From Haloglomus litoreum (GTDB lineage Archaea > Halobacteriota > Halobacteria > Halobacteriales > Haloarculaceae): DNA of 64,000 bases. Location of the stretch: positions 1,054,001 to 1,118,000 of the forward strand of contig NZ_CP119988.1 in assembly GCF_029338515.1 (NCBI RefSeq), read 5' to 3'. The notes under the pieces were generated by a model. The model saw nothing but the letters and a program-made list of their open reading frames with translations. It did no database searches and was not told the DNA's origin. The position numbers and the translations under genes are program-made. Positions 1-64,000 of the stretch are shown here, piece by piece (positions within the stretch are counted from its first letter, which is position 1; the number at the start of each line of letters is the position of its first letter).

Positions 1-36
1 GACACCACTACCCCCGGACCGCACCGACGGTCGGCC

Positions 37-720
37 ATGACCCTTCGGTACGTGACGACCAACCCCGGGAAGGTGCGGGAGGCCGAGGAGTACCTCGACG
101 ACGTGACGGCGCTGGACTACGACTACACCGAGATCCAGGCGCCCACACTCGGGCCCATCGCGGCCCACGGCGCCCGCGAGGCGTACCGACACGCGGGCGA
201 GCCGGTCATCGTCGACGACGCCGGCCTGTTCGTCGAGGCGCTGGACGGGTTCCCGGGGCCGTACTCCTCGTACGTCGAGAACACGCTGGGCGTGGAGCTG
301 ACGGGTCGGGTCGCCCGGGAGGCCGCCGCGGGTTCGGACGGTGACGATGCGGTCGCACGCGCGGCGTTCCGCTGTGTCATCGGCTACTGCGACGGCGACG
401 ACTTCGCCGCGACGCCGGAACCCGTCGACCGCGGCGAGCGCCGGGGCCAGGACCTCGCGGCTGCCGACCGCGACAGTGCAACGACGGACGCGCAGGTCGC
501 GGGCGGCGCCGCGGATGGGAGCGCCCTCCCCGTGAAGCTGTTCGAGGGTGTCGTGCCGGGCCGTATCGTCGAGCCACGCGGCGACGGCGGGTTCGGCTAC
601 GACCCCATCTTCGAGCACGACGGGACGACCTTCGCGGAGATGGATGCGGCGGCGAAGAACGCCGTCTCGCATCGTGGGCGAGCGCTCGCGAAGTTCGCCG
701 ACTGGTTCGCCGAGCGGTAG
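37..720 (+). CDS. rdgB: XTP/dITP diphosphatase (RdgB/HAM1 family)
   Basis: Cytosolic house-cleaning pyrophosphatase that hydrolyses non-canonical purine triphosphates (ITP, XTP) to monophosphates. The 227-residue product opens with the family motif TTNPGKVREAEEYL (residues 7-20), has IVDDAGLFVEAL with the general-base Asp near residue 54, and ends with GGFGYDPIFEHDGTTFAEM and SHRGRALAKF, the nucleotide-binding loops of the family. Archaeal homologues are about 185-200 residues; the extra length is a charged, low-complexity insert at about residues 118-165, between the two halves of the fold. The start ATG at 37 places the strand-1 motif correctly. It is convergent with the histidine kinase that ends at 761. 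Confidence 0.93.
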   Translation: MTLRYVTTNPGKVREAEEYLDDVTALDYDYTEIQAPTLGPIAAHGAREAYRHAGEPVIVDDAGLFVEALDGFPGPYSSYVENTLGVELTGRVAREAAAGSDGDDAVARAAFRCVIGYCDGDDFAATPEPVDRGERRGQDLAAADRDSATTDAQVAGGAADGSALPVKLFEGVVPGRIVEPRGDGGFGYDPIFEHDGTTFAEMDAAAKNAVSHRGRALAKFADWFAER

Positions 721-760
721 TGCCGACGCCGCCCCGGCCGGTCGGTTCCCGCGACTCTCG

Positions 761-2302
761 TCAGTCGGTGGTCCCGGACTGCTCACCGCCGCTCTCGGCG
801 GTCGTCCCGGCCTCTCCTGCCGCGGTCGCACCCTCGCCGCTGTCGCTTGCCGGCTTCAGGCGAATCGTGACCGCCGTCCCGCCGGCCTCGCGCTCCTCGA
901 ACCTGAGCTCCCCGCCCGCGTCGCTCACGATCCAGTTGACGGCCCACAGCCCGATGCCGGTCGCGTGGTTGACCTTGGAGGCAGCCGTCTCGTCGAGCAT
1001 CTCATCGATCTCCATCTCGGGGATTCCCGGGCCGTCGTCGGCCACCACGAGTTCGTAGTAGGTGCCGTCGGGCGACCGGCGGGTTCGAATCTCGACGTGC
1101 GGCGTGGTCTGGTCGCTGTGGAGGATGGCGTTCTCGACGAGCTCTCCGATGGCCGCGACGAGCGCGGTCGTCCCCTGTACGTACTCGTCGCCGGGACAGT
1201 CGATCTCCCGGGTCCAGCCGTCGTGGGTCGCGTCGACGTCCTCCAGTGCCCGGTCGACGAGCGACCGCAGTTCCATCGTCCGCAGCGTCAGGTCACCCGA
1301 GACCACCTTCTCGATGTCGACGGTCCGTTCGCTGAGCGTCGCGAGTTGCTCCGCGGATTCCGTGATGGCGGCCGCCGCCCGGGACTCCTCCAGGCGATCC
1401 GCGTGGCCCATGATGACGGTGAGCTTGTTGCGGATGTTGTGCCGGAGGATGCGCGAGAGGACCCGCAGCCGCTCCTTGCGCTGCTTGCGCTCCGTGATGT
1501 CGATGTAGATGCCGTACTTGTCCTGCTCGGTCGGCGCGCTGACGGGGGCGGTCATCCGGATGAAGTCCCGGAGCCCATCGTCGGTCTTCAGCGTGACCTC
1601 GCTCCCCTGCCACTCGCCCCGCTCGCGGTCGGCGTCGACGCTCCGTTCGGTCGTCGGCTCCACGGCCCGCCCGTCCGCGGTTCGGGGGACGACGTAGTCG
1701 TTGAGGTTCTGCCCCCGGAGTTCGCCCTCGGCGAAGCCGAACACCTCCTCGAACGCCGGGTTGACCGAGTCCACGATGGGGCTGTCGTCCTCGAGGCGGA
1801 CGGAGACGACGGAGTTCGGAACGTTCTCGAACAGTGCCGAGAACCGGTCGCGCTCTGCGCGGAGTTCCTCGCGCTTCTGCTCGACGCGGGCGTTGTAGAC
1901 CCCGACACCGAGACCGCCGACCGCACCCACGATGAGCGTGTCCCCGGCGAGCGCGAACGGCTCCAGGCCGCCCTGGGTGTAGTACTGGATGCCCACCGTC
2001 GAGGCGACCGTGAGGGTCACGACGAGTGTGACCCCGACGACCCATCTGGCGACGGTCCAGCCGAACGACGGTTCGTGGTCGCCGCGGACGAGCCAGACGC
2101 CCGCGGCCACGAGCAGCGCCGCGAAGGCGATGGTGCCGGCGCTCTCGAGGAGTGTTGCGTACAGCGGATTGCCCCGTATCGTGAGGTCACGATACACGTT
2201 GGTCAGCGGCACCGTGAGCAGGGTCGCACCCAGCGCGCCGACGACCACGCCGCCCGTCTGCTGCCGGACCGGGCCGGCCCCTCCCCGGGCGTCGCGGGTC
2301 AT
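761..2302 (-). CDS. membrane PAS-domain sensor histidine kinase
   Basis: Predicted sensor kinase of 513 residues. Hydrophobic segments at about residues 18-38, 54-73, 87-105 and 118-137 form an N-terminal membrane module; a PAS domain follows at about 150-270. The phosphoacceptor helix contains RHNIRNKL with His288, the haloarchaeal HisKA variant. The ATPase domain has an N box (GELVENA, Asn391), a G1 box (DDGPGIP, 422-428) and a G2 box (GIGLW, 449-453). The C-terminal 30 residues are Gly/Glu/Ser-rich. No response regulator lies next to it, so its output partner is unknown; haloarchaeal orphan kinases of this type are common. The ligand cannot be inferred. Confidence 0.9.
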   Translation of the reverse strand: MTRDARGGAGPVRQQTGGVVVGALGATLLTVPLTNVYRDLTIRGNPLYATLLESAGTIAFAALLVAAGVWLVRGDHEPSFGWTVARWVVGVTLVVTLTVASTVGIQYYTQGGLEPFALAGDTLIVGAVGGLGVGVYNARVEQKREELRAERDRFSALFENVPNSVVSVRLEDDSPIVDSVNPAFEEVFGFAEGELRGQNLNDYVVPRTADGRAVEPTTERSVDADRERGEWQGSEVTLKTDDGLRDFIRMTAPVSAPTEQDKYGIYIDITERKQRKERLRVLSRILRHNIRNKLTVIMGHADRLEESRAAAAITESAEQLATLSERTVDIEKVVSGDLTLRTMELRSLVDRALEDVDATHDGWTREIDCPGDEYVQGTTALVAAIGELVENAILHSDQTTPHVEIRTRRSPDGTYYELVVADDGPGIPEMEIDEMLDETAASKVNHATGIGLWAVNWIVSDAGGELRFEEREAGGTAVTIRLKPASDSGEGATAAGEAGTTAESGGEQSGTTD

Positions 2303-2461
2303 GGGAGATGTTCGGCACGCGAATTGTTATATCTAGTCATCGCGGTAGGGAGCAGTCGTCGTGTTGGCACCGTGAGACGACAGTTCTCGGCGGGCAGGGG
2401 CGAGCGACACCATCGGCGTGCCCGTCCGGGTGCCGGGTGGTCTGCGACCGGCCACCACTCG

Positions 2462-4231
2462 TCAGGTCAGCAGTCGTGGCCCGAACACCATCACCAGCAG
2501 GCCGACGATCATCACGATGCTGACTGTCGTGGTGACGGCCGAGGTGAGCGCCCGGCCGTCCGAGACGGGGAGCCGGGAGACGACCGTCTCGGTCGAGGTC
2601 CGGAGGATGTGGCCGCCGTCCAGCGGGTAGGCGGGGACGCAGTTGAACTGGCCGATGATGAGGTTGATCCACGCCGTCCAGAACAGCAGGTTGGCCAGCA
2701 GGAAGACGAGGCCGGGCCCGAGCAGCCCGAGCGGGCCGCTCACGCTGTAGAAGTTCGTCACCGGCCCGACGAAGCCGGCGAAGTTGTACCCGACGTTGGG
2801 GAGCGTCAGCGACGCGAACGGGAGGACGAGGGTGAGGTAGGCCCGCTCGATACCGCCGATGCCGCCGCCCCCGTTCCCACCGAGGACCGTCAGGAAGGTG
2901 TCGGCGGGGTAGACGTCGACCCCGAAGTCGTCGAGGACGAACCCGGAGACGCCGCGCTGGACCCTGACCCCGAGGACGGCGTCCTCACCGCTACCGCCGA
3001 GTTCGACCTCGAAGGTGCGGCGCTCGCCGTCGAAGCCCCCGACGTAGCCCGTCACGGAGACGGTGTCACCCGGCTGGCGCCCGTCGAGGACCGCGCTCAG
3101 GTCGTCGAAGTCGACGGTCCGGTTGCCGGCGATGGACGTGACGATGACCGTCTCGCCGCCCGAGAGGTCGGTCTGCCCCGCGAGCGCGCCGTCGGGCGCG
3201 ACGAGGCTGTAGGTCCCGACCGGGATGGTTACCGAGCGGGTGCCGTTCGCGCCGCGGACGGTCAGGTCGGCGACCGGGCGGGACGCGACGGCGTCCTCGA
3301 AGCCGGTCACGGTCGACACCTCGCTCCCGTTGACCGCGGTGATGGTCTCGTTGACCGCGATGGGGCCGTCCCTGACCGCGACGGTGACGAGCACCTCGCG
3401 CTGGACCGGGACCGACTCCCCACCCTTCAGGCCGACCGAGACGGTGTCCGCGGTCGAGTCCGAGAGGGCCGCCTGCATCGCGTTGGCGTCCTCGACGGAC
3501 TGCCCCTCGACGCTCGTGATGACGGTTCCCCGGTCGATGCCGGCGTCCCTGGCCGGCGAGCCGGGGAGCGAGCCGCCGATGGGGGCGCCGGCGGCGACGC
3601 TGATGCTGCCGGCGACGGGGCCGAACAGCAGGAGGAACGCGAGGACGGAGACGGCGAAGTTGTTGGTCACGCCGGCCGCGAACATCCGGGTCTGCCCGCC
3701 CCGGCTCGCGCGGTTGCGCGAGGCCTCGTCCGGCTCGACGAACGCGCCGATGGGGATGAACGCCAGCAGCGCCAGCCCCATCGACTCGATGTCGATGTCC
3801 TCGACCCGGCAGAGCAGGCCGTGCCCGCCCTCGTGGACCACGAGGCCGATGAGCAGTCCCGTGAGTATCTCGGGCGCCACGGAGAGGGGGAGGAAGTCGT
3901 TGACGCCGGGGATGGCGAGGACGTTCTGCGGCTCGTTCAGGGCCGTCGGTGTCGGGTTCTGGATGGCCGAGACCGCCGCGAACGCGACCAGGGCGAACGA
4001 CCCGACCATCACCACCAGCGCGATGCCGACGCCGAGGTTGCCCCACGCCCGCCAGAACCGCCTGGGCCCTGCGAGCCAGTTCAGGAACGCCTTGCCGCGC
4101 TGGGTGTGGATCGTCGTGATGGGTCCCGAGACGCGGATGGCCTCGGGGAGCCGCCCCTGCGCCTTCAGGGTCATCGCGACGAGGGTGTAGAGGAGGATGC
4201 CTCCACCCACCAGCCACAGCGTGCTTACCAT
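2462..4231 (-). CDS. site-2 protease family zinc metalloprotease (M50) with PDZ domains
   Basis: Intramembrane zinc protease of 589 residues. The zinc motif HEGGH is at residues 133-137 inside a membrane segment, and the second M50 motif PLDGGHIL (Asp ligand) is near residue 545. Between them lie PDZ-like regions at about 200-460, with the ligand-loop pattern SPARDAGIDRGTVITSVEG and similar repeats. Other membrane segments are at about 8-22, 64-90, 120-135, 172-195 and near the C-terminus. Such proteases cleave transmembrane regulators or clear membrane fragments; the substrate here is unknown. It is the first gene beside the repeat-rich gap, with no obvious partner. Confidence 0.92.
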   Translation of the reverse strand: MVSTLWLVGGGILLYTLVAMTLKAQGRLPEAIRVSGPITTIHTQRGKAFLNWLAGPRRFWRAWGNLGVGIALVVMVGSFALVAFAAVSAIQNPTPTALNEPQNVLAIPGVNDFLPLSVAPEILTGLLIGLVVHEGGHGLLCRVEDIDIESMGLALLAFIPIGAFVEPDEASRNRASRGGQTRMFAAGVTNNFAVSVLAFLLLFGPVAGSISVAAGAPIGGSLPGSPARDAGIDRGTVITSVEGQSVEDANAMQAALSDSTADTVSVGLKGGESVPVQREVLVTVAVRDGPIAVNETITAVNGSEVSTVTGFEDAVASRPVADLTVRGANGTRSVTIPVGTYSLVAPDGALAGQTDLSGGETVIVTSIAGNRTVDFDDLSAVLDGRQPGDTVSVTGYVGGFDGERRTFEVELGGSGEDAVLGVRVQRGVSGFVLDDFGVDVYPADTFLTVLGGNGGGGIGGIERAYLTLVLPFASLTLPNVGYNFAGFVGPVTNFYSVSGPLGLLGPGLVFLLANLLFWTAWINLIIGQFNCVPAYPLDGGHILRTSTETVVSRLPVSDGRALTSAVTTTVSIVMIVGLLVMVFGPRLLT

Positions 4232-4461
4232 TGTATCGGGGGAGGGTCCTGTGGCTCAAATGGATTCGGGTTGCGGGACGGGATGTGTGACGATTTAGTT
4301 GGGAGAGAGATGTGGATATTTGGATGATAACTGGTGGATTGGCGGCCTCTGCGAGATATCTCGGGAATTGTGGGGTTGTTGTCGCTCGAACCGCTCTTCG
4401 GGCTCGATGCCAGAATCTGGCGTTCCCGGCGGTTATCGCTGTGACGGTGGCGACGACGCCC

Positions 4462-4592
4462 GAACCGTGTAGAAGGTCCCGTCCGCTCACAATACGGCGG
4501 CGACAGCCACGACGGAGCCCTGTCGAAAGCGCCCGCCCGCTCTCTGTAAAACGGGACCACGACGGAACCGTGTCGAAAGCCCCCGCCCGCTC
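4462..4592. repeat. three imperfect ~50-bp tandem repeats
   Basis: The core GACGGAACCGTGTCGAAAGC followed by a CCCGCCCGCTC-like tail occurs ending at 4488 (most degenerate, with GTGTAGAAGG), 4542 and 4592. The copies at 4508-4542 and 4558-4592 are nearly identical over 35 bases; the spacing between repeat ends is 54 and 50 bases. Each copy carries a GTCGAAAGC-like block before a C-rich stretch. Confidence 0.65.
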
Positions 4593-4607
4593 GACTCGGG
4601 GGTGGTT

Positions 4608-5167
4608 CGAAAATCGGAGATTTTCGTCATCACGAGAGAGCTTCGCTCTCTCGAACGACCTCGCTGCGCTCCTCGGTTTCGCTCCGCTCACCCTGCGGTG
4701 CTTACGTCGGCCGCCGTCGTCGAGCGATTTCTCGGCTCCGCCGAGAAATGTATCGCTGGCGTTCACGAGAGCGGAGCTCTCGTGCAGCCCATCAGAACGC
4801 TTCGCGTTCTGAGGACGGCAGAGCCGCCAGCCGAGCGGCCCCTTTCAGTCCCGCCCTGTTGCCTGTGGCACCGAGCGTTCGGGCGTGGTGGTTCCATCGG
4901 AGTGCTAGTGGCCCCACACCTCCCCGCGCTCGCACCGTCAGAGCAAGCTCTGACGAGCTGCTCGAAAATCGAGGATTTTCGGCATGACGAGACGGCTTCG
5001 CCGTCTCGAACCACCTCGTTCGCTTCGCTCACGAGGACGCCGCTGTGTTCCGACACGCTCGCTGTCGTCGTCGGCGTCTCCGGAAATCACAGATTTCCGC
5101 GATGATGAAAATCGCGACGCGATTTTCAGATCACTCCGCGCCGACTGCAAGCGGGACGGAGTCCCGC
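4608..5167. repeat. cluster of about ten triloop palindromes
   Basis: Perfect or near-perfect inverted repeats, most with an 8-9 base stem and a 3-base loop, at about 4608-4626 (CGAAAATC/GGA), 4633-4653 (CGAGAGAGC/TTC), 4727-4749 (centre CTC), 4764-4784 (CACGAGAGC/GGA), 4792-4811 (AGAACGC/TTC), 4937-4954, 4963-4981 (CGAAAATC/GAG), 4988-5008 (CGAGACGGC/TTC), 5081-5099 (CGGAAATC/ACA), 5107-5127 (GAAAATCGC/GAC) and 5151-5167 (GCGGGAC/GGA). The stems differ in sequence but share geometry, which is why the spurious frames here are rich in repeated peptides. Confidence 0.7.
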
Positions 5168-5328
5168 CCTGCTCGCGGTCTCCACAGCGGGGGCGCGAGC
5201 GCGCTTCCTAGTCCCGGAACCGGCCGGTCGACCAACCACCACTTGGCCGGGAGCGCGTGGTGGAACGAAGTGGAGCCCGCGCGACCTCGGGGAAGGGCAG
5301 GGCCACAGCGCCCGTGGAACAGCCGAAT

Positions 5329-5380
5329 CCTGGTGGACTCGAAGGGGGAGTCGAGAACGCGAGGGCTTCGGAAGCAGTTC
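5329..5380 (+). repeat. dispersed repeat, copy 1
   Basis: The segment starts CCTGGTGGACTCGAAGGG and ends GCGAGGGCTTCGGAAGCAG plus TTC. The same two blocks occur joined, in inverted orientation, at 9283-9321; this copy carries about 13 extra bases between the blocks. Confidence 0.6.
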
Positions 5381-5444
5381 CGTTGCCGTCGGAATCGCCA
5401 TCCCCGTCAGAGAGCGCGATGGAACCGCACGACCCCGAACGCGA

Positions 5445-7310
5445 CTACGCCAGGAAGAAGATGAGGCCGCTGATGGCCGTCACCGCGAGGATGAACACCG
5501 CCGCGAGCGCGCCGCCCATCGAGATCATCGCGTTGGCGTGGGAGGCGAGCGTCTCCGTGCGGTCGTTGCCGAAGACGGTGACCTCGGCGCGCTCGGTCGC
5601 CATCCCCGCCTCGACGGGGCCGATGTCGTCGATGGCCTCCCGGGTGACCGCCTCGACCGCGTCGCCGAGTTCGTCGCCGTCGATGGCGGTACCGACCTGG
5701 TTGACCGCCTCGACGGTGTTGACGATGTGCGTGTCCGTCGTGAGCATCTCCGCGTCGTCGAGGTCGAGTTCGGTGACGAGGCGCCGGACGAGCCGGTCGC
5801 GGAGCCCGGGCTCCATGTTGTTCCCGTCGATGACGACGTACGCCGTGCGCTGGCCGTCGACCTGGGTGATGGCGACCCGGATGCCCAGCGGTCCGATGCC
5901 GTCCTGGGGGGTCCACCGCGTGCGGTCCCAGGCGACCCCGAGTTCGAGCGGGTGGCGCGCGGCCGCGCCGAGGGCCTCGCCCAGTTCGCCGGCGGCCTGG
6001 ATCATGTCGAACGAGCGCTTCGACCCCGGCGTGATGTGGCCGAGGTCGTCGCCCTCCAGTCCGTTGTTGCAGTTGTGGGCGTCCGCCAGCAGGACGTCCT
6101 CCAGGCCGCCCGAGCGGGCCTCGGCCTGGGCCGAGAGCCCGACCGCGTACTCCACGTCGTCGGCGAAGGCGGGCGCGTAGGTGGCGGTCATGAACGCGTC
6201 GTCGCCGAACGCCTGCCCGATGAGGGTGGCCTCGCCGTGGCTGGTGCGCTGCGAGCGGGTCGCCTCGGCGGTGTACTCGATCTCGTCGAACGCGCGATCG
6301 GCGGCGTCGATGATGGTCTCGACCTCGCGGGCCGTGACGAGGTTGAAGTCGTGGCCTGCGGTCGCGTGCGGCGGGAACGCGAGGCCGTCGGCCTCCTGGG
6401 CCACGCGCTCGGGGAGGTTGCCGCCGCCGATCTCGCCCATCGGCCCCGGGTGGATCATCGGGAGGACGAAGCGGGCCTTCTCGACGCCGCCGGGCTCGCG
6501 GAACGCTAGGACGGTCACGGGGACGACGGCCTCCTCGCCGAGCTGCTCGAAGAACTCCTCCAGCTCGTCGGTCCCCTCGGCGATGTGGCCGACGAAGCCC
6601 CGGAGGAAGTCCAGCACCGAGACCCCCAGCGAGTTCCGCCACGGCCGGTCGATGACCAGCAGGAACGCGTAGACCGAGCCGACGTACAGTACGCAGGTGA
6701 TGGCAAGCAGGACGAACGTCTCCGGGCCGACGACGGTGAGTTCCTGTGGCGCCTGATCGGCGCGGTTGAGGAAGACCTGGGTGAGCGGCCCACCGACCTC
6801 GAAGAAGCGGAGCGTCCCGCTGTAGATGAACAGGAGGACGGCGGCGGCGACGGTCTGGATGCTGGCGGGCACGACGGCGGCGGCCAGCGACTCGTGCGAG
6901 ACGGCCATGATGACGAGCAACCGGAGGGCGAAGATGCTGGCCAGCGACGCCACGAGCGCGTCGAAGACGAACTGTTGGCCCAGCCCCGTCAGCACGGCCA
7001 CCGCGCCCGCTGCGGTCAGCACGACGACGACGACCAGTTCGCAGGTCAGCGCGAGCAACGAGGCCCGGTTCGGGGTGAGGTGGCCGCCGAACAGTCGGTC
7101 GACGGGCGGGGTCAGCAGCGACGCGGCCACCGTCGGGACGCCGATGTAGAAGACCCCCTGCCACGCGTCCTCGAGGACGAACCGGGAGTCGAAGGCGGCC
7201 ACGCCCGCGAACGCGGCGATGAGGAGCGCGAAGGCGATGCTGGAGTACCAGCTCGGCGCCCGGAAGATGAACCGCGACAGCGAGGCCAGATCGCCCTGTG
7301 TGTTGCTCAT
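5445..7310 (-). CDS. DUF2070 family archaeal membrane protein
   Basis: A 621-residue protein of the archaeal DUF2070 family, function unknown. The N-terminal 210 residues hold about six to seven membrane segments (for example residues 19-38, 53-63, 82-107, 125-140, 148-165, 187-210). A long soluble central part (about 215-580) contains the conserved stretches MIHPGPMGEIGGGNLPE, ADAHNCNNG and VVIDGNNMEPG, which resemble metal- or phosphate-binding loops, and a last membrane helix lies at about 595-618. The recurring Asp/His/Asn residues suggest an enzymatic soluble domain, but no reaction is known. It stands alone, upstream of guaA on the same strand with a 103-base gap. Confidence 0.85.
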   Translation of the reverse strand: MSNTQGDLASLSRFIFRAPSWYSSIAFALLIAAFAGVAAFDSRFVLEDAWQGVFYIGVPTVAASLLTPPVDRLFGGHLTPNRASLLALTCELVVVVVLTAAGAVAVLTGLGQQFVFDALVASLASIFALRLLVIMAVSHESLAAAVVPASIQTVAAAVLLFIYSGTLRFFEVGGPLTQVFLNRADQAPQELTVVGPETFVLLAITCVLYVGSVYAFLLVIDRPWRNSLGVSVLDFLRGFVGHIAEGTDELEEFFEQLGEEAVVPVTVLAFREPGGVEKARFVLPMIHPGPMGEIGGGNLPERVAQEADGLAFPPHATAGHDFNLVTAREVETIIDAADRAFDEIEYTAEATRSQRTSHGEATLIGQAFGDDAFMTATYAPAFADDVEYAVGLSAQAEARSGGLEDVLLADAHNCNNGLEGDDLGHITPGSKRSFDMIQAAGELGEALGAAARHPLELGVAWDRTRWTPQDGIGPLGIRVAITQVDGQRTAYVVIDGNNMEPGLRDRLVRRLVTELDLDDAEMLTTDTHIVNTVEAVNQVGTAIDGDELGDAVEAVTREAIDDIGPVEAGMATERAEVTVFGNDRTETLASHANAMISMGGALAAVFILAVTAISGLIFFLA

Positions 7311-7412
7311 TGTGGAGGGGGGTGGTGGCTGTTATGCCGACGTACTCGCGCGCCGACATAAATCGGTCGTGCGCGTCCGACGGCTGACGGACGGGTCCCG
7401 GCGTGTGGGCCG

Positions 7413-7967
7413 CTACCGCCCCTCACACACCGCGCGGAAGTTCTCGAACACCTCCTCGCCACGCTCGGTGTGGGCGACCTCCGGGTGCCACTGGACGCCG
7501 TAGAGGTCGTGGTCGGTGTCGCTCATCGCCTCGACGCCGCAGACATCGCTCTCCGCCGTGCGGGTGAAGCCCTCGGGGACGCGCTTGACCTCGTCGGCGT
7601 GGCTGGCCCACACCCGGGTCTCGGGCGCCAGCGAGCCGACCAGCGGGTCGTCCTCGTCATCGATGCGGACGGTCACGTCGGCGTAGCCGCCGTAGTCGCC
7701 GGCGCCGACCTCGCCGCCGAGTTCGGCGGCGATGAGCTGCATCCCCAGGCAGATGCCCAGGACGGGCACGCCCGCGTCGAGGTAGTCGGGTGCGCGGCCG
7801 ATACGGTCCATGTCGGGACCGCCCGAGAGGACGACGCCGTCGGCCTCGACCTCGTCGGGCGGGGTCTCGTTGTCGACGATGTCGGTGTCGACACCGATGT
7901 CGCGGAGCGCCCGCTGCTCCAGATGGGTGAACTGTCCGTGGTTGTCCACCACGACGATACGGGTCAT
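7413..7967 (-). CDS. guaA: GMP synthase glutamine amidotransferase subunit
   Basis: Class I glutamine amidotransferase of 184 residues that supplies ammonia for converting XMP to GMP; in archaea it pairs with a separate ATP-pyrophosphatase subunit, which is not in this window. The nucleophile Cys73 is in GICLGMQ, and His161 and Glu163 are in WHPEV, completing the triad. The frame is open for another 53 residues upstream, but the ATG at 7967 begins MTRIVVVDNHGQF, the family N-terminus, so that start was chosen. Confidence 0.93.
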   Translation of the reverse strand: MTRIVVVDNHGQFTHLEQRALRDIGVDTDIVDNETPPDEVEADGVVLSGGPDMDRIGRAPDYLDAGVPVLGICLGMQLIAAELGGEVGAGDYGGYADVTVRIDDEDDPLVGSLAPETRVWASHADEVKRVPEGFTRTAESDVCGVEAMSDTDHDLYGVQWHPEVAHTERGEEVFENFRAVCEGR

Positions 7968-8070
7968 TACTGCCTCTTCTCTCGTGGACGGGGATAAGCC
8001 TCCTGAAACGCGTGACTCGGCAGAAACGGCTCGTTTACGTTCGTCCTCGCGGGGGCGTCGTGGCCCCCGG

Positions 8071-8505
8071 TCAGAGTGCCGTCGGGTCGAACCGCTCGTT
8101 CCGGCCGGCCCACTCCTCGACCTCACGCGACGGGCGTGTATCGAGATACACCTCCACGCCGTTCCCCGCGGGGTCGTCGAAGTAGAGCGCCTTCGAGATG
8201 CCGTGGTCGACCGGTGCGACCTGGACGCCGCGTTCGCGCAGGCGCTCGTACGTCTCGCGGAGGGCCGTCCCGTCGGGCACCTCCCACGCCGAGTGGTAGA
8301 GCCCCACGCCGGGCCCGGGGGCGGCCGCCCCCTCGCCGAGGCCCTGCAGTGCGAGGTCGTGGTGATGCTCGCCGAACGTGAGGAACGCGAAGTTCCCGTG
8401 GCGCTCGGTCACGTCGAGGCCGAGCACATCGCGGTAGAACTCGATGGACCGGTCCACGTCCCGCACCTTCAGGTGGACGTGGCCGAGGTGTGGCTGGTCG
8501 CTCAT
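8071..8505 (-). CDS. VOC family (glyoxalase/dioxygenase-like) protein
   Basis: A 144-residue vicinal-oxygen-chelate protein made of two beta-alpha-beta-beta-beta halves. Candidate metal ligands are His9 or His11 (GHVHLKV), His71 (GLYHSAWEV) and Glu118 (NGVEVYLD), at the usual spacing for type I extradiol dioxygenases and glyoxalases. FYRDVLGLDVTER at residues 23-35 is the typical first-module helix. The substrate cannot be read from the sequence; catechol-2,3-dioxygenase-like labels are common for this family. It is flanked by unrelated genes on the same strand. Confidence 0.88.
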   Translation of the reverse strand: MSDQPHLGHVHLKVRDVDRSIEFYRDVLGLDVTERHGNFAFLTFGEHHHDLALQGLGEGAAAPGPGVGLYHSAWEVPDGTALRETYERLRERGVQVAPVDHGISKALYFDDPAGNGVEVYLDTRPSREVEEWAGRNERFDPTAL

Positions 8506-8553
8506 ACGGATGCGAGCACGCCCGAGGACAAAAGTCCGGTAGCAACCCCGCGG

Positions 8554-9174
8554 TCAGCCGCTATCCTCGGTGTCACCGGGGTCGAACCGCTCGGCGGCCG
8601 TCTCGAACCCCGTCTCGGCCTGCTCGCGCGACCGGCGCTCCTCCTTCGCGGCGATGGCCTCGGGGTCCGGGGACGCGTCGTCGTCGACACGTGCCCACGA
8701 GTTGTGCACCTTCGCGTGACACCACCGGCAGAGGTAGACCGTGATCTCGTGTTCCATGTCGGCCTCCGGCTCCTGCTCGCGGCTCGTCGCTTCGCTGCTC
8801 TCTGCTCGCTCGCCCGAGGGCTCCTGCTGGTCGCCCTCTCTGCCCCGATACGAGAGGTGATGTTCCTCGAGGAGGGGTCGGGTGTCGCGGGCCTCGATGT
8901 TGGCCATCCGGACCTCCTCCAGGCCACAGCGGACGCACTCGCGCGAGCGCTGGCGGGCGCGGAAGTGCGGGCAGTCGGCCCAGTTCCACTCGCCTTCCGG
9001 GTCCGCGGCGGGACACCGGAGGTCGTCGGCCCGGCGCTCGGCCGCGAACTCGGGGTCGTGCCGGCCGTACTCGGCGGCGTAGCGACACCGGCCGTCGTCG
9101 GTCAGGTGGTCGCAGCGCTCGACGTGGGCGTACGGGTCGTCCACGCCGACGGAGGTTCCGGTGGGGGTCTTCAT
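8554..9174 (-). CDS. HNH-like zinc-binding protein, function unknown
   Basis: A 206-residue Cys/His-rich protein with no assigned function. Two CxxC pairs (Cys80/Cys83 and Cys149/Cys152), the EEHHLSY segment (His105, His106) and CRWCHAKVH (His153, His157) match the layout of an HNH nuclease fold with structural zinc. An N-terminal cluster (Cys21, Cys30, Cys54, Cys68, His70) may bind another metal. The stretch at about 112-140 is an acidic, Ser/Glu-rich insert between the zinc knuckles, and the C-terminus is charged and probably helical. A nuclease is possible, but there are no defence genes around it. Confidence 0.7.
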   Translation of the reverse strand: MKTPTGTSVGVDDPYAHVERCDHLTDDGRCRYAAEYGRHDPEFAAERRADDLRCPAADPEGEWNWADCPHFRARQRSRECVRCGLEEVRMANIEARDTRPLLEEHHLSYRGREGDQQEPSGERAESSEATSREQEPEADMEHEITVYLCRWCHAKVHNSWARVDDDASPDPEAIAAKEERRSREQAETGFETAAERFDPGDTEDSG

Positions 9175-9545
9175 CGGTGTATGTGGGTTTCTGGTTGCGT
9201 TCTGGGTCGGCGTCGGGTTTCAATCTTCGTTCGGGACCGTGTGGGGATCGGCCCTATGGTGAATGAGAATCTGACGAGAAGGGAACTGCCTCCGAAGCCC
9301 TCGCCCTTCGAGTCCACCAGGTCCGCCGTTCGTCAGTCGGCTGTCGTGAGCCTCACGCCTCCCCATCCGCTTGCGATGCTCGGCCTCACTTCGTTCGGCC
9401 TGTGCTTCTCAGCCCTCACGCGTAGCGCGGCGGCTGGCCTGCGGCACAGCCGCCAGCGCGCGCCCAGTGGACTGACGATAGTGCACGCTCAGAATGACTG
9501 CCGAATCCCGGGAATAATCTGATAATTGCGCCGATTCGATGATAA
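9175..9545. other. 371-bp gap between purL and the HNH-like gene
   Basis: No supported gene. It contains the inverted copy of the dispersed repeat (9283-9321), a hairpin around 9428-9454 (GGCGGCTG ... CAGCCGCC), and an AT-rich end just after purL (9510-9545) with the direct repeat TGATAAT, which may be the purL 3' end. Confidence 0.55.
9283..9321 (-). repeat. dispersed repeat, copy 2 (inverted)
   Basis: On the minus strand this reads CCTGGTGGACTCGAAGGG joined directly to CGAGGGCTTCGGAGGCAG plus TTC, matching 18 bases and then 20 of 21 bases of the copy at 5329-5380, which has an insertion between the two blocks. Confidence 0.6.
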
Positions 9546-11735
9546 TCAGGCCAGTTCGCGGTCGATAATCGACCGCAGTTCCGTAATCTCCTCGAACGTG
9601 GCCGAGAGCGACTCCCCACCGGCCGCGACGGAGAGCGCCCCGTCGCTCGTACTCTCACCGACCTCGTGGACGGGCGCGACGCCGTCGAACGCGGTGCGTA
9701 CGGCCTCGGGGTCGGTCGTCTCCACGACCGCGCGCCCGACGCGCTCGTTGAACAGGAGTCGGGCCGCGTCCCCGTCGCCGAGGTCGAGGTCGGCGCCGGT
9801 CCCGTCGGTGACCATCTCGGCCAGCGAGGTCGCGAGGCCGCCGTGACTCACGTCGTGGACGGCCCGGGTGGCGTCGTGGTCGGCCACGCCCGCGAGCGCG
9901 CGGACGAACTCGGTGCCGTTCTCGGGCGGCGTGGGGAACGCGTCCGTACCGCCGTACTGGGCGAGGTACTCCGAGCCGCCGAGCGACACGTCCTCGCCGT
10001 CGAGCGCGGGGTCGCCGACGACGAGGACCGTCCCCTCCCCTGCGAAGGCGGCGGGCGGGGCGTCGTAGCCGGGTTTCGTGCCGACCATCGCCAGCGTCGG
10101 CGTCGGCGGGACCGGGCCCGCCTCGGAGTCGTTGTAGAGCGAGACGTTGCCGCCGACCACCGGCACCGAGAGGGCGGAACACTCGTCGGCGAGGCCGTCG
10201 ACGATGCCGCGGAAGCCGCCGTACACGTCCGGTTTCTCGGGGTTGCCGCCGTTGAGGCAGTCCACGGCTGCGAGCGGGTGGGCACCCTTCGCGGCGATGT
10301 TGGTGGCGTTCTCCAGTGCGACCGCGCGGGCGCCCTCGTACGGCGCGGCGTCCGTCCAGTTGGGGTCCGCGCCCGCAGAGAGCGCGAGGCCCGTCCCCGG
10401 CGCGGCGTCGACGGGTGCACTCTCCCGGATGGCGACGAGGGCAGCGTCGTCGCCCGGTCGCATGGCCGTCCGCGTGCCGACCTCGTGGTCGTACTGGCGG
10501 TAGACCCACTCCTTCGAGGCGGTGTTCGGCGAGCCGACGACGGCCTCGAACGCCGCTCGGAGGTCGGTGTCGGGCAGGTCCGTCCCCGGCTGCTCGGGGT
10601 CGACGTGGTCGAGGTCGTTCATCGGCGCACCGTCGGCCAGGAACTCCGCGGGCGCGTCGACCACGGTCTCGCCCTCGAACGTGCAGACGTAGCGGTCCTC
10701 GGTCACCTCGCCGATGACCGAGCAGCCCAGATCGTACTTCTCGGCGATCTCTCGGACGGCGTCGACCTCCTCGGGGCGGACTTCGTAGCACATCCGCTCC
10801 TGGGATTCGGCCAGCAGGATCTCCAGCGCGTTCATGTTCGGCTCGCGCTGGTGGACCCGCTCGAGTTCGATCTCGGCGCCGAGGCCGCCTTTCGCGACCA
10901 TCTCCGAGGAGGCACCGCCCAGTCCCGCCGCGCCGAGGTCGCGTGCGGCCTGCACGAGGTCCTCCTCGACGAGTTCCTCGTTGGCCTCGATGAGCAGCTT
11001 CTCCGTGTACGGGTCGCCCACCTGCACGGCGGGGCGGTCCTCGGTCTCTGCGTCCTCGGCGAGGTCCTCGGAGGCGAAGGAGGCGCCGCCGAGGCCGTCG
11101 CGGCCCGTGCCGTTCCCGACGAGGACGAGCTTGTTCCCGGTCTCCTTCACGGCGGCCGTGACGAGGCGCTCCTCGTCCAGCAGGCCGACGCAGGCGACGT
11201 TGACGAGCGGGTTCCCCTCGTAGTCGTCGTGGAACGCGACGCTGCCCGAGACCGTCGGGACGCCGATACAGTTGCCGTAGTGGGAGATGCCCTCGACGAC
11301 ACCCTCGAACAGGTAGCGCGAGTGCTCGCGGTCGAAGTCGCCGAAGTAGAGCGAGTCGGCCAGCGCGATGGGGTAGGCGCCCATCGACATCGTGTCGCGG
11401 ACGATGCCGCCGACGCCGGTCGCGGCGCCGTCGAACGGGTCGACGTAGGAGGGGTGGTTGTGCGACTCGACACCCATCGTGATGTAGGTGTCAGAGTAGC
11501 GCGTCTCGTCGTCGTCCTCGGTGCCGGGGACGGGGAGTGCGACGACGGCGGCGTCGTCGCCCGGACCGACGACGACCTGCGGGCCCTCGGAGTCGAACGC
11601 CGAGAGCAACGGCTGCGAGGAGCGGTAGGCGCAGTGCTCGCTCCAGAGGTTCTCGAAGAGCGCTTCCTCGGCGGGGGTCGGGTCCCGACCCAGCTCCTCG
11701 GTGACGAGTTCGCGGTCCGAGGGTGCAAGCGGCAT
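9546..11735 (-). CDS. purL: phosphoribosylformylglycinamidine synthase subunit PurL
   Basis: ATP-dependent FGAM synthase of purine biosynthesis, 729 residues, the small PurL type that works with separate PurS and PurQ (neither is in this window). Family marks: [11 protein letters not shown] near residue 35, the [11 protein letters not shown] segment near the C-terminus, GVESHNHPS (metal and substrate loop), [28 protein letters not shown] and [16 protein letters not shown], in the expected order of the duplicated AIRS-like fold. The frame runs about 125 codons further upstream without homology; the ATG at 11735 ([17 protein letters not shown]) gives the family N-terminus. It is divergent from a lipoprotein gene, with a 144-base gap. 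Confidence 0.95.
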
Positions 11736-11879
11736 ACCGGCGGGTCCGTCGTGCCCGTGGAAAGCGCTTTCCATCCCCGGGGCGCCGGGTATCGCCTCGT
11801 GGGTCGCCCCCCGGTCCGTCTGGTACCTCGGCTGCACCCGGGCGACCGATTTACCCGATGGCGGTCCGCACTGGTGGTC

Positions 11880-13019
11880 GTGTCCAGAGGTGTCGCGCTC
11901 GCCGTCCTGGTACTGCTCGCGGGCTGTGGGGGCCTCGCCGAGGCGCCCGGTGCGCCCCCGGCGACCGACACCCTCTCGCCCGTGCCGGTGCCCGACGCCG
12001 ACCGGCCGACGCGGTCGTCGACGCCCTCCCCCACGGTGGCCGGCCAGCCGCTCGTCCCCGGGGTCACGACGGCCCGCGTCGCGGACCCGTTCGCGCTCGT
12101 CGACACGCACCTCGCCGGCATCACCGCCGCCTCGTACGCGCTCCGGCGGACGACGACCGTCCGCTACCCGGACGGGAGCCTCCGGAGTCGCGAGGTCACG
12201 ACGGCCCGCGTCGGTCCCGGCTCGGAGCGTTACCGCTTCTCGAACGAGGTGACCGGCCCCTCGGCCGCCCGGATCCGGGCCCCACCCGGGCGGTTCGAGC
12301 TCTGGACCGACGGCGAGCGGTTCCTCTCGGTCTTCCGCCCGACCGAGGGCCCCCCGGAGTACGCCCGTGTCGCGCCGGACCGCTACCTGACCCAGCGCGA
12401 GTACTACAGCCCGCCCCCGAACCGGGGGGAGCTGCTCGCGCTCCTCTCGGCGTTCGAGATCCGGCCCGTCGAGACCCCCGAGGAGATATCCACCCCCACC
12501 GGGACGGGGAGCAGGGCCGCGGACTCCCGGCCGGCCACGGCATCCGGCGGGACACCGACTGCCGTCCGGACGCCACCCCCGATACCCGACGACGAGCGTG
12601 ATGGTCCACCGGTGGGGCAGACCCTGGTCGGCTACCGGCTCACCAGCACGTCGTTCACCGGTCCGTCGGCGCTCGGCTCCGTCGGCCCCGGCACCGATGT
12701 CCGGAACGCCAGCCTCACGATGTTCGTCGACACGCGCGGACAGATCCGCTGGTACACCCTCTCGTACACCGCCGTCGTGGACGACCAGCCGGCGCGGGTG
12801 ACCCGGCGGACCCGGTACGACCTCGGTGGCGTCCGGGTCGAGCGCCCGGAGTGGTACAGGTCGGCACTCCGGGCTACGAACGCGACGGCGACCCCGCCCG
12901 GGACCCCGACCACAGTTTCGACTCCGACGCCGACCGAGTCCCGGACTGTCACTCCGACCTCGGCCGAGACTCCGACCGCACCCCCTGGCCCGACCGGAAC
13001 CGTCGTCACGCCCGGCTGA
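11880..13019 (+). CDS. predicted lipoprotein, function unknown
   Basis: A 379-residue exported protein. The GTG at 11880 gives a short signal, a hydrophobic core and a lipobox (LLAGCGG) with the lipid-modified Cys near residue 15. After a Pro/Thr-rich linker (about 20-60) comes a mixed domain (about 60-195 and 245-330) with [14 protein letters not shown] and [10 protein letters not shown], similar in style to haloarchaeal outer-surface lipoproteins of the LolA-like DUF7537 type, though that assignment is uncertain. A second Thr/Pro-rich stretch interrupts the domain (about 200-240) and a third ends the protein. An alternative GTG lies two codons upstream. It is divergent from purL. Confidence 0.75.
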
Positions 13020-13099
13020 GTCGGCCGCCCGTGGCCGCGGGTCGGCCCGGATGCACCGACACCGGCGTACTTTTGCCCCGGTCGCCCGAAGATGCGCCC

Positions 13100-13783
13100 G
13101 TGCTGTCGGTCGAGTTCCACTCCCACTCGTCGCTCTCGTACGACGGGCGCGACCCGGTCGAACTCCTGCTGGGGCAGGCCGAGGCCGTCGGCCTGGACGC
13201 GCTCGCCGTGACCGACCACGACGAGATCGACGCCTCGCTCCGGGCGGCGGACCTCGCCCCCGAGTACGACCTCGTCGGTATCCCCGGGATGGAGATCACC
13301 TCCGAGGCCGGCCACGTCCTCGGTCTCGGCATCGAGGAGGCCGTCCCGCCGGGCCTCTCGTACGACGAGACGCTCGACCGCATCCACGACCAGGGCGGTA
13401 TCGCGGTCGTGCCACACCCGTTCCAGAAGTCCCGCCACGGCGTCGCCGCGCACATCACTCGCGGCCAGCTCGCCAGCGCCGACGCCATCGAGGTGTACAA
13501 CTCCCGGCTCCTGACCGGCCGGTCGAACCGCCGGGCCGAGCGGTTCGCCCGCGATCACGACCTCCCGATGACCGCGGGGAGCGACGCCCACATCAGCGAG
13601 ATGGTCGGACAGGCCGTCACCGAGGTCGACACCAGCCACGAGGACGTCTCGAGCATCCTGGACGCGGTCCGTGAGGGCCGGACGACCGTCGTCGGGAAGC
13701 GTACTCCGTGGCGCGTGAGCGTCCGCCAGTTCGGTGGCGGCATCCTCCGCCGGGCCAGACAGACCGTGCTGGCGCCGTTCTGA
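13100..13783 (+). CDS. PHP-domain metal-dependent hydrolase
   Basis: A 227-residue PHP-domain protein. The first metal motif is [11 protein letters not shown] (residues 6-16), followed by [27 protein letters not shown] and a C-terminal GSDAHISEM; these supply the His/Asp/Glu ligands of the trinuclear centre. The family covers phosphoesterases such as histidinol phosphatase and nucleotide phosphodiesterases; the substrate is unknown. No ATG fits the frame, so the GTG at 13100, just before the first strand, was chosen. The stop codon overlaps the next start (TGATG), so the asparagine-synthase-like gene is probably translationally coupled. Confidence 0.87.
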
Positions 13784-14928
13784 TGGCTCCCGACCGGCCG
13801 CCGATGCAGGGGACCGACACCGACCTCGTCGAGCGGGCGCTCCGCGACGGCGAGCCGCTCCCGGGGACGGGGGGCTTCGCCGGGCAGCTGGCCGACGGCC
13901 GCGCCGTCCGGGACGTGCTGGGCCGGTATCCGCTGTTCACCGAGCGCGACGCGCCCGGGACCGCGAGCGCCGACCCGTCCGACCTCGACCGGCCGGTCCG
14001 GCTCCCGGCGGGGACGGTCCGTTCGGGCGACGGGGACCGGCGGGTCTGGTCGCTGCCGGAGCCCCCGACGTTCGACCATGACCGACGAGCCGTCGCCGCG
14101 GTCCGCGAGGCCGTCACCGGGTCCGTCGCCGCGGTCGCGGGCGAGGACGTGGCGGTCGCGTTCTCCGGCGGCGTCGACTCCGCGGCCGTCGCCGCCGGCC
14201 TTCCGGACGCGCCGCTGTACGTCGCCGGCTTCCCCGACAGTCCCGATATCGCGGCCGCCCGGGAGGCGGCCCGACTCTGCGACCGCGAGGAGGACCTCAC
14301 CGTTGTCGAACTCGACCACGCGGCCGTCCGCGACCTCTCGGCGACGGTCGCGCGTGCGACCGGGCGCACGAACGCGATGGATGTCGCTATCGCCGTGCCG
14401 CTGGTGGCGGTCGCGCGTCGCGCACGTGGGGACGGGTACCAGCGGCTGGCCGTCGGGCAGGGTGCCGACGAGCTGTTCGGTGGTTACGACAAGGTGGCCC
14501 GGGCGCCCGGGGACCCGCGGGTCGACGCCGACACCGTCCGGGGTGCGACCCGCGAACTCCTCGCTGGCCTGCCCGACCAGCTCGAACGGGACGTGCTCGC
14601 GCTCCGGGCGGCCGGCGTCGAGCCCGTCGCGCCGCTGCTCCACGACCGGGTGGTACGGGCCGCGTTGCGGCTACCGGGTGACCTGCTGGTGGACGAGCGT
14701 GGTGAGCGGAAGGTGGCGTTCCGACGGGCCGCCCGCGAGTCCGTCCCCGACCGTGTGGCCTTCCGGGGCAAGCGGGCGGCCCAGTACGGGAGTCGGGCGG
14801 CCCGCGAACTGGATCGGCTGGCCCGGGAGGCCGGGTTCGAGCGGTCCGGCGGCGACCACGTGGCGCAGTTCGTCGCCGACCTCGCCGGTGACGTGCCGGC
14901 CATCGCGTGTCCCGCCAGGTCGGAGTAA
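13783..14928 (+). CDS. asparagine-synthase-like protein without a working glutaminase domain
   Basis: A 381-residue protein with the synthetase (PP-loop) half of AsnB: SGGVDS at residues 128-133, AVGQGADELFGGY near 226-238, and a C-terminal HDRVVRAALRLPGDLL / PDRVAFRGKRAAQYGS segment. The first 100 residues resemble only the tail of a class II glutaminase domain (RDVLGRYPLF), and there is no N-terminal catalytic Cys, so glutamine cannot be the direct nitrogen donor. It may use free ammonia, or adenylate another acid as in beta-lactam synthetase relatives. The start overlaps the stop of the PHP gene by one base. Confidence 0.85.
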   Translation: MAPDRPPMQGTDTDLVERALRDGEPLPGTGGFAGQLADGRAVRDVLGRYPLFTERDAPGTASADPSDLDRPVRLPAGTVRSGDGDRRVWSLPEPPTFDHDRRAVAAVREAVTGSVAAVAGEDVAVAFSGGVDSAAVAAGLPDAPLYVAGFPDSPDIAAAREAARLCDREEDLTVVELDHAAVRDLSATVARATGRTNAMDVAIAVPLVAVARRARGDGYQRLAVGQGADELFGGYDKVARAPGDPRVDADTVRGATRELLAGLPDQLERDVLALRAAGVEPVAPLLHDRVVRAALRLPGDLLVDERGERKVAFRRAARESVPDRVAFRGKRAAQYGSRAARELDRLAREAGFERSGGDHVAQFVADLAGDVPAIACPARSE

Positions 14929-15252
14929 CCCGCCGCGGGCGCGCCGGCGCCCCGATGTCAGCCGTCCGTTCGACGGGTGGCAGACGAGCGTCGGTCGGGG
15001 GTCATCCCGAGGGCCGGTGACCGGGATATATGCTTTCCGGCCGAATCCGGGGGATACGGGCCATGTGAAGCGGTGTCAGGACTCGCGTTTGACCAGAAAG
15101 CATTTATTATACCCGCGGCTTGTTCGCATCGTACCCCTACCCATGGTGACAGCACGGAGTACCCCGCTCGGGTCTGTGCACGAGGCGCTCTGCGCCGGCG
15201 TGCCCCGGGTGTCGGTGGAAACTGTTGTTGCCGCTTGCGAGCAATATCAAAC
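14929..15252 (+). promoter_or_regulatory. S-layer gene promoter region and leader
   Basis: Two TATA-like boxes precede the S-layer gene: GGATATATG at 15024-15032 and TTTATTATA at 15103-15111. The second is followed by a likely start site near 15134, which would give a leader of about 120 bases. That is unusual here, because most genes in this window look leaderless. S-layer genes of other haloarchaea are also known to have leaders and strong promoters. The leader contains a complete small ORF (15143-15256). Confidence 0.65.
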
Positions 15253-15256
15253 ATGA
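15143..15256 (+). CDS. putative 37-codon leader ORF overlapping the S-layer start
   Basis: An ATG about ten bases after the expected transcription start opens a frame of 37 codons (begins MVTARSTPLG, ends ACEQYQT) whose TGA overlaps the S-layer ATG as ATGA. It has no recognisable domain. If translated, it would couple S-layer translation to the leader; it may also be a chance frame in GC-rich DNA. Confidence 0.35.
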   Translation: MVTARSTPLGSVHEALCAGVPRVSVETVVAACEQYQT

Positions 15257-18200
15257 CAGGAACATACGACAAACTCCGCGGCGTTACCCTCGCCGTACTG
15301 ATGGTGTTGTCCGTCTTCGCGGGCACCGTGGCCTTCGCGGGCACGGCGGCCGCAGCGAGCAACGCCCAGTTCGACACCGAGGGCACCATCGGCAACGGAT
15401 CCGACAACGCGCCCGCGGGCAGCGTTTCCGGACTGACCTCCGGTGTAGGCGTAGACAACAACCAGAACATCCAGCAGATTCGGATCAGCTTCAGCGCAGG
15501 AAGCTTCGACGGGAGCTTCAACGACGTCCCGGACGACGACGTCAACATCCGAGTCTACCCGAACCAGGCTGCATACGAGTCCGGTAACACGGCTCTGGCC
15601 ACCACCACGTTCAACAACGACGCGACGGTGGAGTCAACGCAGGACAACGGGGAGACGATCACCGTTCAGACCTCGAGCTCGTTCAGCCTGAGCCCGGGTC
15701 AGTACGTCGAAGTCGACATCGAGGATAACTTCCTCAACCCGTCCTCCGGCGGCGACTACGAGGGTGACATCATCCTCCAGCCGCAGTCCGACGCGAACAC
15801 CGCCACCGGGACCCTCTCGGTCCCGGCGACCGGTGACGACGACGACGACGATGAGGTCGAGGAGCCTGACAACTTCTGGGACGACCGCGCGACGCGGTTC
15901 CAGGGTCAGCAGCTCGACTTCAACCCCAACGGCGCGACCAACGCCGACTACCAGCTGTACGAGTGCGACTACGACGCCACGACGGAAACCTGTGAGGGCG
16001 ACCTCGTCCAGGACCTTCCGGACGATGGTCCCTTCGAGATCGACACGACGGACCTGCAGGGTGACTACGTCATCGCCATCAACGGCGGCGAGACGTACAT
16101 CATCACCAACGAAACCGGCTTCCGTAGTGGTACCCAGAACGCCGCTGACGGCCCCACCGACCCGTCGACGTCCATCGTGACGCAGACGCTCGACGCGTCC
16201 TTCGACGACGACCGAATCTCTCAGGGTTCGAGTAGCACCCTGAGCGTCAAGTCGCCGAAGCGGGGCAACTACCAGCTCGTCATTGGTGCCGACGGTCTCA
16301 GCCAGGGCGAACTGGACGACCTCTTCGACAACTCAGGCACGATCTCTGGTGATGACGAGAACGTCACTGTCCAGGTGGATAGCACGGACGACAACATCGA
16401 CGTGAGCGTCCCCAGCTCGTTCGACACGGGCGAGTACGACTTCCAGTTCAACGTCCGTGACACCACGGCGTCCGACACGGACAGCGTGGAGATCGTCACC
16501 GAGGCCGACACCACGGCCACGTTCGAGCAGAACTCCTACGTGGAGGATCGTGGTGACGAGGTGACCATCTCGCTCGAACTCTCGAACACCGAATCGACCA
16601 CCGTCCGTATCGGTTCGGACGAGGTCAACTACGTCTCGAACGTCCGCGTCCGCGACTCCGACGACGACGGGGACGTCTCGTTCACGATGAACACCTTCCG
16701 CGCGGGCCAGGCGTCCTTCTCGGAGAGCAGCGCGTTCAGCTCCGAGGACGACACCGTCTCCTTCGCGCGGCGCCAGACCGACGGGCTCGAGAGCCCGCTC
16801 GAGGCGACCGACTACGACCTGACGGCACTGGTCGACAACAACGAGGTCGACGTCGCAGTCCTCGACCTCCGCGAGCGCAGCCAGAGCGGCATCTCGATCT
16901 ACACGGCACCGAGCCGCCTCTCGAGCACCGCTGACGCTGGCTCCGCCTACAGTGACGCCAACGACGTCCGTGACGCGGCGACGCAGCGGCGCGTCATCGC
17001 GGACGGGAACCACTTCATCCTCCAGATCAACGCGAGCGGTCTGGGTGGCTACGTCGAGGACATCGACGACTTCGAGGACACGAAGGACGGCGAGGACGCG
17101 ACGCAGAACGTCGCGCTCTACCTCGAGGACGCGGAGGCCGGGCCGAACGCCGACGCCCCGAACTTCACCATCGCCAACGGTGAGGTCTACCCCGACGGTG
17201 ACAACGACACCTACTACGTCGTCTTCGACCCCGACAGCTACGGTGACGACTTCGAGGACGGTGAGCGCTACCGGCTGACGTTCACGGTTCCCGAGTCGAA
17301 CCCGTACATCGGCAACGACAACGCCAACCGTGACGAGTCCGTCTCGTTCAACAAGACGTTCCGTCTCGACGAGCGTGAGGCGACCTTCGACACCGGCGAC
17401 AACAGCGTCGTGACGGTCGAGGCCGCCTCCGGCGAGACGATCAGCGGCACGACCAACGTCGCGCCGGGTACGGAGTTCGACATCCGCGCCAAGGCGACCG
17501 GCCAGGGCGCGTTCCTCCTGACCCAGCCGACCGAGGTTGCGAAGAACGGGAGCTTCAGCGCCGAGTTCGACTTCTCCAACGTCTCGGAGAACACGAGCTT
17601 CACGCTGACCATCCCGAGCCAGAACTTCGAGGACAACGCCGAGACGCCCGCGCGTGTCGGCGCTGCAGAGACCGCATCCGCCACGTTCAACAACCAGACC
17701 TTCACGGGTCAGGCGACGAGCGTGGAGGTCGAGCAGGTCACCACCTCCGACGGTGGCTTCGTGACGATCCACGACTCGACGCTCGTCAGTGACGGTGCCG
17801 TCTTCGACTCGGTCCGGGGTACGTCCGCGTACCTCGCGCCGGGTACGCAGACCAACGTCACGGTCGAGCTCGACTCGCCGATCGCCCCGAGCGGCTCGGG
17901 TACCTACTACGCGATGCCGCACCTGGACTCCGACGGTGACCAGACCTACGACTTCGTCACGTCCGAGGGCGCCGACGACGGCCCCTACACGACGAACGAG
18001 GGCAACGCGGTCGTCGACCCCGCGACCATCACGGTCGAGCGGGTCGCCACGGTCACCTTCAACGACCAGCAGCAGATGGGCGACACCGTGCTCGTCGAGA
18101 GCGTGCGCCTGCCCAACGGTGGCTTCGTGACGATCCACGACAGCACGGTCGCCGACGATCCGTTCGGCTCCGTGCGTGGCACGTCCAACTACCTCGAGTC

Positions 18201-18594
18201 CGGCACCAGCGCTGACATCAACATCACGCTGGACGAGCCGGCCTCCGAGAGTGGGCAGTTCTTCGCCATGCCGCACCGTGACACCGACGGCGACGAGACG
18301 TACGACTTCGTCTCGTCCAACGGTGACGACGACGGTCCGTACCTGAACGCGGACGGTCAGATCGTCCTGGACGCGGCCCAGATCCAGGTCGGTGGCATGG
18401 ACACGCCGACGGACACGCCGACGGAAACGGACGAGCCGGACACGCCGACGGAAACGGACGAGCCGGACACGCCGACGGAGACCGACGAGCCCGAGACGAC
18501 GACCACGAGCGGCGGACAGCCCGGCTTCGGCCTGGCCGTCTCGCTGATCGCACTCGTCGGCGCGGCGCTCATCGCGCTCCGCCGTCGCGACTAA
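15253..18594 (+). CDS. csg: S-layer glycoprotein / BGTF-type surface glycoprotein
   Basis: Major cell-wall-type protein of 1113 residues. Residues 1-34 form a Sec signal (KLRGVTLAVLMVLSVFAGTV, cut near AAAA/SNAQ). The mature part is very acidic, with many N-glycosylation sequons and the surface-domain motif RATRFQGQQLDF at about 213-224. Two similar C-terminal units (about 815-930 and 930-1045), each with GGFVTIHDST and a YAMPH or FAMPH motif, match the DUF7282-like repeats of haloarchaeal surface proteins. A Thr/Pro/Glu-rich linker with three PTETDEPDT-like repeats leads to the PGF-CTERM sorting signal (PGFG near residue 1090, hydrophobic helix, RRRD). Archaeosortase would cleave and lipid-anchor it. 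The N-terminus differs from Haloferax Csg, so an S-layer paralogue is possible. Confidence 0.85.
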   Translation: MTGTYDKLRGVTLAVLMVLSVFAGTVAFAGTAAAASNAQFDTEGTIGNGSDNAPAGSVSGLTSGVGVDNNQNIQQIRISFSAGSFDGSFNDVPDDDVNIRVYPNQAAYESGNTALATTTFNNDATVESTQDNGETITVQTSSSFSLSPGQYVEVDIEDNFLNPSSGGDYEGDIILQPQSDANTATGTLSVPATGDDDDDDEVEEPDNFWDDRATRFQGQQLDFNPNGATNADYQLYECDYDATTETCEGDLVQDLPDDGPFEIDTTDLQGDYVIAINGGETYIITNETGFRSGTQNAADGPTDPSTSIVTQTLDASFDDDRISQGSSSTLSVKSPKRGNYQLVIGADGLSQGELDDLFDNSGTISGDDENVTVQVDSTDDNIDVSVPSSFDTGEYDFQFNVRDTTASDTDSVEIVTEADTTATFEQNSYVEDRGDEVTISLELSNTESTTVRIGSDEVNYVSNVRVRDSDDDGDVSFTMNTFRAGQASFSESSAFSSEDDTVSFARRQTDGLESPLEATDYDLTALVDNNEVDVAVLDLRERSQSGISIYTAPSRLSSTADAGSAYSDANDVRDAATQRRVIADGNHFILQINASGLGGYVEDIDDFEDTKDGEDATQNVALYLEDAEAGPNADAPNFTIANGEVYPDGDNDTYYVVFDPDSYGDDFEDGERYRLTFTVPESNPYIGNDNANRDESVSFNKTFRLDEREATFDTGDNSVVTVEAASGETISGTTNVAPGTEFDIRAKATGQGAFLLTQPTEVAKNGSFSAEFDFSNVSENTSFTLTIPSQNFEDNAETPARVGAAETASATFNNQTFTGQATSVEVEQVTTSDGGFVTIHDSTLVSDGAVFDSVRGTSAYLAPGTQTNVTVELDSPIAPSGSGTYYAMPHLDSDGDQTYDFVTSEGADDGPYTTNEGNAVVDPATITVERVATVTFNDQQQMGDTVLVESVRLPNGGFVTIHDSTVADDPFGSVRGTSNYLESGTSADINITLDEPASESGQFFAMPHRDTDGDETYDFVSSNGDDDGPYLNADGQIVLDAAQIQVGGMDTPTDTPTETDEPDTPTETDEPDTPTETDEPETTTTSGGQPGFGLAVSLIALVGAALIALRRRD

Positions 18595-18921
18595 GGCACG
18601 GAACCCTCACGGGTTCTCGAACTGACTTCGCGGTTCCATTCTTTCGCGCGCTACACCGACACCGAGAGATATCTGTCTCTGTTCTCGGATACTTCAAATA
18701 GTTGGAATTTTCTCTGGCTGTTTCGCACATGATGCGTCTGGTTTGCTAATTACCTGGTCGCTCGGGACTGTTGCTACAGGTGGAGCGAGTCAGACGACGA
18801 CCTGAGTCGGCTCTGCCACCGCCACAACCACGTGTGACAGACTCACTGCGTGGAACGGTCCGACTCCCAGTGGCCGGGAGCGAAGGGAGACGCCTAAGTC
18901 CGTACCACCCCGAGGGCGGAT
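18595..18921. other. 327-bp gap between the S-layer gene and ctaA
   Basis: After the hairpin at 18601-18616 there is an AT-rich stretch (about 18655-18760, with TTCAAATAGTTGGAATTTTC), unusual for this genome and probably untranslated. The part from 18780 to 18900 is GC-rich upstream DNA of ctaA. No gene is supported. Confidence 0.5.
18601..18616 (+). terminator. possible terminator hairpin after the S-layer gene
   Basis: GAACCC-TCAC-GGGTTC begins a few bases after the stop codon of the S-layer gene. A pyrimidine-rich stretch (CCATTCTTT) follows about 20 bases later. Archaeal termination relies mainly on T-runs, so this assignment is tentative. Confidence 0.35.
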
Positions 18922-19782
18922 ATGGACCTCCCGTCCCGGTCGGAACTCGGCTTCCGGCACTACCTCGCGGGGACGACGGCACTCACGGGCATCCTCATGC
19001 TGCTCGGCGTGTACACGGCGGCGGCGGGCGCCGGGCTGACCTGCGCGCAGCGGTGGCCGCTGTGCGACGGTGCGGTGTTCGGCCTCTTCCCGGCCGACTG
19101 GATGAGCTTCATCGAGTGGTTCCACCGGCTGGTCGCGATGGTGGCGGGCTTCGTCATCCTCGGGGCGACGGCCCACGCGTGGCGTGCCGGCCGCTCGCGG
19201 CGCGTACGCGGTGCCCTGACCGTCGCGACGGTCCTGCTCCCGGCGCAGATCATCCTGGGTGCGCTCACCGTCACGCGGTACGAGTGGGTCATCCTGACCG
19301 CCCACTTCTCGACGGCGACGCTCATCTACGCCGGCGTGGCGCTGGCGACCGGCTGGTCGTTCGCCGACCGTGTCGCCCCGGGTGCGGCGCGCCGGGCGAC
19401 GCTGGCGGCTGCGGGACTCCTGCCGGCGTTCCTGGTGCTGTCGCCACGCCTGCTGTTCGTCTACGGCGAGACCGCGCAGGTCGCGCTGTACACGGTCGGG
19501 CTGGCGGCCCTGGCGGCGCTGTGCTGGGCGACCGTCTGGACCCGGGCGGCGGGGGGAAGCTCGCGGAGCGCGCTGGCCACCGGTCTCGCGGCGGTCGTCC
19601 TCGGCGGGCTGCTGGTGCTCGGCCGGCAGGTCTTCGGCACGTCCGCGCAGTTGGCCATGGTCGGCGGGTCGCTGCTGGCCTTCTACCTCGCGTTCGGGGC
19701 GGCACACTGGGGGGAACTGCCGCTGGCCGGCCGTGCTCGCGGCGTGCCGGGCACCGAGCGTGGAAGTCGGAGCGACGACTGA
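18922..19782 (+). CDS. ctaA: heme A synthase (COX15/CtaA family)
   Basis: Eight-helix membrane enzyme of 286 residues that oxidises heme O to heme A for terminal oxidases. The N-terminal half has the expected features: the extracytoplasmic Cys pair CAQRWPLC (Cys41, Cys48), Glu65 and His68 in EWFHRLVA, and His128 in LTAHFSTA, the heme ligands. The C-terminal half retains four hydrophobic segments but no HR or matching His pair; only a His in AAHWGEL is seen. This agrees with archaeal forms in which only the first half carries heme ligands. No oxidase genes are adjacent. Confidence 0.87.
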   Translation: MDLPSRSELGFRHYLAGTTALTGILMLLGVYTAAAGAGLTCAQRWPLCDGAVFGLFPADWMSFIEWFHRLVAMVAGFVILGATAHAWRAGRSRRVRGALTVATVLLPAQIILGALTVTRYEWVILTAHFSTATLIYAGVALATGWSFADRVAPGAARRATLAAAGLLPAFLVLSPRLLFVYGETAQVALYTVGLAALAALCWATVWTRAAGGSSRSALATGLAAVVLGGLLVLGRQVFGTSAQLAMVGGSLLAFYLAFGAAHWGELPLAGRARGVPGTERGSRSDD

Positions 19783-19895
19783 GGGGATGACCGCCACCAT
19801 CCATCACCGACCCCGACTCGGCCAGGTGGACCGTAGTCGGGTGAGCGGATCTCCCGGCCCACGACCGACTCCCGCGAACCGGGGGCGGTGATTAC

Positions 19896-20303
19896 GTGGC
19901 GACCTCGGAGCGGGGTCTGGACTCGTGGCTGTCCGCGACACTCGACCTCCTGCTGGCGGTTCTGGGATTCGCCGTCGTCTGGTACCCGATGGTCTCGCTC
20001 GGGAACGCGGTTCTCGGATCGCCGGCCGCGCCAGCCACGGTCGACGTGGTCGTCGCCGTGCTGGCCCTCGGCGGCGCGTACCCCGTGGTCGCGGGTGACT
20101 GGTCGCTCGGCCGGCTGGGCGAGTACGTGTTCGTGCTCGTCGCGTCGGCCATCGGCTGGGGCCTCGTCGGGTTCCTGTTCGTGTTCGCGTCGGGGATGAG
20201 CCTCTCCGGCAGTGACCCGGTCCCACAGGCTGCGGTATGGCTCGCCGCGTACGCCACCGCCTACGCTGTGGTATATCGCGCCGGGATTAGACTATTCAGC
20301 TGA
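19896..20303 (+). CDS. small four-helix membrane protein, unknown
   Basis: A 135-residue membrane protein not recognised as a named family. Hydrophobic segments lie at about residues 12-36, 45-62, 71-96 and 108-130, separated by short loops. A GTG start at 19896 is the only good candidate close to the first helix. It follows ctaA by 113 bases on the same strand and may be co-transcribed. Confidence 0.7.
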   Translation: MATSERGLDSWLSATLDLLLAVLGFAVVWYPMVSLGNAVLGSPAAPATVDVVVAVLALGGAYPVVAGDWSLGRLGEYVFVLVASAIGWGLVGFLFVFASGMSLSGSDPVPQAAVWLAAYATAYAVVYRAGIRLFS

Positions 20304-20442
20304 GTCCGGCGCAGCGTGTCCCGTCCCGTCCGGTCCTGGACGGCACGGTTCCCCGGTCGGTCCGGCCCCGTCCCGTGCCATCTGGTTCCTCGTGATGCGC
20401 ACCGACCGTATCCTTTTGCCCCCGCCGACCGTCCACTCGTAC

Positions 20443-20727
20443 ATGGCTGACCTCCTGTCCGACGACGAGATCGCAACGCAGCTCCCCGACGGCTGGACCC
20501 ACGACGCCGATGGTGACCTGATCGAGCGGACCTACGAGTTCGACTCCTACCTCGAGGGCGTCGGCTTCGCCGCCGGTGCGGGCGGCCTCGCCGAGGAGGC
20601 GTTCCACCACCCGACGCTGACCGTGGAGTGGCGCGAGGTGACCGTCGAGCTGACCAGCCACGAGGAGGGCGGGGTCACGACGAAGGACACCGACCTCGCC
20701 GAGCGGCTGGACGAGCTGGCCGACTGA
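20443..20727 (+). CDS. 4a-hydroxytetrahydrobiopterin dehydratase (PCD/DCoH family)
   Basis: A 94-residue pterin carbinolamine dehydratase. It has the family pattern around EEAFHHPTLTVEW (residues 51-63), with the adjacent His pair that acts on the 4a-hydroxypterin, and the C-terminal TKDTDLAERLDEL helix. In organisms without aromatic amino acid hydroxylases such proteins may act on other pterin or molybdopterin compounds. The ATG at 20443 is preceded, about 32 bases upstream, by the TATA-like sequence ATCCTTTTG. The next gene starts five bases after its stop. Confidence 0.92.
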   Translation: MADLLSDDEIATQLPDGWTHDADGDLIERTYEFDSYLEGVGFAAGAGGLAEEAFHHPTLTVEWREVTVELTSHEEGGVTTKDTDLAERLDELAD

Positions 20728-20731
20728 GCCG

Positions 20732-21172
20732 ATGCGCGAGGAGGAGGCGGTGGGTGGGGATGGGGCCGTCGGCGAGGGGGGCCACGAGCCCGTCGACGTG
20801 CCGGGGCGGGCGGCGTACGTGTTCCGCGTCACGTTCCGGCTCGAACCGGCGGCGGGCGTCCACGTCGCGCCCGAGCGGTTCGAGACGACGCTGGAGCGGC
20901 GCGCGGATCCGCCCGGCACGGACGGCTGGCTGTTCTTCCGCGACAACTGCTGGCGGGGCGAGGCCAACGACGAGGCGCACCTGTGCGAACTGGCGAGCGA
21001 GGCGCTGGGCGTCGACGTGGTGTCGGTCGCCTTCCGGGAGCTCCGGACCGATGAGGCGTACCTGTCGGCGCTCCGGGAGGCCATCGCCGAGAACCTCTCG
21101 CAGTTCAACGCGGACGACGTCGACGAGGTGCTGCACAAGTACCTCGGCTCGTCCATCCACGTCCGGGGATGA
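20732..21172 (+). CDS. LWR-salt family protein
   Basis: A 146-residue haloarchaeal protein of unknown function. Features that match the LWR-salt family are YVFRVTFRLEP near residues 29-39, RRADPPGTDGWLFFRDN, and the C-terminal DDVDEVLHKYLGSSIHV. The family's namesake LWR is CWR here (DNCWRGE). It is soluble, acidic and without a signal. It lies five bases after the pterin dehydratase, so the two probably form an operon with the HAD gene downstream. Confidence 0.8.
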   Translation: MREEEAVGGDGAVGEGGHEPVDVPGRAAYVFRVTFRLEPAAGVHVAPERFETTLERRADPPGTDGWLFFRDNCWRGEANDEAHLCELASEALGVDVVSVAFRELRTDEAYLSALREAIAENLSQFNADDVDEVLHKYLGSSIHVRG

Positions 21173-21252
21173 CCCGGCGGCCGTCCGCGAACGGGCGCGA
21201 CAGTCCGGCGGCCAGCAGGTTCTTGTCCACGCGGCAGCTACATCGGACCCGG

Positions 21253-21888
21253 ATGACCCACGCCGCGGGCTACGACGTCTGGCTGTTCGACCTCGACGGG
21301 ACGCTGGTGGACGTGGAGCCCTCCTACATCCACGAGACGCTCGGCGAGGTCGGCGACCGGCTCGGGCATGGATTCACGCCCGACGAGGCCGAGGCCATCT
21401 GGCACGGCTTCGGCGCGGGCGCGAACGGCCTTCTGGAGGCGCGCGGGGTCGACGTCGAGGCGTTCTGGGAGACCTTCCACGAGGTAGAGGAGCCGGTCGC
21501 GCGCGCCGAGGCTGCGTTCCTCTACGACGACGCGACCTGGGTCGGAAGCCTCGACCGGCCGGTCGGGCTGGTGACGCACTGCCAGTCCTACCTCACGGGG
21601 CCGGTCCTGGACCACCTGGATATCGACGACTGGTTCGACACCGTCGTCTGCTGCGACGAGGAGACGGGCTGGAAACCCGATGCGACCCCCGTCGAACTGG
21701 CGCTGGCCGACCTCGGTGCCGGCACGGACCCGTCGGGGGCGCTGGTGGGTGACAACCCCTCGGACGTGGGGGCGGCGTGGAACGCCGGACTGGATGGGGT
21801 CCACGTCGAACGTCACGGCCACGAGACCCGTGGCTGCTGCGTACTGGGGGACCGTCGGCTCCGGGACCTCGAACCGCTGGCACCCTGA
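21253..21888 (+). CDS. HAD-superfamily hydrolase
   Basis: A 211-residue haloacid-dehalogenase-type phosphatase. Motif I is FDLDGTLVD with the nucleophile Asp13 and Asp15; motif II is the Thr of LVTHCQS; motif III is the Lys of TGWKPD; motif IV is VGDNPSDVGAA. The cap between motifs I and II is an alpha-helical C1 type, as in phosphoglycolate phosphatase or beta-phosphoglucomutase relatives. The substrate is unknown. The frame is open 28 codons upstream, but the ATG at 21253 gives the standard N-terminus. Confidence 0.88.
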   Translation: MTHAAGYDVWLFDLDGTLVDVEPSYIHETLGEVGDRLGHGFTPDEAEAIWHGFGAGANGLLEARGVDVEAFWETFHEVEEPVARAEAAFLYDDATWVGSLDRPVGLVTHCQSYLTGPVLDHLDIDDWFDTVVCCDEETGWKPDATPVELALADLGAGTDPSGALVGDNPSDVGAAWNAGLDGVHVERHGHETRGCCVLGDRRLRDLEPLAP

Positions 21889-21924
21889 CACACCCGTCGG
21901 GCGACACCCTCCGTGTGGCCGTCG

Positions 21925-22146
21925 CTACTTCCGGTGGGTGAACAGGACCGGGTTCCCCTCGTGGACCGTCGCACAGATGTCCATCTGGCGTGAGAGGTTG
22001 AGGCGGGTGAACTCCTTCGAGACGATGAGGTCGTCGAACGGCTCCTCACAGGACGGGCACGCCAGCCCGACCGTGTTCTGGTAGATGTCGACGACGCCGG
22101 TCTCGCGGGGCGTGCACGAGGAGACGATCTCGTCGAACTCGTCCAT
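21925..22146 (-). CDS. small CxxC protein, function unknown
   Basis: A 73-residue soluble protein, similar in style to small haloarchaeal zinc-type proteins (possibly the DUF7385 group, unconfirmed). It has one CPSC pair at residues 30-33 plus Cys11 and Cys58, giving four cysteines that could bind one zinc. The start ATG at 22146 is the only one in frame. It is convergent with the HAD gene and lies downstream of the small membrane peptide gene. Confidence 0.7.
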   Translation of the reverse strand: MDEFDEIVSSCTPRETGVVDIYQNTVGLACPSCEEPFDDLIVSKEFTRLNLSRQMDICATVHEGNPVLFTHRK

Positions 22147-22202
22147 ACCGTCGGCTACGGCGCCGACCGCTTAAATTCGACCCATCCGGCCAGCCGGGTC
22201 GC

Positions 22203-22295
22203 TCAGAGTCCGGCCAGTGCGACGACGACCCCGGCGCCGATGGCCAGTGCGATCAGCAGCAGCCCCACGAGCATGAAGCGGTCCGCGGTGTCCAT
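22203..22295 (-). CDS. 30-residue single-helix membrane peptide
   Basis: A short ORF encodes MDTADRFMLVGLLLIALAIG followed by a further ten hydrophobic residues ending at a Leu, then TGA. The composition is a clear transmembrane helix preceded by a charged N-terminus (Asp, Asp, Arg). It starts 32 bases after the stop of the winged-helix gene on the same strand. Such tiny membrane peptides are known in haloarchaea, but no function can be assigned. Confidence 0.6.
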   Translation of the reverse strand: MDTADRFMLVGLLLIALAIGAGVVVALAGL

Positions 22296-22327
22296 GCAGT
22301 TGCGCTCGTCGGACGGGCACTTGAACG

Positions 22328-22591
22328 TTAGTCGTCGAGCGTGGCCTCGGCGGCGACGCCCCCGATGGTCGCCTCACCCGCGACCACCCGTTCGCCCGCC
22401 TCGGTGGTGGTGTAGACGACCTCGTTGCTGACCGGCCGCAACAGCCCCTGCTCGACCAGAACCTCCACTCGCTGCTCCGCGTACCTGAGGTGGATGCCCA
22501 GCCGGTTGGCCACGATGGGAACGTACTCCGGGGGATTGTTCCCGAAGAACTCGAGGATGCGCTCGTCGGCCGGGTGGCTCTGCTGGGCCAT
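22328..22591 (-). CDS. winged-helix DNA-binding protein
   Basis: An 87-residue predicted transcription regulator with one winged helix-turn-helix: DERILEFFGNNPPEYVPIVA begins helix 1, the ANRLGIHLRYAEQRVEVLVEQGL stretch spans the recognition helix, and YTTTEAGERVV is the wing. It resembles the small PhiH1-repressor-like regulators of haloarchaea. The start at 22591 (MAQQSHPADERI) was preferred over a longer frame because the upstream part has no homology-like composition. It is probably co-transcribed with the 30-residue peptide. Confidence 0.82.
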   Translation of the reverse strand: MAQQSHPADERILEFFGNNPPEYVPIVANRLGIHLRYAEQRVEVLVEQGLLRPVSNEVVYTTTEAGERVVAGEATIGGVAAEATLDD

Positions 22592-22734
22592 GGCGCGGTA
22601 GTATGGGTAGTGGTACCACTTAACATTATTGGGCGTCCGGTCTCCTCTCCCGGGTCGGGCCAGGGGGTACCGTAGCTCGGTGCCTGGCACCTGTACGTGG
22701 GGGTGGAGCGCTGATGGGGTGAGCGCCCCCGGCG

Positions 22735-23559
22735 TCAGGAACAGAGGTCGACGGTGACGTACGCGCGGTTGCTCCCGCTGACGTGGACTCCGGCGCCGAG
22801 CTGCCTGGCGTTCTCGTAGGTGAGTTTCCGCCGCGATTCCTCGTGGGCGAACCAGTTCTCGACCGCGTCCTGGGCGATCTCCCGCTCGTTGCGGTTCGTC
22901 CGGTTGTCGAAGGTCCCGCCGGCCGAGACCTTGTCGAGGGTCTCGAGCGCCTCGCCGTCCCTGAGACCGGTGTTGGTGTCGTCCTGGACCGTGCAGACGT
23001 CGTACATGTCGTTCCGGCGGTAGCGCTCCTCGGTCGTGAACCCGCCCGCCGAGTGGGAGACGTACCCCTGCTCGCTCATCCGCTGGCTGTGGTTGACGGC
23101 CATCCGGGTCAGCACCTCGTGGGGACGGAGTTTCTGCAGCCCCCGGTCGACGCGGCGGTCGTTGATCTCGTCGATGACCCGGAGCTGTATCTTCGTCTCG
23201 TTGAGCGAGTCCGGGCGCACCGGCCCGGGGGTCGGCGTCCCCTCCGGCGTCCGCGTGGCCGTGGCCGCCGGAGTCGCGGTCGAGGTCGGCGGTGGCGTCG
23301 TGTTGGCGCTTCCCGGCTCCTCGGTCCCGGTCTCGCCGGCCCCATCCCCGTCCCCACCTCCATCGTTCCCGCCGGACGTGGCTGTCGGGGTGGCGGTCGT
23401 CGCCGGCGTGACCGTCGGGGTCGGTGCCGCGCTACCGCCTCCCGTCCCATCTCCGAGGAGCTGCCCGCCATCGCCGACGTACACCCCGATGGCGGCACCG
23501 GCGGTCGCCGCGGTGACGACGATCCCACCGAGCAGGAGCAGCGCGATCTTGTTCGCCAT
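22735..23559 (-). CDS. CAP (SCP/PR-1) domain secreted protein
   Basis: A 274-residue protein: N-terminal membrane anchor or signal (about 4-28), a Gly/Thr/Pro-rich linker (about 30-115), then a CAP domain (about 130-274). The domain has NHSQRMSEQGYVSH with the two His, NWFAHEESRRKLTYENARQLGAGV and a C-terminal VTVDLC strand. CAP proteins are extracellular and in bacteria and archaea mostly of unknown role; cysteines Cys193-like in VCTVQ and the last Cys may form a disulfide. It is probably tethered to the outside of the membrane. Confidence 0.87.
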   Translation of the reverse strand: MANKIALLLLGGIVVTAATAGAAIGVYVGDGGQLLGDGTGGGSAAPTPTVTPATTATPTATSGGNDGGGDGDGAGETGTEEPGSANTTPPPTSTATPAATATRTPEGTPTPGPVRPDSLNETKIQLRVIDEINDRRVDRGLQKLRPHEVLTRMAVNHSQRMSEQGYVSHSAGGFTTEERYRRNDMYDVCTVQDDTNTGLRDGEALETLDKVSAGGTFDNRTNRNEREIAQDAVENWFAHEESRRKLTYENARQLGAGVHVSGSNRAYVTVDLCS

Positions 23560-23647
23560 GTCGTTGCTCCCCGAATGTCCCGCGGGTTGATAACACTGTC
23601 CCGGGGGCGTCGAAAGCCGTTAGGGCCCGTCGCCCGAAGCGAACCAC

Positions 23648-23932
23648 GTGACGACGCCCGACCCGGACGACCCGCTCGGCGTGCTCGACGAGGAGGGCCA
23701 GGATGGTGCCGGTGACGAGCGCCGCCGCCGTCGGCTCCGCCTGGCGGCGGGGCTGTGCTTCCTCGTCGTGGCGGTCGTCTGGTTCCGGGGGCCGCTGGCC
23801 GAGCTGTGGCCCCAGCTCTGGCCCCCCGGTGGTCCCCGCTGGGCGACGCTCGTGCTGGTGGTCGCCCTGTCGCTGGTCCTGCCGATGATGGTCGGCGCCG
23901 CCCTCGTCGACGTGTTCTACCGCCGGCGCTGA
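23648..23932 (+). CDS. small two-helix membrane protein
   Basis: A 94-residue protein with an acidic N-terminus, helices at about residues 34-55 and 66-87, and a basic end (YRRR). It is not recognised as a named family. The GTG at 23648 is preceded by the typical GTTAGGGCC-type spacing of haloarchaeal promoters. It is convergent with the btuD gene. Confidence 0.7.
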   Translation: MTTPDPDDPLGVLDEEGQDGAGDERRRRRLRLAAGLCFLVVAVVWFRGPLAELWPQLWPPGGPRWATLVLVVALSLVLPMMVGAALVDVFYRRR

Positions 23933-23978
23933 CCAGTTCGATGGTTCCCACGGGTCTCCCGCTCCGGGTCGGCGACGA

Positions 23979-24893
23979 CTAGTCGTCGTCGGCCTCCAGC
24001 GGCGCTCGTGGACCCTCCGCCCCGTCCGCCGTCGGCCCGCCCAGCGCGGTCACGGTCGGCGTGCCGGTCGCGGTGTTCTCCGTGACGACCGTCTCGACGC
24101 CGTACGCCTCCTGTAATCGGTCGGCGTCCAGTACCGCCTCCGGCGGTCCGACCGCCCGAATCTCGCCGTCGGCCAGGAGCGCGATGCGGTCGCAGAAGCG
24201 GGCCGCCAGGTCGAGGTCGTGGATGGCGGCTACTGCCGTCCGTTCGGCAACCGAGTCGGGCCCGGTGTCACCCGTCGCCGCCTCGTCGTCGGGCGCGTGG
24301 ACGAGGCCCCGAACCAGTCCCAGGACGCGGACCTGGTGGTTGATGTCGAGGCTGGCGGTCGGCTCGTCGAGGAGCAACAGCGGGGCCGCCTGTGCGAGCG
24401 CCCGCGCGAGGACGACGCGCTGGCGCTCACCGCCGCTCAGCGAGCCCACCGCGCGGTCGGCGAACTCCTCGGTATCGGTCCGGTCGAGCGCCCGCTGGAC
24501 GACGGCCCGGTCGCTCTCGTCCGCACGCGAGAGCCGCGAGCGGTGGGCCGTGCGGCCCATCGCGACCAGGTCGCGGACGGGGAAGTCGAAGCCGACGCTC
24601 GTCTCCTGCGGGACGGTGGCGACCCGCCGGGCGCGCTCGCGCACGGAGAGGGTCCCGGCCACGGTCCCGCCGATCCGGACCGTCCCGGACTCTGGGGTGA
24701 CGAGTCCGTTGACAGTCCGGAGGAGCGTGGTCTTGCCGGCACCGTTCGGGCCGACCAGAGCGAGGAACTCTCCGGGGCGTACCGACAGCGACACCTCGTC
24801 GAGGACGGTCCGGTCGCCGTACCGGACCGTCACGTCAGCGAGTTCGAGGGCCGGCTCGGCGGAGCTCGCCCCACCGGACGGGTCGTCGCTCAC
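23979..24893 (-). CDS. btuD: ABC transporter ATP-binding protein, vitamin B12 type (BtuD)
   Basis: A 304-residue ATPase subunit of the FecCD/BtuCD importer. Walker [10 protein letters not shown] is at residues 48-56, the Q loop in VPQETSVGF, the signature LSGGERQR, Walker [13 protein letters not shown] and the switch His in AAIHDLDLA. The C-terminal 80 residues after the core are a small extra domain seen in haloarchaeal BtuD. The GTG at 24893 overlaps the stop of btuC (GTGA), indicating translational coupling. B12 rather than heme or siderophore is inferred from the neighbours and is not certain. Confidence 0.88.
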
Positions 24894-25948
24894 AGCGAAT
24901 GCACCTCCCGGTCCCGTAGCAGGTAGAGGAAGAAGGGGGCCCCGAGCGCCGCGGTGACGATGCCGACCGGCACCTCGGCGGGCCCGGCGCGCGCGAGCGT
25001 GTCCGTGGCGACGAGGAACCCCGCGCCGGCGAGCGCCGACGTGGGGAGGAGGACCCGGTGGTCCGGGCCGACGAGCAACCGCATCACGTGCGGGACGACG
25101 AGGCCGACGAAGCCGATGACGCCCGCCACCGCGACGGCCGCTGCCGTGAGGACGCTCGCGACCGCCAGCAGCACCCGCTTCGTCCGTTCGACCTCGACGC
25201 CCATCGTGTGCGCGTCGTCCTCCCCCACGAGGAGGACGTTCAGGTCGCGGGCGTACGCGAGCGTGACGAGGAACCCCAGCAGCGCGACCGGCCAGACGGC
25301 GCCGACCTTCCCCCAGCTCGCGGCGTGGAGGTGGCCCATGAGCCAGAACACCGCGCGCTCCAGCGAGTCGCCGGCGAACAGCAGCGTGTAGGAGACGACC
25401 GCACCCAGGAACGTCTGGACCGCGACGCCGGCCAGCAGGAGCGTCGCCACGGGCGTCCGGCCGCCCTCCCGGGCGACGAGGTAGACCGCGAATCCGGCAG
25501 CCAGTGCCGTCGCGAACGCCATCCCCTGCAGGTCCGGCACGAGGGGGATGGCGGGCTGGAAGACGATAGCCGCCACGGCGCCGACCGCCGCGCCCGTCGA
25601 GACGCCGATGATGGAGGGGTCGGCCATCGGGTTCCGGAAGAACCCCTGCATCACCGCGCCCGCGGTGGCGAGCGCGAAGCCGACGGCCGCGCCCAGCGCG
25701 ATGCGCGGGAGTCGCAGCCTCGTGACGATGACCGCGTGCGAGCGCTCGACCCCGAACGAGAACGGATGGACCCACGTCAGCCCGCCGTCGAGCGAGAGCG
25801 TGGGCAGCGTCACGTCGTTCAGGATGGCCTTCGCGACGACCGTCGCGGGGATGGCGACGGGGCCGATGGTGGCGCTGTAGACGGCCACGAGTGCCAGCGC
25901 GGCCGCTAGGCCCGCCGACCACGCGACAGTCCGGCGCCGCTCGTACAT
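24890..25948 (-). CDS. btuC: ABC transporter permease, FecCD family (BtuC)
   Basis: A 352-residue permease with about ten membrane helices. Family motifs include [17 protein letters not shown] (written TRLRLPRI here), [21 protein letters not shown], and [15 protein letters not shown] near residue 285. It starts at the ATG at 25948 ([10 protein letters not shown]); the frame extends upstream into the divergent btuF gene without support. It forms an operon with btuD and shares a 61-base promoter region with btuF. Confidence 0.88.
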
Positions 25949-26009
25949 CCTGTGTGCAAGCGTGATTGGGATAGGTAAATACTTGTTGCATACTCGTCTC
26001 GGCCCATCC
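25949..26009. promoter_or_regulatory. shared divergent promoter between btuC and btuF
   Basis: The 61-base gap has one clear AT-rich box, GGTAAATACTT at 25974-25984. It sits 26-36 bases before both start codons (26010 on the plus strand, 25948 on the minus strand). Read on either strand it resembles a TATA box, so one site may serve both genes, which would keep binding protein and transporter levels linked. Confidence 0.55.
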
Positions 26010-27173
26010 ATGCGCACACTCACGACACTGGTCGTGGCCGCGCTGCTGGTGGCCGTCGCGCCTGGAGGGGCGCTGGCGGCGCCGGCAACCGGTCCGGCCG
26101 GTGCGCACGCGCCGCCGACGAACGGTGCGGTCGCATCGACCGCGGGAGCCGCGACGACCCAGGCGGACTGCTCGTTCCCCGTCAGCAGGGTGGACGCCAC
26201 CGGGACGAACGTCACCGTCTCGGAGGTCCCCGACCGCGTGGTGGTGCTGGCGCCCAGCGCTGCGCAGACGATGTGGGAGCTGGACGTGGAGTCGAAGGTC
26301 GTCGGCCTGCCGACGGGCCCGACGACGGCGTACCTGGAGGGCTCGCAGAACCGGACCGACGTGACCAACCAGGACGGCACCGTCAACCGCGAGCGGGTGG
26401 TCGGCCTGCAACCGGACCTCGTCCTCGCGCCGAACATCGTCCCGAACGAGACGATCTCGCAGCTCCGTGGTGCGGGGCTCACGGTCTACAAGGTCGGCTT
26501 CGGCAAGTCGCTCGATTCCATCACGACGAAAGTGTCGCTGTTCGGCCGCTTCACGGGCGCCTGTGACCGGGCGGCGACCGTCAACAGCGAGTTCAACGCC
26601 ACGATGGAGGAGATTCGCGCGGACGCGCCCGCCGAATCCCCGCGCGTCGCGTACTTCTTCTACAACTTCACCACCGGCAGCGGGACGTTCATCCACGAGG
26701 CCATCGAGACCGCCGGCGGCGACAACATCGCCGCGAATGCGGGCGTGGAGGGGTTCAAGCCGCTGAACGCGGAGATCGTTGCCGACCGGAACCCGCAGTG
26801 GGTCGTCCGACCGGCCGGCTCGCCGCTCCCGTCCGGCGCGCCCTGGGACTCGACGGACGCCTACCGCCTGGATCAGACGCTGACGGTGAACAACAACCTC
26901 ATCAGCCAGCCCGGACCGCGGGTGGTCCAGCCCATGCGGAACATGTCCGAGGCGTTCCAGTCGACCCAGCAGGTGTCGACCGGGACGCCGACCGGAGGGG
27001 AGACACCCACGGAGGCGACGACCGACGACGGCGGTGACGGCAGTGTCGAGCCCGCCAACGAGACCCCCGGGGCGGGGACCACCGATTCGGGCGGTCAGCC
27101 CGGCTTCGGCGCCGTGACCGCGCTCGTCGCGGCCGTCCTCGGCGTGCTGGCACTCGTGCAGCGCGAGCGGTAA
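26010..27173 (+). CDS. btuF: PGF-CTERM-anchored cobalamin-binding protein (BtuF-like)
   Basis: A 387-residue substrate-binding protein. Residues 1-23 are a Sec signal, followed by a low-complexity mature N-terminus. A TroA-like binding domain spans about 60-325, with [16 protein letters not shown] and [16 protein letters not shown] Thr/Gly/Asp-rich linker leads to the sorting signal [12 protein letters not shown] plus a hydrophobic helix and RER, so it is anchored by archaeosortase instead of an N-terminal lipid. The start at 26010 places the signal directly and fits a leaderless transcript. It pairs with the divergent btuCD importer. Confidence 0.87.
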
Positions 27174-27351
27174 CGACCACTGCCCCGGTTCGATTTCTCG
27201 ACCACCATGCTAAATCCCATATTACATCGTCAATTGACAGATGAAGTGGTGTATGTCGGGAACATTCTAGATATATGGGGCAGAGCGGCTGAGCTCTCAC
27301 CCCCAGCGACCGACTGGTTCAACACCCCGCGGGTGGAACCCCAGGCAATCG

Positions 27352-28068
27352 ATGAGCGACCACGACACGGACGCACGCCATCGCCTCGCCGAGCGGATGG
27401 CCGGTGAGATAACGCTGAGCGACGACCCGGGCGCGACGATGCGCAAGTGGCGGACCGAGTTCGACGTGAGCGGGACCGACCTCGCCGACGAACTCGGCGT
27501 CTCCCCCTCGGTCGTCTCGGACTACGAGGGTGGGCGGCGCGACTCGCCGGGCATCGGCATCGTCCGGCGGGTCGTGGAGGGCCTCCTCGCCATCGACGAG
27601 GCACGCGGTGGCGGGCGGGTCCGCCAGCACGCCCGCGTCGTGGAGGCCGGGTTCGACCGCGACATCGTCCACGACCTGCGCGAGTACCCCGCACGGGTCC
27701 CCATCTCGCGGGTGTACGACGCCGTCGGGGCGACAGAACTCGCGCCCGGCGACGACACCACCGTCGCGGGCCACACCGTCATCAACTCCATCCAGGCCAT
27801 CACGCGCCTCTCCAGCGAGGAGTTCTACCGGCTGTACGGCCAGTCCACGAACCGCGTCCTGGTGTTCACGGAGGTCACGCGCGGGGAGTCGCCGCTGGTC
27901 GCGCTCCGGGTCGTGACGCCGACACCGTCGGCGGTGGTCCTGCACGGCATCACGCCCGAGGAGTGCTGGGAGCACGCCCCGAAACTGGCCCGCGCGGACG
28001 GGTTCTCGCTGGCCGTCGCGGACGGCCCGCTGGAGGACCTGCTCGGTGCGCTCCGGGAGGTCGCGTAG
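27352..28068 (+). CDS. archaeal HTH (XRE-type) transcriptional regulator
   Basis: A 238-residue regulator. A lambda-repressor-type helix-turn-helix lies at residues 28-82 (TDLADELGVSPSVVSDYEGG). The rest is a mixed alpha/beta regulatory domain typical of the archaeal COG1709-type repressors, with ITRLSSEEFYRLYGQSTNRV and LHGITPEECWEHAP. The gene is preceded by a comparatively AT-rich stretch (27200-27285) with TATA-like TCTAGATATATGG. It is convergent with the metalloprotease gene. Target genes are unknown. Confidence 0.88.
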   Translation: MSDHDTDARHRLAERMAGEITLSDDPGATMRKWRTEFDVSGTDLADELGVSPSVVSDYEGGRRDSPGIGIVRRVVEGLLAIDEARGGGRVRQHARVVEAGFDRDIVHDLREYPARVPISRVYDAVGATELAPGDDTTVAGHTVINSIQAITRLSSEEFYRLYGQSTNRVLVFTEVTRGESPLVALRVVTPTPSAVVLHGITPEECWEHAPKLARADGFSLAVADGPLEDLLGALREVA

Positions 28069-28104
28069 GCCGGGCGGAGTCGGGGGCCGCGGTCGCTTCC
28101 GGCG

Positions 28105-29424
28105 TCAGCCGCTCGCGGTCCCCGTCGGCGTCCCGGCGATACAGACCTCGTTCTGGTAGTATCCCGACCCCGTGATGCGCTCGTCGAGGATGTCCTCGGC
28201 GGCCGGGGAGAGGTAGTTCGCGTCCGGGCGGACCGCGGGCACGAGCCATCCCTGGGCGGTGTGGGCGCCGTCACCGCCGCCGACCCCGCCGACCACGTTG
28301 TGGAGGAGCTCGTGGTTGGTGACGTGGACGCGGCGGGTGGTGTTGCTCCCGTTGAACGGGACGCGCTCGGCCGACACGGCGCTCGCGTACCCGGGCACGC
28401 TCGCGACGCCGATGGCGTCCATCTCGATGCGTCCGACCACGACCTGGTGGTAGACACACTGCCGGGGCCCCATCACGTCCCGGGTGTAGAAGCGGTCGAC
28501 CTCCTCGCCCTCCGCCCCGGAGAACGCCGGCATGGTCTCCAGGCGGTCGCCCTCGACGAAGTGGAGCGTGATGCCCGTCTCGCCGTCGGGGTTGTCCACG
28601 GGCATCCGTGCCCACGAGCGCTTCAGCGCCGCCCGCTCCGCTGGGGTGTACGCCTCGGCCCCGGCCCCGTAGTTCACCTGCACGTAGAGATCCTTGTGGT
28701 CGGGGTCCGCGCCCGGGAGGCGGGCGCCGCCGGGTGTCATCCCGCGCTCCTCCCAGGAGTCCTTCAGCCGGTCGCCGTCCGTGTCCGGCGACGGTCGGTC
28801 GTACGGCGCCCCGCTGTAGGTGTCGCCCGTCAGGATGGCGTCGGCCTCCAGGCTCCCGACGGGGTCGCCCTTCAGGCCCTGCTCCTTGAAGTCGTTCGCC
28901 CGGCCGGCCGGACCCTCCTCCGAGTCCCACAGCGAGGTGGTGTTGTCCTGCACCTCGACGCCGACGAACAGCACCGCCCCCATCGCCAGCATCGTCACGA
29001 CCGCGACCCGGACCTGCCCCTCCGAGAGCGGCAGGACGGCGGCGGCCCGCGAGAGCCAGCCCGCCGTCCCCGTGACGAGGCCGTACGTCAGTTTGGCGAC
29101 GCCGACAAGCAGCCCGAAGGCGAGGGCGGCGACGAGCAACCCGACGAGCGCGAACAGCGCCCACTCGACCGGGCCGCTCACGCCCGGCAGGAGGCCGGCG
29201 TCGGCCGAGGACCCGGCGGCCGCGACCCGTCGCCCCTCGCCGAGCGTGGTGGCGCTCCCGTTGACTCGGGCCCCCGCCAACACCTCCGCGGCCTCGGTCC
29301 GGTTCCGGGTGCCCCAGTCGTGGGCCGCCGCCTCGCCGGTCACGGCCGCGACGCTCGTCGCCAGGGCGGCCGCGACGCTCCCGGCTCGCCCCGGAACCCC
29401 ACGACGGACTCGGGCCGTTCGCAT
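28105..29424 (-). CDS. membrane-anchored HExxH metalloprotease-like protein
   Basis: A 439-residue protein with an N-terminal signal-like segment, membrane helices at about 86-112 and 138-155, and a C-terminal domain that carries the zinc motif HELLH (residues 371-375). Before it is a calcium-binding-type loop, DTDGDRLKDSWEERG (about 215-229), of the kind found in thrombospondin type 3 repeats and many secreted metalloproteases. DPDHKDLYVQVNYG at about 241-254 resembles the start of such catalytic domains. The frame opens at a GTG six codons upstream (29442); the ATG at 29424 fits a leaderless TATA-like TTCAAGTA about 26 bases before it. No peptidase family could be fixed by eye. Confidence 0.75.
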   Translation of the reverse strand: MRTARVRRGVPGRAGSVAAALATSVAAVTGEAAAHDWGTRNRTEAAEVLAGARVNGSATTLGEGRRVAAAGSSADAGLLPGVSGPVEWALFALVGLLVAALAFGLLVGVAKLTYGLVTGTAGWLSRAAAVLPLSEGQVRVAVVTMLAMGAVLFVGVEVQDNTTSLWDSEEGPAGRANDFKEQGLKGDPVGSLEADAILTGDTYSGAPYDRPSPDTDGDRLKDSWEERGMTPGGARLPGADPDHKDLYVQVNYGAGAEAYTPAERAALKRSWARMPVDNPDGETGITLHFVEGDRLETMPAFSGAEGEEVDRFYTRDVMGPRQCVYHQVVVGRIEMDAIGVASVPGYASAVSAERVPFNGSNTTRRVHVTNHELLHNVVGGVGGGDGAHTAQGWLVPAVRPDANYLSPAAEDILDERITGSGYYQNEVCIAGTPTGTASG

Positions 29425-29541
29425 GGTCGACGTATCGGCCACACCGTACTTGAATCGGCGCGCGCAGTTACTGGGCGTGAGAACGGGAGTCAGCCGTGAC
29501 GCGGGGACGGCCTGACGGCCCGCTCCGCGTTCGGGTGGAAC

Positions 29542-31161
29542 TCAGTCCGCCGACCGCCGCAGGTCGATCCGGTCCAGTGTCGGCCCCGAGTCGGCCGAGC
29601 CGATGGGCCCGGCCGTCATCTCCACGCGGAGCCGGTAGCTCGCGGCTCCGACGGGCGTGTCGAACTCCACCTCGTAATCCGTGCTGCCCGCGGTCAGCGT
29701 GATGGGCTGGCTCTCCGCCTCGAATCCGGGTGTCGTGGCGTCGGTGTCGGCCTGGACGTAGACGATGATGCTCCCGCTTCCGGGGTCCGCCTGGACACCC
29801 GCCAGCGACAGATCCGTGCCGTCGACGCTCCCGCGGAAGCGCTTGGCGACGGTGGTGTGGGTCCCGTCGAGTCGGGTCATCCGCTGCAGTTCGGCCTCGG
29901 TCACGACCCGGTCGTAGAGCCGGACCTCGTCCAGCGAGCCCTCGAAGAAGTCCGAGGTGCCGGTCCCGAAGCCGTAGTCCTCGTCGTCGGTGTCCTGGGC
30001 GATGCTCATGATGTCGTCGGCGTTGACCCGGCTCGAGGTGGTGTAGGAGTGGACCCGCTGGCCGTCCACGAAGTAGGTCACCCGGCCGCTATCCGCGTCG
30101 AGCGTGACGGCGACGTGGTGCCAGGCGTCGTCGTTCACCCGGACCCGGCGGCCGTCGCCACTGCTGTCCACGTTGAAGTTGCCGTTCGTCCAGACGCTCA
30201 TGTACGCCGGTTCCGGGGTGTCCTCGCCCGCGGGACAGCTGTTCCCGCGCTTGCAGAGGAACCAGAGGATGTTGTTCTCGCGGTTCCGCAGGTTCGCGGT
30301 CACGATGGCCTCCTTCCCACCGCCGACCTCGTCGACCTTCACCCAGGCCATCCAGGTGAACGAGCCGTCCGCGAGGGCCGGCGAGGTCCCGGTCCCGAGG
30401 TCGACGTAGGCGCCCTTCTCGAAGGCGAGTCCCGACTTCTGGGGAGTGAACTCGTAGGCGGTTCCGAACACGCCCGGCTCGCCCTGCCGGTATGCGACGT
30501 GGTTCCGGAGCGAGTCGTCCCGCAGGACGCCGTCGTTACGGTCGGTCCCGTCGTGGACCAGCGTCCCGTCGGGCTCGTCGAGCGGGTAGTAGCCCACCAG
30601 CCCGTCGGCGCCGGGACCAGCGGCGGCGTAGCCGAGCTGGAGCCGGGTCGGGGACCGGCCTCCGACGGCATCGTGGACCACCTGGTCGTCCGTCCCGGCG
30701 TCCCAGTCGCCGCTGGTCGACCAGACCAGCCGGTCGCCGGCCTCGCCCGACGCGCCACCCGCGTACTTGCGCCCGTCGAACAGCAGGGTGTTCGACCGCT
30801 CGTGGACGACGAGTAGGGTGACCCGTTCACCCTCGGTCAGCGGTGGGTCGATGGGGAACATCGCGGTGTCGCCGTCCTCGAACCGGGATGCGGCGTGGCC
30901 GTCCGTGAACGGGAACCGCTGTTCGAGTCCCGGCCGCCGGAGGACGAGGACGAGCTCGTCCGTCGCGACCGACTGGCCGCCGTCGTGGTCGACGGCGGCG
31001 CTGGTGAAATCCACGGAGGCCGTGAGACTGACGACCGGCGCGTCCCGGGTCCCCGAGACCTCCGGGAACACGTACACCACCGCCGTCGTGGAGACGGCCA
31101 GGACGACGACCACCGTCAGCAGGAGCGTCCCGAGCACCTCCGAATCCCCCCTCGAATCCAT
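29542..31161 (-). CDS. pilin-like surface protein with LamG/jelly-roll domain
   Basis: A 539-residue exported protein. The N-terminus SRGDSEVLGTLLLTVVVVLA is a class III (pilin-type) signal, with PibD-type cleavage after RG expected, followed by the hydrophobic helix. Residues about 40-140 are beta-rich. A concanavalin/LamG-type domain follows at about 180-420 (GYYPLDEPDG at its start, SFTWMAWVKVDE, WHHVAVTLD, EGSLDEVRLYDRVVTEAEL), a fold that usually binds carbohydrates or proteins. The C-terminal 110 residues form another beta domain. It is divergent from the gene at 31287, with a TATA-like ACTTATCTATC about 26 bases before the start. Confidence 0.82.
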   Translation of the reverse strand: MDSRGDSEVLGTLLLTVVVVLAVSTTAVVYVFPEVSGTRDAPVVSLTASVDFTSAAVDHDGGQSVATDELVLVLRRPGLEQRFPFTDGHAASRFEDGDTAMFPIDPPLTEGERVTLLVVHERSNTLLFDGRKYAGGASGEAGDRLVWSTSGDWDAGTDDQVVHDAVGGRSPTRLQLGYAAAGPGADGLVGYYPLDEPDGTLVHDGTDRNDGVLRDDSLRNHVAYRQGEPGVFGTAYEFTPQKSGLAFEKGAYVDLGTGTSPALADGSFTWMAWVKVDEVGGGKEAIVTANLRNRENNILWFLCKRGNSCPAGEDTPEPAYMSVWTNGNFNVDSSGDGRRVRVNDDAWHHVAVTLDADSGRVTYFVDGQRVHSYTTSSRVNADDIMSIAQDTDDEDYGFGTGTSDFFEGSLDEVRLYDRVVTEAELQRMTRLDGTHTTVAKRFRGSVDGTDLSLAGVQADPGSGSIIVYVQADTDATTPGFEAESQPITLTAGSTDYEVEFDTPVGAASYRLRVEMTAGPIGSADSGPTLDRIDLRRSAD

Positions 31162-31286
31162 TATTGTTTTACTTAGAAGTCGGAAAGATAGATAAGTCTT
31201 CGTCAATATGTCAGATTAGTTCTCCCAAGGGGAATGAAAAACGATTCTCTCGGTTGCTTTATTATTACTCGGCCCATACACCGTGC
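31162..31286. promoter_or_regulatory. divergent promoter region of two surface-protein genes
   Basis: AT-rich 125-base gap. On the minus strand, CTTATCTATC (31187-31196) lies 26 bases before the LamG gene start. On the plus strand, GCTTTATTATTAC (31256-31268) lies 19-31 bases before the start at 31287, consistent with leaderless transcripts in both directions. CTCTCGGTTGC just before the plus box is similar to elements before 45732 and 48013. Confidence 0.6.
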
Positions 31287-32885
31287 ATGATATCGTTCCC
31301 CGGTTCATCGACGTCGGTCGAGTTCGACCGGGGCCAGGCCGTCGTGCTCGGGGCCATCCTCGTGTTCGCCCTGGCCGTTGCCATGCTCGCACTCTACCAG
31401 TTGAACGCCGTCCCGCAGCAGGACCGGAACGCCGAGTTCGACGCCTACCAGGGAGCCAACGTGGACATGATCGAGCTCCACAACGAACTCCTCCGGACCG
31501 CCAGGACGGGTGGTGAGGGCGGTGCGAACGTGAAGACCGGCGTCAGCTACCCGTTCCGACCGCTCTCGCCGAACCCGCCGCCAGGGACGGGGAGCCTGCG
31601 GCTCAGCGCCCCCGGTACCGTCACCGTCAGCGGGGCGGTCGGGCAGTCAGCGGACGTGGCCGACTTCTGGGACGGCGCCACCGTCTCCCACGAGACCCAC
31701 CGGGCCGTCTTCACGCCGGGCTACAACCGACTCGACGTGCCGCCCGTCGTCTCGACCGGCTACCTGGCGTACCGTCAGCCCGAGGAGAACGACGTCGTGT
31801 TGCTCACCGGCCAGTCGCTGGTCCGGCAGAACCGCATCTCGCTGATTCTGCTCGACGGTGAACTCGCGACCGCGAGCGAGACCGTCGCGCTGTCGGTCGA
31901 TCCGGTGAGCACCGGCCAGGAGCCGGTCGCCATCGTCGCATCGGGGGCCGTCGACCCGGATAACGACGGTCGCCCCAACGTCGTCCTGACGCTCCCCACC
32001 GACATCCCCGCCGACGTGTGGGAGACCGAACTGCTGGCCGGCGAGGAGAACGTCGAGGCCGTCACCGACAACGGCGACGGGACGGTCGATATCCGCCTCC
32101 GTGGCGTCACGGACGACGCCGCTGCCCGGCCGGTCGTCTACGAACTCCGGATGGCCAAACTGGAACTCCGCAAGCGCGCCGACCAGGCCGTCGCGCCGGG
32201 GGCCGCGCCGACCTACCTCGTCGCCACGGCGGGGGACGGGGCCTCCATCCTCGACTCGCAGACCGCCTCGCTGACCGTCCAGGTCCGGGACGAGCTCCAC
32301 AACCCCGTGACTGGGGCGGAGGTCAACTTCCAGGCGTCGGCGAGCGGCGGCGACCCGGGCGATATCACGCCACAGCCCAACGTCCGAACCGACCAGGACG
32401 GGTTCGCCACCGTCGTCTTCGACCCGGACGAGGACTTCGAGGGCACCGTGACGGTCGACGCCGAGTGCGAGTCCTGCGTCGGTGACCTCGCCGCCCGCAC
32501 CACCTCGTTCACTGTCCAGGTCAGCCCGGGGCCGGAGACGGCCGAACGCCCGCCCTCCGTGGAGATCGTCGATGTCTGGCGGACCTCCGGACCGGACGAC
32601 GAGGTCGACCGGTACACGGTGCAGGCCACCGTCGATGACCCCGACGGGAATCTCGTCGACGTGACCGCACGGCTGGCCAGCCCCGAGATTCAGCAGAACC
32701 CCGTCGACCAGGACGATACCACGAGCTTCGACAAATCCGGAGATACCGTTACCCTGGAACTGGTCGACCGGTCTAACAGTATCAATCCGTTCCCAGATAC
32801 GCCGATCTTCACGATTCGGGTAACGGTCCAGGACGAGGCAGGGTTGTTCGCATCCGACACCACGACCGTCAACAACGTCGAATAA
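31287..32885 (+). CDS. pilin-headed surface protein with Ig-like domain (paralogue 1)
   Basis: A 532-residue member of a four-paralogue family in this window. FDRGQAVVLGAILVFALA near the N-terminus is a pilin-type signal and helix, followed by YQLNAVPQQDRNAEFD. The shared head (about 45-320) includes the motifs VLLTGQSLVRQNRISLILLD and PTDIPADVWETELLAGE. A Big_1-type immunoglobulin domain starts near residue 333 (VRDELHNPVTGAEVNF ... DQDGFATVVF). The tail (about 420-532) is a PKD- or cadherin-like beta domain. It is transcribed from the opposite strand to its three paralogues and is the smallest of them. Confidence 0.8.
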   Translation: MISFPGSSTSVEFDRGQAVVLGAILVFALAVAMLALYQLNAVPQQDRNAEFDAYQGANVDMIELHNELLRTARTGGEGGANVKTGVSYPFRPLSPNPPPGTGSLRLSAPGTVTVSGAVGQSADVADFWDGATVSHETHRAVFTPGYNRLDVPPVVSTGYLAYRQPEENDVVLLTGQSLVRQNRISLILLDGELATASETVALSVDPVSTGQEPVAIVASGAVDPDNDGRPNVVLTLPTDIPADVWETELLAGEENVEAVTDNGDGTVDIRLRGVTDDAAARPVVYELRMAKLELRKRADQAVAPGAAPTYLVATAGDGASILDSQTASLTVQVRDELHNPVTGAEVNFQASASGGDPGDITPQPNVRTDQDGFATVVFDPDEDFEGTVTVDAECESCVGDLAARTTSFTVQVSPGPETAERPPSVEIVDVWRTSGPDDEVDRYTVQATVDDPDGNLVDVTARLASPEIQQNPVDQDDTTSFDKSGDTVTLELVDRSNSINPFPDTPIFTIRVTVQDEAGLFASDTTTVNNVE

Positions 32886-32913
32886 CGGCTCGACGATCCG
32901 TAGCGGTCCGCGC

Positions 32914-34254
32914 TCAGACGTACCGGTACTTGCGCTCGCCCATCCGGCCCCAGCCGTCGAAGACGAACTCGTCCTCGGGGGTGGTCAGCTCGTCGACATC
33001 GGTCTCCTTCTCGTGGTTGTGCGCATCGTGGATGCGCTCGTACTCCTCGAAGGTCAGCTCGTAGCGGTCCCGGAGGCGGTCTTTCACGCCGAGCGCGCGG
33101 ATGTTCTCCTCCCAGCCCGGCTGGACGACCTCGTGGTGGATCTCGGCCTGCGCGCCGCTGCCGTACGAGCCGACGAGCAGGCGCTCGCCCGCGAGGTCCT
33201 CGCCGGCTTCGGCCGCCTGGAGCAGGCCCGACGCCCGCGCGACGTGGACGCTCCCGGTGTACCAGTTGCCGACGTAGCGCGACAGCTCCAGGGTCGGGTC
33301 GACGGTCCGTGCGTACCAGTCCTGGTAGATCTCGGTCTCGGAGAGCGCGTCAGTGTAGTCCTTGAGCGCGTCCTGGAACGTCTCGAGGTCGTCGTACTCC
33401 TCCTGCCGGGGCTGGCGGCCGATCTCCTCGGCCAGCCGGTCCTCGTACTCCGTGTCACGCGAGACGTGCCGGAAGCCGAGCAGCGCGGCCTTCCGGACCA
33501 TCCCCGGGAACGGCGTGTGGAACGGCGCCAGCGCGAAGTCGTCCGGGTGGGTGTCGCCCGCGACGGACTCGTAGTCGACCAGCGCCTCGCGCATCCGTGC
33601 CAGGTACACCTGCACGGAGCGCTTCCCGTCGACGCTCGGGAACTGCTGGTTGGGCTTCAGGAAGTCCGTCTCGTCGGCGCTCCCGTACCCCTGCTCGGTC
33701 GACAGCTCCACGAGGTCCGGGTCCTCGGAGATGAGCATCGCCACCGCGCCCGCCCCCTGCGTCGCCTCGCCCGGGTCGCCACGGGCGTACAGCGCCGTGT
33801 CCGTCGCGACGACGAGCGCCTTCCGGCCGCGGTGGCGCCCCGCGCGGATCCAGTTGTACGCGTCGTCTAGCGACTGCGTGCCCGAGATGCAGGCGAACTT
33901 CCGCTCGCCCTTGTTCGCGTGGTGGAAGTCCTCGTCGTACACCTGCTCCAGACAGCCCGCGATGTACGTCGAGACCGGTTTCGAGTTGTCGAACGAGGAC
34001 TCCGTGGCGACGTCGATGCGCCCGATGTCCGCCGGGGTGAGCCCCCGACGCTCCATCAGCCGGTGGGCCGCGTTCGCGCCCATCGTCACGATGTCCTCGT
34101 ACACGTCCGGGAACGAGGAGGCGAACAGCCCCAGCCCCTTCGTGTACTTGCCCGGGTCGTCGTCCTTCGCGGGCGCGTACGTCTCCGCGAGGTCGAGTCT
34201 CAGTTTCCCGGTGTGGATCTCCACCGCGTCGATGCCGACGGCTTTCTCGCTCAT
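32914..34254 (-). CDS. hmgB: hydroxymethylglutaryl-CoA synthase
   Basis: A 446-residue thiolase-fold enzyme that condenses acetyl-CoA and acetoacetyl-CoA to HMG-CoA, the entry to the mevalonate route for archaeal lipids and carotenoids. The catalytic residues are visible: Glu85 (ATESSFDNSKP), Cys122 (KFACISGTQS) and His246 (APFHTPFPGM). The end GNWYTGSVHVARASGLLQA is the family signature of the eukaryote-like form used by haloarchaea. HMG-CoA reductase and the thiolase are not adjacent. It is placed, apparently by chance, inside the surface-protein locus. Confidence 0.94.
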   Translation of the reverse strand: MSEKAVGIDAVEIHTGKLRLDLAETYAPAKDDDPGKYTKGLGLFASSFPDVYEDIVTMGANAAHRLMERRGLTPADIGRIDVATESSFDNSKPVSTYIAGCLEQVYDEDFHHANKGERKFACISGTQSLDDAYNWIRAGRHRGRKALVVATDTALYARGDPGEATQGAGAVAMLISEDPDLVELSTEQGYGSADETDFLKPNQQFPSVDGKRSVQVYLARMREALVDYESVAGDTHPDDFALAPFHTPFPGMVRKAALLGFRHVSRDTEYEDRLAEEIGRQPRQEEYDDLETFQDALKDYTDALSETEIYQDWYARTVDPTLELSRYVGNWYTGSVHVARASGLLQAAEAGEDLAGERLLVGSYGSGAQAEIHHEVVQPGWEENIRALGVKDRLRDRYELTFEEYERIHDAHNHEKETDVDELTTPEDEFVFDGWGRMGERKYRYV

Positions 34255-34314
34255 GGTTCCGTGTCCGTTCGGTACCTTATGGGTCTGTCGACAGTGGGTT
34301 CGTCAGGTGTCGAA

Positions 34315-37300
34315 CTAGCCGGTGAACGTGACGGTCTCCGTGGTACCGTCCGCGAACGTGAGCTCGACCGTCACGCTCTGATCCTGCATATCGATGGAAC
34401 TACCCGAGTTTCCGGCCCCGGACGTCCTGAACTGATAGAGGTAGAGCGTCGCGTCTCCGGTGTCGGTGATAATCGCCTGACTCGTGAGTGCAGTGGAGCC
34501 ACTGCCGAGCGTGTACACGTCGTTCGGCCCCTCTCCGGTCTCGAGATACCCGTCGGTCCCACTGTCGATGAAGACCTCGTGATTCCACGTCCCGGTTCCA
34601 CCGTTCTGCTCCCGCAGTTCGCCTGCTGCTCCCGACGAGCTGACCGCGATATCCGTGATGGTCACGTCCGGGCCACCGAGACTGCTGATACTGAACCTCA
34701 CTCCCTCGGTACTCCCGCCCGGGCCGTCCGCCGTCCCGTCACCGTTGTAACTGACCCGTTCTGCGGCGGTCCCCAGCACCACCGTCCCTGTCTCGCCGCC
34801 CGCGCCGTCGTTGCCGACCGAGTCGAGGACGCTGGCGAGCGTCACGTCGTACGCACCGGCCTGATCGACGCGGTAGGTGATCTCGTAGCTCGTCGTGTCA
34901 CCGTTCGTGTTGTTGTTAGTGTTGGTCTTCGCGACGCGCTGGCCGGGACCGGTCACCGAGAGGTCGACCTGCTCGATGCTCGTCGTGACCTCCGTCGCGT
35001 CGAACGTGACGGTGAACTCGTCGTCGTCCTCGCGGGTGACCTGGTAGTTGCTCACCTGCGGCGCGACGGTGTCCTTCGTGATGCCGGACTCGGTCAGCGT
35101 CGCGCCCGTGTTGTCCACGTCGTCGATGGCGACCGCCTCGATGCTGACCGCGCCGTCGGCCAGGCCCGAGGCGTCCAGCGTCACGTCGGTCGTGTCACCG
35201 CCGCTGCCCTGGATGGCCGTCCGCTGGGAGACGGTGTTCCCGTTCGGTCCCTCCAGCGTCACGCGGATGTCCTCGTCGCCGTACACCGTCGACGGGTTCT
35301 GGATACCGTACGTGACGACGTTCTCGTTGCTCTGGCTGATGTCCGGCTTCGTCACCACGTCCTGCACGTCGCCGGGACGCTGGGTGTCGACCAGGAACGT
35401 GTCGCTGCCGGCGTTCTGCGTGTTCCCGGCCTGGTCCTCGGCGCCGGTGACGTCGACGGTGACCGTCACGTCCTCGTCGTTCTGCAGCACGTCGATTGTC
35501 TTCACGTACTCCGTCTGGCTGGTCCAGCCGTCGCCCGACGGGTCGGAGATGGTCTGCTTGGCCGTGTTCGGGTCCGAGAACGACACCGTCGGCTGGACGG
35601 TCTGGTCCATCGGCTCGTCGTACGTGATTGTCACGTCCCGGCTGGAGGCGCTACCGGCCTCGGTGTAGTCGATGGGTGCGCCCTCGACGGTGATGCTGCT
35701 CACCGAGGGTGCGGTGGTGTCGGCCGGCGTCCCACCGCTCCCGTCGGTCCCGCCGCTGATCGTCGTCCCGAAGACGTACAGCGAAATGTCGTCGACGTAC
35801 CACTCGTCGTCGCCGGTGCTGGAGGGCTGGACGAAGCGGATCTTGAAGTCCGACCGTTTCGCGTCGGCCGCAGCGATGCGGACCCGGCGGCTGAACTCCG
35901 TCCCGGGACTGTTCTGGACGCTGAGGGTGTCGGCGGTCGTCCAGTCGTCGGCGTCCGGGCCGCTCTTGTACTGGAGCTCCAGCTGTTCCGGGCCCTCGCC
36001 GGTTTCAGGACCACCGCTCCCTGCGCCCTCCTGCGCCCAGTACTCCACGACGATGGTGTCGGCACCGGTCGTGTCGATGCTGTCGGCCAGGACGAACCCA
36101 CCGCCGGGGTCCGAATCCGTCCCCTGCTCGCCCACGTCGCCGATCTGGACGGCGTTCGAGCCGCTGTTGCTCGCCGTCGAGTCGACCGCAACCGCGTCGC
36201 TACTGTCGATGTTCTCCCACGTCGGGCCCAGGGCTCCGTCGTTGTCGAACGAGTCGGTCACCTGCATGTCGAACGCCAGCGTGTCCCGATTCCCGCCGCT
36301 GAACGTCTGCAGGGTCGCCTCGCCGAGTGTCCGGGGGTCCGCGAGGTCGAGTGCCGTCTCCGCCCGCCCGGCCGAGGTGGTCGTCTGCGTCGTGGTGAAC
36401 GTCCCGACCGCGTCGTTGCTGGTCCCGAACGAGACCGGGGCGCCGTCGGTGCTGAGCGAGTTCCCGTCCGTGTCCGTCGTGAGTGCCGCCAGGTCGACGT
36501 CCCGCGGACACGGCGCCGAGCCACAGTCCGTGCTGCTCGTCGTGCTCACACCGGCCGTGTCCGAGGGGTTCTCCCACACGAGATCGTAGTCCGCGCCACC
36601 GCCACCACCTGAACCGGAGCCGCTCCCCGGCGCCGGGTTCACGGTCGCGGTGTACGTCACCTCCTCCGCGTCGTCGAGCCCGCTCGTACTCCCGGTCCCC
36701 TGGAACGAGTCGTCCGAGATGGCGAACTCTAGGTCCTCTGTGCCGGTACTCGAGCCCTCGTAGACGAAGCTCGCGCGGCCGCGCTCGTCGGTGGTGTCCT
36801 CGGTCGCGGTGACGTCGCCCGCCCCGGACGGGTCGGTCACCGAGACGGGGACCCCGCTGACGGGGTTGTTGTACCGGTCGCGGACCTCGACGACGACCTC
36901 CCGCTCCTCGTCCTCGGTCACCGAGAGCGAGTCCGCGGTCGGGTCGACCTTCGTGATGTACGAGGCCGATTCGTCCGCGACGTTGTCCCCGACGCCGACC
37001 TGTCCCATCCGGAGGCTGTAGGTCTTGTCGGGCCCGCTCTCGAACGTGATCTCCAGCGTCCCGACGCTCGACGGGGGCGAGCCGCTCACCATCGTCACGT
37101 CGGTGACGTACCGGCCCGGTTCGTCGTTGTCGCCGTCCCCGTTCTCGTCGGCGGTCGGATCGTCGATCTGTCCGGCCAGCAGGTCGTCCTCCCAGACGTC
37201 CTCAGGGATGCGCGTCTTCACCCGGACCGTCAGGTCCCCGCCGCTGGCCCGGACGGGGACGCGCTGTGTGGGCGCGCTCGTCGGCTGGAACTCCACCGTC

Positions 37301-37902
37301 TCGGCTCCCGACGCGCTCGTCGAGACGGCCCCGGTCATCGTCACCAGCGTGATGCGGTTCCCGTTCACCAGGGACTGCCCGGTTCGGTTGCGCACGGTCG
37401 CCCCGTCGGGCTGGATGTTGTACAGCACCGACCCCCCGTACGCCGTCGTCGGGGCGTTGCTGTAGTAGTTGTAGCCGGGGCGGAACACGAGCGCCTTCGT
37501 CGCGAACGCCTCCCCGCTCGTGTCCCAGGCCTGACGGGCCTCGGCGTCCAGCGGCTCGGCGTTCGCCACGACGAGGTCGCTGCGGTCCACCGTCTCCAGC
37601 GTGCCCGCCGGTGGTGCGGGGTTCACGAACACTGTCCGGCTGGGGTACTGCGGCGCCAGCCGGACGGAGGTGGAGAGCTCGCTGTCGGTCACCGCCGCCT
37701 GCTGGGCCAGGCTCCGGGCGGTCTTCAGCTCCTCCTGGACCTGCTGGTTGTGCTTGAACTCGATTTCCGAGTTCTGGTTCGGGACGACGAACACCTGGTA
37801 CAGCGAGAGGTTGATGATGAGGATGGCGAACAGCAGCAATGCGCCGAGCTGTATCGCCTGCGCCCGCCCGTCCCACCGGGCTTGGGGTCCACCACGGTCC
37901 AT
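34315..37902 (-). CDS. giant pilin-headed surface protein with Ig-like and jelly-roll domains (paralogue 2)
   Basis: A 1195-residue exported protein. GRAQAIQLGALLLFAILIIN at about residues 12-31 is a pilin-type signal and helix, followed by NQNSEIEFKHNQQ. The shared head (about 45-320) has LVNGNRITLVTMTGAV and TRIPEDVWEDDLLAGQ. The Big_1-like domain starts near 339 (VRDRYNNPVSGVPVSV). Then follow a Gly/Ser linker, a jelly-roll MAM-like domain at about 554-715 (NDGALGPTWENID ... DEWYVDDISLYVFG), three or four Ig/cadherin-like repeats opened by DTTAPSVSSITV-type phrases (about 720-1060), and a C-terminal beta domain. A TATA-like ACTACTTAAG lies about 28 bases upstream. It may act as a large adhesin or pilus-tip protein. 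Confidence 0.8.
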   Translation of the reverse strand: MDRGGPQARWDGRAQAIQLGALLLFAILIINLSLYQVFVVPNQNSEIEFKHNQQVQEELKTARSLAQQAAVTDSELSTSVRLAPQYPSRTVFVNPAPPAGTLETVDRSDLVVANAEPLDAEARQAWDTSGEAFATKALVFRPGYNYYSNAPTTAYGGSVLYNIQPDGATVRNRTGQSLVNGNRITLVTMTGAVSTSASGAETVEFQPTSAPTQRVPVRASGGDLTVRVKTRIPEDVWEDDLLAGQIDDPTADENGDGDNDEPGRYVTDVTMVSGSPPSSVGTLEITFESGPDKTYSLRMGQVGVGDNVADESASYITKVDPTADSLSVTEDEEREVVVEVRDRYNNPVSGVPVSVTDPSGAGDVTATEDTTDERGRASFVYEGSSTGTEDLEFAISDDSFQGTGSTSGLDDAEEVTYTATVNPAPGSGSGSGGGGGADYDLVWENPSDTAGVSTTSSTDCGSAPCPRDVDLAALTTDTDGNSLSTDGAPVSFGTSNDAVGTFTTTQTTTSAGRAETALDLADPRTLGEATLQTFSGGNRDTLAFDMQVTDSFDNDGALGPTWENIDSSDAVAVDSTASNSGSNAVQIGDVGEQGTDSDPGGGFVLADSIDTTGADTIVVEYWAQEGAGSGGPETGEGPEQLELQYKSGPDADDWTTADTLSVQNSPGTEFSRRVRIAAADAKRSDFKIRFVQPSSTGDDEWYVDDISLYVFGTTISGGTDGSGGTPADTTAPSVSSITVEGAPIDYTEAGSASSRDVTITYDEPMDQTVQPTVSFSDPNTAKQTISDPSGDGWTSQTEYVKTIDVLQNDEDVTVTVDVTGAEDQAGNTQNAGSDTFLVDTQRPGDVQDVVTKPDISQSNENVVTYGIQNPSTVYGDEDIRVTLEGPNGNTVSQRTAIQGSGGDTTDVTLDASGLADGAVSIEAVAIDDVDNTGATLTESGITKDTVAPQVSNYQVTREDDDEFTVTFDATEVTTSIEQVDLSVTGPGQRVAKTNTNNNTNGDTTSYEITYRVDQAGAYDVTLASVLDSVGNDGAGGETGTVVLGTAAERVSYNGDGTADGPGGSTEGVRFSISSLGGPDVTITDIAVSSSGAAGELREQNGGTGTWNHEVFIDSGTDGYLETGEGPNDVYTLGSGSTALTSQAIITDTGDATLYLYQFRTSGAGNSGSSIDMQDQSVTVELTFADGTTETVTFTG

Positions 37903-37986
37903 TCCTTGCCCTCGTTTTCCGTGGCTCGCTTAAGTAGTTGCGGGCACATCCGGGTCCCGGTCGGGGGTCCTGCGCGGCCGTCGGGC

Positions 37987-40900
37987 TCAGTCGTCGTCCT
38001 CCTCGCCGTCCGACGCCGCGTCGAAGCTTCCGCCGTCCCACTCGTACTTCAGCCCGTCACCATCCGGGCAGGGCGACGACGGCGTCCGCGTGCTCCCGGC
38101 CGCCGTCCCCCCACCGACGGCGGCGGTGCCGCTGGTCGCGCCGCCGGCGTCGAAGGTCTCCATCGACGTTCCGGCCTTCAGAACCACCGTCTCGACCGGC
38201 TCGTCGCTGGTCCACTCGATGGCCACCGGTTCGCCACCGTCCTTCGTCTCCGTCACGGTGATGTCGAACGAGTCGATGTCGTCGCCTGCGGGACAGGCGG
38301 CGACGAAGCTGATGGCCCGCCGGGTCCCGTCGTCGCTGTCGTCGCTATCGTCGTCGTTTCCGCTCCCACTGTCGCCATCGCTGTCGTCGGCGTCGTCGTT
38401 CCCGGGATTCGAACAGTCGTCCCCCTCGTTGTTCCCGTGCCCGTTGTCGCCGTCGTCGTCCTCACACTCGTCTCGGTCCTCACCGTGTTCCCCGCCGCCC
38501 TCGCCCGCGCCGCCCGCGGTTGCTACGTCGTCGCCGAGGTACCACGACACCAGCTGCTCCCCGTCGAGGCCGGACACCGTCACCACGTCGTCCGGCGACC
38601 CGGCCGGGAACCGCCCGGGCAGGCCGGTCCCCCCGCCGAGGACGTACCGGTCCGTGTCCGACACCCCGAAGCTGACGCCCGAAGTCTCGACCACCGAGGG
38701 GCCTTCATCACCGACGGGGTCGCTCGTCCGGTTGACGCGCACGTCGTTTCGCTCTCCGGGCTCGAACAGGCGGGTCGGCAGCTCCGGCCCGGGCGTCAGG
38801 TAGACCGCGCCGGGATAGGTGTTGTCGTAGCCGAAGGTGGCGTCGACTATCCCGCCACCGCGGGTTCCGTCGCTACCCTCCTCGCAGCCATCGTCCGCTT
38901 CGCCCTCCCACGACGAGCCGAGCGCGGGGTTGTCGGGGTCGGTCTCGCCGGCGTTGTTCCCGATGCCGCGGTCGTCCGTCCCCGGCGAGCCGTCGTCCTC
39001 CTCGACCTCGCACTCCCCGTCATCGTCGTTGCTCTCCTCATCGCCGTCTTCCTCATCGCTCCCCCCGTCGTTCTCGCAGTCCTCCTCCTGGCCGGGTGGG
39101 TCGTTCCCGCTCGGGTTGCTGGGGTCGGTGTCACAGTCGTTCCCGTGACCGTTGTCGTCGTCCTCCTCGTCGTCGGCCTGGTTCCCGTCGTCACCGTCGC
39201 CCCCATCCACGGGCGTGGTCCCGGTCACGATCGGTTCGATACCCCCGTCGTCATCCGGCCCGCCGACGATGCGGACGTTGTCGACGTGCCAGAAGTCGTC
39301 CGTGCCGGCGTCGTCCTGGTCGCCGTCGAGCTGGTGGAAGCGGAGCCGGAACCCGTCGTGGCTGGCGAGGCTGCCGGGCAGGTAGACCCGCCGTTCGAGC
39401 GCGCCGTCGGCCAGCGCGGGGTCGTCCTGCTCGATGCGGTCGACCCGGTGCCACTCGCCATCGGCCCCGTAGAACTCGACCGCGAGGTCCTCCGACGCGG
39501 TCGGCCCGGGCGCCTCGCTCGGGCTCACGGCACCGGGCAGGTCGGCGGTGTAGTCGGCCGACCCGTTCTGGACCCAGTAGGCGACCTCGACGAGGTCGTA
39601 GTCGTCCGTGTCGACGGTCGGGCTGGTGACGTTCCGCTCGCCGTCGGCGGTGTAGGCCGACCGCCCACAGCTCTCGCTCGTGAGGTCGTTGACGCCGGCG
39701 ATCCCCTCGCCGCTCGCGCTCCAGCTGGCGTTGGCGAGCCGCTCGGCGTCGTCGTCGCCCCGCGTCTCGAACGTCGACCACAGCAGCACCGTCTCGTCGC
39801 CGTCGAGGTTCGTCGGGTCCGAACAGACGGCCGGTGGGTCGCCGCCGTCGCTACCGTCACCGCCATCTCCGTCGTCGCCACCATCACCGCTGCCGGGCGG
39901 CCGTTCCAGCTCCGCGACCGTCACGGTCGCCTCGTTGTTGGACGTGTTCCGGTCGCCGGCCGCGCCCACGTCCGCGATGGTCGCGGTGTTGTCGAGCGGG
40001 CCGGGCACCGGGCTGGCGACGGCCCTGATGGTGAGCGTCTCCGTCGTGCCCTCCGCGAGGCCGCCGGAGAGCCGCCAGTCGCCCGTCGCCGGGTCGTACG
40101 TCCCGGCGGTCGCCTCGTGCGACAGCGGCACGAACCCGGCCGGCAGTTCGTCGCGCACCACGAGCCCGCCTGGGATGTCCCCCGGGCCGCGGTTGCCGAC
40201 GGTCAGGTCGAACGTCACCGTGTCGCCGCTGTCGACACGCGCGATGCCGTCGCCGTCCGGGTCCTGGGGCGAGGTCATCTCCAGGTACGGGTCCGCGCCG
40301 CCGATGGTCACCGACGCCGTGTCCACGTCGTTGTCGACGTTCGGGTCCTCGACCGCCGATTCCGTCCGGGCGACCGTGTACGGCAGCGCCTCGCCCGTGC
40401 TCCCGCTGGCGCGCATCGTCACGTTCAGCGTGTGGTTCTCCCCGGCCGGCAGTCCGTCCGGTATCGTCCAGGTCCCACTCCCCGGGTCGTACGTGGCCCC
40501 GCCCGCCGGGCTGCTCGACACGATCTCGAACTGTGCGGGGTCGTAGCCGTCGGACACACGGATCGGGCCGGTCGTCCGCCCCGGGCCGAGGTTCTCGACG
40601 GTCGTGCTGAAGGTGACCTCCGACCCGTCGCCCACCGCCGGCTTGTCGGCGGTCACGTCGACGTCGATGTCGGCCGGTCGCTGGCGCAGGTGGACGCGCT
40701 GGGTCGAGCCGTCCGCGAACACCAGGGTCACCGACAGGTCCGCGTCGCCGGCCGTCGCCGGCACGAGCGTCCCCAGGTCGGCGGCCGACCCGTCGTCGGT
40801 CCGGTACTCGCCGACCTCGAACTCGAACGTCGCGTCGGCCGGGACGGTCGCGTTCTCCGCGTCGTACCCCGGGAGGCTGTCGAGGTTCGCGAACCGGTAC

Positions 40901-43900
40901 CGCGTGCCGTCGGCCGCGAACGACGCGTCGGCGTCCCCGGAGCTCCCGGCGTTCGCAAAGCCGTCGTCGCCGCCGTCGACCGGCACGTCGACCTCGCGGT
41001 CACCGCCGGCGTCGACCGCCGACGCGAGGTCCGTCTCCGTCGCGAACCCGACGACCTCGGCCGTCCCGTCGCCGTTCGAGAGGTCGACCGTCACGCCGGT
41101 CGTCTCCTCGACGCCGTCGCCGTCGACATCGCTGCCGGTCGTCGCCACCTCGTCGACGGTCACGTTCGCGCTCGCGGGCTGCGGGTCCTCGCCCGGGAGC
41201 GTCCCCGTGTCGTACCAGTCGTCCGCGGTGTCGGTGTCGATGTACTGGCCGGCGTCGTCGCGCTCGCGGTAGGCGGTCGTGTCCTCCGTCCCGCCGGTGA
41301 AGGTGTGCTCCCAGTCGCCCGTGCGGGGGGCCTCCGTTCCGTAGGCGTAGCGGTCCAGCTCCGTCTCGGCGGTGCCGTCGCCGTCCAGGTCGCCCCGCAG
41401 CGTCAGCGTCGCGCCGGTGTCCGTCAGCACGTCCGAGTCCGCGAGCGCACCCAGCTGCCCGTCCCGGCCGTCGATCACGACGACGCGGTCGGCCGTGACG
41501 CCGTGCCCGGCGGCGAACCGCGTCTCGTCGACCGTCTCGCCGACGAGATATATCGGCCCGCCGGCGACGGCCACCGTCGTGCTCGCCTCGTCCAGCGGGA
41601 CAGCCACCCGACGCTCCCCGTCGGTTCCGGGCCGCTGGACGGTCAGTTCGTAGCCGGTCGTGTCGACCGGGCGCTCGAAGTCGAGGCGGACGTACTCGTC
41701 GCTGGACTCGTCGCCCGTGGCGGTGGTCGCGTCGCGGGCCTCCACGGTCGCGATGCTGCCACTCCGCAGTTCGCTCCCGTACGCGTACGTGTCGACGGCC
41801 GCACCAGTCGCGTCGCGCAGCGTCACGGTCCCGCCGTCGTCCGCGAGGAACGACGCGGGCAGCCCGCCGGACGCCAGGGCGCCCGCCCGGAACACCTGGT
41901 CCCCGGGCACGCCCTCGGCGTCCGCCAGCCGGTCGACGTCGGTCGCGTCCACGTCGCCGTCGCCGTCGACGTCACCGGCCACGTAGACGGCGTCGCCGTC
42001 GCGGGCCGGCCCGTCCGCCGCTCCGAGGTCGAGCGTCGTCGCGTCACCGGCCGCCCCGGCCCCATCGACCGTGAGCGTCCAGTCGGTGGTGTCGGTGCCG
42101 CCGGGGAAGCCCACTCGGACCCAGCCGTCACGGTCCGCCCCGGTCGCCCCGTTGCCGCCCGGGAAGTCGCCGTCCGTGTCCGCGGTCACGGCGTCGATGC
42201 GGCCGTTGGCTCTCCCCGTCCAAGCCGCGCTGTCGACCGTCGTGCCGCCCGCGTCCTGCAGCCGGAGTTCGCCGCCCAGGTCCGAGAGCACGTCCTCGGG
42301 CGTCGGGTCCCCGTCCGTCACCGGGACGGCGGCGTCGTCGAAGCGGAACACCTGGGACGCAGCCACGCCCCGCTCGTCCGCGAACGTGTCGGGGTCGATT
42401 CCGTTGCCGACGAGATACACCGTCCCGCCCGTCCGTGCGGCGTCCGCCACCGACGGGTCCGTCAGGGCGTAGGTCGCCGTCGCGGTGCCCGGTCCGGCGG
42501 TCGTTCGCTCGACGACGACCGACCAGCCCGTGGCCGTGTCGACCGGCCCGGTGAAGTCGAGCCGGGCGAACTCGGCACCCGGGTCGCCGCCACGCGACGG
42601 GTCGACGGTCGTCACGGCGCCGGCTGCGGACGGCCCGCCGCCCGTCGATGGGCTGCCGTACTCGTACCGGTCGACGAGCCGGTCGCTCGCGTCGCGGAGC
42701 CGCAGGGTCGCGCCGGGCTCCGGGAGCGCGTTCATCCCGAGTCCCGGCTCGGCGACCGCCCCGATGGGCACCACCTGCGACGGGTCGACGCCGCGGTCGG
42801 CCGCGAACCGGTCCCGGTCCACCGCCCGTCCGACCAGGTAGACATCCTCGCCCGCCGCGATGGTGTCTCGGGCCGCCGGAACGCCCAGGTCGAGCCGGCC
42901 GACGCGGCCCGGTCCGTCGATGGCGAGGGTCCAGCCGGCCGAGTCGAACGCCCGGTCGACGTCCAGCCGCAGGAACTCGTCGGTCGCGCCCCCAGCACCG
43001 GTTGCGTCGCGGGGGGTCACGTCGGCGATCCTCGACGCTGGCCCGGTACCGTAGGCGTAGGTGTCGACGGTGTCACCCGCCACGTCCTGCAGCGTGAGCG
43101 AGGCGCCGTCGTCGTCGAACAGGTCGGAATCGGCGAGGTCACCCTCGGCAAGTGTGGCCGCGGACACGACCCGGTCGGCCGCGATGCCGCGAGCGCTCGC
43201 GAACGCGTCGGGGTCGACCCCCTCGCCGACCAGGTAGACCGGCCCGGGTGCGGCGCCGGTCGTGTCCGCCAGCGGTGTCAGGTCGAGCCGCTCGGTCGTC
43301 CCGTCGCCGTCGTCGACGAGTAGCTGCCACCCGGTCGTGTCGACGGTCGTCCCGAAGTCGAGTCGCGCGTACTCGTCGGTCGAGACGCTCGGGGACCCGC
43401 TCCCGGTCGCGTCCAGCGGCACCACGGCCCCGATGTCCGCCCGCCGGATGCCGTCGTACGGCCGCTCGTCGACCAGCTCACCCTCGTCCGGCGGCCCGTC
43501 GTGGAGTCGGACGGTCCCGCCGCTGTCGGGGACGAACTCGTCTCCGGCGAGACCGGCCTGCGCGAGCGCGGAGGCGTAGACGACTCGATCGGCTGTGACC
43601 CCCTGTTCGGTGGCGAACGTCACCCGGTCGACGTCGTCCCCGATCACGTACACCGAGCCCGTGACCGGCCCGCCATCGGCGACCCCTCCGAGGTCGACCG
43701 TCTCGCGGTGCCCGTCGGCGACGACGCTCAGCGTGTGGTTCGCCCCGTCGAGCAGGTCGGTCGGCCGCTCGAACCGGAGTTCGACGTGTTCGTCGGCGGC
43801 GTTCCCACCCGGACCTGCCGGCTGCACGCCGGCGATCTGTCCGCCCTCCGAGCGGTAGGCGAACGTGTCGACGACGGCCGCGTCCTGGCGGAGCAGCACC

Positions 43901-45732
43901 GTCCCGCGCTGGTCGTCCAGCACGTCGGTGAACGCGTCGCCGTCCCCGGGGTCGGCGTCCGACAGCTCGTCACGGATCGTCCCGTCCACCAGCGACGCGC
44001 CGGCGTCCGGGGCCAGCGCCGAGGACCGCACGACCACGTCGTCTCCGTCGAGGCCGTTCCGCGCGGCGAACGCCTCCAGTCCCGTGAGGGTCGTCGCTCC
44101 GGGGGCTTCCGGCGTGAACGTCGCATCCGCCGCGTTCGGACCGACGACGTAGATGTCGACCGGCCCTCGGGTCACCTCGTCGACGGTCACGTCGGTCACG
44201 CTCGTCAGGCCGGTCAGGGGGACGTTCCGGGCGTCGGCGATGTCGCGCAGCACCCGGTTCCTCTCGCCGGCGAAGTAGATCTCCTCGTCGCCGCCGGCTA
44301 CCCCGGCACGGTCCAGACTGCCCGACAGCGCGACGGTGTTCCGGACGCTCCCGTCGCGGTTCACCAGATCGAGCGTGTAGTTGGACGGGTCGAGCCCGTC
44401 CGCGTCGGTGACGTCGACCCGGACGAAGTCGCCGCTCTCGGCGCTCTCGACGTTCGGGCTGACGGCGGTGACGAGCGGCGGCATCCGGTCGTCAGACACC
44501 TGCTCGGCGGTGTCCTCGACGCCGATGTCGTAGGTCACCCGCCCCTTGTCGCCGTGGATGCTCCCGGCCTCCACGCCGAGCGTCGCGGTGGCCCCCTCGA
44601 CCGGGACGTTGACCGGCGCCCGGTACGTGAACGTCGCCCGGCCGTTCTCGTCGGTGACGGCGCCGACCTCGCCGACGCTGTTCACCGGCCCGACAACGCG
44701 GCCGACAGACGGCTGGATGATGTCGAGGTCCACGCCACTGACCGGGTTGTTGTAGCGATCACGCACCTGCACGGTGAACTGGCGCTGCTTCCCCTCGTCG
44801 ATCGGGTCCGGGTTCCGGAGCGCCGTCACGTAGGCGGCCGGCTCCGACACCGAGCCGGTCAGGCCGACCTTCGACAGCTTGGCGTCGTACGTCACGCCCG
44901 GCTCCAGCTTCAGCGTGAGCGTCCCGCACGGGGCGTCGGGGCTGCTCGCCGTGCAGCTGTACGACCGGACGTAGGCGTCCGGGTCAGTCCCCGCCGGGTC
45001 CAGCTCGCTCGCGAGCAGGTCGGCCCAGGCCGACTCCGGGACCCGCGTCGGAATCCGGACCGTCACCGGCTCCGCGTTCGGGCTCCGCAGGTCGACGTTC
45101 ACCTCCGAGGCCGACAGGGTCTCGGGCTCGATGGTCGTCGTCCCGGTCCGGCTGAGGTCCCGCTCGCCGTCGACGAACGCGAGGGAGAGCTGCTTCCCGT
45201 CGACCAGCCGCTGGCCGCTCTGCATCGTCATCCCGTCGCCCCCACCCCGATAGAGGACGGAGCTCTCGTAGGCCGACTGCGGCGCGTCCTCGTAGTAGTT
45301 GTAGCCGGGGTCGTAGAGCACCCGGCTGTTCGTGTACCCGCCCCGCACCGTTCCGCTCCAGAAGTCAGTCGTCTCGGGGTTGGCCGCGACCGCGTTCGAC
45401 AGCGACCCGGCGCCCAGCGATTCGATCCGCAACGACCCCTGTGGCTGCTGTGGGTTCCGCAGGATCGTCCGCTCCGGGTAGGTCGTTCCCAGCCGAACGG
45501 TGGCGGTCTGCCCTGATGCCGTCTCGGCAGATCCCAGAACCGCGGCGCGCACGTCCAGCATGTCCTCTTCGATCGCCTGCTGGTGCTGGATCTCGGCGCG
45601 TTCGTTCTGCTGTGGCACGACGACTGCCTGTGTCAGCGCCACCGAAACCACCACCAGTGCCAGCGCGAGTACCGCCGCGATGGCCGCCACCTGGGCCCGC
45701 TCTGTCTCGGACCCCAACCCCCGGAAATACAT
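37987..45732 (-). CDS. 2581-residue giant pilin-headed surface protein with lamin-tail-like repeats (paralogue 3)
   Basis: The largest gene in the window. Residues 10-40 (ERAQVAAIAAVLALALVVVS) are a pilin-type signal and helix, followed by VPQQNERAEIQHQQ. The shared head has SVLYRGGGDG and TRVPESAWADLLASE; Big_1 starts near 324 (VRDRYNNPVSGVDLDI). About seven lamin-tail-like repeats fill 523-1480. Two DUF11/CARDB-like domains (about 1670-1945, SDGYDPAQFEI and RDELPAGFVPL), a jelly-roll domain (about 1970-2165, WSTFETRGDDD ... DFWHVDNVRI) and a very acidic Asp/Glu/Gly region with an interposed beta domain (2175-2581) follow. The start ATG at 45732 was chosen over 45786 because the TATA-like CTTTTAGTC is about 30 bases before it. 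Confidence 0.8.
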   Translation of the reverse strand: MYFRGLGSETERAQVAAIAAVLALALVVVSVALTQAVVVPQQNERAEIQHQQAIEEDMLDVRAAVLGSAETASGQTATVRLGTTYPERTILRNPQQPQGSLRIESLGAGSLSNAVAANPETTDFWSGTVRGGYTNSRVLYDPGYNYYEDAPQSAYESSVLYRGGGDGMTMQSGQRLVDGKQLSLAFVDGERDLSRTGTTTIEPETLSASEVNVDLRSPNAEPVTVRIPTRVPESAWADLLASELDPAGTDPDAYVRSYSCTASSPDAPCGTLTLKLEPGVTYDAKLSKVGLTGSVSEPAAYVTALRNPDPIDEGKQRQFTVQVRDRYNNPVSGVDLDIIQPSVGRVVGPVNSVGEVGAVTDENGRATFTYRAPVNVPVEGATATLGVEAGSIHGDKGRVTYDIGVEDTAEQVSDDRMPPLVTAVSPNVESAESGDFVRVDVTDADGLDPSNYTLDLVNRDGSVRNTVALSGSLDRAGVAGGDEEIYFAGERNRVLRDIADARNVPLTGLTSVTDVTVDEVTRGPVDIYVVGPNAADATFTPEAPGATTLTGLEAFAARNGLDGDDVVVRSSALAPDAGASLVDGTIRDELSDADPGDGDAFTDVLDDQRGTVLLRQDAAVVDTFAYRSEGGQIAGVQPAGPGGNAADEHVELRFERPTDLLDGANHTLSVVADGHRETVDLGGVADGGPVTGSVYVIGDDVDRVTFATEQGVTADRVVYASALAQAGLAGDEFVPDSGGTVRLHDGPPDEGELVDERPYDGIRRADIGAVVPLDATGSGSPSVSTDEYARLDFGTTVDTTGWQLLVDDGDGTTERLDLTPLADTTGAAPGPVYLVGEGVDPDAFASARGIAADRVVSAATLAEGDLADSDLFDDDGASLTLQDVAGDTVDTYAYGTGPASRIADVTPRDATGAGGATDEFLRLDVDRAFDSAGWTLAIDGPGRVGRLDLGVPAARDTIAAGEDVYLVGRAVDRDRFAADRGVDPSQVVPIGAVAEPGLGMNALPEPGATLRLRDASDRLVDRYEYGSPSTGGGPSAAGAVTTVDPSRGGDPGAEFARLDFTGPVDTATGWSVVVERTTAGPGTATATYALTDPSVADAARTGGTVYLVGNGIDPDTFADERGVAASQVFRFDDAAVPVTDGDPTPEDVLSDLGGELRLQDAGGTTVDSAAWTGRANGRIDAVTADTDGDFPGGNGATGADRDGWVRVGFPGGTDTTDWTLTVDGAGAAGDATTLDLGAADGPARDGDAVYVAGDVDGDGDVDATDVDRLADAEGVPGDQVFRAGALASGGLPASFLADDGGTVTLRDATGAAVDTYAYGSELRSGSIATVEARDATTATGDESSDEYVRLDFERPVDTTGYELTVQRPGTDGERRVAVPLDEASTTVAVAGGPIYLVGETVDETRFAAGHGVTADRVVVIDGRDGQLGALADSDVLTDTGATLTLRGDLDGDGTAETELDRYAYGTEAPRTGDWEHTFTGGTEDTTAYRERDDAGQYIDTDTADDWYDTGTLPGEDPQPASANVTVDEVATTGSDVDGDGVEETTGVTVDLSNGDGTAEVVGFATETDLASAVDAGGDREVDVPVDGGDDGFANAGSSGDADASFAADGTRYRFANLDSLPGYDAENATVPADATFEFEVGEYRTDDGSAADLGTLVPATAGDADLSVTLVFADGSTQRVHLRQRPADIDVDVTADKPAVGDGSEVTFSTTVENLGPGRTTGPIRVSDGYDPAQFEIVSSSPAGGATYDPGSGTWTIPDGLPAGENHTLNVTMRASGSTGEALPYTVARTESAVEDPNVDNDVDTASVTIGGADPYLEMTSPQDPDGDGIARVDSGDTVTFDLTVGNRGPGDIPGGLVVRDELPAGFVPLSHEATAGTYDPATGDWRLSGGLAEGTTETLTIRAVASPVPGPLDNTATIADVGAAGDRNTSNNEATVTVAELERPPGSGDGGDDGDGGDGSDGGDPPAVCSDPTNLDGDETVLLWSTFETRGDDDAERLANASWSASGEGIAGVNDLTSESCGRSAYTADGERNVTSPTVDTDDYDLVEVAYWVQNGSADYTADLPGAVSPSEAPGPTASEDLAVEFYGADGEWHRVDRIEQDDPALADGALERRVYLPGSLASHDGFRLRFHQLDGDQDDAGTDDFWHVDNVRIVGGPDDDGGIEPIVTGTTPVDGGDGDDGNQADDEEDDDNGHGNDCDTDPSNPSGNDPPGQEEDCENDGGSDEEDGDEESNDDDGECEVEEDDGSPGTDDRGIGNNAGETDPDNPALGSSWEGEADDGCEEGSDGTRGGGIVDATFGYDNTYPGAVYLTPGPELPTRLFEPGERNDVRVNRTSDPVGDEGPSVVETSGVSFGVSDTDRYVLGGGTGLPGRFPAGSPDDVVTVSGLDGEQLVSWYLGDDVATAGGAGEGGGEHGEDRDECEDDDGDNGHGNNEGDDCSNPGNDDADDSDGDSGSGNDDDSDDSDDGTRRAISFVAACPAGDDIDSFDITVTETKDGGEPVAIEWTSDEPVETVVLKAGTSMETFDAGGATSGTAAVGGGTAAGSTRTPSSPCPDGDGLKYEWDGGSFDAASDGEEDDD
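41290..44165 (-). repeat. about seven tandem lamin-tail-like protein repeats of ~140 residues
   Basis: Within the giant protein, units are marked by a strand of the form VYLVG, VYVIG, IYLVG or VYVAG, then a DxxxFAxxRGVxxDRV-type helix, a TLxLxDAxGxxVDTYAYG strand pair, and the phrase DEYVRLDFxxPVDTTGYEL. This last pattern is the core of lamin-tail domains. Units begin near residues 523, 655, 795, 925, 1065, 1210 and 1360 (approximate). Unit six carries a dockerin- or EF-hand-like DVDGDGDVDATDVDRL insert. Confidence 0.65.
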
Positions 45733-45756
45733 CTTGGTTGGTCCGAAAGTGGTCAG

Positions 45757-45790
45757 TACGACTAAAAGGGCTTCTGACAGCGCCATCCAA
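45757..45790 (-). promoter_or_regulatory. upstream element of paralogue 3, shared with paralogue 4
   Basis: On the minus strand this reads GATGGCGCTGTCAGAAGCCC then TTTTAGTC, with the TATA-like part about 30 bases before the start codon. It aligns with the sequence before 48013 in most of 30 positions. Confidence 0.5.
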
Positions 45791-45949
45791 ACCCCCGGCG
45801 CCGTCCCCGGTCGTGAACGACGCCAGTCGGGGTCCTGGCCTCCGGGTTCGTCGGGGTCGGAGCGTCCCCGCGCTCCCGATCTCGGGCGGGTACGTCGGAC
45901 GGCGCGTCGGCGCGGGGCGGCCCGGGGCCCGGCGCTCTCGCGTCCGCAC

Positions 45950-48013
45950 TCAGGGCGGCCCGCAGTCCAGCCCCTCCGCCGCCGGTGTCAGGGTCTGCCC
46001 CGCCTCGTCGAACGTCCCGGTGCATTCGACCCGCTGCCCGGCGTCGTCCTCGAACGTCGCGGTGACCGAGGTGCCGTCCCCGGCCACGCTGGAGTCGAAC
46101 TCGATGACGGCGGTGCCGGACGGCCCGGACGCTGGCTCCGTGAGCACGGTCGTCGTGGTGCCCGACGGGGTGGCGTCGACCGTGACCTCCGGCACGTCGA
46201 GGTCGTCCGTGGCGCTGTAGGTGAACGTCACGCGGTCGGTCTGTGACGGGTTCCCCCCTCCCATCCCGGGATTGCCGCCGCCCGCGTAGTTGGCACTCGC
46301 GCTCAGCGAGCGGACGGTCGGCGGCTGGTCGCCTGCCCGTGCCTCGCAGACGTCGGCCCGTCCCGCCGCTCGCCAGTCGGCCGAGCGGTTCGTGTCCACG
46401 TACGCCCCGTCCTCCACCCGTCGGAGTCCGATCCGCTCGTCATAGTCGGAATCCTCGTAGACGTGGCTGTCCCGGACGGTCCCGCTATCCGCCCGGACGA
46501 GCTCCAGCGAGCCCTGGTCGGGGACCGCGAACGACGCGTCGACGGTGGTGTCCCGGCAGTCGGGAAGCGGGTCGTCGCCGACGGTCCCGAAGTGGACGAC
46601 CTCCTCGCCGGTCGTCGTGACCGTCGCGCTGTCTCCCGGCCCCCGAAGCGTGTACTCCCCCGCCGTCGGGATGTAGACGCGGACGAACTCGGCGGTCGCC
46701 GACCCGCTCCCGGACGTGTCCGGTTCGACCGCGGTGATGAGCGGACGGCCGTACTCGTCGTTCCCGACGCGTTCGGCGTCGTCCTCGACGGTGAGGTTGA
46801 CCGCCACGGTCCGGGGATCGCCCCGGTCGTCCGGGTCGCCGCCCGGCCCTGTCGCATTGAGCGTCACCTCCCGGCTCTGCCGGACGTTCAGCGGGGCGCG
46901 GTACTCGAACGTGGCCTGCCCGCTGGCGTCAGTCGTCGCCGTCGCCGTACCGCCGCCCCCGTCGCCCACTACCCATCCGGTGTCCGGCTGCTCGACGGTC
47001 ACCTCCGTCCCGACGACGGGGTTGTTGAACCGGTCGCGGGCCTCGACCGTCACCTGCTGTCGGTCACTCTCGTCGAGGCTGTCACCGCCCCCCCGCGTGG
47101 CGACGACGTAGGCGACGTCATCCGTCGCTCGCTCGGCAGCCGTCCGGCTACCGAGGCCCACGGCACCGAGCCGGAGGTTGTAGCTCTGCCCCTGGACGAG
47201 CGTGACGACGACGAGGTCGCCCGGGGCCGCGGGGTTGGCCCGGACCTCGACGTCCTCGACGTAGCCGTCGGGGTTGGTGGCCGCCATCTCCCCGCTCAAC
47301 AGCTCCTCCCACTCCGACTCCGACAGCTGTGTCGGGAGTCGGAGCGTGATCGGACCCCCCTCGCTCGTCACGCTCACGGTCCGGTTCGTCGCGGAGACGA
47401 CGCGCGGATCGACGGCGGCCGCGCGGCTCCCGGCCGTGTCGTACTCACCCATCACTCCGACCAGCGAGATCGTCCGGGAGTTGATGAACGACTGGTTCGA
47501 GAGCGCGAGTCGCTCACCGCTCTCGAACCGGTTGTACAGCACGGAGGACTCGAGCACGGTCTCCGGGCCCCCATCGTAGGCGTTGTACGTGGGCTCGTAG
47601 ACCACGCCGTTCGTCGAGAAGTTCCGGGTCGTCCCGTTCCAGTAGTTCTGCGCGCCGTTGCTGGTCGTCGCGGTCGCGTTGGTGACGTTGAATCCGCCTC
47701 GATCGACCGTCCTGAGCGTTCCGCCCGGCGGGGCCGGATTCAGCAGCAGCGTTCGCGAGGGGTAGGTCGTCCCGAGCCGGACCCGGGTCGTCCTCCCCTC
47801 GCCGGTCGCGGCAGATCGGAGGAGGTCGCTGCGGAGATCAACCATGTCGTCCTGTGCAGCCTGGTTGTGGTTGAACTCGACCTGGGCGTTCTCCTGCGGG
47901 ACGAGCACCGCCTGGAAGAGCGCGAGACCGATGACGAGGAAGGCGAACAGCAACAGCACCCCGATCTGGACCGGCTGTCCCCGCCCCCACCCCCGTCCGC
48001 TCGGACCGTTCAT
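45950..48013 (-). CDS. pilin-headed surface protein with Ig-like and lamin-tail-like domains (paralogue 4)
   Basis: A 687-residue exported protein. RGQPVQIGVLLLFAFLVIGL at about residues 11-30 is the pilin-type signal and helix, followed by VPQENAQVEFNHNQ. The shared head has SVLYNRFESGERL and TQLSESEWEELLSGE; Big_1 starts near 327 (ARDRFNNPVVGTEVTV). A single lamin-tail-like domain follows at about 420-560 (AEFVRVYIPTAG, SLELVRADSGTVRDSHVYED), then a PKD-like C-terminal domain. Because it has one such domain where paralogue 3 has about seven, it looks like the simpler form. TATA-like CCATTTTTATC lies 28 bases before the start. Confidence 0.8.
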   Translation of the reverse strand: MNGPSGRGWGRGQPVQIGVLLLFAFLVIGLALFQAVLVPQENAQVEFNHNQAAQDDMVDLRSDLLRSAATGEGRTTRVRLGTTYPSRTLLLNPAPPGGTLRTVDRGGFNVTNATATTSNGAQNYWNGTTRNFSTNGVVYEPTYNAYDGGPETVLESSVLYNRFESGERLALSNQSFINSRTISLVGVMGEYDTAGSRAAAVDPRVVSATNRTVSVTSEGGPITLRLPTQLSESEWEELLSGEMAATNPDGYVEDVEVRANPAAPGDLVVVTLVQGQSYNLRLGAVGLGSRTAAERATDDVAYVVATRGGGDSLDESDRQQVTVEARDRFNNPVVGTEVTVEQPDTGWVVGDGGGGTATATTDASGQATFEYRAPLNVRQSREVTLNATGPGGDPDDRGDPRTVAVNLTVEDDAERVGNDEYGRPLITAVEPDTSGSGSATAEFVRVYIPTAGEYTLRGPGDSATVTTTGEEVVHFGTVGDDPLPDCRDTTVDASFAVPDQGSLELVRADSGTVRDSHVYEDSDYDERIGLRRVEDGAYVDTNRSADWRAAGRADVCEARAGDQPPTVRSLSASANYAGGGNPGMGGGNPSQTDRVTFTYSATDDLDVPEVTVDATPSGTTTTVLTEPASGPSGTAVIEFDSSVAGDGTSVTATFEDDAGQRVECTGTFDEAGQTLTPAAEGLDCGPP

Positions 48014-48037
48014 GTGAGTCTACCGGAGTACTGGCGC

Positions 48038-48072
48038 CGCGATAAAAATGGCTTCCGACAGAACCATCAAAG
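48038..48072 (-). promoter_or_regulatory. upstream element of paralogue 4, shared with paralogue 3
   Basis: On the minus strand this reads GATGGTTCTGTCGGAAGCCA then TTTTTATC, with TATA-like TTTTTATC 28 bases before the start of the 687-residue protein. Same layout as the element at 45757-45790. Confidence 0.5.
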
Positions 48073-48115
48073 CGTGCCGGTCGCCCGCGCCCCCGGCGGG
48101 CACCGGCGGTCGGGC

Positions 48116-48694
48116 TCAGTCCTCCTCCTCGACGACCTCAGGGTCCGCGAGTGCCGACTGGAGGCTGTCGAGCCCGTTCACCCAGTCGAGGACGAGCGCG
48201 TTCTCGATCTCCTCGACGACACTCGTGTCGATCTCGTCGCCCGCGAAGATGCGGGTTCCCGCCTGCGCACAGTAGGCGAAGGCGGCGTCGAGTTCCTGCT
48301 CGTTCCCGGCGTCGATGGCGGCGTTGACGTACTCGGCGGCGCTGGCCTCGTCGGCCGGCGCGTTGGCGACGTACTCCTCGGCCGCCGAGATGACCGGTTC
48401 GAGCGAGGCCTGCACGCTCTGGATGAGCATCGTCTTGTCCTCGTCCTCGAACTCGACCTCGGCGAAGACGATGTCGCGCATCTCACCGAGCTTCTCGACG
48501 GCGCTCTCCTCGGCCAGTTCGCCGTCGTCGGCGTCGGTGACGATCTTCGCGACCGCGATGGCCGTGTCGTCGCGCAGGTTCCAGAGGAAGCGTGCCGAAT
48601 CCTCCTCCTCGGGGTTGACGTCCTCCTCGCGGAGTCGGCCGACCCAGTTCTGCCAGCGCTCCGCCGTGTAGTACTCGTCCGGGGGCGTGCTCAT
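48116..48694 (-). CDS. DUF2150 family protein
   Basis: A 192-residue, very acidic soluble protein of the haloarchaeal DUF2150 family, function unknown. The N-terminus YYTAERWQNWVGRLREEDVN and the mid-region SARFLWNLRDDTAIAVAKIV are characteristic of the group. It is predicted to be mostly helical, without signal or membrane segments. It lies just upstream of the surface-protein locus on the same strand, with its own gap of 102 bases to the next gene. Confidence 0.85.
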   Translation of the reverse strand: MSTPPDEYYTAERWQNWVGRLREEDVNPEEEDSARFLWNLRDDTAIAVAKIVTDADDGELAEESAVEKLGEMRDIVFAEVEFEDEDKTMLIQSVQASLEPVISAAEEYVANAPADEASAAEYVNAAIDAGNEQELDAAFAYCAQAGTRIFAGDEIDTSVVEEIENALVLDWVNGLDSLQSALADPEVVEEED

Positions 48695-48862
48695 GTTGCC
48701 GCCGTACGTGCGCCCGGGGTTAGGCCTTTCCCTCGGCCGCCACCCGATGGACTCAATACACTCGGCACATCGCCTACCTCAGGGGCGCTACTGCCGTGTC
48801 TCTCGAGGGTACTCCCTGGGCAGTGGTGCCGCGCCGCACTCCCCACCCCCCGTGGCCGCGGC

Positions 48863-49705
48863 TCACTCCCCGAGCGTCGCCTCGGTGTCGATGCCGTAGA
48901 CCCGCGCGGGGGTCTCGACGTGTGCGGTTCGGATGGCCACCCCGTGGCCCTCCTCGACGAGCCACCGGGTCCGCCGTGGGACCGTCTTCGGCCCGAGGAC
49001 GGCGCCCGGTCGGTCGGGGTCGTCGATGAAGTCGGTCTCGAGCATGAACGGCCGGCCCTGCTCGATGGCGCCCTCGATCTGTGGCTTCTTCGCGATGACG
49101 CTCGGCACCGGTCCGACCGTCCGGCTCCCGGCGTAGTGCTTGACGACCTGCTCGGGCGGGAGCCCGCGCTCCTCGGCCCAGTCCGTGATCTCGGAGAAGT
49201 CCTCACCGCCCTCGGTGTGGAGCTGGACGGCACAGCCAACCTCGGCCGCGCGCTCGAACGCGTGGCGCATCACGGCGTTCGAGGCCTCCCAGACGGCCTC
49301 GTCGACATCGTAGTGCGGGCGCCCGGATTTGATGGCCAGCGCGGGGCCGTCACTCACGTACTCGGCGGCCACGTCGATCCCCCCGCACATCAGGTCACGC
49401 GCCTCCTCGGGGCTGTATCCACGGTCGACGAGCTGGCTGATCAGCGCGGGATGCACGCCGAGGACGGGCCACGCACGCCCGTCGAGGACCTCGGTCGCCC
49501 GCTCGACGGCCTCGACGGTGAGGTCGAACCCCTCGCGGAAGTCCTCGGCCGACTCGACCTCGACACCGAGGCTCCACGACGGCTTGTTCAGCACGAGCAG
49601 GTGGGTCCCGCCGACCGCGGCGAACTCCTCGACCGCCTCCGTGTCCCGACCGTTCACGGGGTCGAGGTGGAGGTGGTCGTCGAGAACGGGTCCGTCGTAG
49701 TCCAT
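48863..49705 (-). CDS. TatD-like metal-dependent hydrolase
   Basis: A 280-residue amidohydrolase-type TIM barrel. Metal ligands expected in this family are visible as DDHLHLD (His11, His13), the Glu in the ALAIKSGRPHYD region, QLHTEGG, KHYAG and the final ETDFIDDP Asp. Archaeal relatives of TatD are annotated as hydrolases of unknown substrate; DNase activity is known for bacterial and yeast TatD only. No partner gene is close. The start ATG at 49705 begins the first strand directly. Confidence 0.87.
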   Translation of the reverse strand: MDYDGPVLDDHLHLDPVNGRDTEAVEEFAAVGGTHLLVLNKPSWSLGVEVESAEDFREGFDLTVEAVERATEVLDGRAWPVLGVHPALISQLVDRGYSPEEARDLMCGGIDVAAEYVSDGPALAIKSGRPHYDVDEAVWEASNAVMRHAFERAAEVGCAVQLHTEGGEDFSEITDWAEERGLPPEQVVKHYAGSRTVGPVPSVIAKKPQIEGAIEQGRPFMLETDFIDDPDRPGAVLGPKTVPRRTRWLVEEGHGVAIRTAHVETPARVYGIDTEATLGE

Positions 49706-49925
49706 ACCTGTGGCTGGGCGGCCCGTGGCGAAAAGCGTCCGGGATGTCGCTCCAGCGGTGGCCCCGTGGCTGGCGGCTATCGTGTCCCCGAAAGCGGCGC
49801 GGTGGCCCCCGGCCGCGGCGCTCGCGGGGCTGGCGAACCCGTCGGCGCGACTCGATACGTCAGGTCACGGGGGGGCTGGTCCCGTCTCCCTACTTGAACG
49901 TCGGGGGTGGGAGCCGGGAGCGGGG

Positions 49926-50951
49926 TCAGGCAAGCAACGCCAGCCGGCCGACGCTCTCGGCAGCCATCCACCCGAGGAAGCCGCCGTACACCAGCAACAG
50001 TCCGACCGCCTCGGCCGTCGACACCTTCAGGTCCGTTCGGACGACGGTCAGCAGGAGCAGCGCCGCCACGACCAGGAACGCGAACAGCGGGACGACCGTG
50101 CCGAAGTTCACGGTCACGGCCCCGACCGCCAGCACCGCGACCGGGATGGCGACCAGCAGATCGAACGTGCTCGACCCGAGTACCGTCGAGATGGAGACGC
50201 CGGGTTCGTCGTTGCGCGCCGCCAGCACGCCGACGAACACCTCCGGCACCGAGGCACCGGCCCCGACGACGGTCAGTCCCCAGAGGAACTCGGAGGTGCC
50301 GAACGCCTCGCTGAACTCGATGGCCGCCCGCACCAGTCCCTCGACCCCGACGCCGACGAACACCAGCGCGACGACCAGCCCCGTCAGGTACTCCAGCGCC
50401 GACCGGTCCCCGCTCGTGCGCCCGGCACCGTGCTCGGCGGCGTCGGCGTACTGGAGGAACAGGAAGAAGACGTAGAGCCCCAGCGGCGCGAGCACCAGCG
50501 TCCGCGTGAGTTCGCCGGCCTGCCCGGCGCCGCCGGCGGCCGTCTCGACGGGGTTGTAGATGACCGACAGCGCGAGCACGAGGAGGACCGAGGCCACCGC
50601 GAGGACGTAGAACCCGGTCTCCTGGTAGACGAGTTCGCGGTCGGTCCGGAGGCCGCTTCCGGGCGAGAGCAGCGCCGAGACGGCGGGCACGACGAGTACC
50701 TTGAACACCGCCGACCCGACGACGATGCCGATGGCGAGTTCGACCCGGTCGTGGAGCGCGATGGCGACCACCGTCGCGGTGAACTCCGGGAACGAGGAGC
50801 CCAGGGCCGTCACGACCGCGCCCCGGACGTCGCTCGGGAGCCCGAAGTGGTCGGCCAGCTGTTCCGTCGAGCGTTCCAGCACCGTCGCGCCAGCCCACAC
50901 GGCCGCCAGCGACCCCGCCGCGAGGGCGGCGACCATCTGGAGACTCGTCAT
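49926..50951 (-). CDS. sodium/calcium exchanger family membrane protein
   Basis: A 341-residue antiporter of the CaCA superfamily with about ten to eleven helices in two inverted halves. The two alpha-repeats are visible: GSSFPEFTATVVAI at residues 51-64 and GASVPEVFVGVLAARND in the second half, each with the acidic Glu that binds Ca2+ or Na+. The cation cannot be decided. The start at 50951 (MTSLQMVAAL) was chosen because the upstream extension has no hydrophobic pattern. It is divergent from the Nif3 gene, which starts 152 bases away. Confidence 0.88.
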   Translation of the reverse strand: MTSLQMVAALAAGSLAAVWAGATVLERSTEQLADHFGLPSDVRGAVVTALGSSFPEFTATVVAIALHDRVELAIGIVVGSAVFKVLVVPAVSALLSPGSGLRTDRELVYQETGFYVLAVASVLLVLALSVIYNPVETAAGGAGQAGELTRTLVLAPLGLYVFFLFLQYADAAEHGAGRTSGDRSALEYLTGLVVALVFVGVGVEGLVRAAIEFSEAFGTSEFLWGLTVVGAGASVPEVFVGVLAARNDEPGVSISTVLGSSTFDLLVAIPVAVLAVGAVTVNFGTVVPLFAFLVVAALLLLTVVRTDLKVSTAEAVGLLLVYGGFLGWMAAESVGRLALLA

Positions 50952-51102
50952 GCCCGGCCGGACTCGGGGCCACCCCGTAACTCCGGTGGCCGAAACCAGG
51001 TGTGTACGGTGTTGACACACCGATTCCGGGAGCCCGCGAACCCGCGGCGGCGGCGCGGCACGAGCGACAACCCTGAAGCGTCCGCCCCACGACGGACGAG
51101 CC

Positions 51103-51876
51103 ATGTCCATCCCGCTCTCGGAGTTCGCGGACCGACTGAACGACTTCCTCGACGTCGACGATTACGCGGCCGACGCCGCGGTTCAGGGCCTGCAGGTCGG
51201 GCCCGAGGGCGCGACCGTCGACACGGCGGCGTTCGCCGTCGACGGCGTGGTCGCCACCTTCGAGGAGGCGGCTGCACGCGGTGCGGACGTGCTGGTGGTC
51301 CACCACGGAATCTCCTGGGGCGGCATCGACGCCGTCACCGGGAAGGAGTACGACCGCGTCGCCGCGCTCGTCGAGAACGACCTCGCGCTGTACGCCGTCC
51401 ACACGCCGCTCGACGGCCACGACGAGGTCGGCAACGCCGCGCTCCTGGCCGAGCATCTCGACCTCGACGTGGTCGAGCCGTTCGGCGACTTCGGCGGCGT
51501 CCACGTCGGGCAGCGTGCCCGCGCGGACGACCCGCGGACGGTCGCGGACCTGCGCGACTCGCTGTCGGAACTCGCGACGGGCGACCGGCCCGTGCAGGTG
51601 CTCGACTTCGGGCCCGACGAGATCCGCGACGTGGCCATCCTGACCGGGAGCGGCACGGACTGGCTGGACGAGGCCCGCGAGAAGGGTGTGGACGCGCTCA
51701 TCACGGGCGAGGGAAAACAGCCCGCCTATCACGAGGCCCGCGAGGCCGGCATCACCGTCTTCCTCGCCGGGCACTACGCCACGGAGACGTTCGGCGTCCG
51801 TGCGCTGGCCGACCGCGTGGCCGGGTGGGACGAGGGTATCGAGACGACGTACATCGAGCACCCGACCGGGCTGTGA
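51103..51876 (+). CDS. Nif3-like dinuclear metal-centre protein
   Basis: A 257-residue Nif3/YbgI family member. Metal ligands expected from the family are seen as VVHHGISWGG (His67, His68), the Asp of HTPLDGHDEVGN and the GHYATETFG His/Glu near the C-terminus. It forms toroidal hexamers in known structures. It is often annotated GTP cyclohydrolase I type 2 but the true reaction is unclear. TATA-like sequence ACAACCCTGAAGC lies close to the start. It is convergent with the lipoprotein gene that begins one base after its stop. Confidence 0.9.
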   Translation: MSIPLSEFADRLNDFLDVDDYAADAAVQGLQVGPEGATVDTAAFAVDGVVATFEEAAARGADVLVVHHGISWGGIDAVTGKEYDRVAALVENDLALYAVHTPLDGHDEVGNAALLAEHLDLDVVEPFGDFGGVHVGQRARADDPRTVADLRDSLSELATGDRPVQVLDFGPDEIRDVAILTGSGTDWLDEAREKGVDALITGEGKQPAYHEAREAGITVFLAGHYATETFGVRALADRVAGWDEGIETTYIEHPTGL

Positions 51877-52680
51877 TCATCCGCGCCGCTCGACGCGGAG
51901 GGTGAACGCCCAGTCGATGCGGGTGCCATCGCCGGGCCCGGGCAGGTCCTCCGGCTCGCTCCAGAACACACGGGGCTCGAACCGGTGTCGCCCGACCGGG
52001 AGGCAGTCGCCCGCTTCCCGGTCGGCACCGAGCACGTACGAGCGCGCGGTGGCCGTCTCGCCCGGCCCGAGGTCGATGACCTCGTACTCGGTGTCCCTCG
52101 CCATCGGTCCCTCGACACCCCAGCAGTCCCCATCCGTCGAGCGCGCCATCCCCGTAGCGAGCAGGAACAGCTCCTCTTCGATGGACCGGATGCCGTCGTG
52201 GCGTGCGACCGTCCCCTCCCCGACCGACACCGTCCGGTCGGCCGTGTTCGTGATGTGCGTCCGGAGCACCGGCGGCCGCTCGGCCGTCCCAGGGTCGATG
52301 CCCACCTCGTATCGAACCGGTGCCGCCTGGTCCGGCGCGGTGTCGGCCACCGTCACCGAAGCGGCGTCGACCGCCACCCCGGGCGACCAGTCCAGGGGTC
52401 GCTCGACCGTCTCCTGGTCGGTGGGTGTCGGACCGTCCGTCGGTGTCGGATGGTCCGTCGGTGTCGGATGGTCCGTCGGCGTCGGATGGTCCGTCGGTGT
52501 CGGATGGTCCGTCGGCGTCCCCGACCTGGCCGGGTCGCTGGTCCCGGTCCGTGCGTCCCGCGGCGTGCCGGTCGTCGTGGCGGTGCGGCCGCGCCCACCC
52601 GTCCGGTCCCCGTCCGAGCAGCCCGCCAGCCCGCCCACGAGTGCCGCGCCCGCGGCACGGAGGAGTCGGCGTCGGTCCAC
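51877..52680 (-). CDS. Tat-exported lipoprotein, function unknown
   Basis: A 267-residue protein. The GTG at 52680 gives a twin-arginine signal (DRRRLLRAAGAALVGGLAGC) with the lipobox Cys at residue 21. A linker made of PTDHPT repeats (about 53-88, encoded by five 18-base units) leads to a beta-rich domain (about 95-267) with four Cys-light strands, including VLRTHITNTADRTVSV and TATARSYVLGADREAGDC. The domain style resembles CARDB-like or bacterial extracellular beta proteins. No function can be assigned. Confidence 0.75.
   Translation of the reverse strand: MDRRRLLRAAGAALVGGLAGCSDGDRTGGRGRTATTTGTPRDARTGTSDPARSGTPTDHPTPTDHPTPTDHPTPTDHPTPTDGPTPTDQETVERPLDWSPGVAVDAASVTVADTAPDQAAPVRYEVGIDPGTAERPPVLRTHITNTADRTVSVGEGTVARHDGIRSIEEELFLLATGMARSTDGDCWGVEGPMARDTEYEVIDLGPGETATARSYVLGADREAGDCLPVGRHRFEPRVFWSEPEDLPGPGDGTRIDWAFTLRVERRG
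52424..52513 (-). repeat. five 18-bp tandem repeats in the lipoprotein linker
   Basis: GGTGTCGGATGGTCCGTC repeats at 52442-52459, 52460-52477, 52478-52495 (GGCGTC variant) and 52496-52513, with a diverged copy at 52424-52441. On the coding strand they encode the six-residue unit PTDHPT. Copy number could change by slippage without a frameshift. Confidence 0.8.
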
Positions 52681-52822
52681 GGACCGTGGTACATCGTAGC
52701 ACGACAAAGTCTCCACGGAGACACAAACGAACGCTTCATGGAACCAGCTCGGCCCCTGGGCAGCCGGGACGCCGCTGCCGACATCCGAACCCATATCCTC
52801 CAGCCGACCCTCCGTAGCGACA

Positions 52823-53677
52823 GTGAGCGCGGATACTACCTCCCTGCCGGGACGGGCACGGGTGGAGGCAGGGCTGGACGACCTGGTCCGGGAGAACCGG
52901 TTCACCATCGCCGTCGTCTTCCCGCTGATGGGGGCGGTCCTGCTGGTCGCCTCGCGGGAGGGGCTGCTGGGACCCCTCGATTTCAACCCCTGGCTCATCA
53001 TCTTCGGGACGCTCGTGATGCGCCTGCCGCTGGTGGCCGGCCTCGCCCCCCTGGTCGACCGCCGGGCCGCCGCCGGCCTCCTCCTGCTGACGGCGTACTC
53101 GTACGGCATCGAGTACGTCGGCGTCCTGACCGGCTTCCCGTACGGGAGCTTCGAGTACGGCGTCGAACTGGGGCCGATGCTGCTGGACACGGTGCCGCTG
53201 GGGCTGCCGGTGTTCTTCTTCCCGCTGGTGGTGAACGCGTACCTGCTCTGCCTGCTCCTGCTGGGGCCCCGGACCGAGCGGGCGCTCGTCCGCCTGCCCG
53301 CGGTCATCGCGGTCGTCCTGCTGATGGACCTCGTCCTCGACCCGGGTGCGGTGGCACTGACGTTCTGGCAGTACGACCCTGCCGGCCCGTACTACGGGGT
53401 TCCGTGGTCGAACTACGCGGGCTGGGTGCTGTCGGCGACGGTCGCGGTCGTCACGCTCGATGCGGCGTTCGACCGGTCCGGCCTCCGCGAGCGACTCCGC
53501 GACTGCGAGTTCATGCTCGACGACCTCGTCTCCTTCGTCGTCCTCTGGGGGCTGGTCAACGCCTACTTCGGCAACCTGGTCCCCGTGGCCCTGGCGGGCG
53601 TGCTGGGCGCCGGCCTGCTGGCGACGGACCGCTTCGACTTCGACGTGCGACCCTCCTGGCCCTCGGTCCGGGGGTGA
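52823..53677 (+). CDS. cruF: bisanhydrobacterioruberin hydratase-like carotenoid protein (CruF)
   Basis: A 284-residue membrane protein of the carotenoid hydratase family, which in haloarchaea adds water to the ends of C50 carotenoids as the last step to bacterioruberin. About seven helices; the conserved segment GIEYVGVLTGFPYGSFEYG is at residues 95-113, and DLVLDPGAVALTFWQYD in a later loop. The GTG at 52823 is the best start. In many haloarchaea cruF is clustered with lyeJ and crtD; here neither is present and the gene stands convergent to crtB. Confidence 0.85.
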   Translation: MSADTTSLPGRARVEAGLDDLVRENRFTIAVVFPLMGAVLLVASREGLLGPLDFNPWLIIFGTLVMRLPLVAGLAPLVDRRAAAGLLLLTAYSYGIEYVGVLTGFPYGSFEYGVELGPMLLDTVPLGLPVFFFPLVVNAYLLCLLLLGPRTERALVRLPAVIAVVLLMDLVLDPGAVALTFWQYDPAGPYYGVPWSNYAGWVLSATVAVVTLDAAFDRSGLRERLRDCEFMLDDLVSFVVLWGLVNAYFGNLVPVALAGVLGAGLLATDRFDFDVRPSWPSVRG

Positions 53678-53861
53678 GGTGGTGTACGTGGCTGGGTGGA
53701 CTCTCGGTTCGACCGGAGTTGGTCCCGTGACAGGATGTGCCGGTGGATAGTTCTCGCCAGATTATCTGTAGAAGTGCCGTAATAAATCTATAAAGTTCAG
53801 AATAGATGAATAATGCTGGTGTCGAGCGGATAGAGCCAGCAGGGAATAGATATCTGATGTC
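53678..53861. other. 184-bp AT-richer gap between convergent cruF and crtB
   Basis: Contains 53755-53870 with ATTATCTGTAGAAGTGCCGT and AATAAATCTATAAAG, much more AT-rich than average, between two converging carotenoid genes. Likely a shared terminator area; no gene is seen. Confidence 0.5.
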
Positions 53862-54809
53862 CTACCGTGCAGGCATCGGTTCGCCGGGGTGGTCGTGACT
53901 GGCCGGGGTCCCCGACGGCACGGCGCTCACCTTCGCGAACACCGTCTCGGGGTCCTTGTTCCAGAACCAGTGCCAGCGGGTCTCGGCGACGAGCCGGAGC
54001 TTCCGGAGCGCCGACAGCGACGGGGTCTCCGAGAGCACGTCGCAGTCGCGCTCGCGGATGAGGCGGTGGTGGTCGGCGTACAGCACGGCGGCGATGAGCA
54101 CCGGGAGCTGACAGTCCCGCGGCAGGAGCCCGATGCCGGCGACGCCCTCGCGGTAGAGCGTCTCCGTCCGGCGTAGCTCCTCGCGGACGGCGGCGGCGAA
54201 CGCCTCGTCGTACTCGAGGCGCTCGATCTGTTCCTCGGTGATGCCGTATCGATTCAGCGTCTCGAGGGGGAAGTAGATGCGGTCGCGCTCGATGACGTCC
54301 TCGCGCACGTCCCGGAGGAAGTTGCTCATCTGGAACGCCTCGCCCAGCTTCCGGGCCGCGGGGATGGCCTCCTCGGGGTCGTCCTCGCGCATCACGTAGG
54401 TCATCATCACGCCGACCGCGGCGGCCGACCCGCGCATGTAGTCCTCGACCTCCTCGTAGGTCTCGTATCGGGACGTCTCGATGTCAGTCAGCATCGCGTC
54501 GATGAAGACGTCCACCTCCTCGTCGGGGATGCCGTAGCGCTCCCGGAGTTCGGCGAAGGCCGCCAGCACAGGGTCGTCGGTCTCGCCGGTCAGCGCGGCC
54601 TGCCGGATCGCCTCCAGCTGCCGCCGCTGCTCGGCCGGAGGAACCCCCTCGGCGTCGTCGACCACCTCGTCGGCCACCCGGAAGAACGCGTACAGCACGT
54701 ACGTCGCGTGCCGGACGCGTTCCGGGAGTAACCGCGTCGCGTAGTAGAACGTCCGCCCGGTCCGCCGGTGGATGGCCTTGCTCCGAGAGAGCTGCGCGTC
54801 GTCGACCAT
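53862..54809 (-). CDS. crtB: phytoene synthase
   Basis: A 315-residue head-to-head prenyl synthase that joins two GGPP molecules to phytoene. The two Asp-rich motifs are present: ADEVVD with Asp47 and Asp51, and LRDVRED with Asp167 and Asp171. TRLLPERVRHATYVLYAFFR at residues 25-44 is the family N-terminal signature, and IGLLPRDCQLPVLIAAVLY lies near 235. The frame starts at a GTG four codons upstream, but the ATG at 54809 fits the TATA-like ACTATCTATAAG (minus strand, 54838-54850) with little or no leader. Confidence 0.92.
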   Translation of the reverse strand: MVDDAQLSRSKAIHRRTGRTFYYATRLLPERVRHATYVLYAFFRVADEVVDDAEGVPPAEQRRQLEAIRQAALTGETDDPVLAAFAELRERYGIPDEEVDVFIDAMLTDIETSRYETYEEVEDYMRGSAAAVGVMMTYVMREDDPEEAIPAARKLGEAFQMSNFLRDVREDVIERDRIYFPLETLNRYGITEEQIERLEYDEAFAAAVREELRRTETLYREGVAGIGLLPRDCQLPVLIAAVLYADHHRLIRERDCDVLSETPSLSALRKLRLVAETRWHWFWNKDPETVFAKVSAVPSGTPASHDHPGEPMPAR

Positions 54810-54837
54810 TCGATACCACACTGTACGGTCGTCAACG

Positions 54838-54850
54838 TCTTATAGATAGT
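54838..54850 (-). promoter_or_regulatory. TATA-like box of crtB
   Basis: On the minus strand this reads ACTATCTATAAGA, about 30-40 bases before the crtB ATG. It lies in an AT-rich 240-base gap (54810-55052) with a second AT-rich patch ATATTTATCAACC further upstream. No gene fits in the gap. Confidence 0.5.
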
Positions 54851-55052
54851 GCAAGTATGAGCCGGGGACGTTGTAGGTGTAGGTTGATAAATATGTGTTA
54901 CTGAGCAAAAACAGCCGGTATCTCTGCGTCGACCGGTACGTTCCGGTGCGGCCGTCGTGGTACTCCCCGGCACGGTGTTCACGTGGTACGCCCCCTCGGT
55001 CCCGGTCATCGGCGACGTCGGGACCGGAGCCGCGTCCGTCCCGTGCTGGCAC

Positions 55053-56375
55053 CTATTGCGGCCCGAGATACCCCCACGCCTGTAGCCGGTCGCCGTCACC
55101 ATCGACCCAACGCTCGCCGATGTCATCGCGGTAGTAGAGGTTCGGGATGACGATGTTGTCCACGCGCTCGTAGGCCTGTCGGCGAGCGTTCTGCATCGTG
55201 TCCCCCTTCCCGGTGACGACGAGCGGCATACCGCTCTCGCCAGCGACCCGCCACTGTCCATCGACCCTTTTGGTGTCCTCCAGGTGGATCCCCTCGCGGC
55301 TCTCGGTCTGGAAGACGACCGCAGCGTTCCGGGAGTTCTCGTCGTACGTCTTCTCGTCGTCGAACGGGAACGGCGGGAGGACGACCCGCACACCGATCTG
55401 GTAGCCGTTGTGGACCTCCAGTTCGGGGTCGGTTCCGTGGGCGAGGTCGTAGAAGAACTGCCCGGCCGGGGATTCGAACGACTCCTCCTGCAGCGCGATG
55501 GTCGGATAGCCGAACCGCGGGGTGAACTCCAGCGGGTAGATGCCGGTCTCGTTGACGATACAGTTGATGTCGATACTCCCGACGTAGCCCTCCTCGGCGA
55601 GCCAGCCTTCGAGCTTGCCGAACGTCTCTTCGAACAGTTTGTTCCGCCCGCCCCAGAACATCGATGTCCCCATCTCGCCCGTCGACGGGCCGATGTTCCC
55701 CGGGAACAGTTTCTTGTGCTCGAAATTGAAATTGACCTGGTCGATGAACCGCTCACCGTTGAAGAACCCGCAGATGGCGATCTCCACGCCCTCGACCTTC
55801 CGCTGGAGCTGGAAGCCCTTCATCCGGTGGCCCCACGCTTTCTTGTAGGCGCGAAGGACATCGACGACGTCGCTGCCGTCGTCCTCGTTGCCGACGTAGA
55901 GGAGCCGCTTGACGTTCTGCACCTCCCCGAGCGGTTTGATGACGTACGGTGCGGGGTTCTCCCGGACGTGCTGGATGCCGGCGTCGAAGTCCTCGAAGAC
56001 GTGGTGCTCGATGGTGTTGACTCCGTGCTCTTCGAGGATCTCCATCGCGTAGCCGCGATCCTCTTCGAGCCGATCGGTGTTCGGGGTCCCCCCGACGACG
56101 GCCTTCCCCTGCTCGCGGAGTTCCTGAGCGAGCGCGCCGGTGCCGACGTCAGAGCCGACCCAGATGTCGTCGAAGACGATGACGTCGGCCCACTCCACCT
56201 CGGCACGCCAGTCGTCCGTCTTCGGGACGAACCCGTTGCCGATCTCCTTGTCACTCTCGGCCTCGATGTAGTACTTCACGTCGTGGCCCTCGCGGTGGAC
56301 CTGCCACGCGAGGTCGGTGATCAGTGCGGCGTCGGCTGAGATGAACAGGAAGTGTCTGGAATCAATCATCTTCAT
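55053..56375 (-). CDS. PurD-like ATP-grasp ligase, substrate unknown
   Basis: A 440-residue protein of the ATP-grasp superfamily, similar to phosphoribosylamine-glycine ligase but lacking the usual PurD N-terminal GGGGREHAL motif; it opens with FLFISADAALITDLAWQV instead. The ATP-grasp core (about 110-330) contains PYVIKPLGEVQNVKRLLYVG, VEGVEIAICGFFNG, PGNIGPSTGEMGTSMFWGG and YPLEFTPRFGYP, the adenosine- and metal-binding loops. It may therefore act on a different amine or acid than glycinamide ribonucleotide. Its start follows directly after the stop of a 78-codon ORF that resembles its own first 45 residues. Confidence 0.85.
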   Translation of the reverse strand: MKMIDSRHFLFISADAALITDLAWQVHREGHDVKYYIEAESDKEIGNGFVPKTDDWRAEVEWADVIVFDDIWVGSDVGTGALAQELREQGKAVVGGTPNTDRLEEDRGYAMEILEEHGVNTIEHHVFEDFDAGIQHVRENPAPYVIKPLGEVQNVKRLLYVGNEDDGSDVVDVLRAYKKAWGHRMKGFQLQRKVEGVEIAICGFFNGERFIDQVNFNFEHKKLFPGNIGPSTGEMGTSMFWGGRNKLFEETFGKLEGWLAEEGYVGSIDINCIVNETGIYPLEFTPRFGYPTIALQEESFESPAGQFFYDLAHGTDPELEVHNGYQIGVRVVLPPFPFDDEKTYDENSRNAAVVFQTESREGIHLEDTKRVDGQWRVAGESGMPLVVTGKGDTMQNARRQAYERVDNIVIPNLYYRDDIGERWVDGDGDRLQAWGYLGPQ

Positions 56376-56612
56376 CTACGAAGCGATCGTCTGTGGGTCT
56401 GTGCGGGTTCTCTGGGAGCTGATGAGTGGTACCGCCCCTCCCTCGTGCTCGCAGCGGGGGCCGATGGGCTCGACGAACCGCTCGGCCATCTCCACGTCGG
56501 CCTCGGTCTCGCTATCGTAGCGGATCTCGTGGCCCGCACGCTGGACCTGCGACGCCATATCGCCGACGAGCGCCGTGGCCGGCGAACCGACGAGGGAGTG
56601 CTTCGTGTCCAT
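56376..56612 (-). pseudogene. 78-residue fragment resembling the N-terminus of the next gene
   Basis: Residues 4-48 (KHSLVGSPATALVGDMASQV and what follows, with the RYDSETEADVEMAERFV stretch) align with residues 7-53 of the PurD-like protein (RHFLFISADAALITDLAWQV ... YYIEAESDKEIGNGFV); the remaining 30 residues, with CEHEGGAVPLISSQ, do not match. The ORF ends TAG and the full-length gene begins with the very next ATG. It is either a remnant of a partial duplication or a short expressed protein coupled to the next gene. Confidence 0.55.
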
Positions 56613-56709
56613 ACCTCGACCGGTCGTGGGGGACCGCCATAAGCCTGGGCCGGACTGGACACGACCGCTCGGCGCAACCGTGATGTGCCCGGGCCCGGTT
56701 CCTCCTGCC

Positions 56710-57510
56710 ATGACACCCGGCTCCGGGGCGCGGTGGTGGGACCAGCGGGGCGCCTCGGAACTCCTCGGGGGCATCCTGATGACCGCCGTCGTCGTCCTCA
56801 CGATGTCGGTGGCCGGGATGGCGATCACGACCGGCATCACCGACCAGTCCGGTGAGACACCGCTCGTCGACTGTGAGCCGAACTTCGAGGACGGGGAGCT
56901 ACTGGTGACCCATGGCGGAGGCCACAGCGTCGACGCGTCCGAACTCGGGGTCGTCCTCCGCGACGGCACGGGCTCTTCGACCCGCCTGCCGTTCGTCGTC
57001 GACGAGGGGGACGGCGACGGCCGCTTCGAGGTCGACGAGACCGCCCGACTCGGTCCGCTCACCGACCGGACGGAGGTGCTCGTCGTCACGAACGGGGTCA
57101 TCATCTGCGAGGCCATCGTCTACCCGACCACGCCGACGCCGACGCCAACACCGACACGGACAGCCACGCCGACGCCGACGCCAACACCGACACGGATAGC
57201 CACGCCCACCGGGACGCCGACGCCGACGCCCACCACAACACCCACCACGACGCCACGGAACCAGCGGCCGACGGCCGACTTCACGACCGACCGGAGGGGG
57301 AAATCCTCCAACGTGGACCTCGACGGCTCCCCGTCGACGGATTCCGACGGCACCATCGTCACCTACCGGTGGGACGTCGGCAACGACGGTTCCATCGACT
57401 ACACGGGCAAGACGGTGAACAAGGCGAACGTGCCGCGAGGCGCGCTCGTGCGTCTCGTCGTCACGGACGACGACGGCGCGGCCGACACCAGGATCGAGTA
57501 CGTTCCGTAG
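56710..57510 (+). CDS. pilin-like protein with Thr/Pro linker and PKD-like domain
   Basis: A 266-residue exported protein. WDQRGASELLGGILMTAVVV at about residues 10-29 is an archaeal pilin-type N-terminus (cleavage after RG), then a beta-rich part (about 50-145), a Thr/Pro linker (about 146-190) and a PKD-like domain (about 194-266) with DLDGSPSTDSDGTIVTYRWD and VRLVVTDDDGAAD. The linker includes a tandem duplication of a 12-residue TPTPTPTPTRTA unit. An ATG nine codons upstream is possible. It is divergent from the small fragment gene. Confidence 0.8.
   Translation: MTPGSGARWWDQRGASELLGGILMTAVVVLTMSVAGMAITTGITDQSGETPLVDCEPNFEDGELLVTHGGGHSVDASELGVVLRDGTGSSTRLPFVVDEGDGDGRFEVDETARLGPLTDRTEVLVVTNGVIICEAIVYPTTPTPTPTPTRTATPTPTPTPTRIATPTGTPTPTPTTTPTTTPRNQRPTADFTTDRRGKSSNVDLDGSPSTDSDGTIVTYRWDVGNDGSIDYTGKTVNKANVPRGALVRLVVTDDDGAADTRIEYVP
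57130..57201 (+). repeat. 36-bp tandem duplication in the pilin linker
   Basis: ACGCCGACGCCGACGCCAAC and the following 16 bases (CACCGA...AGCC) occur at 57130-57165 and again at 57166-57201 with one changed base (GACAGCC to GATAGCC). Both copies encode the linker unit TPTPTPTPTRTA or RIA. Confidence 0.75.
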
Positions 57511-57581
57511 GTCGATGCCGAGCGAGTGTCGCGGCCGGATTCCGCGATCGTCGCCCCCTGTTCGGGGACCGACGATATCGG

Positions 57582-58667
57582 CTACAGCGGCTCCTCGCCG
57601 TCGATGATGCGCTGGGCCCGTGCGGCCAGTGCCGGGACGCCGCGGCGCATCTTCGGGTACATGTCGTCGTCGGAGTTGCCCTCGAGGTAGCGCCGGAAGA
57701 ACATCTCGCCCAGCCCCGCCAGCTTGTAGACCGCCAGCACCCGGTAGAACTTCTCGTTCGTGAACTCCAGGCCCGTCTTCGCCTCGTAGCGCTCGACGAG
57801 CTCCTGTCGGGTCAGGTACCCCTCGCGGGTCATGAACGTGCTCGACAGCGAGTCCGTCGACTCCGGCGGGTCGGGGTCCTTCGCGTCCCACCAGTACGAC
57901 AGCATCCACCCGAGGTCGGTGAACGGGTCGCCCAGCGTGGACATCTCCCAGTCGAAGACGGCGTTGATGCGGGGTTCGTCGTCGGTGGCGAACATGACGT
58001 TGTCCAGCTTGTAGTCGCCGTGGATCAGCGTCGCGGGTGGGTCCTCCGGGACGTTGTCCTGGAGCCAGCTCATCACGTCGTACAGCGCCTCGACCTCGCG
58101 CTCCTCGGTCGTCACCTCGAACGCCCACATCAGCTGCTCGGACCAGCGCCGGACCTGGCGCTCGGTGAACCCCGGTGGGTATCCGAAGTCGCCCTCCTCC
58201 AGCCCGACGGCCTCGTAGTCGACGGCGTGGATCTCCGCGAGGCCATCGACGAGCTCCTCGCCGATCTGCCGGCGGCGCTCGGGCGTGGCGAAGCGGTCGG
58301 GTTCGTCGTCGCGCAGGACGACACCGTCCATCCGCTTCATCACGTAGAAGTCCGCCCCGAGGACGTCGTGATCGTCGCACGCCAGGACGGTCTCGGGCAC
58401 GCGCACGTCCGTCCCCTGCAGGGCGTCCATCACGCGGAACTCGCGGAGCACGTCGTGGGCGTTCTCGGCGGTCTCGCCCGGCGGCGGCCGCCGGATGACG
58501 AGGTCGTCGTCGCCCCAGGTGACGAACAGCGTCTCGTTGGAGTGGCCCTCCTTGTGGTGCTCGACCTCGTAGGTGCCGCCGTGCGGCCCGAGTTCGTCCT
58601 CGAGGTAGGTCGCGAGCGCGTCCCGGTCGACGATGCGCCGGAAGTAGTCTGACTCGCCCTCGCTCAT
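57582..58667 (-). CDS. APH-type phosphotransferase, ACAD10/11 kinase-like
   Basis: A 361-residue aminoglycoside-phosphotransferase-fold kinase. The Brenner motif HGDYKLDN (His216, Asp218, Asn223) and the DFG-like DWE (239-241, Asp239) are present; the nucleotide-binding lobe has ETLFVTWGDDDLVIRRPPPG. The phrases around GDFGYPPGFTERQVRRW and PPESTDSLSS match the kinase-like half of animal ACAD10/ACAD11. The frame runs 56 codons further, but the ATG at 58667 begins the fold. It is divergent from the acyl-CoA dehydrogenase at 58834, with 166 bases between. Confidence 0.88.
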   Translation of the reverse strand: MSEGESDYFRRIVDRDALATYLEDELGPHGGTYEVEHHKEGHSNETLFVTWGDDDLVIRRPPPGETAENAHDVLREFRVMDALQGTDVRVPETVLACDDHDVLGADFYVMKRMDGVVLRDDEPDRFATPERRRQIGEELVDGLAEIHAVDYEAVGLEEGDFGYPPGFTERQVRRWSEQLMWAFEVTTEEREVEALYDVMSWLQDNVPEDPPATLIHGDYKLDNVMFATDDEPRINAVFDWEMSTLGDPFTDLGWMLSYWWDAKDPDPPESTDSLSSTFMTREGYLTRQELVERYEAKTGLEFTNEKFYRVLAVYKLAGLGEMFFRRYLEGNSDDDMYPKMRRGVPALAARAQRIIDGEEPL

Positions 58668-58802
58668 GCTCTCACCCGGCGTGGCGAGCGCCACGGCCAC
58701 ACGTCTGCTAACATTGTAAGCTTGGGTTCCCCCTGCGGGTACGTATAGATGGGGGTCGTCCGTCACCAGGTTGACCGCCGACGGATGGCGGGCGACGATT
58801 CC

Positions 58803-58810
58803 TTTACAAT
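58803..58810 (+). promoter_or_regulatory. TATA-like box of the acyl-CoA dehydrogenase gene
   Basis: TTTACAAT lies 24-31 bases before the ATG at 58834, the spacing expected for a leaderless haloarchaeal transcript. It lies in the intergenic region shared with the divergent kinase gene. Confidence 0.6.
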
Positions 58811-58833
58811 GGTTGCCCGGCAACGCCCGGTAC

Positions 58834-60066
58834 ATGGATATCGACTACCACGATTCCGAGCGGGCGACGGAGCTCGCAGACCGCGCACGCGAGTTCATGG
58901 ACGAGGTCGTCATCCCGACCGAGCGCGAGCACCTGGGACACGGCCCCGTCGACATGTCTGTCATCGAGGACCTGCGCGCGCAGGCCCGCGAGCGCGATAT
59001 CTACTGCCCGCAGATCGCCGAGGAGCACGGCGGCATGGGCGAGTCGTTCCGCGACGTGCTGCCGCTGTTCGAGCAGGCCGGCCGCTCGCTGCTGGGTGCG
59101 GTCGCGATGCGCGTCGACGCGCCCGACGAGGGGAACATGCACACCATCGAACTCGTCGGAACCGACGAGCAGAAACAGGAGTACCTGGAGCCGCTCGTCG
59201 CCGGGGACATCCGCTCGGGCTTCTCGATGACGGAACCCCGCGAGGGCGCCGGCTCGGACCCGAAGATGATCAAGACCACCGCCGAGAAGGACGGCGACGA
59301 GTGGGTCGTCGACGGTCACAAGTGGTGGACCACGCAGGGTGACGAGTCCGACGTCCTCATCGTGATGGCCCGGACGAACGAGGACAAGCACCCGTACCAG
59401 GGCTGCTCGCTGTTCCTCGTGCCCACGGACGCCGACGGCGTCGACATCGTCGAGCCGACGCCGCACCTCGGCCAGACGCTCCTGCCCGAGAGCCACGCCG
59501 AGATCCGCTACGACAACGTCCGGATCCCGGAGGAGAACCTCCTCGGCGGGCTGGATATGGGCTTCGCCCACGCCCAGGAGCGACTGGGCCCCGCCCGACT
59601 GACCCACTGCATGCGCTTCTCCGGGATGGCCGAGCGTGCCCTCGACATCGCGAAGACGTACATGCAGAACCGCGAGGGCTTCGGCTCGAAGCTCTCCGAG
59701 AAGCAGAACCAGCGCTACGAGATCGCCGACATGGAGACGCGGCTCCACGCCACGCGCTCGATGGTCCGGCACGCCGCCGAGGAGATCACCCGGGGCAACC
59801 AGGCCCGCGTCGAGGTCGGGATGGCGAAGGTGTACGCCGCCAACACCGCCCAGGACGCCATCGACCTCGCGGTCCAGTGCTGTGGTGGGGCCGGTATCTC
59901 CCGGAAACTCCCGCTCGCGGACTTCTACGAGGCCGTCCGGGCGTTCCGAATCGTCGACGGGGCCGACGAGGTCCACCAGCGCGTCATCGCCCGCGAGGCC
60001 TTCGACATGGAGTACGACGAGGGCGAACTGGCCAACCTCCCGACCTTCGGGAACCCCTCGGCCTGA
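58834..60066 (+). CDS. acyl-CoA dehydrogenase, ACAD10/11-like subfamily
   Basis: A 410-residue flavoprotein of the acyl-CoA dehydrogenase superfamily. SMTEPREGAGSDP (131-143) and the WTTQG segment bind FAD; GFGSKLSEKQNQRYEIADME (residues 282-301) is the family helix. The usual catalytic Glu of the IYEGT motif is replaced by Asp375 in IVDGADEVH, a pattern found in ACAD10/ACAD11. In animals those enzymes, fused to a kinase, break down 4-hydroxyacyl-CoAs through a phosphorylated intermediate. The divergent kinase here suggests a related, split system. Confidence 0.88.
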   Translation: MDIDYHDSERATELADRAREFMDEVVIPTEREHLGHGPVDMSVIEDLRAQARERDIYCPQIAEEHGGMGESFRDVLPLFEQAGRSLLGAVAMRVDAPDEGNMHTIELVGTDEQKQEYLEPLVAGDIRSGFSMTEPREGAGSDPKMIKTTAEKDGDEWVVDGHKWWTTQGDESDVLIVMARTNEDKHPYQGCSLFLVPTDADGVDIVEPTPHLGQTLLPESHAEIRYDNVRIPEENLLGGLDMGFAHAQERLGPARLTHCMRFSGMAERALDIAKTYMQNREGFGSKLSEKQNQRYEIADMETRLHATRSMVRHAAEEITRGNQARVEVGMAKVYAANTAQDAIDLAVQCCGGAGISRKLPLADFYEAVRAFRIVDGADEVHQRVIAREAFDMEYDEGELANLPTFGNPSA

Positions 60067-60183
60067 GCCCGTCGCTCGCGCGGTCCACCTTCCACTACCC
60101 GTTCTTCGCTCCCTCACGAGTCCTGTGAGCGTCTCGCGAAGCGTGGAAAGACACTTGCCGGTGCCGCCGCCACCCACGCGAGC

Positions 60184-60684
60184 ATGTCCGACCCCGACCT
60201 CGATATCAGGCCGGCCACCGAGGCCGACCTCGACGCCCTCTTCGACCTCTGGTCCGACTTCTCGCGTGAGATGGCCGAGATGGACCCGTACAACGAGGTC
60301 GCCGACGGCGACCTCCGTGCCGTGCAGGACGACTACCGCCGGGAGGCGCTGGCCGACGACGACCAGCGTATCTTCCTCGCGGTGGCCGCGGACGGCGACG
60401 GCGGGCCCGTCCCGGTCGGCTACGTCACCGCCGAGCGGAAGGGGTCTCCGCCGGTGTTCGCCCGTGGCGACCGCGTCAACGTCGGCGAACTCTACGTCCG
60501 CGAGCGGTACCGCGGGGAGGGCCTCGCCGACCGGCTGCTCGACCGCGCGCTGGCGTGGGGCCGCGACCAGGGCTGCGAGCGCATCTCCCTCAGCGTCAAC
60601 GTCGATAACGAGCGCGCCCGGGCGTTCTACGAGCGGCGTGGCTTCGAGCCGCGGCGGCTGAAGCTGGACCGGCCGCTGGAGTGA
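60184..60684 (+). CDS. GNAT family N-acetyltransferase
   Basis: A 166-residue acetyltransferase. The acetyl-CoA loop is VRERYRGEGLADRLLDRAL (about 104-122, with the R/Q-x-x-G-x-G/A pattern), followed by ISLSVNVDNERARAFYERRGF near 140-160. The substrate could be a small molecule, an antibiotic-like compound or a protein N-terminus. TATA-like ACACTTG lies about 30 bases before the start. Neighbours do not indicate a role. Confidence 0.88.
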   Translation: MSDPDLDIRPATEADLDALFDLWSDFSREMAEMDPYNEVADGDLRAVQDDYRREALADDDQRIFLAVAADGDGGPVPVGYVTAERKGSPPVFARGDRVNVGELYVRERYRGEGLADRLLDRALAWGRDQGCERISLSVNVDNERARAFYERRGFEPRRLKLDRPLE

Positions 60685-60762
60685 CCGCCGGGCGTGGACG
60701 GAGCGGTGGCCGGGACGGGCCCCGCCGAGTCGTTTTAGTCCTGCCATCCCTTCCCACACCAC

Positions 60763-61524
60763 ATGACCGACGAGGAGATCCGATTCGCCGCCGATGCCAT
60801 CCGGGATGCCGATTCGGTCGTCGCGATGAGCGGCGCCGGCGTCTCGACCGCCTCCGGAATCCCCGACTTCCGGAGCGAGGACGGTATCTGGCAGGAGTAC
60901 GACCCGATGGACTTCCACATCTCCCGGTTCGAGGCCGACCCGGAGGGGTTCTGGACCGAGCGCGCCGAGATGGTCGAGGACCTGTTCGGCGACGAGTTCC
61001 AGCCCAACCCCGCCCACGAGGCGCTCGCGACACTCCAGCAGGAGGGCCACCTCGACGGCCTCATCACGCAGAACATCGACGGCCTCCACCAGGAGGCCGG
61101 CAGCGACGAGGTCATCGAGATCCACGGCAACGGCCAGCGGGTCGCGTGCTACGACTGCAGCCGGACGTTCGAGGCCGAGGTCGTCTTCGACCGGGTGCGG
61201 GCGGGTGCGGTCCCGCCACGCTGTCCCAACTGCGAGGGGCTCCTCAAACCGGACGTGGTCCTGTTCGGCGAGCAGCTGCCGGAGTACCCGCTCTTCCGCG
61301 CGCAGTCGCTGGCCGAGCGGGCCGACCTGTTCCTCGTCGTCGGCTCCTCGCTCACCGTCGAACCCGCCGCCTCCTTCCCCCGGACCGCGGCCGAGGCGGG
61401 CGCGACCCTCTGTATCGTCAACCTCGACCGGACGGGCCTCTCGGACCGCGCGGAGTACGACTTCCGCGCCGACGTCACCGACGTGCTGCCGGCCATCCGG
61501 GACGCCGTGCAGGAAGGGACCTGA
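60763..61524 (+). CDS. NAD-dependent protein deacylase (Sir2 family)
   Basis: A 253-residue sirtuin that removes acyl groups from lysine using NAD. NAD-binding GAGVSTASGIPDFR (24-37) and TQNIDGLHQEAG (102-113) are present, with catalytic His121 (EIHGNG). Cys129, Cys132, Cys154 and Cys157 form the zinc site, and VGSSLTVEPAA follows. The length and motifs fit the archaeal class III/U type. TATA-like GTTTTAGTC is about 30 bases before the start. In haloarchaea sirtuins are thought to act on acetylated DNA-binding and metabolic proteins. Confidence 0.92.
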   Translation: MTDEEIRFAADAIRDADSVVAMSGAGVSTASGIPDFRSEDGIWQEYDPMDFHISRFEADPEGFWTERAEMVEDLFGDEFQPNPAHEALATLQQEGHLDGLITQNIDGLHQEAGSDEVIEIHGNGQRVACYDCSRTFEAEVVFDRVRAGAVPPRCPNCEGLLKPDVVLFGEQLPEYPLFRAQSLAERADLFLVVGSSLTVEPAASFPRTAAEAGATLCIVNLDRTGLSDRAEYDFRADVTDVLPAIRDAVQEGT

Positions 61525-61537
61525 GCGCCCGACGGGG

Positions 61538-62029
61538 CTAGTTCTCGCAGTAGGTCCCCTCGTTGGTCGCCCCGCAGGTCAGCGTGAGGTCGTACTCCGA
61601 GACGGCCGCGGGGTCGCCGTCGACCGGCCGCCGGACGGTGAGTCGAAGCGACTCCCCGGGGGCGATCTCGGGGCTGCCGTCGCCGGAGACCATCACGCCG
61701 TCTCCGGGCTCTCCTCCCTCTCCGGTCGTCAGCGCGAGGTCGTACTCGTAGGCGAGGGCGTCGGTCTCCCGGTCGCCGGTGTTCGTCACGGTGACCTCGG
61801 CCCCGAACTGTGGGTCGGCGACGAACGGCGCCGGGCCCTCGAGGGCGAGTCCGTCGACGGTCGAGCGTGCCGTCCCGGTCGCGTCGCTCGGCGCCGGTGA
61901 GTCGGGCGGCTCCCGTGCCGACTGCGTGGGGGAGGACGACCCGTCCCCGTCGTCCTCCGTACAGCCGGCGAGCAGTAGGCCGGTGGCGAGTCCGCCCGTC
62001 GCCCGGAGCAGTCGTCGTCGTCGGTTCAC
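61538..62029 (-). CDS. Tat-exported lipoprotein, function unknown
   Basis: A 163-residue protein. The GTG at 62029 gives the twin-arginine signal NRRRRLLRATGGLATGLLLA plus GC, with the lipobox Cys at residue 23. A Ser/Pro/Asp-rich linker (about 28-55) leads to a beta domain (about 58-163) of the FxxxxxVTNTGDRETDAL type, usual for small haloarchaeal surface lipoproteins. The C-terminus has three Cys (LTCGATNEGTYC), perhaps a disulfide. It is convergent with the sirtuin gene. Confidence 0.78.
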   Translation of the reverse strand: MNRRRRLLRATGGLATGLLLAGCTEDDGDGSSSPTQSAREPPDSPAPSDATGTARSTVDGLALEGPAPFVADPQFGAEVTVTNTGDRETDALAYEYDLALTTGEGGEPGDGVMVSGDGSPEIAPGESLRLTVRRPVDGDPAAVSEYDLTLTCGATNEGTYCEN

Positions 62030-62138
62030 ACCCGGCACGTGCCGCGACGAGCGAAAGAAGCCACCGCTTCGCCGGTCGAGGGCTGCCGCCGCCGTCGCCG
62101 CAACCCTCTTGTCCCGACCGGCCGTGGCAACGCTCGGC

Positions 62139-62567
62139 ATGGAATACAGCGTGGTCGAGACGGACGACGTGGACGTGACCGACCTCTCGCAGGTCGAAGA
62201 GATCCCCCCGGACCTGGATATGCAGTCCATCGATTCGGCGCTCGGGCTGGAGGAGATGCTCTGCAAGATCTGGCACTTCGAGGAGGGCGAGGAGATCGGT
62301 TACCACGCCCACGGGGAGCAGGAGGAGCTGTTCTACGTCCTCGAGGGGCGGTTCTCGCTGAAGCTCGGGCGCTCGGGCGAGGAGGAGTTCCGCGAGGTCG
62401 GCCCGGGAACGTTCTGGGCCGCCGGCCCGATGATCGGGCATGGCCACCGCTGTGTGAGCGAGACCGGGAAGATACTCGCGCTGGGTGCCCCGAACGTCTC
62501 GGACCCCGGGCGTGATCCGCACCAGATCACCGACGAGGAGATCGAGGCGGCCCAGTCCGACGACTGA
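62139..62567 (+). CDS. cupin-domain protein
   Basis: A 142-residue single-domain cupin. The first cupin motif is GYHAHGEQEELFYVLEGRFSL (residues 56-76), with His57, His59, Glu63 as metal ligands, and the second motif includes PMIGHGHRCVSE with His100 or His102. Many archaeal homologues act as isomerases or as storage proteins, so the reaction is open. The frame is open upstream, but the ATG at 62139 gives a normal short N-terminus. Confidence 0.87.
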   Translation: MEYSVVETDDVDVTDLSQVEEIPPDLDMQSIDSALGLEEMLCKIWHFEEGEEIGYHAHGEQEELFYVLEGRFSLKLGRSGEEEFREVGPGTFWAAGPMIGHGHRCVSETGKILALGAPNVSDPGRDPHQITDEEIEAAQSDD

Positions 62568-62625
62568 CGCGGCGCCCGAGCTGCCGGTCGGGAGCGCTCC
62601 GAAGAACGATGTGTGGGGCCGTCGC

Positions 62626-62790
62626 CTAGACGGTCTTCCAGGCACCTCTGATGTCGGCCTGCGACATCTCCGTGTCGTGGACGTCCCGCGCGTGTTGCTG
62701 GACCATCCCGATGAGTTCGTCCTCCTTCTCGGACCGTACCATGAAGTCGCAGTCGTAGCCCGCCTCTCGGCAGGATAGCTCTTTGGCCAT
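62626..62790 (-). CDS. DUF1059 family protein
   Basis: A 54-residue protein starting MAKELSCREAGYDCDFMVRS and ending IRGAWKTV. The two Cys (Cys7, Cys14) and the order helix-strand-helix match the DUF1059 family of small archaeal and bacterial proteins with unknown function. It is too short for general ORF lists. It lies on the minus strand, convergent with the cupin gene, 190 bases downstream of a zinc-finger gene. Confidence 0.8.
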   Translation of the reverse strand: MAKELSCREAGYDCDFMVRSEKEDELIGMVQQHARDVHDTEMSQADIRGAWKTV

Positions 62791-62898
62791 CTGTGGTTCC
62801 TCCGGCGAACGGCAGGGCCCGGGTGTACATTGTTACAGACGGGATAGCGCGCCGCGGTTTCGGCCGTCGCTGGACAGGCCCGTCGTACCCCCTCATGC

Positions 62899-62964
62899 GG
62901 GTCCGTTCGGTCCCCGAACGTCGACCGTACTGGGTCCGTTCGGTCCCCCGAACGTCGACCGTAC
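62899..62964. repeat. adjacent 32/33-bp direct repeats with a triloop hairpin
   Basis: GGGTCCGTTCGGTCCCCGAA and the following CGTCGACCGTAC occur at 62899-62930 and again at 62932-62964 with one added C. Each copy contains the inverted repeat CGTTCGG-TCC(C)-CCGAACG. They lie between the stop of the zinc-finger gene and the start of the DUF1059 gene. Confidence 0.75.
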
Positions 62965-62978
62965 CGACCCGCCGGCGG

Positions 62979-63203
62979 TCACTCCCCGTGGATGTCGTCG
63001 TGCAACCGGTGGGCCTCCTCGGGCGTGGTCGTGACCCACTCCTCGTCGGTGCCGAAGCGGACCTGGACCATCCCCTCGGGGATGTCGGCGTCGACGGTCC
63101 GGGCGTGCTCCCCCACGAGATGCTCGGCGTACTGGTCCCAGGCAGCGTCCCGCGAGGGTGCCACGGCCCGCCACGAACAGCCGGGATGTGAGCAACATAA
63201 CAT
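62979..63203 (-). CDS. small C2H2-like zinc-finger protein
   Basis: A 74-residue protein. Cys4, Cys9, His28 and His33 form a CxxxxC ... HxxxxH pattern typical of small haloarchaeal zinc-finger proteins, which may bind nucleic acid or protein. A C-terminal acidic part includes EEWVTTTPEEAHRLHDDIHG. The ATG at 63203 is followed at once by the first Cys pair. Its 3' end is followed by the direct repeats at 62899-62964. Confidence 0.75.
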   Translation of the reverse strand: MLCCSHPGCSWRAVAPSRDAAWDQYAEHLVGEHARTVDADIPEGMVQVRFGTDEEWVTTTPEEAHRLHDDIHGE

Positions 63204-63304
63204 GCTCTTACCCGGGAGATGGGTGACCGGTACATGACCCTTACCACCACCGGCTGCCGACCTGGGTCGGCGGTCTCCGGTGTCGGTCGGGCCCTGGCGG
63301 GGGT

Positions 63305-63640
63305 TCAGTTCGCTTCCGTGGTCGGGTTCGCGTCGACCGCGCCCGACTCGCCCGCGTAGGTGGCGTTCAGGTACTCGAGGATGCGCGAGGACTGGCTCAT
63401 CGTCACGCCGGTCGCGCTGTCGACGATGACGGGGACCTGCCGCTGGCCGGAGACGCGCTGGACCTCGTTGCGCCGGGAGTGGAGCCCCTCGACCCAGACG
63501 CTGTCGTACGCCAGGTCGAGTTCGTCCAGTCGGTCGACGACGAACTCACAGAAGGGGCACCCCTCCAGCCGGTAGAGGGTGATTGTCGGGTCGGCGTCGG
63601 TCGCGTCGGTCGCCTCGCCCGCGTCGGCGTCGGTGCTCAT
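63305..63640 (-). CDS. glutaredoxin / glutathione S-transferase N-domain-like protein
   Basis: A 111-residue thioredoxin-fold protein. The redox motif CPFC (residues 28-31) follows a LYRLEG strand, with the cis-Pro loop VPVIVDS and SSRILEYLNATY near the C-terminus, as in glutaredoxins and GST N-domains. An acidic N-terminal tail (1-20) is typical of haloarchaea. Haloarchaea lack ordinary glutathione, so it may use gamma-glutamylcysteine or a thioredoxin system. The start at 63640 avoids a longer, unlikely N-terminus. Confidence 0.87.
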   Translation of the reverse strand: MSTDADAGEATDATDADPTITLYRLEGCPFCEFVVDRLDELDLAYDSVWVEGLHSRRNEVQRVSGQRQVPVIVDSATGVTMSQSSRILEYLNATYAGESGAVDANPTTEAN

Positions 63641-63772
63641 ATCGATTGTTCGGGGCCGGGGAAGCATAACTCTCCGGGGCCGGACACGGGGCGCGAGCCG
63701 CCACCGGCAGGTGACGCTCGGTCCCCACCACGGAGCGCAACGCCCAAACGCCGGCCACCCCCACGGACACGC

Positions 63773-64000
63773 ATGAACGCCGACCGGCGGTACGTCGCCG
63801 TGGCCGCCATCGTGGGCATCTTCGTCCTCGTACAGCTGGGGGCGCTCGCACTGGTGGAGCCGTTCAAGTCCGCGGGGTTCCAGGACGTCCAGAACCCGTC
63901 GGACCCGACCAACAGCCTGCTGTACGTGGGCGCCATCCTCGTCGCGACGGTCGTGATGCTCGGGGCGTTCAGGTACGGCGGCGACCGCGTCATCCGCGCG
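63773..64000 (+). CDS. presenilin-family intramembrane aspartyl protease (partial)
   Basis: The first 76 residues of a membrane protein that runs off the window end. Helices lie at about 8-28 and 48-66, and the stretch VEPFKSAGFQDVQNPSDPTN plus SLLYVGAILVA matches the N-terminus of haloarchaeal presenilin-like (A22) proteases. The catalytic Asp residues would lie beyond the window, so they cannot be confirmed. It is divergent from the glutaredoxin-like gene with a 132-base gap. Confidence 0.75.
   Translation, partial: MNADRRYVAVAAIVGIFVLVQLGALALVEPFKSAGFQDVQNPSDPTNSLLYVGAILVATVVMLGAFRYGGDRVIRA

Follow-up and report, generated by a model that had tools for sequence, protein, structure and literature searches.

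Upstream of the S-layer glycoprotein gene of Haloglomus litoreum lies a leader that is one copy of a 5′ RNA element conserved among the S-layer genes of haloarchaea. The leader occupies positions 15131–15252 of the window, i.e. the 64,000-nt stretch of DNA that was analysed. Comparison of the homologous leaders makes it a well supported candidate for a structured RNA associated with S-layer genes. A small upstream open reading frame (uORF) is embedded in it, and the comparison supports the view that the frame and the end of this uORF are under selection. The original prediction, which singled out the uORF as a possible control of translation or mRNA stability, is partly supported, and it missed the main feature, a structured RNA that is conserved and whose 5′ end is invariant. 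The leader is found in many genera, is absent from Rfam and stands before a coat-protein gene; with its uORF, it looks like a control device for the outer coat.

The S-layer locus and the spread of the leader

The S-layer glycoprotein gene (15253–18594, + strand, as are all leader features given below) has a halo_sig_pep signal, DUF7827, DUF7282 and PGF-CTERM. The TIGR04207 surface-glycoprotein signal scores 37.4 bits (cut-off 24.6) and PGF-CTERM 32.1 (cut-off 24.5), NF041335 is matched in part, and the nearest relatives within the genus show 58, 56 and 44% identity. The AUG of the gene has no obvious Shine-Dalgarno sequence.

A TATA-like box had been proposed at 15103–15111 for the S-layer promoter, and this is confirmed. 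The box reads TTTATTATA, and its first T lies at –28, i.e. 28 nt 5′ of the equivalent of G15131, where the conserved leader starts, in 114 of 159 homologous leaders. Because the spacing between the TATA box and the first conserved base is fixed over the leaders, transcription probably starts at 15131–15134. The spacing would also place the element in the transcribed leader, with its first base no more than about 3 nt from the predicted transcription start. The surface-glycoprotein mRNA of Halobacterium reportedly has a leader of about 111 nt.

Directly 5′ of the promoter is a gene for an asparagine-synthase-like ATP-domain protein (13708–14928), the N-terminal glutaminase part of which is unmatched. 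Elsewhere in genome G000 (contig C1, 1950651–1953296; L007, L012), a 982-aa frame has several matches to the C-terminal part of the S-layer protein (DUF7282, PGF-CTERM), and is perhaps a repeat surface protein.

A 31-mer of the leader matches 39 of 146 genomes of the family, and a 22-mer from its 5′ end matches 141 of 391 Halobacteria genomes, which represent 41 of 86 genera. A control with the pattern reversed has no match. When the genome_contigs collection (84,980 species) was scanned for exact copies, 39 named matches were obtained, all from Halobacteria by record title, and none was found in the viral contigs scanned. Nearly all unique copies (159 of 161) sit 85–193 nt 5′ of a surface-glycoprotein start of the type MT...K.R...LMV.SVFAGT. 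Omission of L081, whose motif is near a contig end, and of L111, where the start was not called, leaves the 159 leaders used below. The 39 named copies all precede MT...-type surface proteins, 35 by pattern and four more by a separate check.

Covariance models extend this picture. Model R1, which scores the window leader at 80.6 bits, detects copies in 25 of 67 genomes, the majority of which were picked from genera or groups that lacked a pattern match, three of the 25 (G000, G093 and G147) already having had one. There are 27 R1 matches: 25 lie before an MT...-type gene, one (L283) lies before a gene with an MK start judged similar by eye, and one (L287) is a weak false match within a coding region. 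Model R2 rests on 102 matches from 100 loci, two of the matches being weak extras (19.8 and 16.7 bits). Of 156 genomes from the phylum it matches 21, each of them from Halobacteria, and it shows no match in nine further listed Halobacteria nor in 11 listed other genomes; the remaining 115 non-matching genomes are unlisted and belong outside the class judging by list order. All 15 further R2 loci adjoin the same kind of downstream gene. Across these sets the gene that follows is consistently of one kind, as in a structured leader.

In several genomes there are two or three S-layer-type genes, and a separate leader element stands before each (G063, contig C1, 343424–350273, with L071, L163 and L164; also G406, G260, G114, G012 and G156), and therefore the element goes with S-layer paralogues. 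Several near-complete Halobacteria genomes (G146, G151, G154, G163, G164, G172 and others) have no model match, which could reflect loss, divergence or a different S-layer.

Secondary structure of the leader RNA

The 5′ end of the leader is a near-invariant tail, GTACCCCTACCCAT (15131–15144), at or beside the predicted transcription start. In the element-wide form of the tail, GUACCCCUACCCAU, positions C4–C7, T8, C10, C11, A13 and G15 are invariant among 84 aligned leaders. The 13-nt core of the tail has no second exact copy in the rest of its own genome, where one copy with one mismatch is present. Pairing of the tail with 16S rRNA was considered and rejected: the best Watson-Crick run is 8, which is equalled or beaten by 52 of 200 shuffled tails.

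Next to the tail is the 5′ strand of a helix, P1 (GGTGACAGCA, 15145–15154). It pairs at 10 of 10 positions, wobbles included, with the 3′ strand (TGTTGTTGCC, 15223–15232), and the consensus is GGUGNCAGYA paired with UGCUGUYGCC. Covariation was assessed on a plain MAFFT alignment of 84 leaders. The non-redundant set also numbers 84 leaders (similarity ≤0.86, length up to 150 nt), and alignment A1 contains 83 of these together with the window leader, L224 having been dropped for its mis-called start. Eight of the ten P1 pairs show changes on both sides, and there are 47 double-change cells vs 14.1 in shuffles. None of 500 shuffles reaches any of the measures, and slid-pairing controls score far below the true pairing. 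P1 is a helix with compensatory changes, such as is looked for in a structured leader. RNAalifold recovers six of its pairs unaided, and it is present in the unconstrained fold of 65 of the 84 leaders.

The covariation bears on the question of whether conservation is at the DNA level, where an initiator or a site for a regulator would lie at the transcription start. An invariant tail at a fixed distance from the TATA box would fit such a site, but the two P1 strands, separated by about 80 nt in the predicted leader, change in a compensatory manner, which indicates RNA. A DNA-level explanation of the element is highly improbable, although it may still hold for the 14-nt tail alone.

P1 is closed over an internal loop with an AGUA strand (15158–15161) and a GAA strand (15218–15220). 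Of the 159 leaders, 140 have AGTA at the loop position, where shuffles would give 2.7; 128 have GAA immediately before the 3′ strand of P1, compared with 12.6 by shuffling; and 120 have both. AGUA opposite GAA is the consensus of the bulged-G (sarcin-ricin, loop E) module, and the two strands, situated between two predicted helices, fit this module at the sequence level.

The apical hairpin, P2 (15162–15217), is variable in both sequence and length. It can be delimited in 56 leaders, and in 51 of these its folding energy is lower than that of shuffles (mean z –1.5); the folding energy of the window leader itself is modestly low (z –1.77). A linker (15233–15252), with an A-rich consensus in relatives, connects P1 to the S-layer start, and the distance from the end of P1 to the start codon is usually 17–28 nt over the leaders. 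A search of window positions 14929–15400 against Rfam 15 (E up to 10) gave no family match to the leader; the sole match is a chance one to mir-132 at 15315–15359, with 13.4 bits vs a gathering score of 52.

The small upstream reading frame

The uORF (15143–15256) opens with the ATG at 15143–15145 and has 37 codons, the ATG counted. Its TGA (15254–15256) overlaps the S-layer ATG (15253–15255) as ATGA, exactly as originally described. A single overlap of this type is unremarkable, and a chance ORF in an ordinary leader would be one way to account for it, as an overlapping ORF is expected in about one-fifth of such leaders. Comparison of the relatives points the other way: conservation extends over many genera, which is beyond chance. 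The chance explanation is refuted for the RNA element, and the probability left to it is close to nil.

Conservation of the overlap in close relatives had been proposed as a check. Three of four leaders in the genus of the window have it, whereas the fourth has a stop 8 nt before the S-layer ATG. On a wider scale the predicted leader with a coupled ORF holds up in part. The frame and the ATGA overlap are kept above expectation over 42 genera, but the overlap is seen in only 18.8 of the 42 (weighted), and the ATG is absent in 18 of 159 leaders. These 18 carry AGG, ACG or AAG at +13, where the other 141 have ATG; GTG is present at +16 in 16 of them, and two have neither ATG nor GTG. The overlapping stop and start of a translationally coupled ATGA pair is found in the window and in 63 of 159 leaders. 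The frame that gives ATGA is present in 56 of the 84 non-redundant leaders (genus mean 0.647 over 42 genera; bootstrap 0.533–0.757). By this comparison the uORF is less constant than the RNA element, because some leaders have lost its start codon and not all have the overlap.

A frame-shift null was used to evaluate the uORF ends, whereby each genus is shifted by 0–2 nt, counts are genus-weighted over the 42 genera, and related genera are treated as independent. The ATGA overlap is enriched over a null of 8.4 genera (0 of 2000 as extreme), and a run past the S-layer start is depleted, 6.3 vs 17.3 (0 of 2000). Stops near the S-layer start (≤24 nt before it) are enriched, 11.8 vs 6.9 (fraction 0.003), and far stops are depleted (fraction 0.0045). 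Within the P2 region there are three stops in the uORF frame vs 20 and 32 in the other frames (p 0.002–0.003, with frame labels redrawn per genus). Among 33 divergent leaders no start was found in six. The other 27 divide into 10 with overlap, six with near stops, one that runs past and 10 with far stops (null 4.3, 3.3, 7.0 and 12.3); the tail start in these was found by a crude rule that misplaced it in several rows, which were retained. Stop counts over the whole leader do not favour the uORF frame over frame +2 (91 vs 92), the per-frame stop test on the 84 non-redundant leaders is not significant (p 0.05, 0.43 and 0.22), and nearest-neighbour length differences are divisible by three in only 48 of 128 cases.

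Perhaps the leader functions as a structured RNA only, i.e. as an mRNA stabiliser or a ribosome-recruiting or protein-binding element, and the ORF is a by-product of the AUGG in the tail, at most barred from running past the S-layer start. That the element is more widespread than the ORF is consistent with this, as are the unconserved uORF peptide and the replacement of the start codon by AGG, ACG or AAG in several genera. But far stops, which would be harmless to a leader of this kind, are depleted (5.1 genera vs 9.4 in the null), ATGA overlaps and near stops are enriched, and internal stops are depleted in the uORF frame. An RNA-only function is thus a possible explanation, if an unlikely one. 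The depletion of far stops argues for coupling, beyond mere avoidance of an overlap with the S-layer gene.

A function of the uORF peptide as such was considered and rejected. The peptide has no Pfam or NCBIfam match. Substitutions at codon positions 1, 2 and 3 number 286, 387 and 376 in one count (90 pairs) and 300, 408 and 374 in a count over the variable part (99 pairs); there is no third-position excess of the sort displayed by a conserved small protein. In addition, the uORF peptides are on average basic (+0.086 per residue), opposite to the acidic S-layer protein (–0.150), and no peptide conservation is found beyond the RNA blocks.

An attenuation-like process, in which the position of the ribosome on the uORF chooses between alternative leader folds, is improbable. 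The uORF does cross P1 and P2, and a pairing of GUAC at 1–4 with GUAC at 30–33 would cross P1. This alternative pairing is 89.5% paired, with 104 of 500 shuffles as high, and double changes occur at three pairs (0 of 500 shuffles); the covariation that might point to it is weak. No conserved codon run is seen among the peptides listed. We know of no attenuation by a leader peptide in haloarchaea, and this also counts against the process.

Possible mode of action and relation to known systems

The reading that we favour, with moderate confidence, is that of a structured cis-acting leader with an embedded uORF that would be translated and coupled by termination–reinitiation to S-layer translation. 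The leader of 120 nt would have its invariant tail single-stranded, P1 closed over the AGUA/GAA loop, then the variable P2 and the A-rich linker. The uORF would open where the tail meets P1, with AUG at +13 or GUG at +16, cross the structure and end at the S-layer AUG or shortly ahead of it. Ribosomes entering from the 5′ end could translate the uORF, whereby P1 and P2 are opened, and termination at the UGA could then be followed by reinitiation on the S-layer AUG. How often reinitiation occurs might be set by the fold, perhaps together with a protein bound to the bulged-G loop or to the tail, and the fold might also shield the 5′ terminus of this highly abundant mRNA. Comparison shows the element, its P1 pairing, the tie to surface-glycoprotein genes and the kept frame; that the uORF is translated and coupled, that a protein binds, and that stability or regulation is affected, is inferred.

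The haloarchaeal leader shares with leader-peptide attenuators and uORF-controlled leaders a structured RNA that carries a short ORF ahead of the main gene, and differs from them in that no conserved peptide or codon run is seen. ATGA-type overlapping gene pairs are another related system; the abstract of PMC6728339 describes translational coupling in 13 of 14 cases tested, in Haloferax and E. coli. The leader resembles these pairs in the haloarchaeal ATGA overlap and in having no obvious Shine-Dalgarno sequence, but here the upstream partner is a 37-codon ORF with an unconserved peptide, within a structured leader. As to initiation on 5′-UTRs in Haloferax, an excerpt of PMC3986360 describes Shine-Dalgarno sites as unused and 5′-end scanning as excluded earlier, and therefore the AUG at +13 need not be the default start. 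Leaderless mRNAs constitute 72% of Haloferax protein-coding transcripts, as given in part of PMC4983044.

Archaeal r-leaders are similar in that they are conserved structured 5′ leaders; in an excerpt of PMC7247131, the eL15 r-leader is compared with the rRNA bulged-G module, which is often tied to protein binding. Such modules suggest that a protein may likewise bind the bulged-G loop of the haloarchaeal leader. The present element differs from the r-leaders in that it precedes an S-layer gene, and not a ribosomal-protein operon, and has an embedded uORF. The SLH motif, a bacterial riboswitch candidate 5′ of genes for S-layer-homology proteins (PMC6429828, in part), is comparable as a structured RNA and in gene context; according to the same excerpt it occurs in Synergistaceae, Firmicutes and metagenomes, unlike the haloarchaeal element. 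No description of the leader was found in literature searches of the open-access PMC subset, nor in the excerpts of PMC3119063, PMC6523106, PMC8303175, PMC12542753 and PMC12482152. A structured leader with a coupled uORF is a known kind of element, and the combination and the setting found here appear to be new.

It is tempting to consider the element as a class-wide haloarchaeal RNA switch, in which traffic on a frame-constrained but sequence-free uORF, together with a protein bound either to the bulged-G loop or to the invariant CCCCUACCC tail, would meter S-layer synthesis, e.g. in a feedback loop with secretion or assembly of the coat. This is offered tentatively, as a rather doubtful generalization. 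The leader also offers an entry to the question of how archaea make one secreted protein in very large amounts without Shine-Dalgarno sites, and it is a possible part for expression vectors.

In leaders L243–L248 (genus g44), L239, L242 and L249 the RNA element is kept, but AGG replaces the ATG of the uORF and the next codon is GTG. These AGG-for-ATG leaders represent a natural test of the need for the start codon.

Follow-up and report, generated by a model that had tools for sequence, protein, structure and literature searches.

Four large proteins (P0001-P0004), encoded in the window of 64,000 nucleotides of Haloglomus litoreum, share a homologous N-terminal head, and close relatives at the same chromosomal site of other haloarchaea keep their N-terminal anchor but often have the outer part replaced. 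Taken as a whole, the explanation that we consider likely is that each of P0001-P0004 is a large surface protein resembling a minor pilin (a "modular pilin") with exchangeable adhesive or recognition cargo.

The shared head and its N-terminal helix

One of the four open reading frames is on the forward strand and three are on the reverse strand, with the coordinates and lengths that the sequence-only reading had given:

29542..31161, - strand: P0006, 539 aa counted from the first ATG; Pilin_N and Laminin_G_3 domain
31287..32885, + strand: P0001, 532 aa; RGQAVVLG start, head, Big_1, short tail
32914..34254, - strand: HMG-CoA synthase (NF041302); conserved neighbour that bounds the syntenic site on one side
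34315..37902, - strand: P0002, 1195 aa; RAQAIQLG start, head, Big_1, long tail; adjoins HMG-CoA synthase
34318..37736, - strand: replaced block of P0002, stop codon to codon ~55
37737..37902, - strand: conserved pilin anchor of P0002, 85-86% DNA identity to sister species
37987..45732, - strand: P0003, 2581 aa; ERAQVAAIA start (degenerate), head, Big_1, repeat-rich tail
45950..48013, - strand: P0004, 687 aa; RGQPVQIG pilin-type start, helix 12-70, head to ~300, Big_1 ~314-372, short tail
48116..48694, - strand: DUF2150 protein, opposite border of the syntenic site
48863..49705, - strand: TatD-related hydrolase, conserved neighbour

The head of about 320 residues proposed as common to the four proteins was borne out by BLASTP, which was significant in 6/6 pairwise comparisons (E between 1e-23 and 3e-73, with about 27-39% of positions identical across ~350-450 residues), a similarity far beyond chance. 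The hydrophobic helix is followed, as had been read, by VPQQ in P0001 and P0003, VPNQ in P0002 and VPQE in P0004. In the W/LL motif, W235 and L239 occur in every head, but P0004 lacks the Pro of P-x3-W and the distance from W to LL differs among the proteins. The Big_1-like domain is present in all four proteins (residues 324-394 in P0001, 334-398 in P0002, 307-373 in P0003 and 314-372 in P0004), although below the Pfam cut-off in each. The tails past Big_1 differ but, contrary to the earlier claim, are not wholly unrelated: P0002 (~604-724) and P0003 (~2035-2164) have a domain in common (E 1e-6), and the similarity of P0003 and P0004 continues beyond Big_1, to about residue 445. The P0003 tail contains seven LTD-like repeats of ~140 aa each (from residues 527, 694, 832, 964, 1105, 1249 and 1394), two DUF11 domains (~1690-1939) and an acidic stretch with 37% D+E (residues 2165-2300).

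The pilin signal attributed to all four proteins holds for P0001, P0002 and P0004, but P0003 lacks the Gly and Gln of its relatives (ERAQVAAIAAVL). With this exception, the head family shows the start of archaeal type IV pilins, R/K-[GA] followed by an N-terminal hydrophobic helix. The Arg, and the Gly that comes seven residues after it, do not vary in 46 mostly site-linked heads (those at the HMG-CoA synthase site described below) and 17 operon-linked heads (those encoded with pilus assembly genes), sets to which P0003, with Ala for this Gly, does not belong. An N-terminal hydrophobic segment is found in 94/98 heads, and a second segment is absent in 94/98; the remaining heads are three from g40 with a C-terminal TM-like segment and one artefact of the chosen start. 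The head family thus has the single N-terminal helix without a second membrane segment that is a trait of archaeal type IV pilins, and the predicted model shows one N-terminal helix of ~59 residues, then an all-beta domain (pLDDT 81).

Two classes of heads and the pilus machinery

The four proteins had been described as one locus; instead, they belong to a dispersed family with ten copies in the genome. Four of the six copies outside the window lie, at other positions, directly behind genes for a type IV pilus assembly ATPase and a TadC/PilC platform protein, as the third gene of ATPase-TadC-head sets, and head paralogues linked to ATPase and TadC genes (T2SSE + T2SSF) also occur in other genera. 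Such T2SSE and TadC/T2SSF neighbours accompany 18 operon-linked heads but neither the window copies nor the other HMG-CoA synthase-linked heads, and the window copies are a second class, distinct from the operon-linked one. A quick tree of the heads, with long branches, was used for this coarse operon-linked versus site-linked split alone. The window contains no assembly ATPase that could be found, as had been noted; the genome has nine T2SSE matches, some with heads beside them, and a single candidate match for a prepilin peptidase, elsewhere on the chromosome. Service by machinery encoded elsewhere, as suggested before, is therefore possible in view of the ATPase-TadC sets with heads and the peptidase match, although no ATPase gene lies close to the window copies.

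The first ~65 residues of the operon-linked heads match DUF7289 and Pilin_N, which places the head family among type IV pilin relatives of a kind catalogued for archaea in PMC4858521. In the paralogues of this genome DUF7289 was matched at profile positions 1-71 only, with two above the cut-off, so that they are not members over the full profile, and the window proteins did not match DUF7289 (PF23960) even at E 0.5. Residues 9-39 gave a weak match (E 0.2) to the solved PilA2 of Natrinema. A Foldseek search with the model of full-length P0004 yielded nothing but generic multi-Ig proteins (query-normalised TM below 0.2) and was uninformative.

The second class has a fixed site across haloarchaea, beside the lipid-synthesis gene for HMG-CoA synthase, which across genera reads TatD - DUF2150 - HEAD - HMG-CoA synthase. 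A head was found in 129/145 good genomes of the taxonomic class, mostly as a single copy, and the family is almost universal in haloarchaea and expanded in Haloglomus. With this distribution and the DUF7289/Pilin_N matches of the operon-linked N termini, a wholly undescribed, locus-specific system is not supported. In the window, P0004 adjoins DUF2150 and is the first syntenic copy, and P0001 lies on the far side of the HMG-CoA synthase gene, which separates it from P0002; the same place in sister genomes lacks P0001. Orthologues of P0003 were found in two other Haloglomus genomes, with 78-79% identity over most of the length. The neighbouring P0006 belongs to another pilin family (Pilin_N), and P0006-like genes are also near the head in the g31 loci L090, L091, L092 and L108.

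The constant pilin helix (a leader, then residues ~12-70) would insert the protein through the membrane, the prepilin peptidase of the genome would cleave it, and the cleaved protein would either stay in the membrane or join a type IV pilus, whose tip is its probable place. We hold it possible, but only tentatively, that the proteins are instead surface proteins kept in the membrane, with the helix as an anchor that never enters a filament and the tail as a fixed coat or stalk, such as an S-layer-associated adhesin. The window copies without a nearby ATPase agree with this, as do tails of up to ~2300 aa, very large for filament subunits, and the C-terminal TM-like segments of the three g40 members, which are more in keeping with retention in the membrane than with a subunit of a filament. 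Furthermore, the head-only model, built from 14 sequences, matched no solved pilin or archaellin fold in its globular domain and nothing significant among PDB structures (best E 0.02, TM below 0.2). However, in Haloglomus as in other genera, paralogues of the same family accompany genes for the ATPase and the platform protein, and the canonical start R-[GA]-V-S-E-V-[IL]-G is retained by the operon-linked class, both of which argue against a mere anchor.

Replacement of outer regions among closely related species

When species of one genus are compared, conservation of the anchor equals that of the flanking genes, whereas all that follows the head or Big_1, up to the stop codon, has often been replaced completely. 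A conserved 5' end with an unalignable 3' 40% was found in 72/110 comparisons of heads versus 0/479 of control genes, and the 3' breaks were located -26 to +59 bp from the stop codon in 69/75 measurable cases. Alignment is lost abruptly beside DNA of 91-98% identity; between L085 and L088, identity is 0.97 in the flanks, 0.98 in the anchor and 0.39 in the tail. In P0002, the replaced block gave no blastn alignment to two sister genomes, and its sides align at 91% and 81-83%. Assigning P0002 an orthologue from identity over the full length misled and was discarded: anchor and position make it the syntenic third copy, with its outer part replaced. Tail replacement was not seen in genus g3 and part of g48, so the exchange is not constant. 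Silent cassettes within the genome were also considered but are not supported, because the ORFs between head and HMG-CoA synthase (g3, g31, g47 and g48) are for the most part small genes without relation or a pilin similar to P0006, and not spare tails.

Tails of the head family carry PKD, CARDB, LTD, laminin-G, malectin and carboxypeptidase-regulatory modules, which agrees with the definition of a modular pilin as a pilin module joined to a functional module that is not pilus-specific. A laminin-G module as in P0006 serves as the head tail in L049. The adhesin and lectin modules support the earlier proposal of a modular display family, in which a pilin-like base carries very different cargo. 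Between genera, tail identity can exceed head identity (up to 65% vs 47%), which indicates that tails have been shuffled.

In the likely modular pilins, head and Big_1 would form a stalk displaying C-terminal Ig-like, PKD, LTD and lectin cargo outside the cell. In the HMG-CoA synthase-linked class this cargo would be a cassette that starts where the head or Big_1 ends and runs to the stop codon, and it would be swapped through recombination with DNA of other haloarchaea, for which the conserved head and flanking genes may provide the homology, and the outcome would be an adhesion or recognition surface that keeps changing. A constant anchor with a repeatedly exchanged outer part points to such a changeable device.

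It is rather doubtful that the variable tail acts in a recognition or conflict system, deciding self and non-self in aggregation or mating or evading viruses for which it would be the receptor. Most of the variability is in the outermost part and exchange crosses species; in addition, haloarchaeal strains differ in pilins and S-layer, discussed as possible causes of differing virus sensitivity (PMC7921747, PMC5867893). However, no toxin, immunity gene or receptor evidence stands behind this reading, and the lectin and PKD modules would be accounted for equally well by attachment to surfaces or particles. That the tails are fast-evolving orthologues under weak constraint, changing by point changes and indels without cassette replacement, is improbable: identity declines gradually through the head in several genera and PKD and LTD repeats invite indels, but alignment ends abruptly in cases such as L085/L088, none of the control comparisons shows the pattern, and tails are more alike than heads across genera.

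Comparison with known systems

A tested precedent is that of the bacterial modular type IV pilins PilB and PilC of Streptococcus sanguinis (PMC8179133), in which a bulky functional module (vWA or ConA-like lectin) is likewise grafted behind a small pilin module. Those pilins also show many architectures and roles in adhesion, but the haloarchaeal family has its own head of ~300 residues and Big_1 stalk, a fixed chromosomal site with tail replacement between close species, and lengths from ~400 to ~2700 aa, compared with 860 residues for the most extreme protein in PMC8179133. The word "archaea" is absent from the text of that paper.

According to PMC4858521, arCOG02911 comprises minor pilins of euryarchaeal T4P of ~250-550 aa. 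As described there, arCOG02911 resembles the heads, like DUF7289, in being minor-pilin-like, linked to ATPase and TadC, prone to duplication, variable in length and beta-rich, but DUF7289 leaves the head beyond the first ~65 residues of operon-linked members uncovered, and the passages of PMC4858521 consulted do not mention the HMG-CoA synthase-linked class. Our literature search found nothing on HVO_2418, HVO_2420, HVO_2421 or DUF7289, and arCOG02911 led to PMC4858521 only. The adhesion pilins PilA1-6 of Haloferax (named in PMC7921747 and PMC4858521) similarly have a conserved N terminus with a diverse remainder and are assembled by ATPase and TadC in trans, but they are small major pilins with Pilin_N, and the heads are large and of another family.

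VARTIG of Thermococcales (PMC8416519) is also a large surface protein with Ig domains and a C-terminal part made hypervariable by interspecies recombination. However, VARTIG proteins (Ig proteins of arCOG07710) are described with signal peptides, have small Ig genes downstream of them and occur in Thermococcales only; the heads do not fit VARTIG, being of another lineage with a pilin-type start and anchor, and the interval from head to HMG-CoA synthase showed no array of small Ig genes. A search of archaea in the VARTIG study gave neither a counterpart nor similar variability outside Thermococcales (PMC8416519), which the haloarchaeal head family appears to contradict. We consider it unlikely that the family is a class-wide recognition system comparable to VARTIG and nearly universal in haloarchaea, in which a pilin-anchored protein at a fixed site, with a cassette exchanged among species, would set self/non-self adhesion, mating compatibility or virus sensitivity.

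The head as a type IV pilin relative is of a kind already catalogued; the sequence-only reading could not reveal that the site is syntenic and that closely related species differ by replaced outer parts. Variability comparable to that of VARTIG appears in many haloarchaeal genera, and haloarchaea offer a single, easily found gene whose membrane anchor is constant and whose outer part is replaced between close species. Relatives are culturable and some haloarchaea are genetically tractable, so that the role of the cargo, whether in adhesion or towards a cell partner or a virus, is open to direct testing.

The four large proteins and their common head

The four open reading frames named in the sequence-only reading were all verified:

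P0001: 31287-32885, plus strand, large protein with the common head
P0002: 34315-37902, minus strand, large protein with the common head
P0003: 37987-45732, minus strand, large protein with the common head
P0004: 45950-48013, minus strand, large protein with the common head

All of them show the claimed pilin-type opening (R-[GA]-Q leading into a hydrophobic helix, with VP[QN][QE] behind it), and their common head was confirmed by pairwise matches with E values of 1e-23 to 3e-73. Big_1 was found behind the head in the four proteins, each match being below the Pfam cut-off, and no family in Pfam or NCBIfam covers the head body. Contrary to the claim, the tails are related in part, P0002 and P0003 having one domain in common. 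In P0003, a VYLVG-type motif that recurs marks seven LTD-like repeats; the protein also has two DUF11 domains and one very acidic stretch.

The model of the head alone (pLDDT 81, pTM 0.77) shows a single helix at residues 12-70 followed by a nearly all-beta domain without significant match in PDB, and the head profile's weak match to Natrinema PilA2 (E 0.2) is confined to residues 9-39. Therefore, a pilin-type anchor is well supported, while a pilin-type globular domain is not well supported by the predicted fold.

The window encodes other surface proteins. P0006 (29542-31161) joins a Pilin_N start to a Laminin_G_3 domain, and this second modular pilin family is also found near the same site in four loci of genus g31 (L090, L091, L092 and L108). 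The short ORF at 56803-57510, with a PKD_4 domain and a Pilin_N-like first half, may likewise be a small pilin onto which a PKD module has been grafted. The secreted 1097-aa protein at 15301-18594 combines the domains DUF7282 and DUF7827 with a PGF-CTERM signal, features of an S-layer-type surface protein predicted to be anchored by this other route.

Distribution and genomic context

The head family is real and widespread. At order level, where 59 genomes were searched, all 44 good-quality genomes show a match, usually with one or two full-length heads; at class level it was found in 129 of 145 good genomes and 51 of 59 genera, with weaker relatives elsewhere in the phylum. Among the fetched loci, 73 heads (408-2715 aa, median 740) are located between DUF2150 and HMG-CoA synthase, 18 (513-717 aa, median 561) follow an assembly ATPase and platform gene, and seven belong to neither class. 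The operon-linked class falls on one side of a branch with support 92 in a quick tree. Pfam reports DUF7289 in 13 and Pilin_N in eight of 17 operon-linked heads; where inspected, these matches do not extend beyond residue ~70.

The single 4.70 Mb contig of H. litoreum carries ten heads, six outside the window; the paralogues are not confined to one locus. Four of these six adjoin a platform gene preceded by an assembly ATPase gene; the platform proteins match T2SSF, one ATPase matches T2SSE and PilB3_C/N, and the operon-linked copies open canonically, e.g., DRGVSEVIGSILVFG. Proteins that cover most of the DUF7289 profile are encoded close to a further ATPase (3.89-3.90 Mb) and also at 4.64 Mb, and the genome shows one prepilin peptidase match.

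The DUF2150 - HEAD - HMG-CoA synthase site is expanded in Haloglomus: three genomes show three tandem heads (P0004, P0003 and the copy proximal to HMG-CoA synthase), and G087 a single one. The HMG-CoA synthase gene lies between P0001 and P0002, and no P0001 counterpart was found on its far side in the sister genomes. At the same place, sister Haloglomus genomes have hardly any counterpart, or none, for the region 28069-32909 (P0006, P0001 and, versus genome G099, also a 412-aa gene), which constitutes a variable neighbourhood across HMG-CoA synthase from the tandem heads.

Replacement and sharing of the outer part

Between P0002 and the sister species, DNA identity is 85-86% in the anchor and 45-69% beyond it; the blastn alignment ends at 37737 (codon ~55) and restarts at the stop codon, and the DNA on either side of the gap aligns at 91% and 81-83%. 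The third copy, compared between sisters, shows 82-100% identity over ~400 residues and then ~40-57%. Two locus pairs from other genera show the same pattern, with identities of 0.97 (flanks), 0.98 (anchor), 0.91-0.95 (head) and 0.39 (tail) for L085/L088, and 0.94 (flanks), 0.96 (anchor) and 0.37 (tail) for L037/L038. Mean blastn coverage of the tail (beyond residue 410) is ≤0.19 in nine of 12 genera, versus 0.94-1.00 for other syntenic genes, pre-chosen as ≥30% covered; the exceptions are g3 (1.00), g48 (0.70) and g45 (0.55). Genus g3 (L041, L073-L076) retains one tail of 660-679 aa across species, unlike most other genera.

As a stricter control, genes with conserved genes on both sides were scored for a conserved 5' end with an unconserved 3' 40%: this was found in 72 of 110 head comparisons, covering 25 of the 37 loci and 10 of the 12 genera, and in none of 479 comparisons of other genes (225 distinct genes), although comparisons are non-independent, since the same loci recur across pairs. 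The 5' break has quartiles at codons 305 and 487; of the 75 3' breaks that could be measured, 69 lie -26 to +59 bp from the stop codon. Operon-linked heads are also capable of outer-part replacement: in a Haloglomus copy (L067/L068, L012) the whole outer part is replaced directly behind the anchor, where DNA identity falls from 0.95 to 0.45-0.55.

Tails are shuffled, not only drifting. Tail identity exceeds head identity between the genera g48 and g45 (65% over 264 aa; heads 47%) and between g40 and g47 (61% over 257 aa; heads 47%). It also does so where the P0002 end is compared with a tail from g33 (53% over 151 aa; heads 37%), and where an operon-linked tail from the H. litoreum genome is compared with a G087 tail of the site-linked class (47% over 135 aa; heads 30%). 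The laminin-G module of P0006 recurs as the tail of head L049, and tail modules include PKD, CARDB, Sde0182_C, carboxypeptidase-regulatory, LTD, laminin-G, malectin and SdrD_B.

Probable large modular minor pilins

The window proteins and their relatives are most likely large modular minor pilins, and the head family belongs among type IV pilin relatives, a known kind. The constant anchor would insert in the membrane and might enter a filament, head and Big_1 would form a stalk, and the tail would be exchangeable cargo. Three g40 proteins (L077, L082 and L083) differ from the other heads examined in having a TM-like segment at the C-terminal end of the tail, which favours membrane retention over a filament for these three. 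A bacterial modular pilin (PMC8179133) is a precedent for the anchor-plus-cargo design; for minor pilins of euryarchaea the precedent is arCOG02911 (PMC4858521). The conserved head and flanking genes could provide the homology for recombinational tail replacement; VARTIG is a precedent for tail recombination between species, and its authors reported no equal outside Thermococcales (PMC8416519). This exchange pattern is of greater interest than the paralogy originally noticed.
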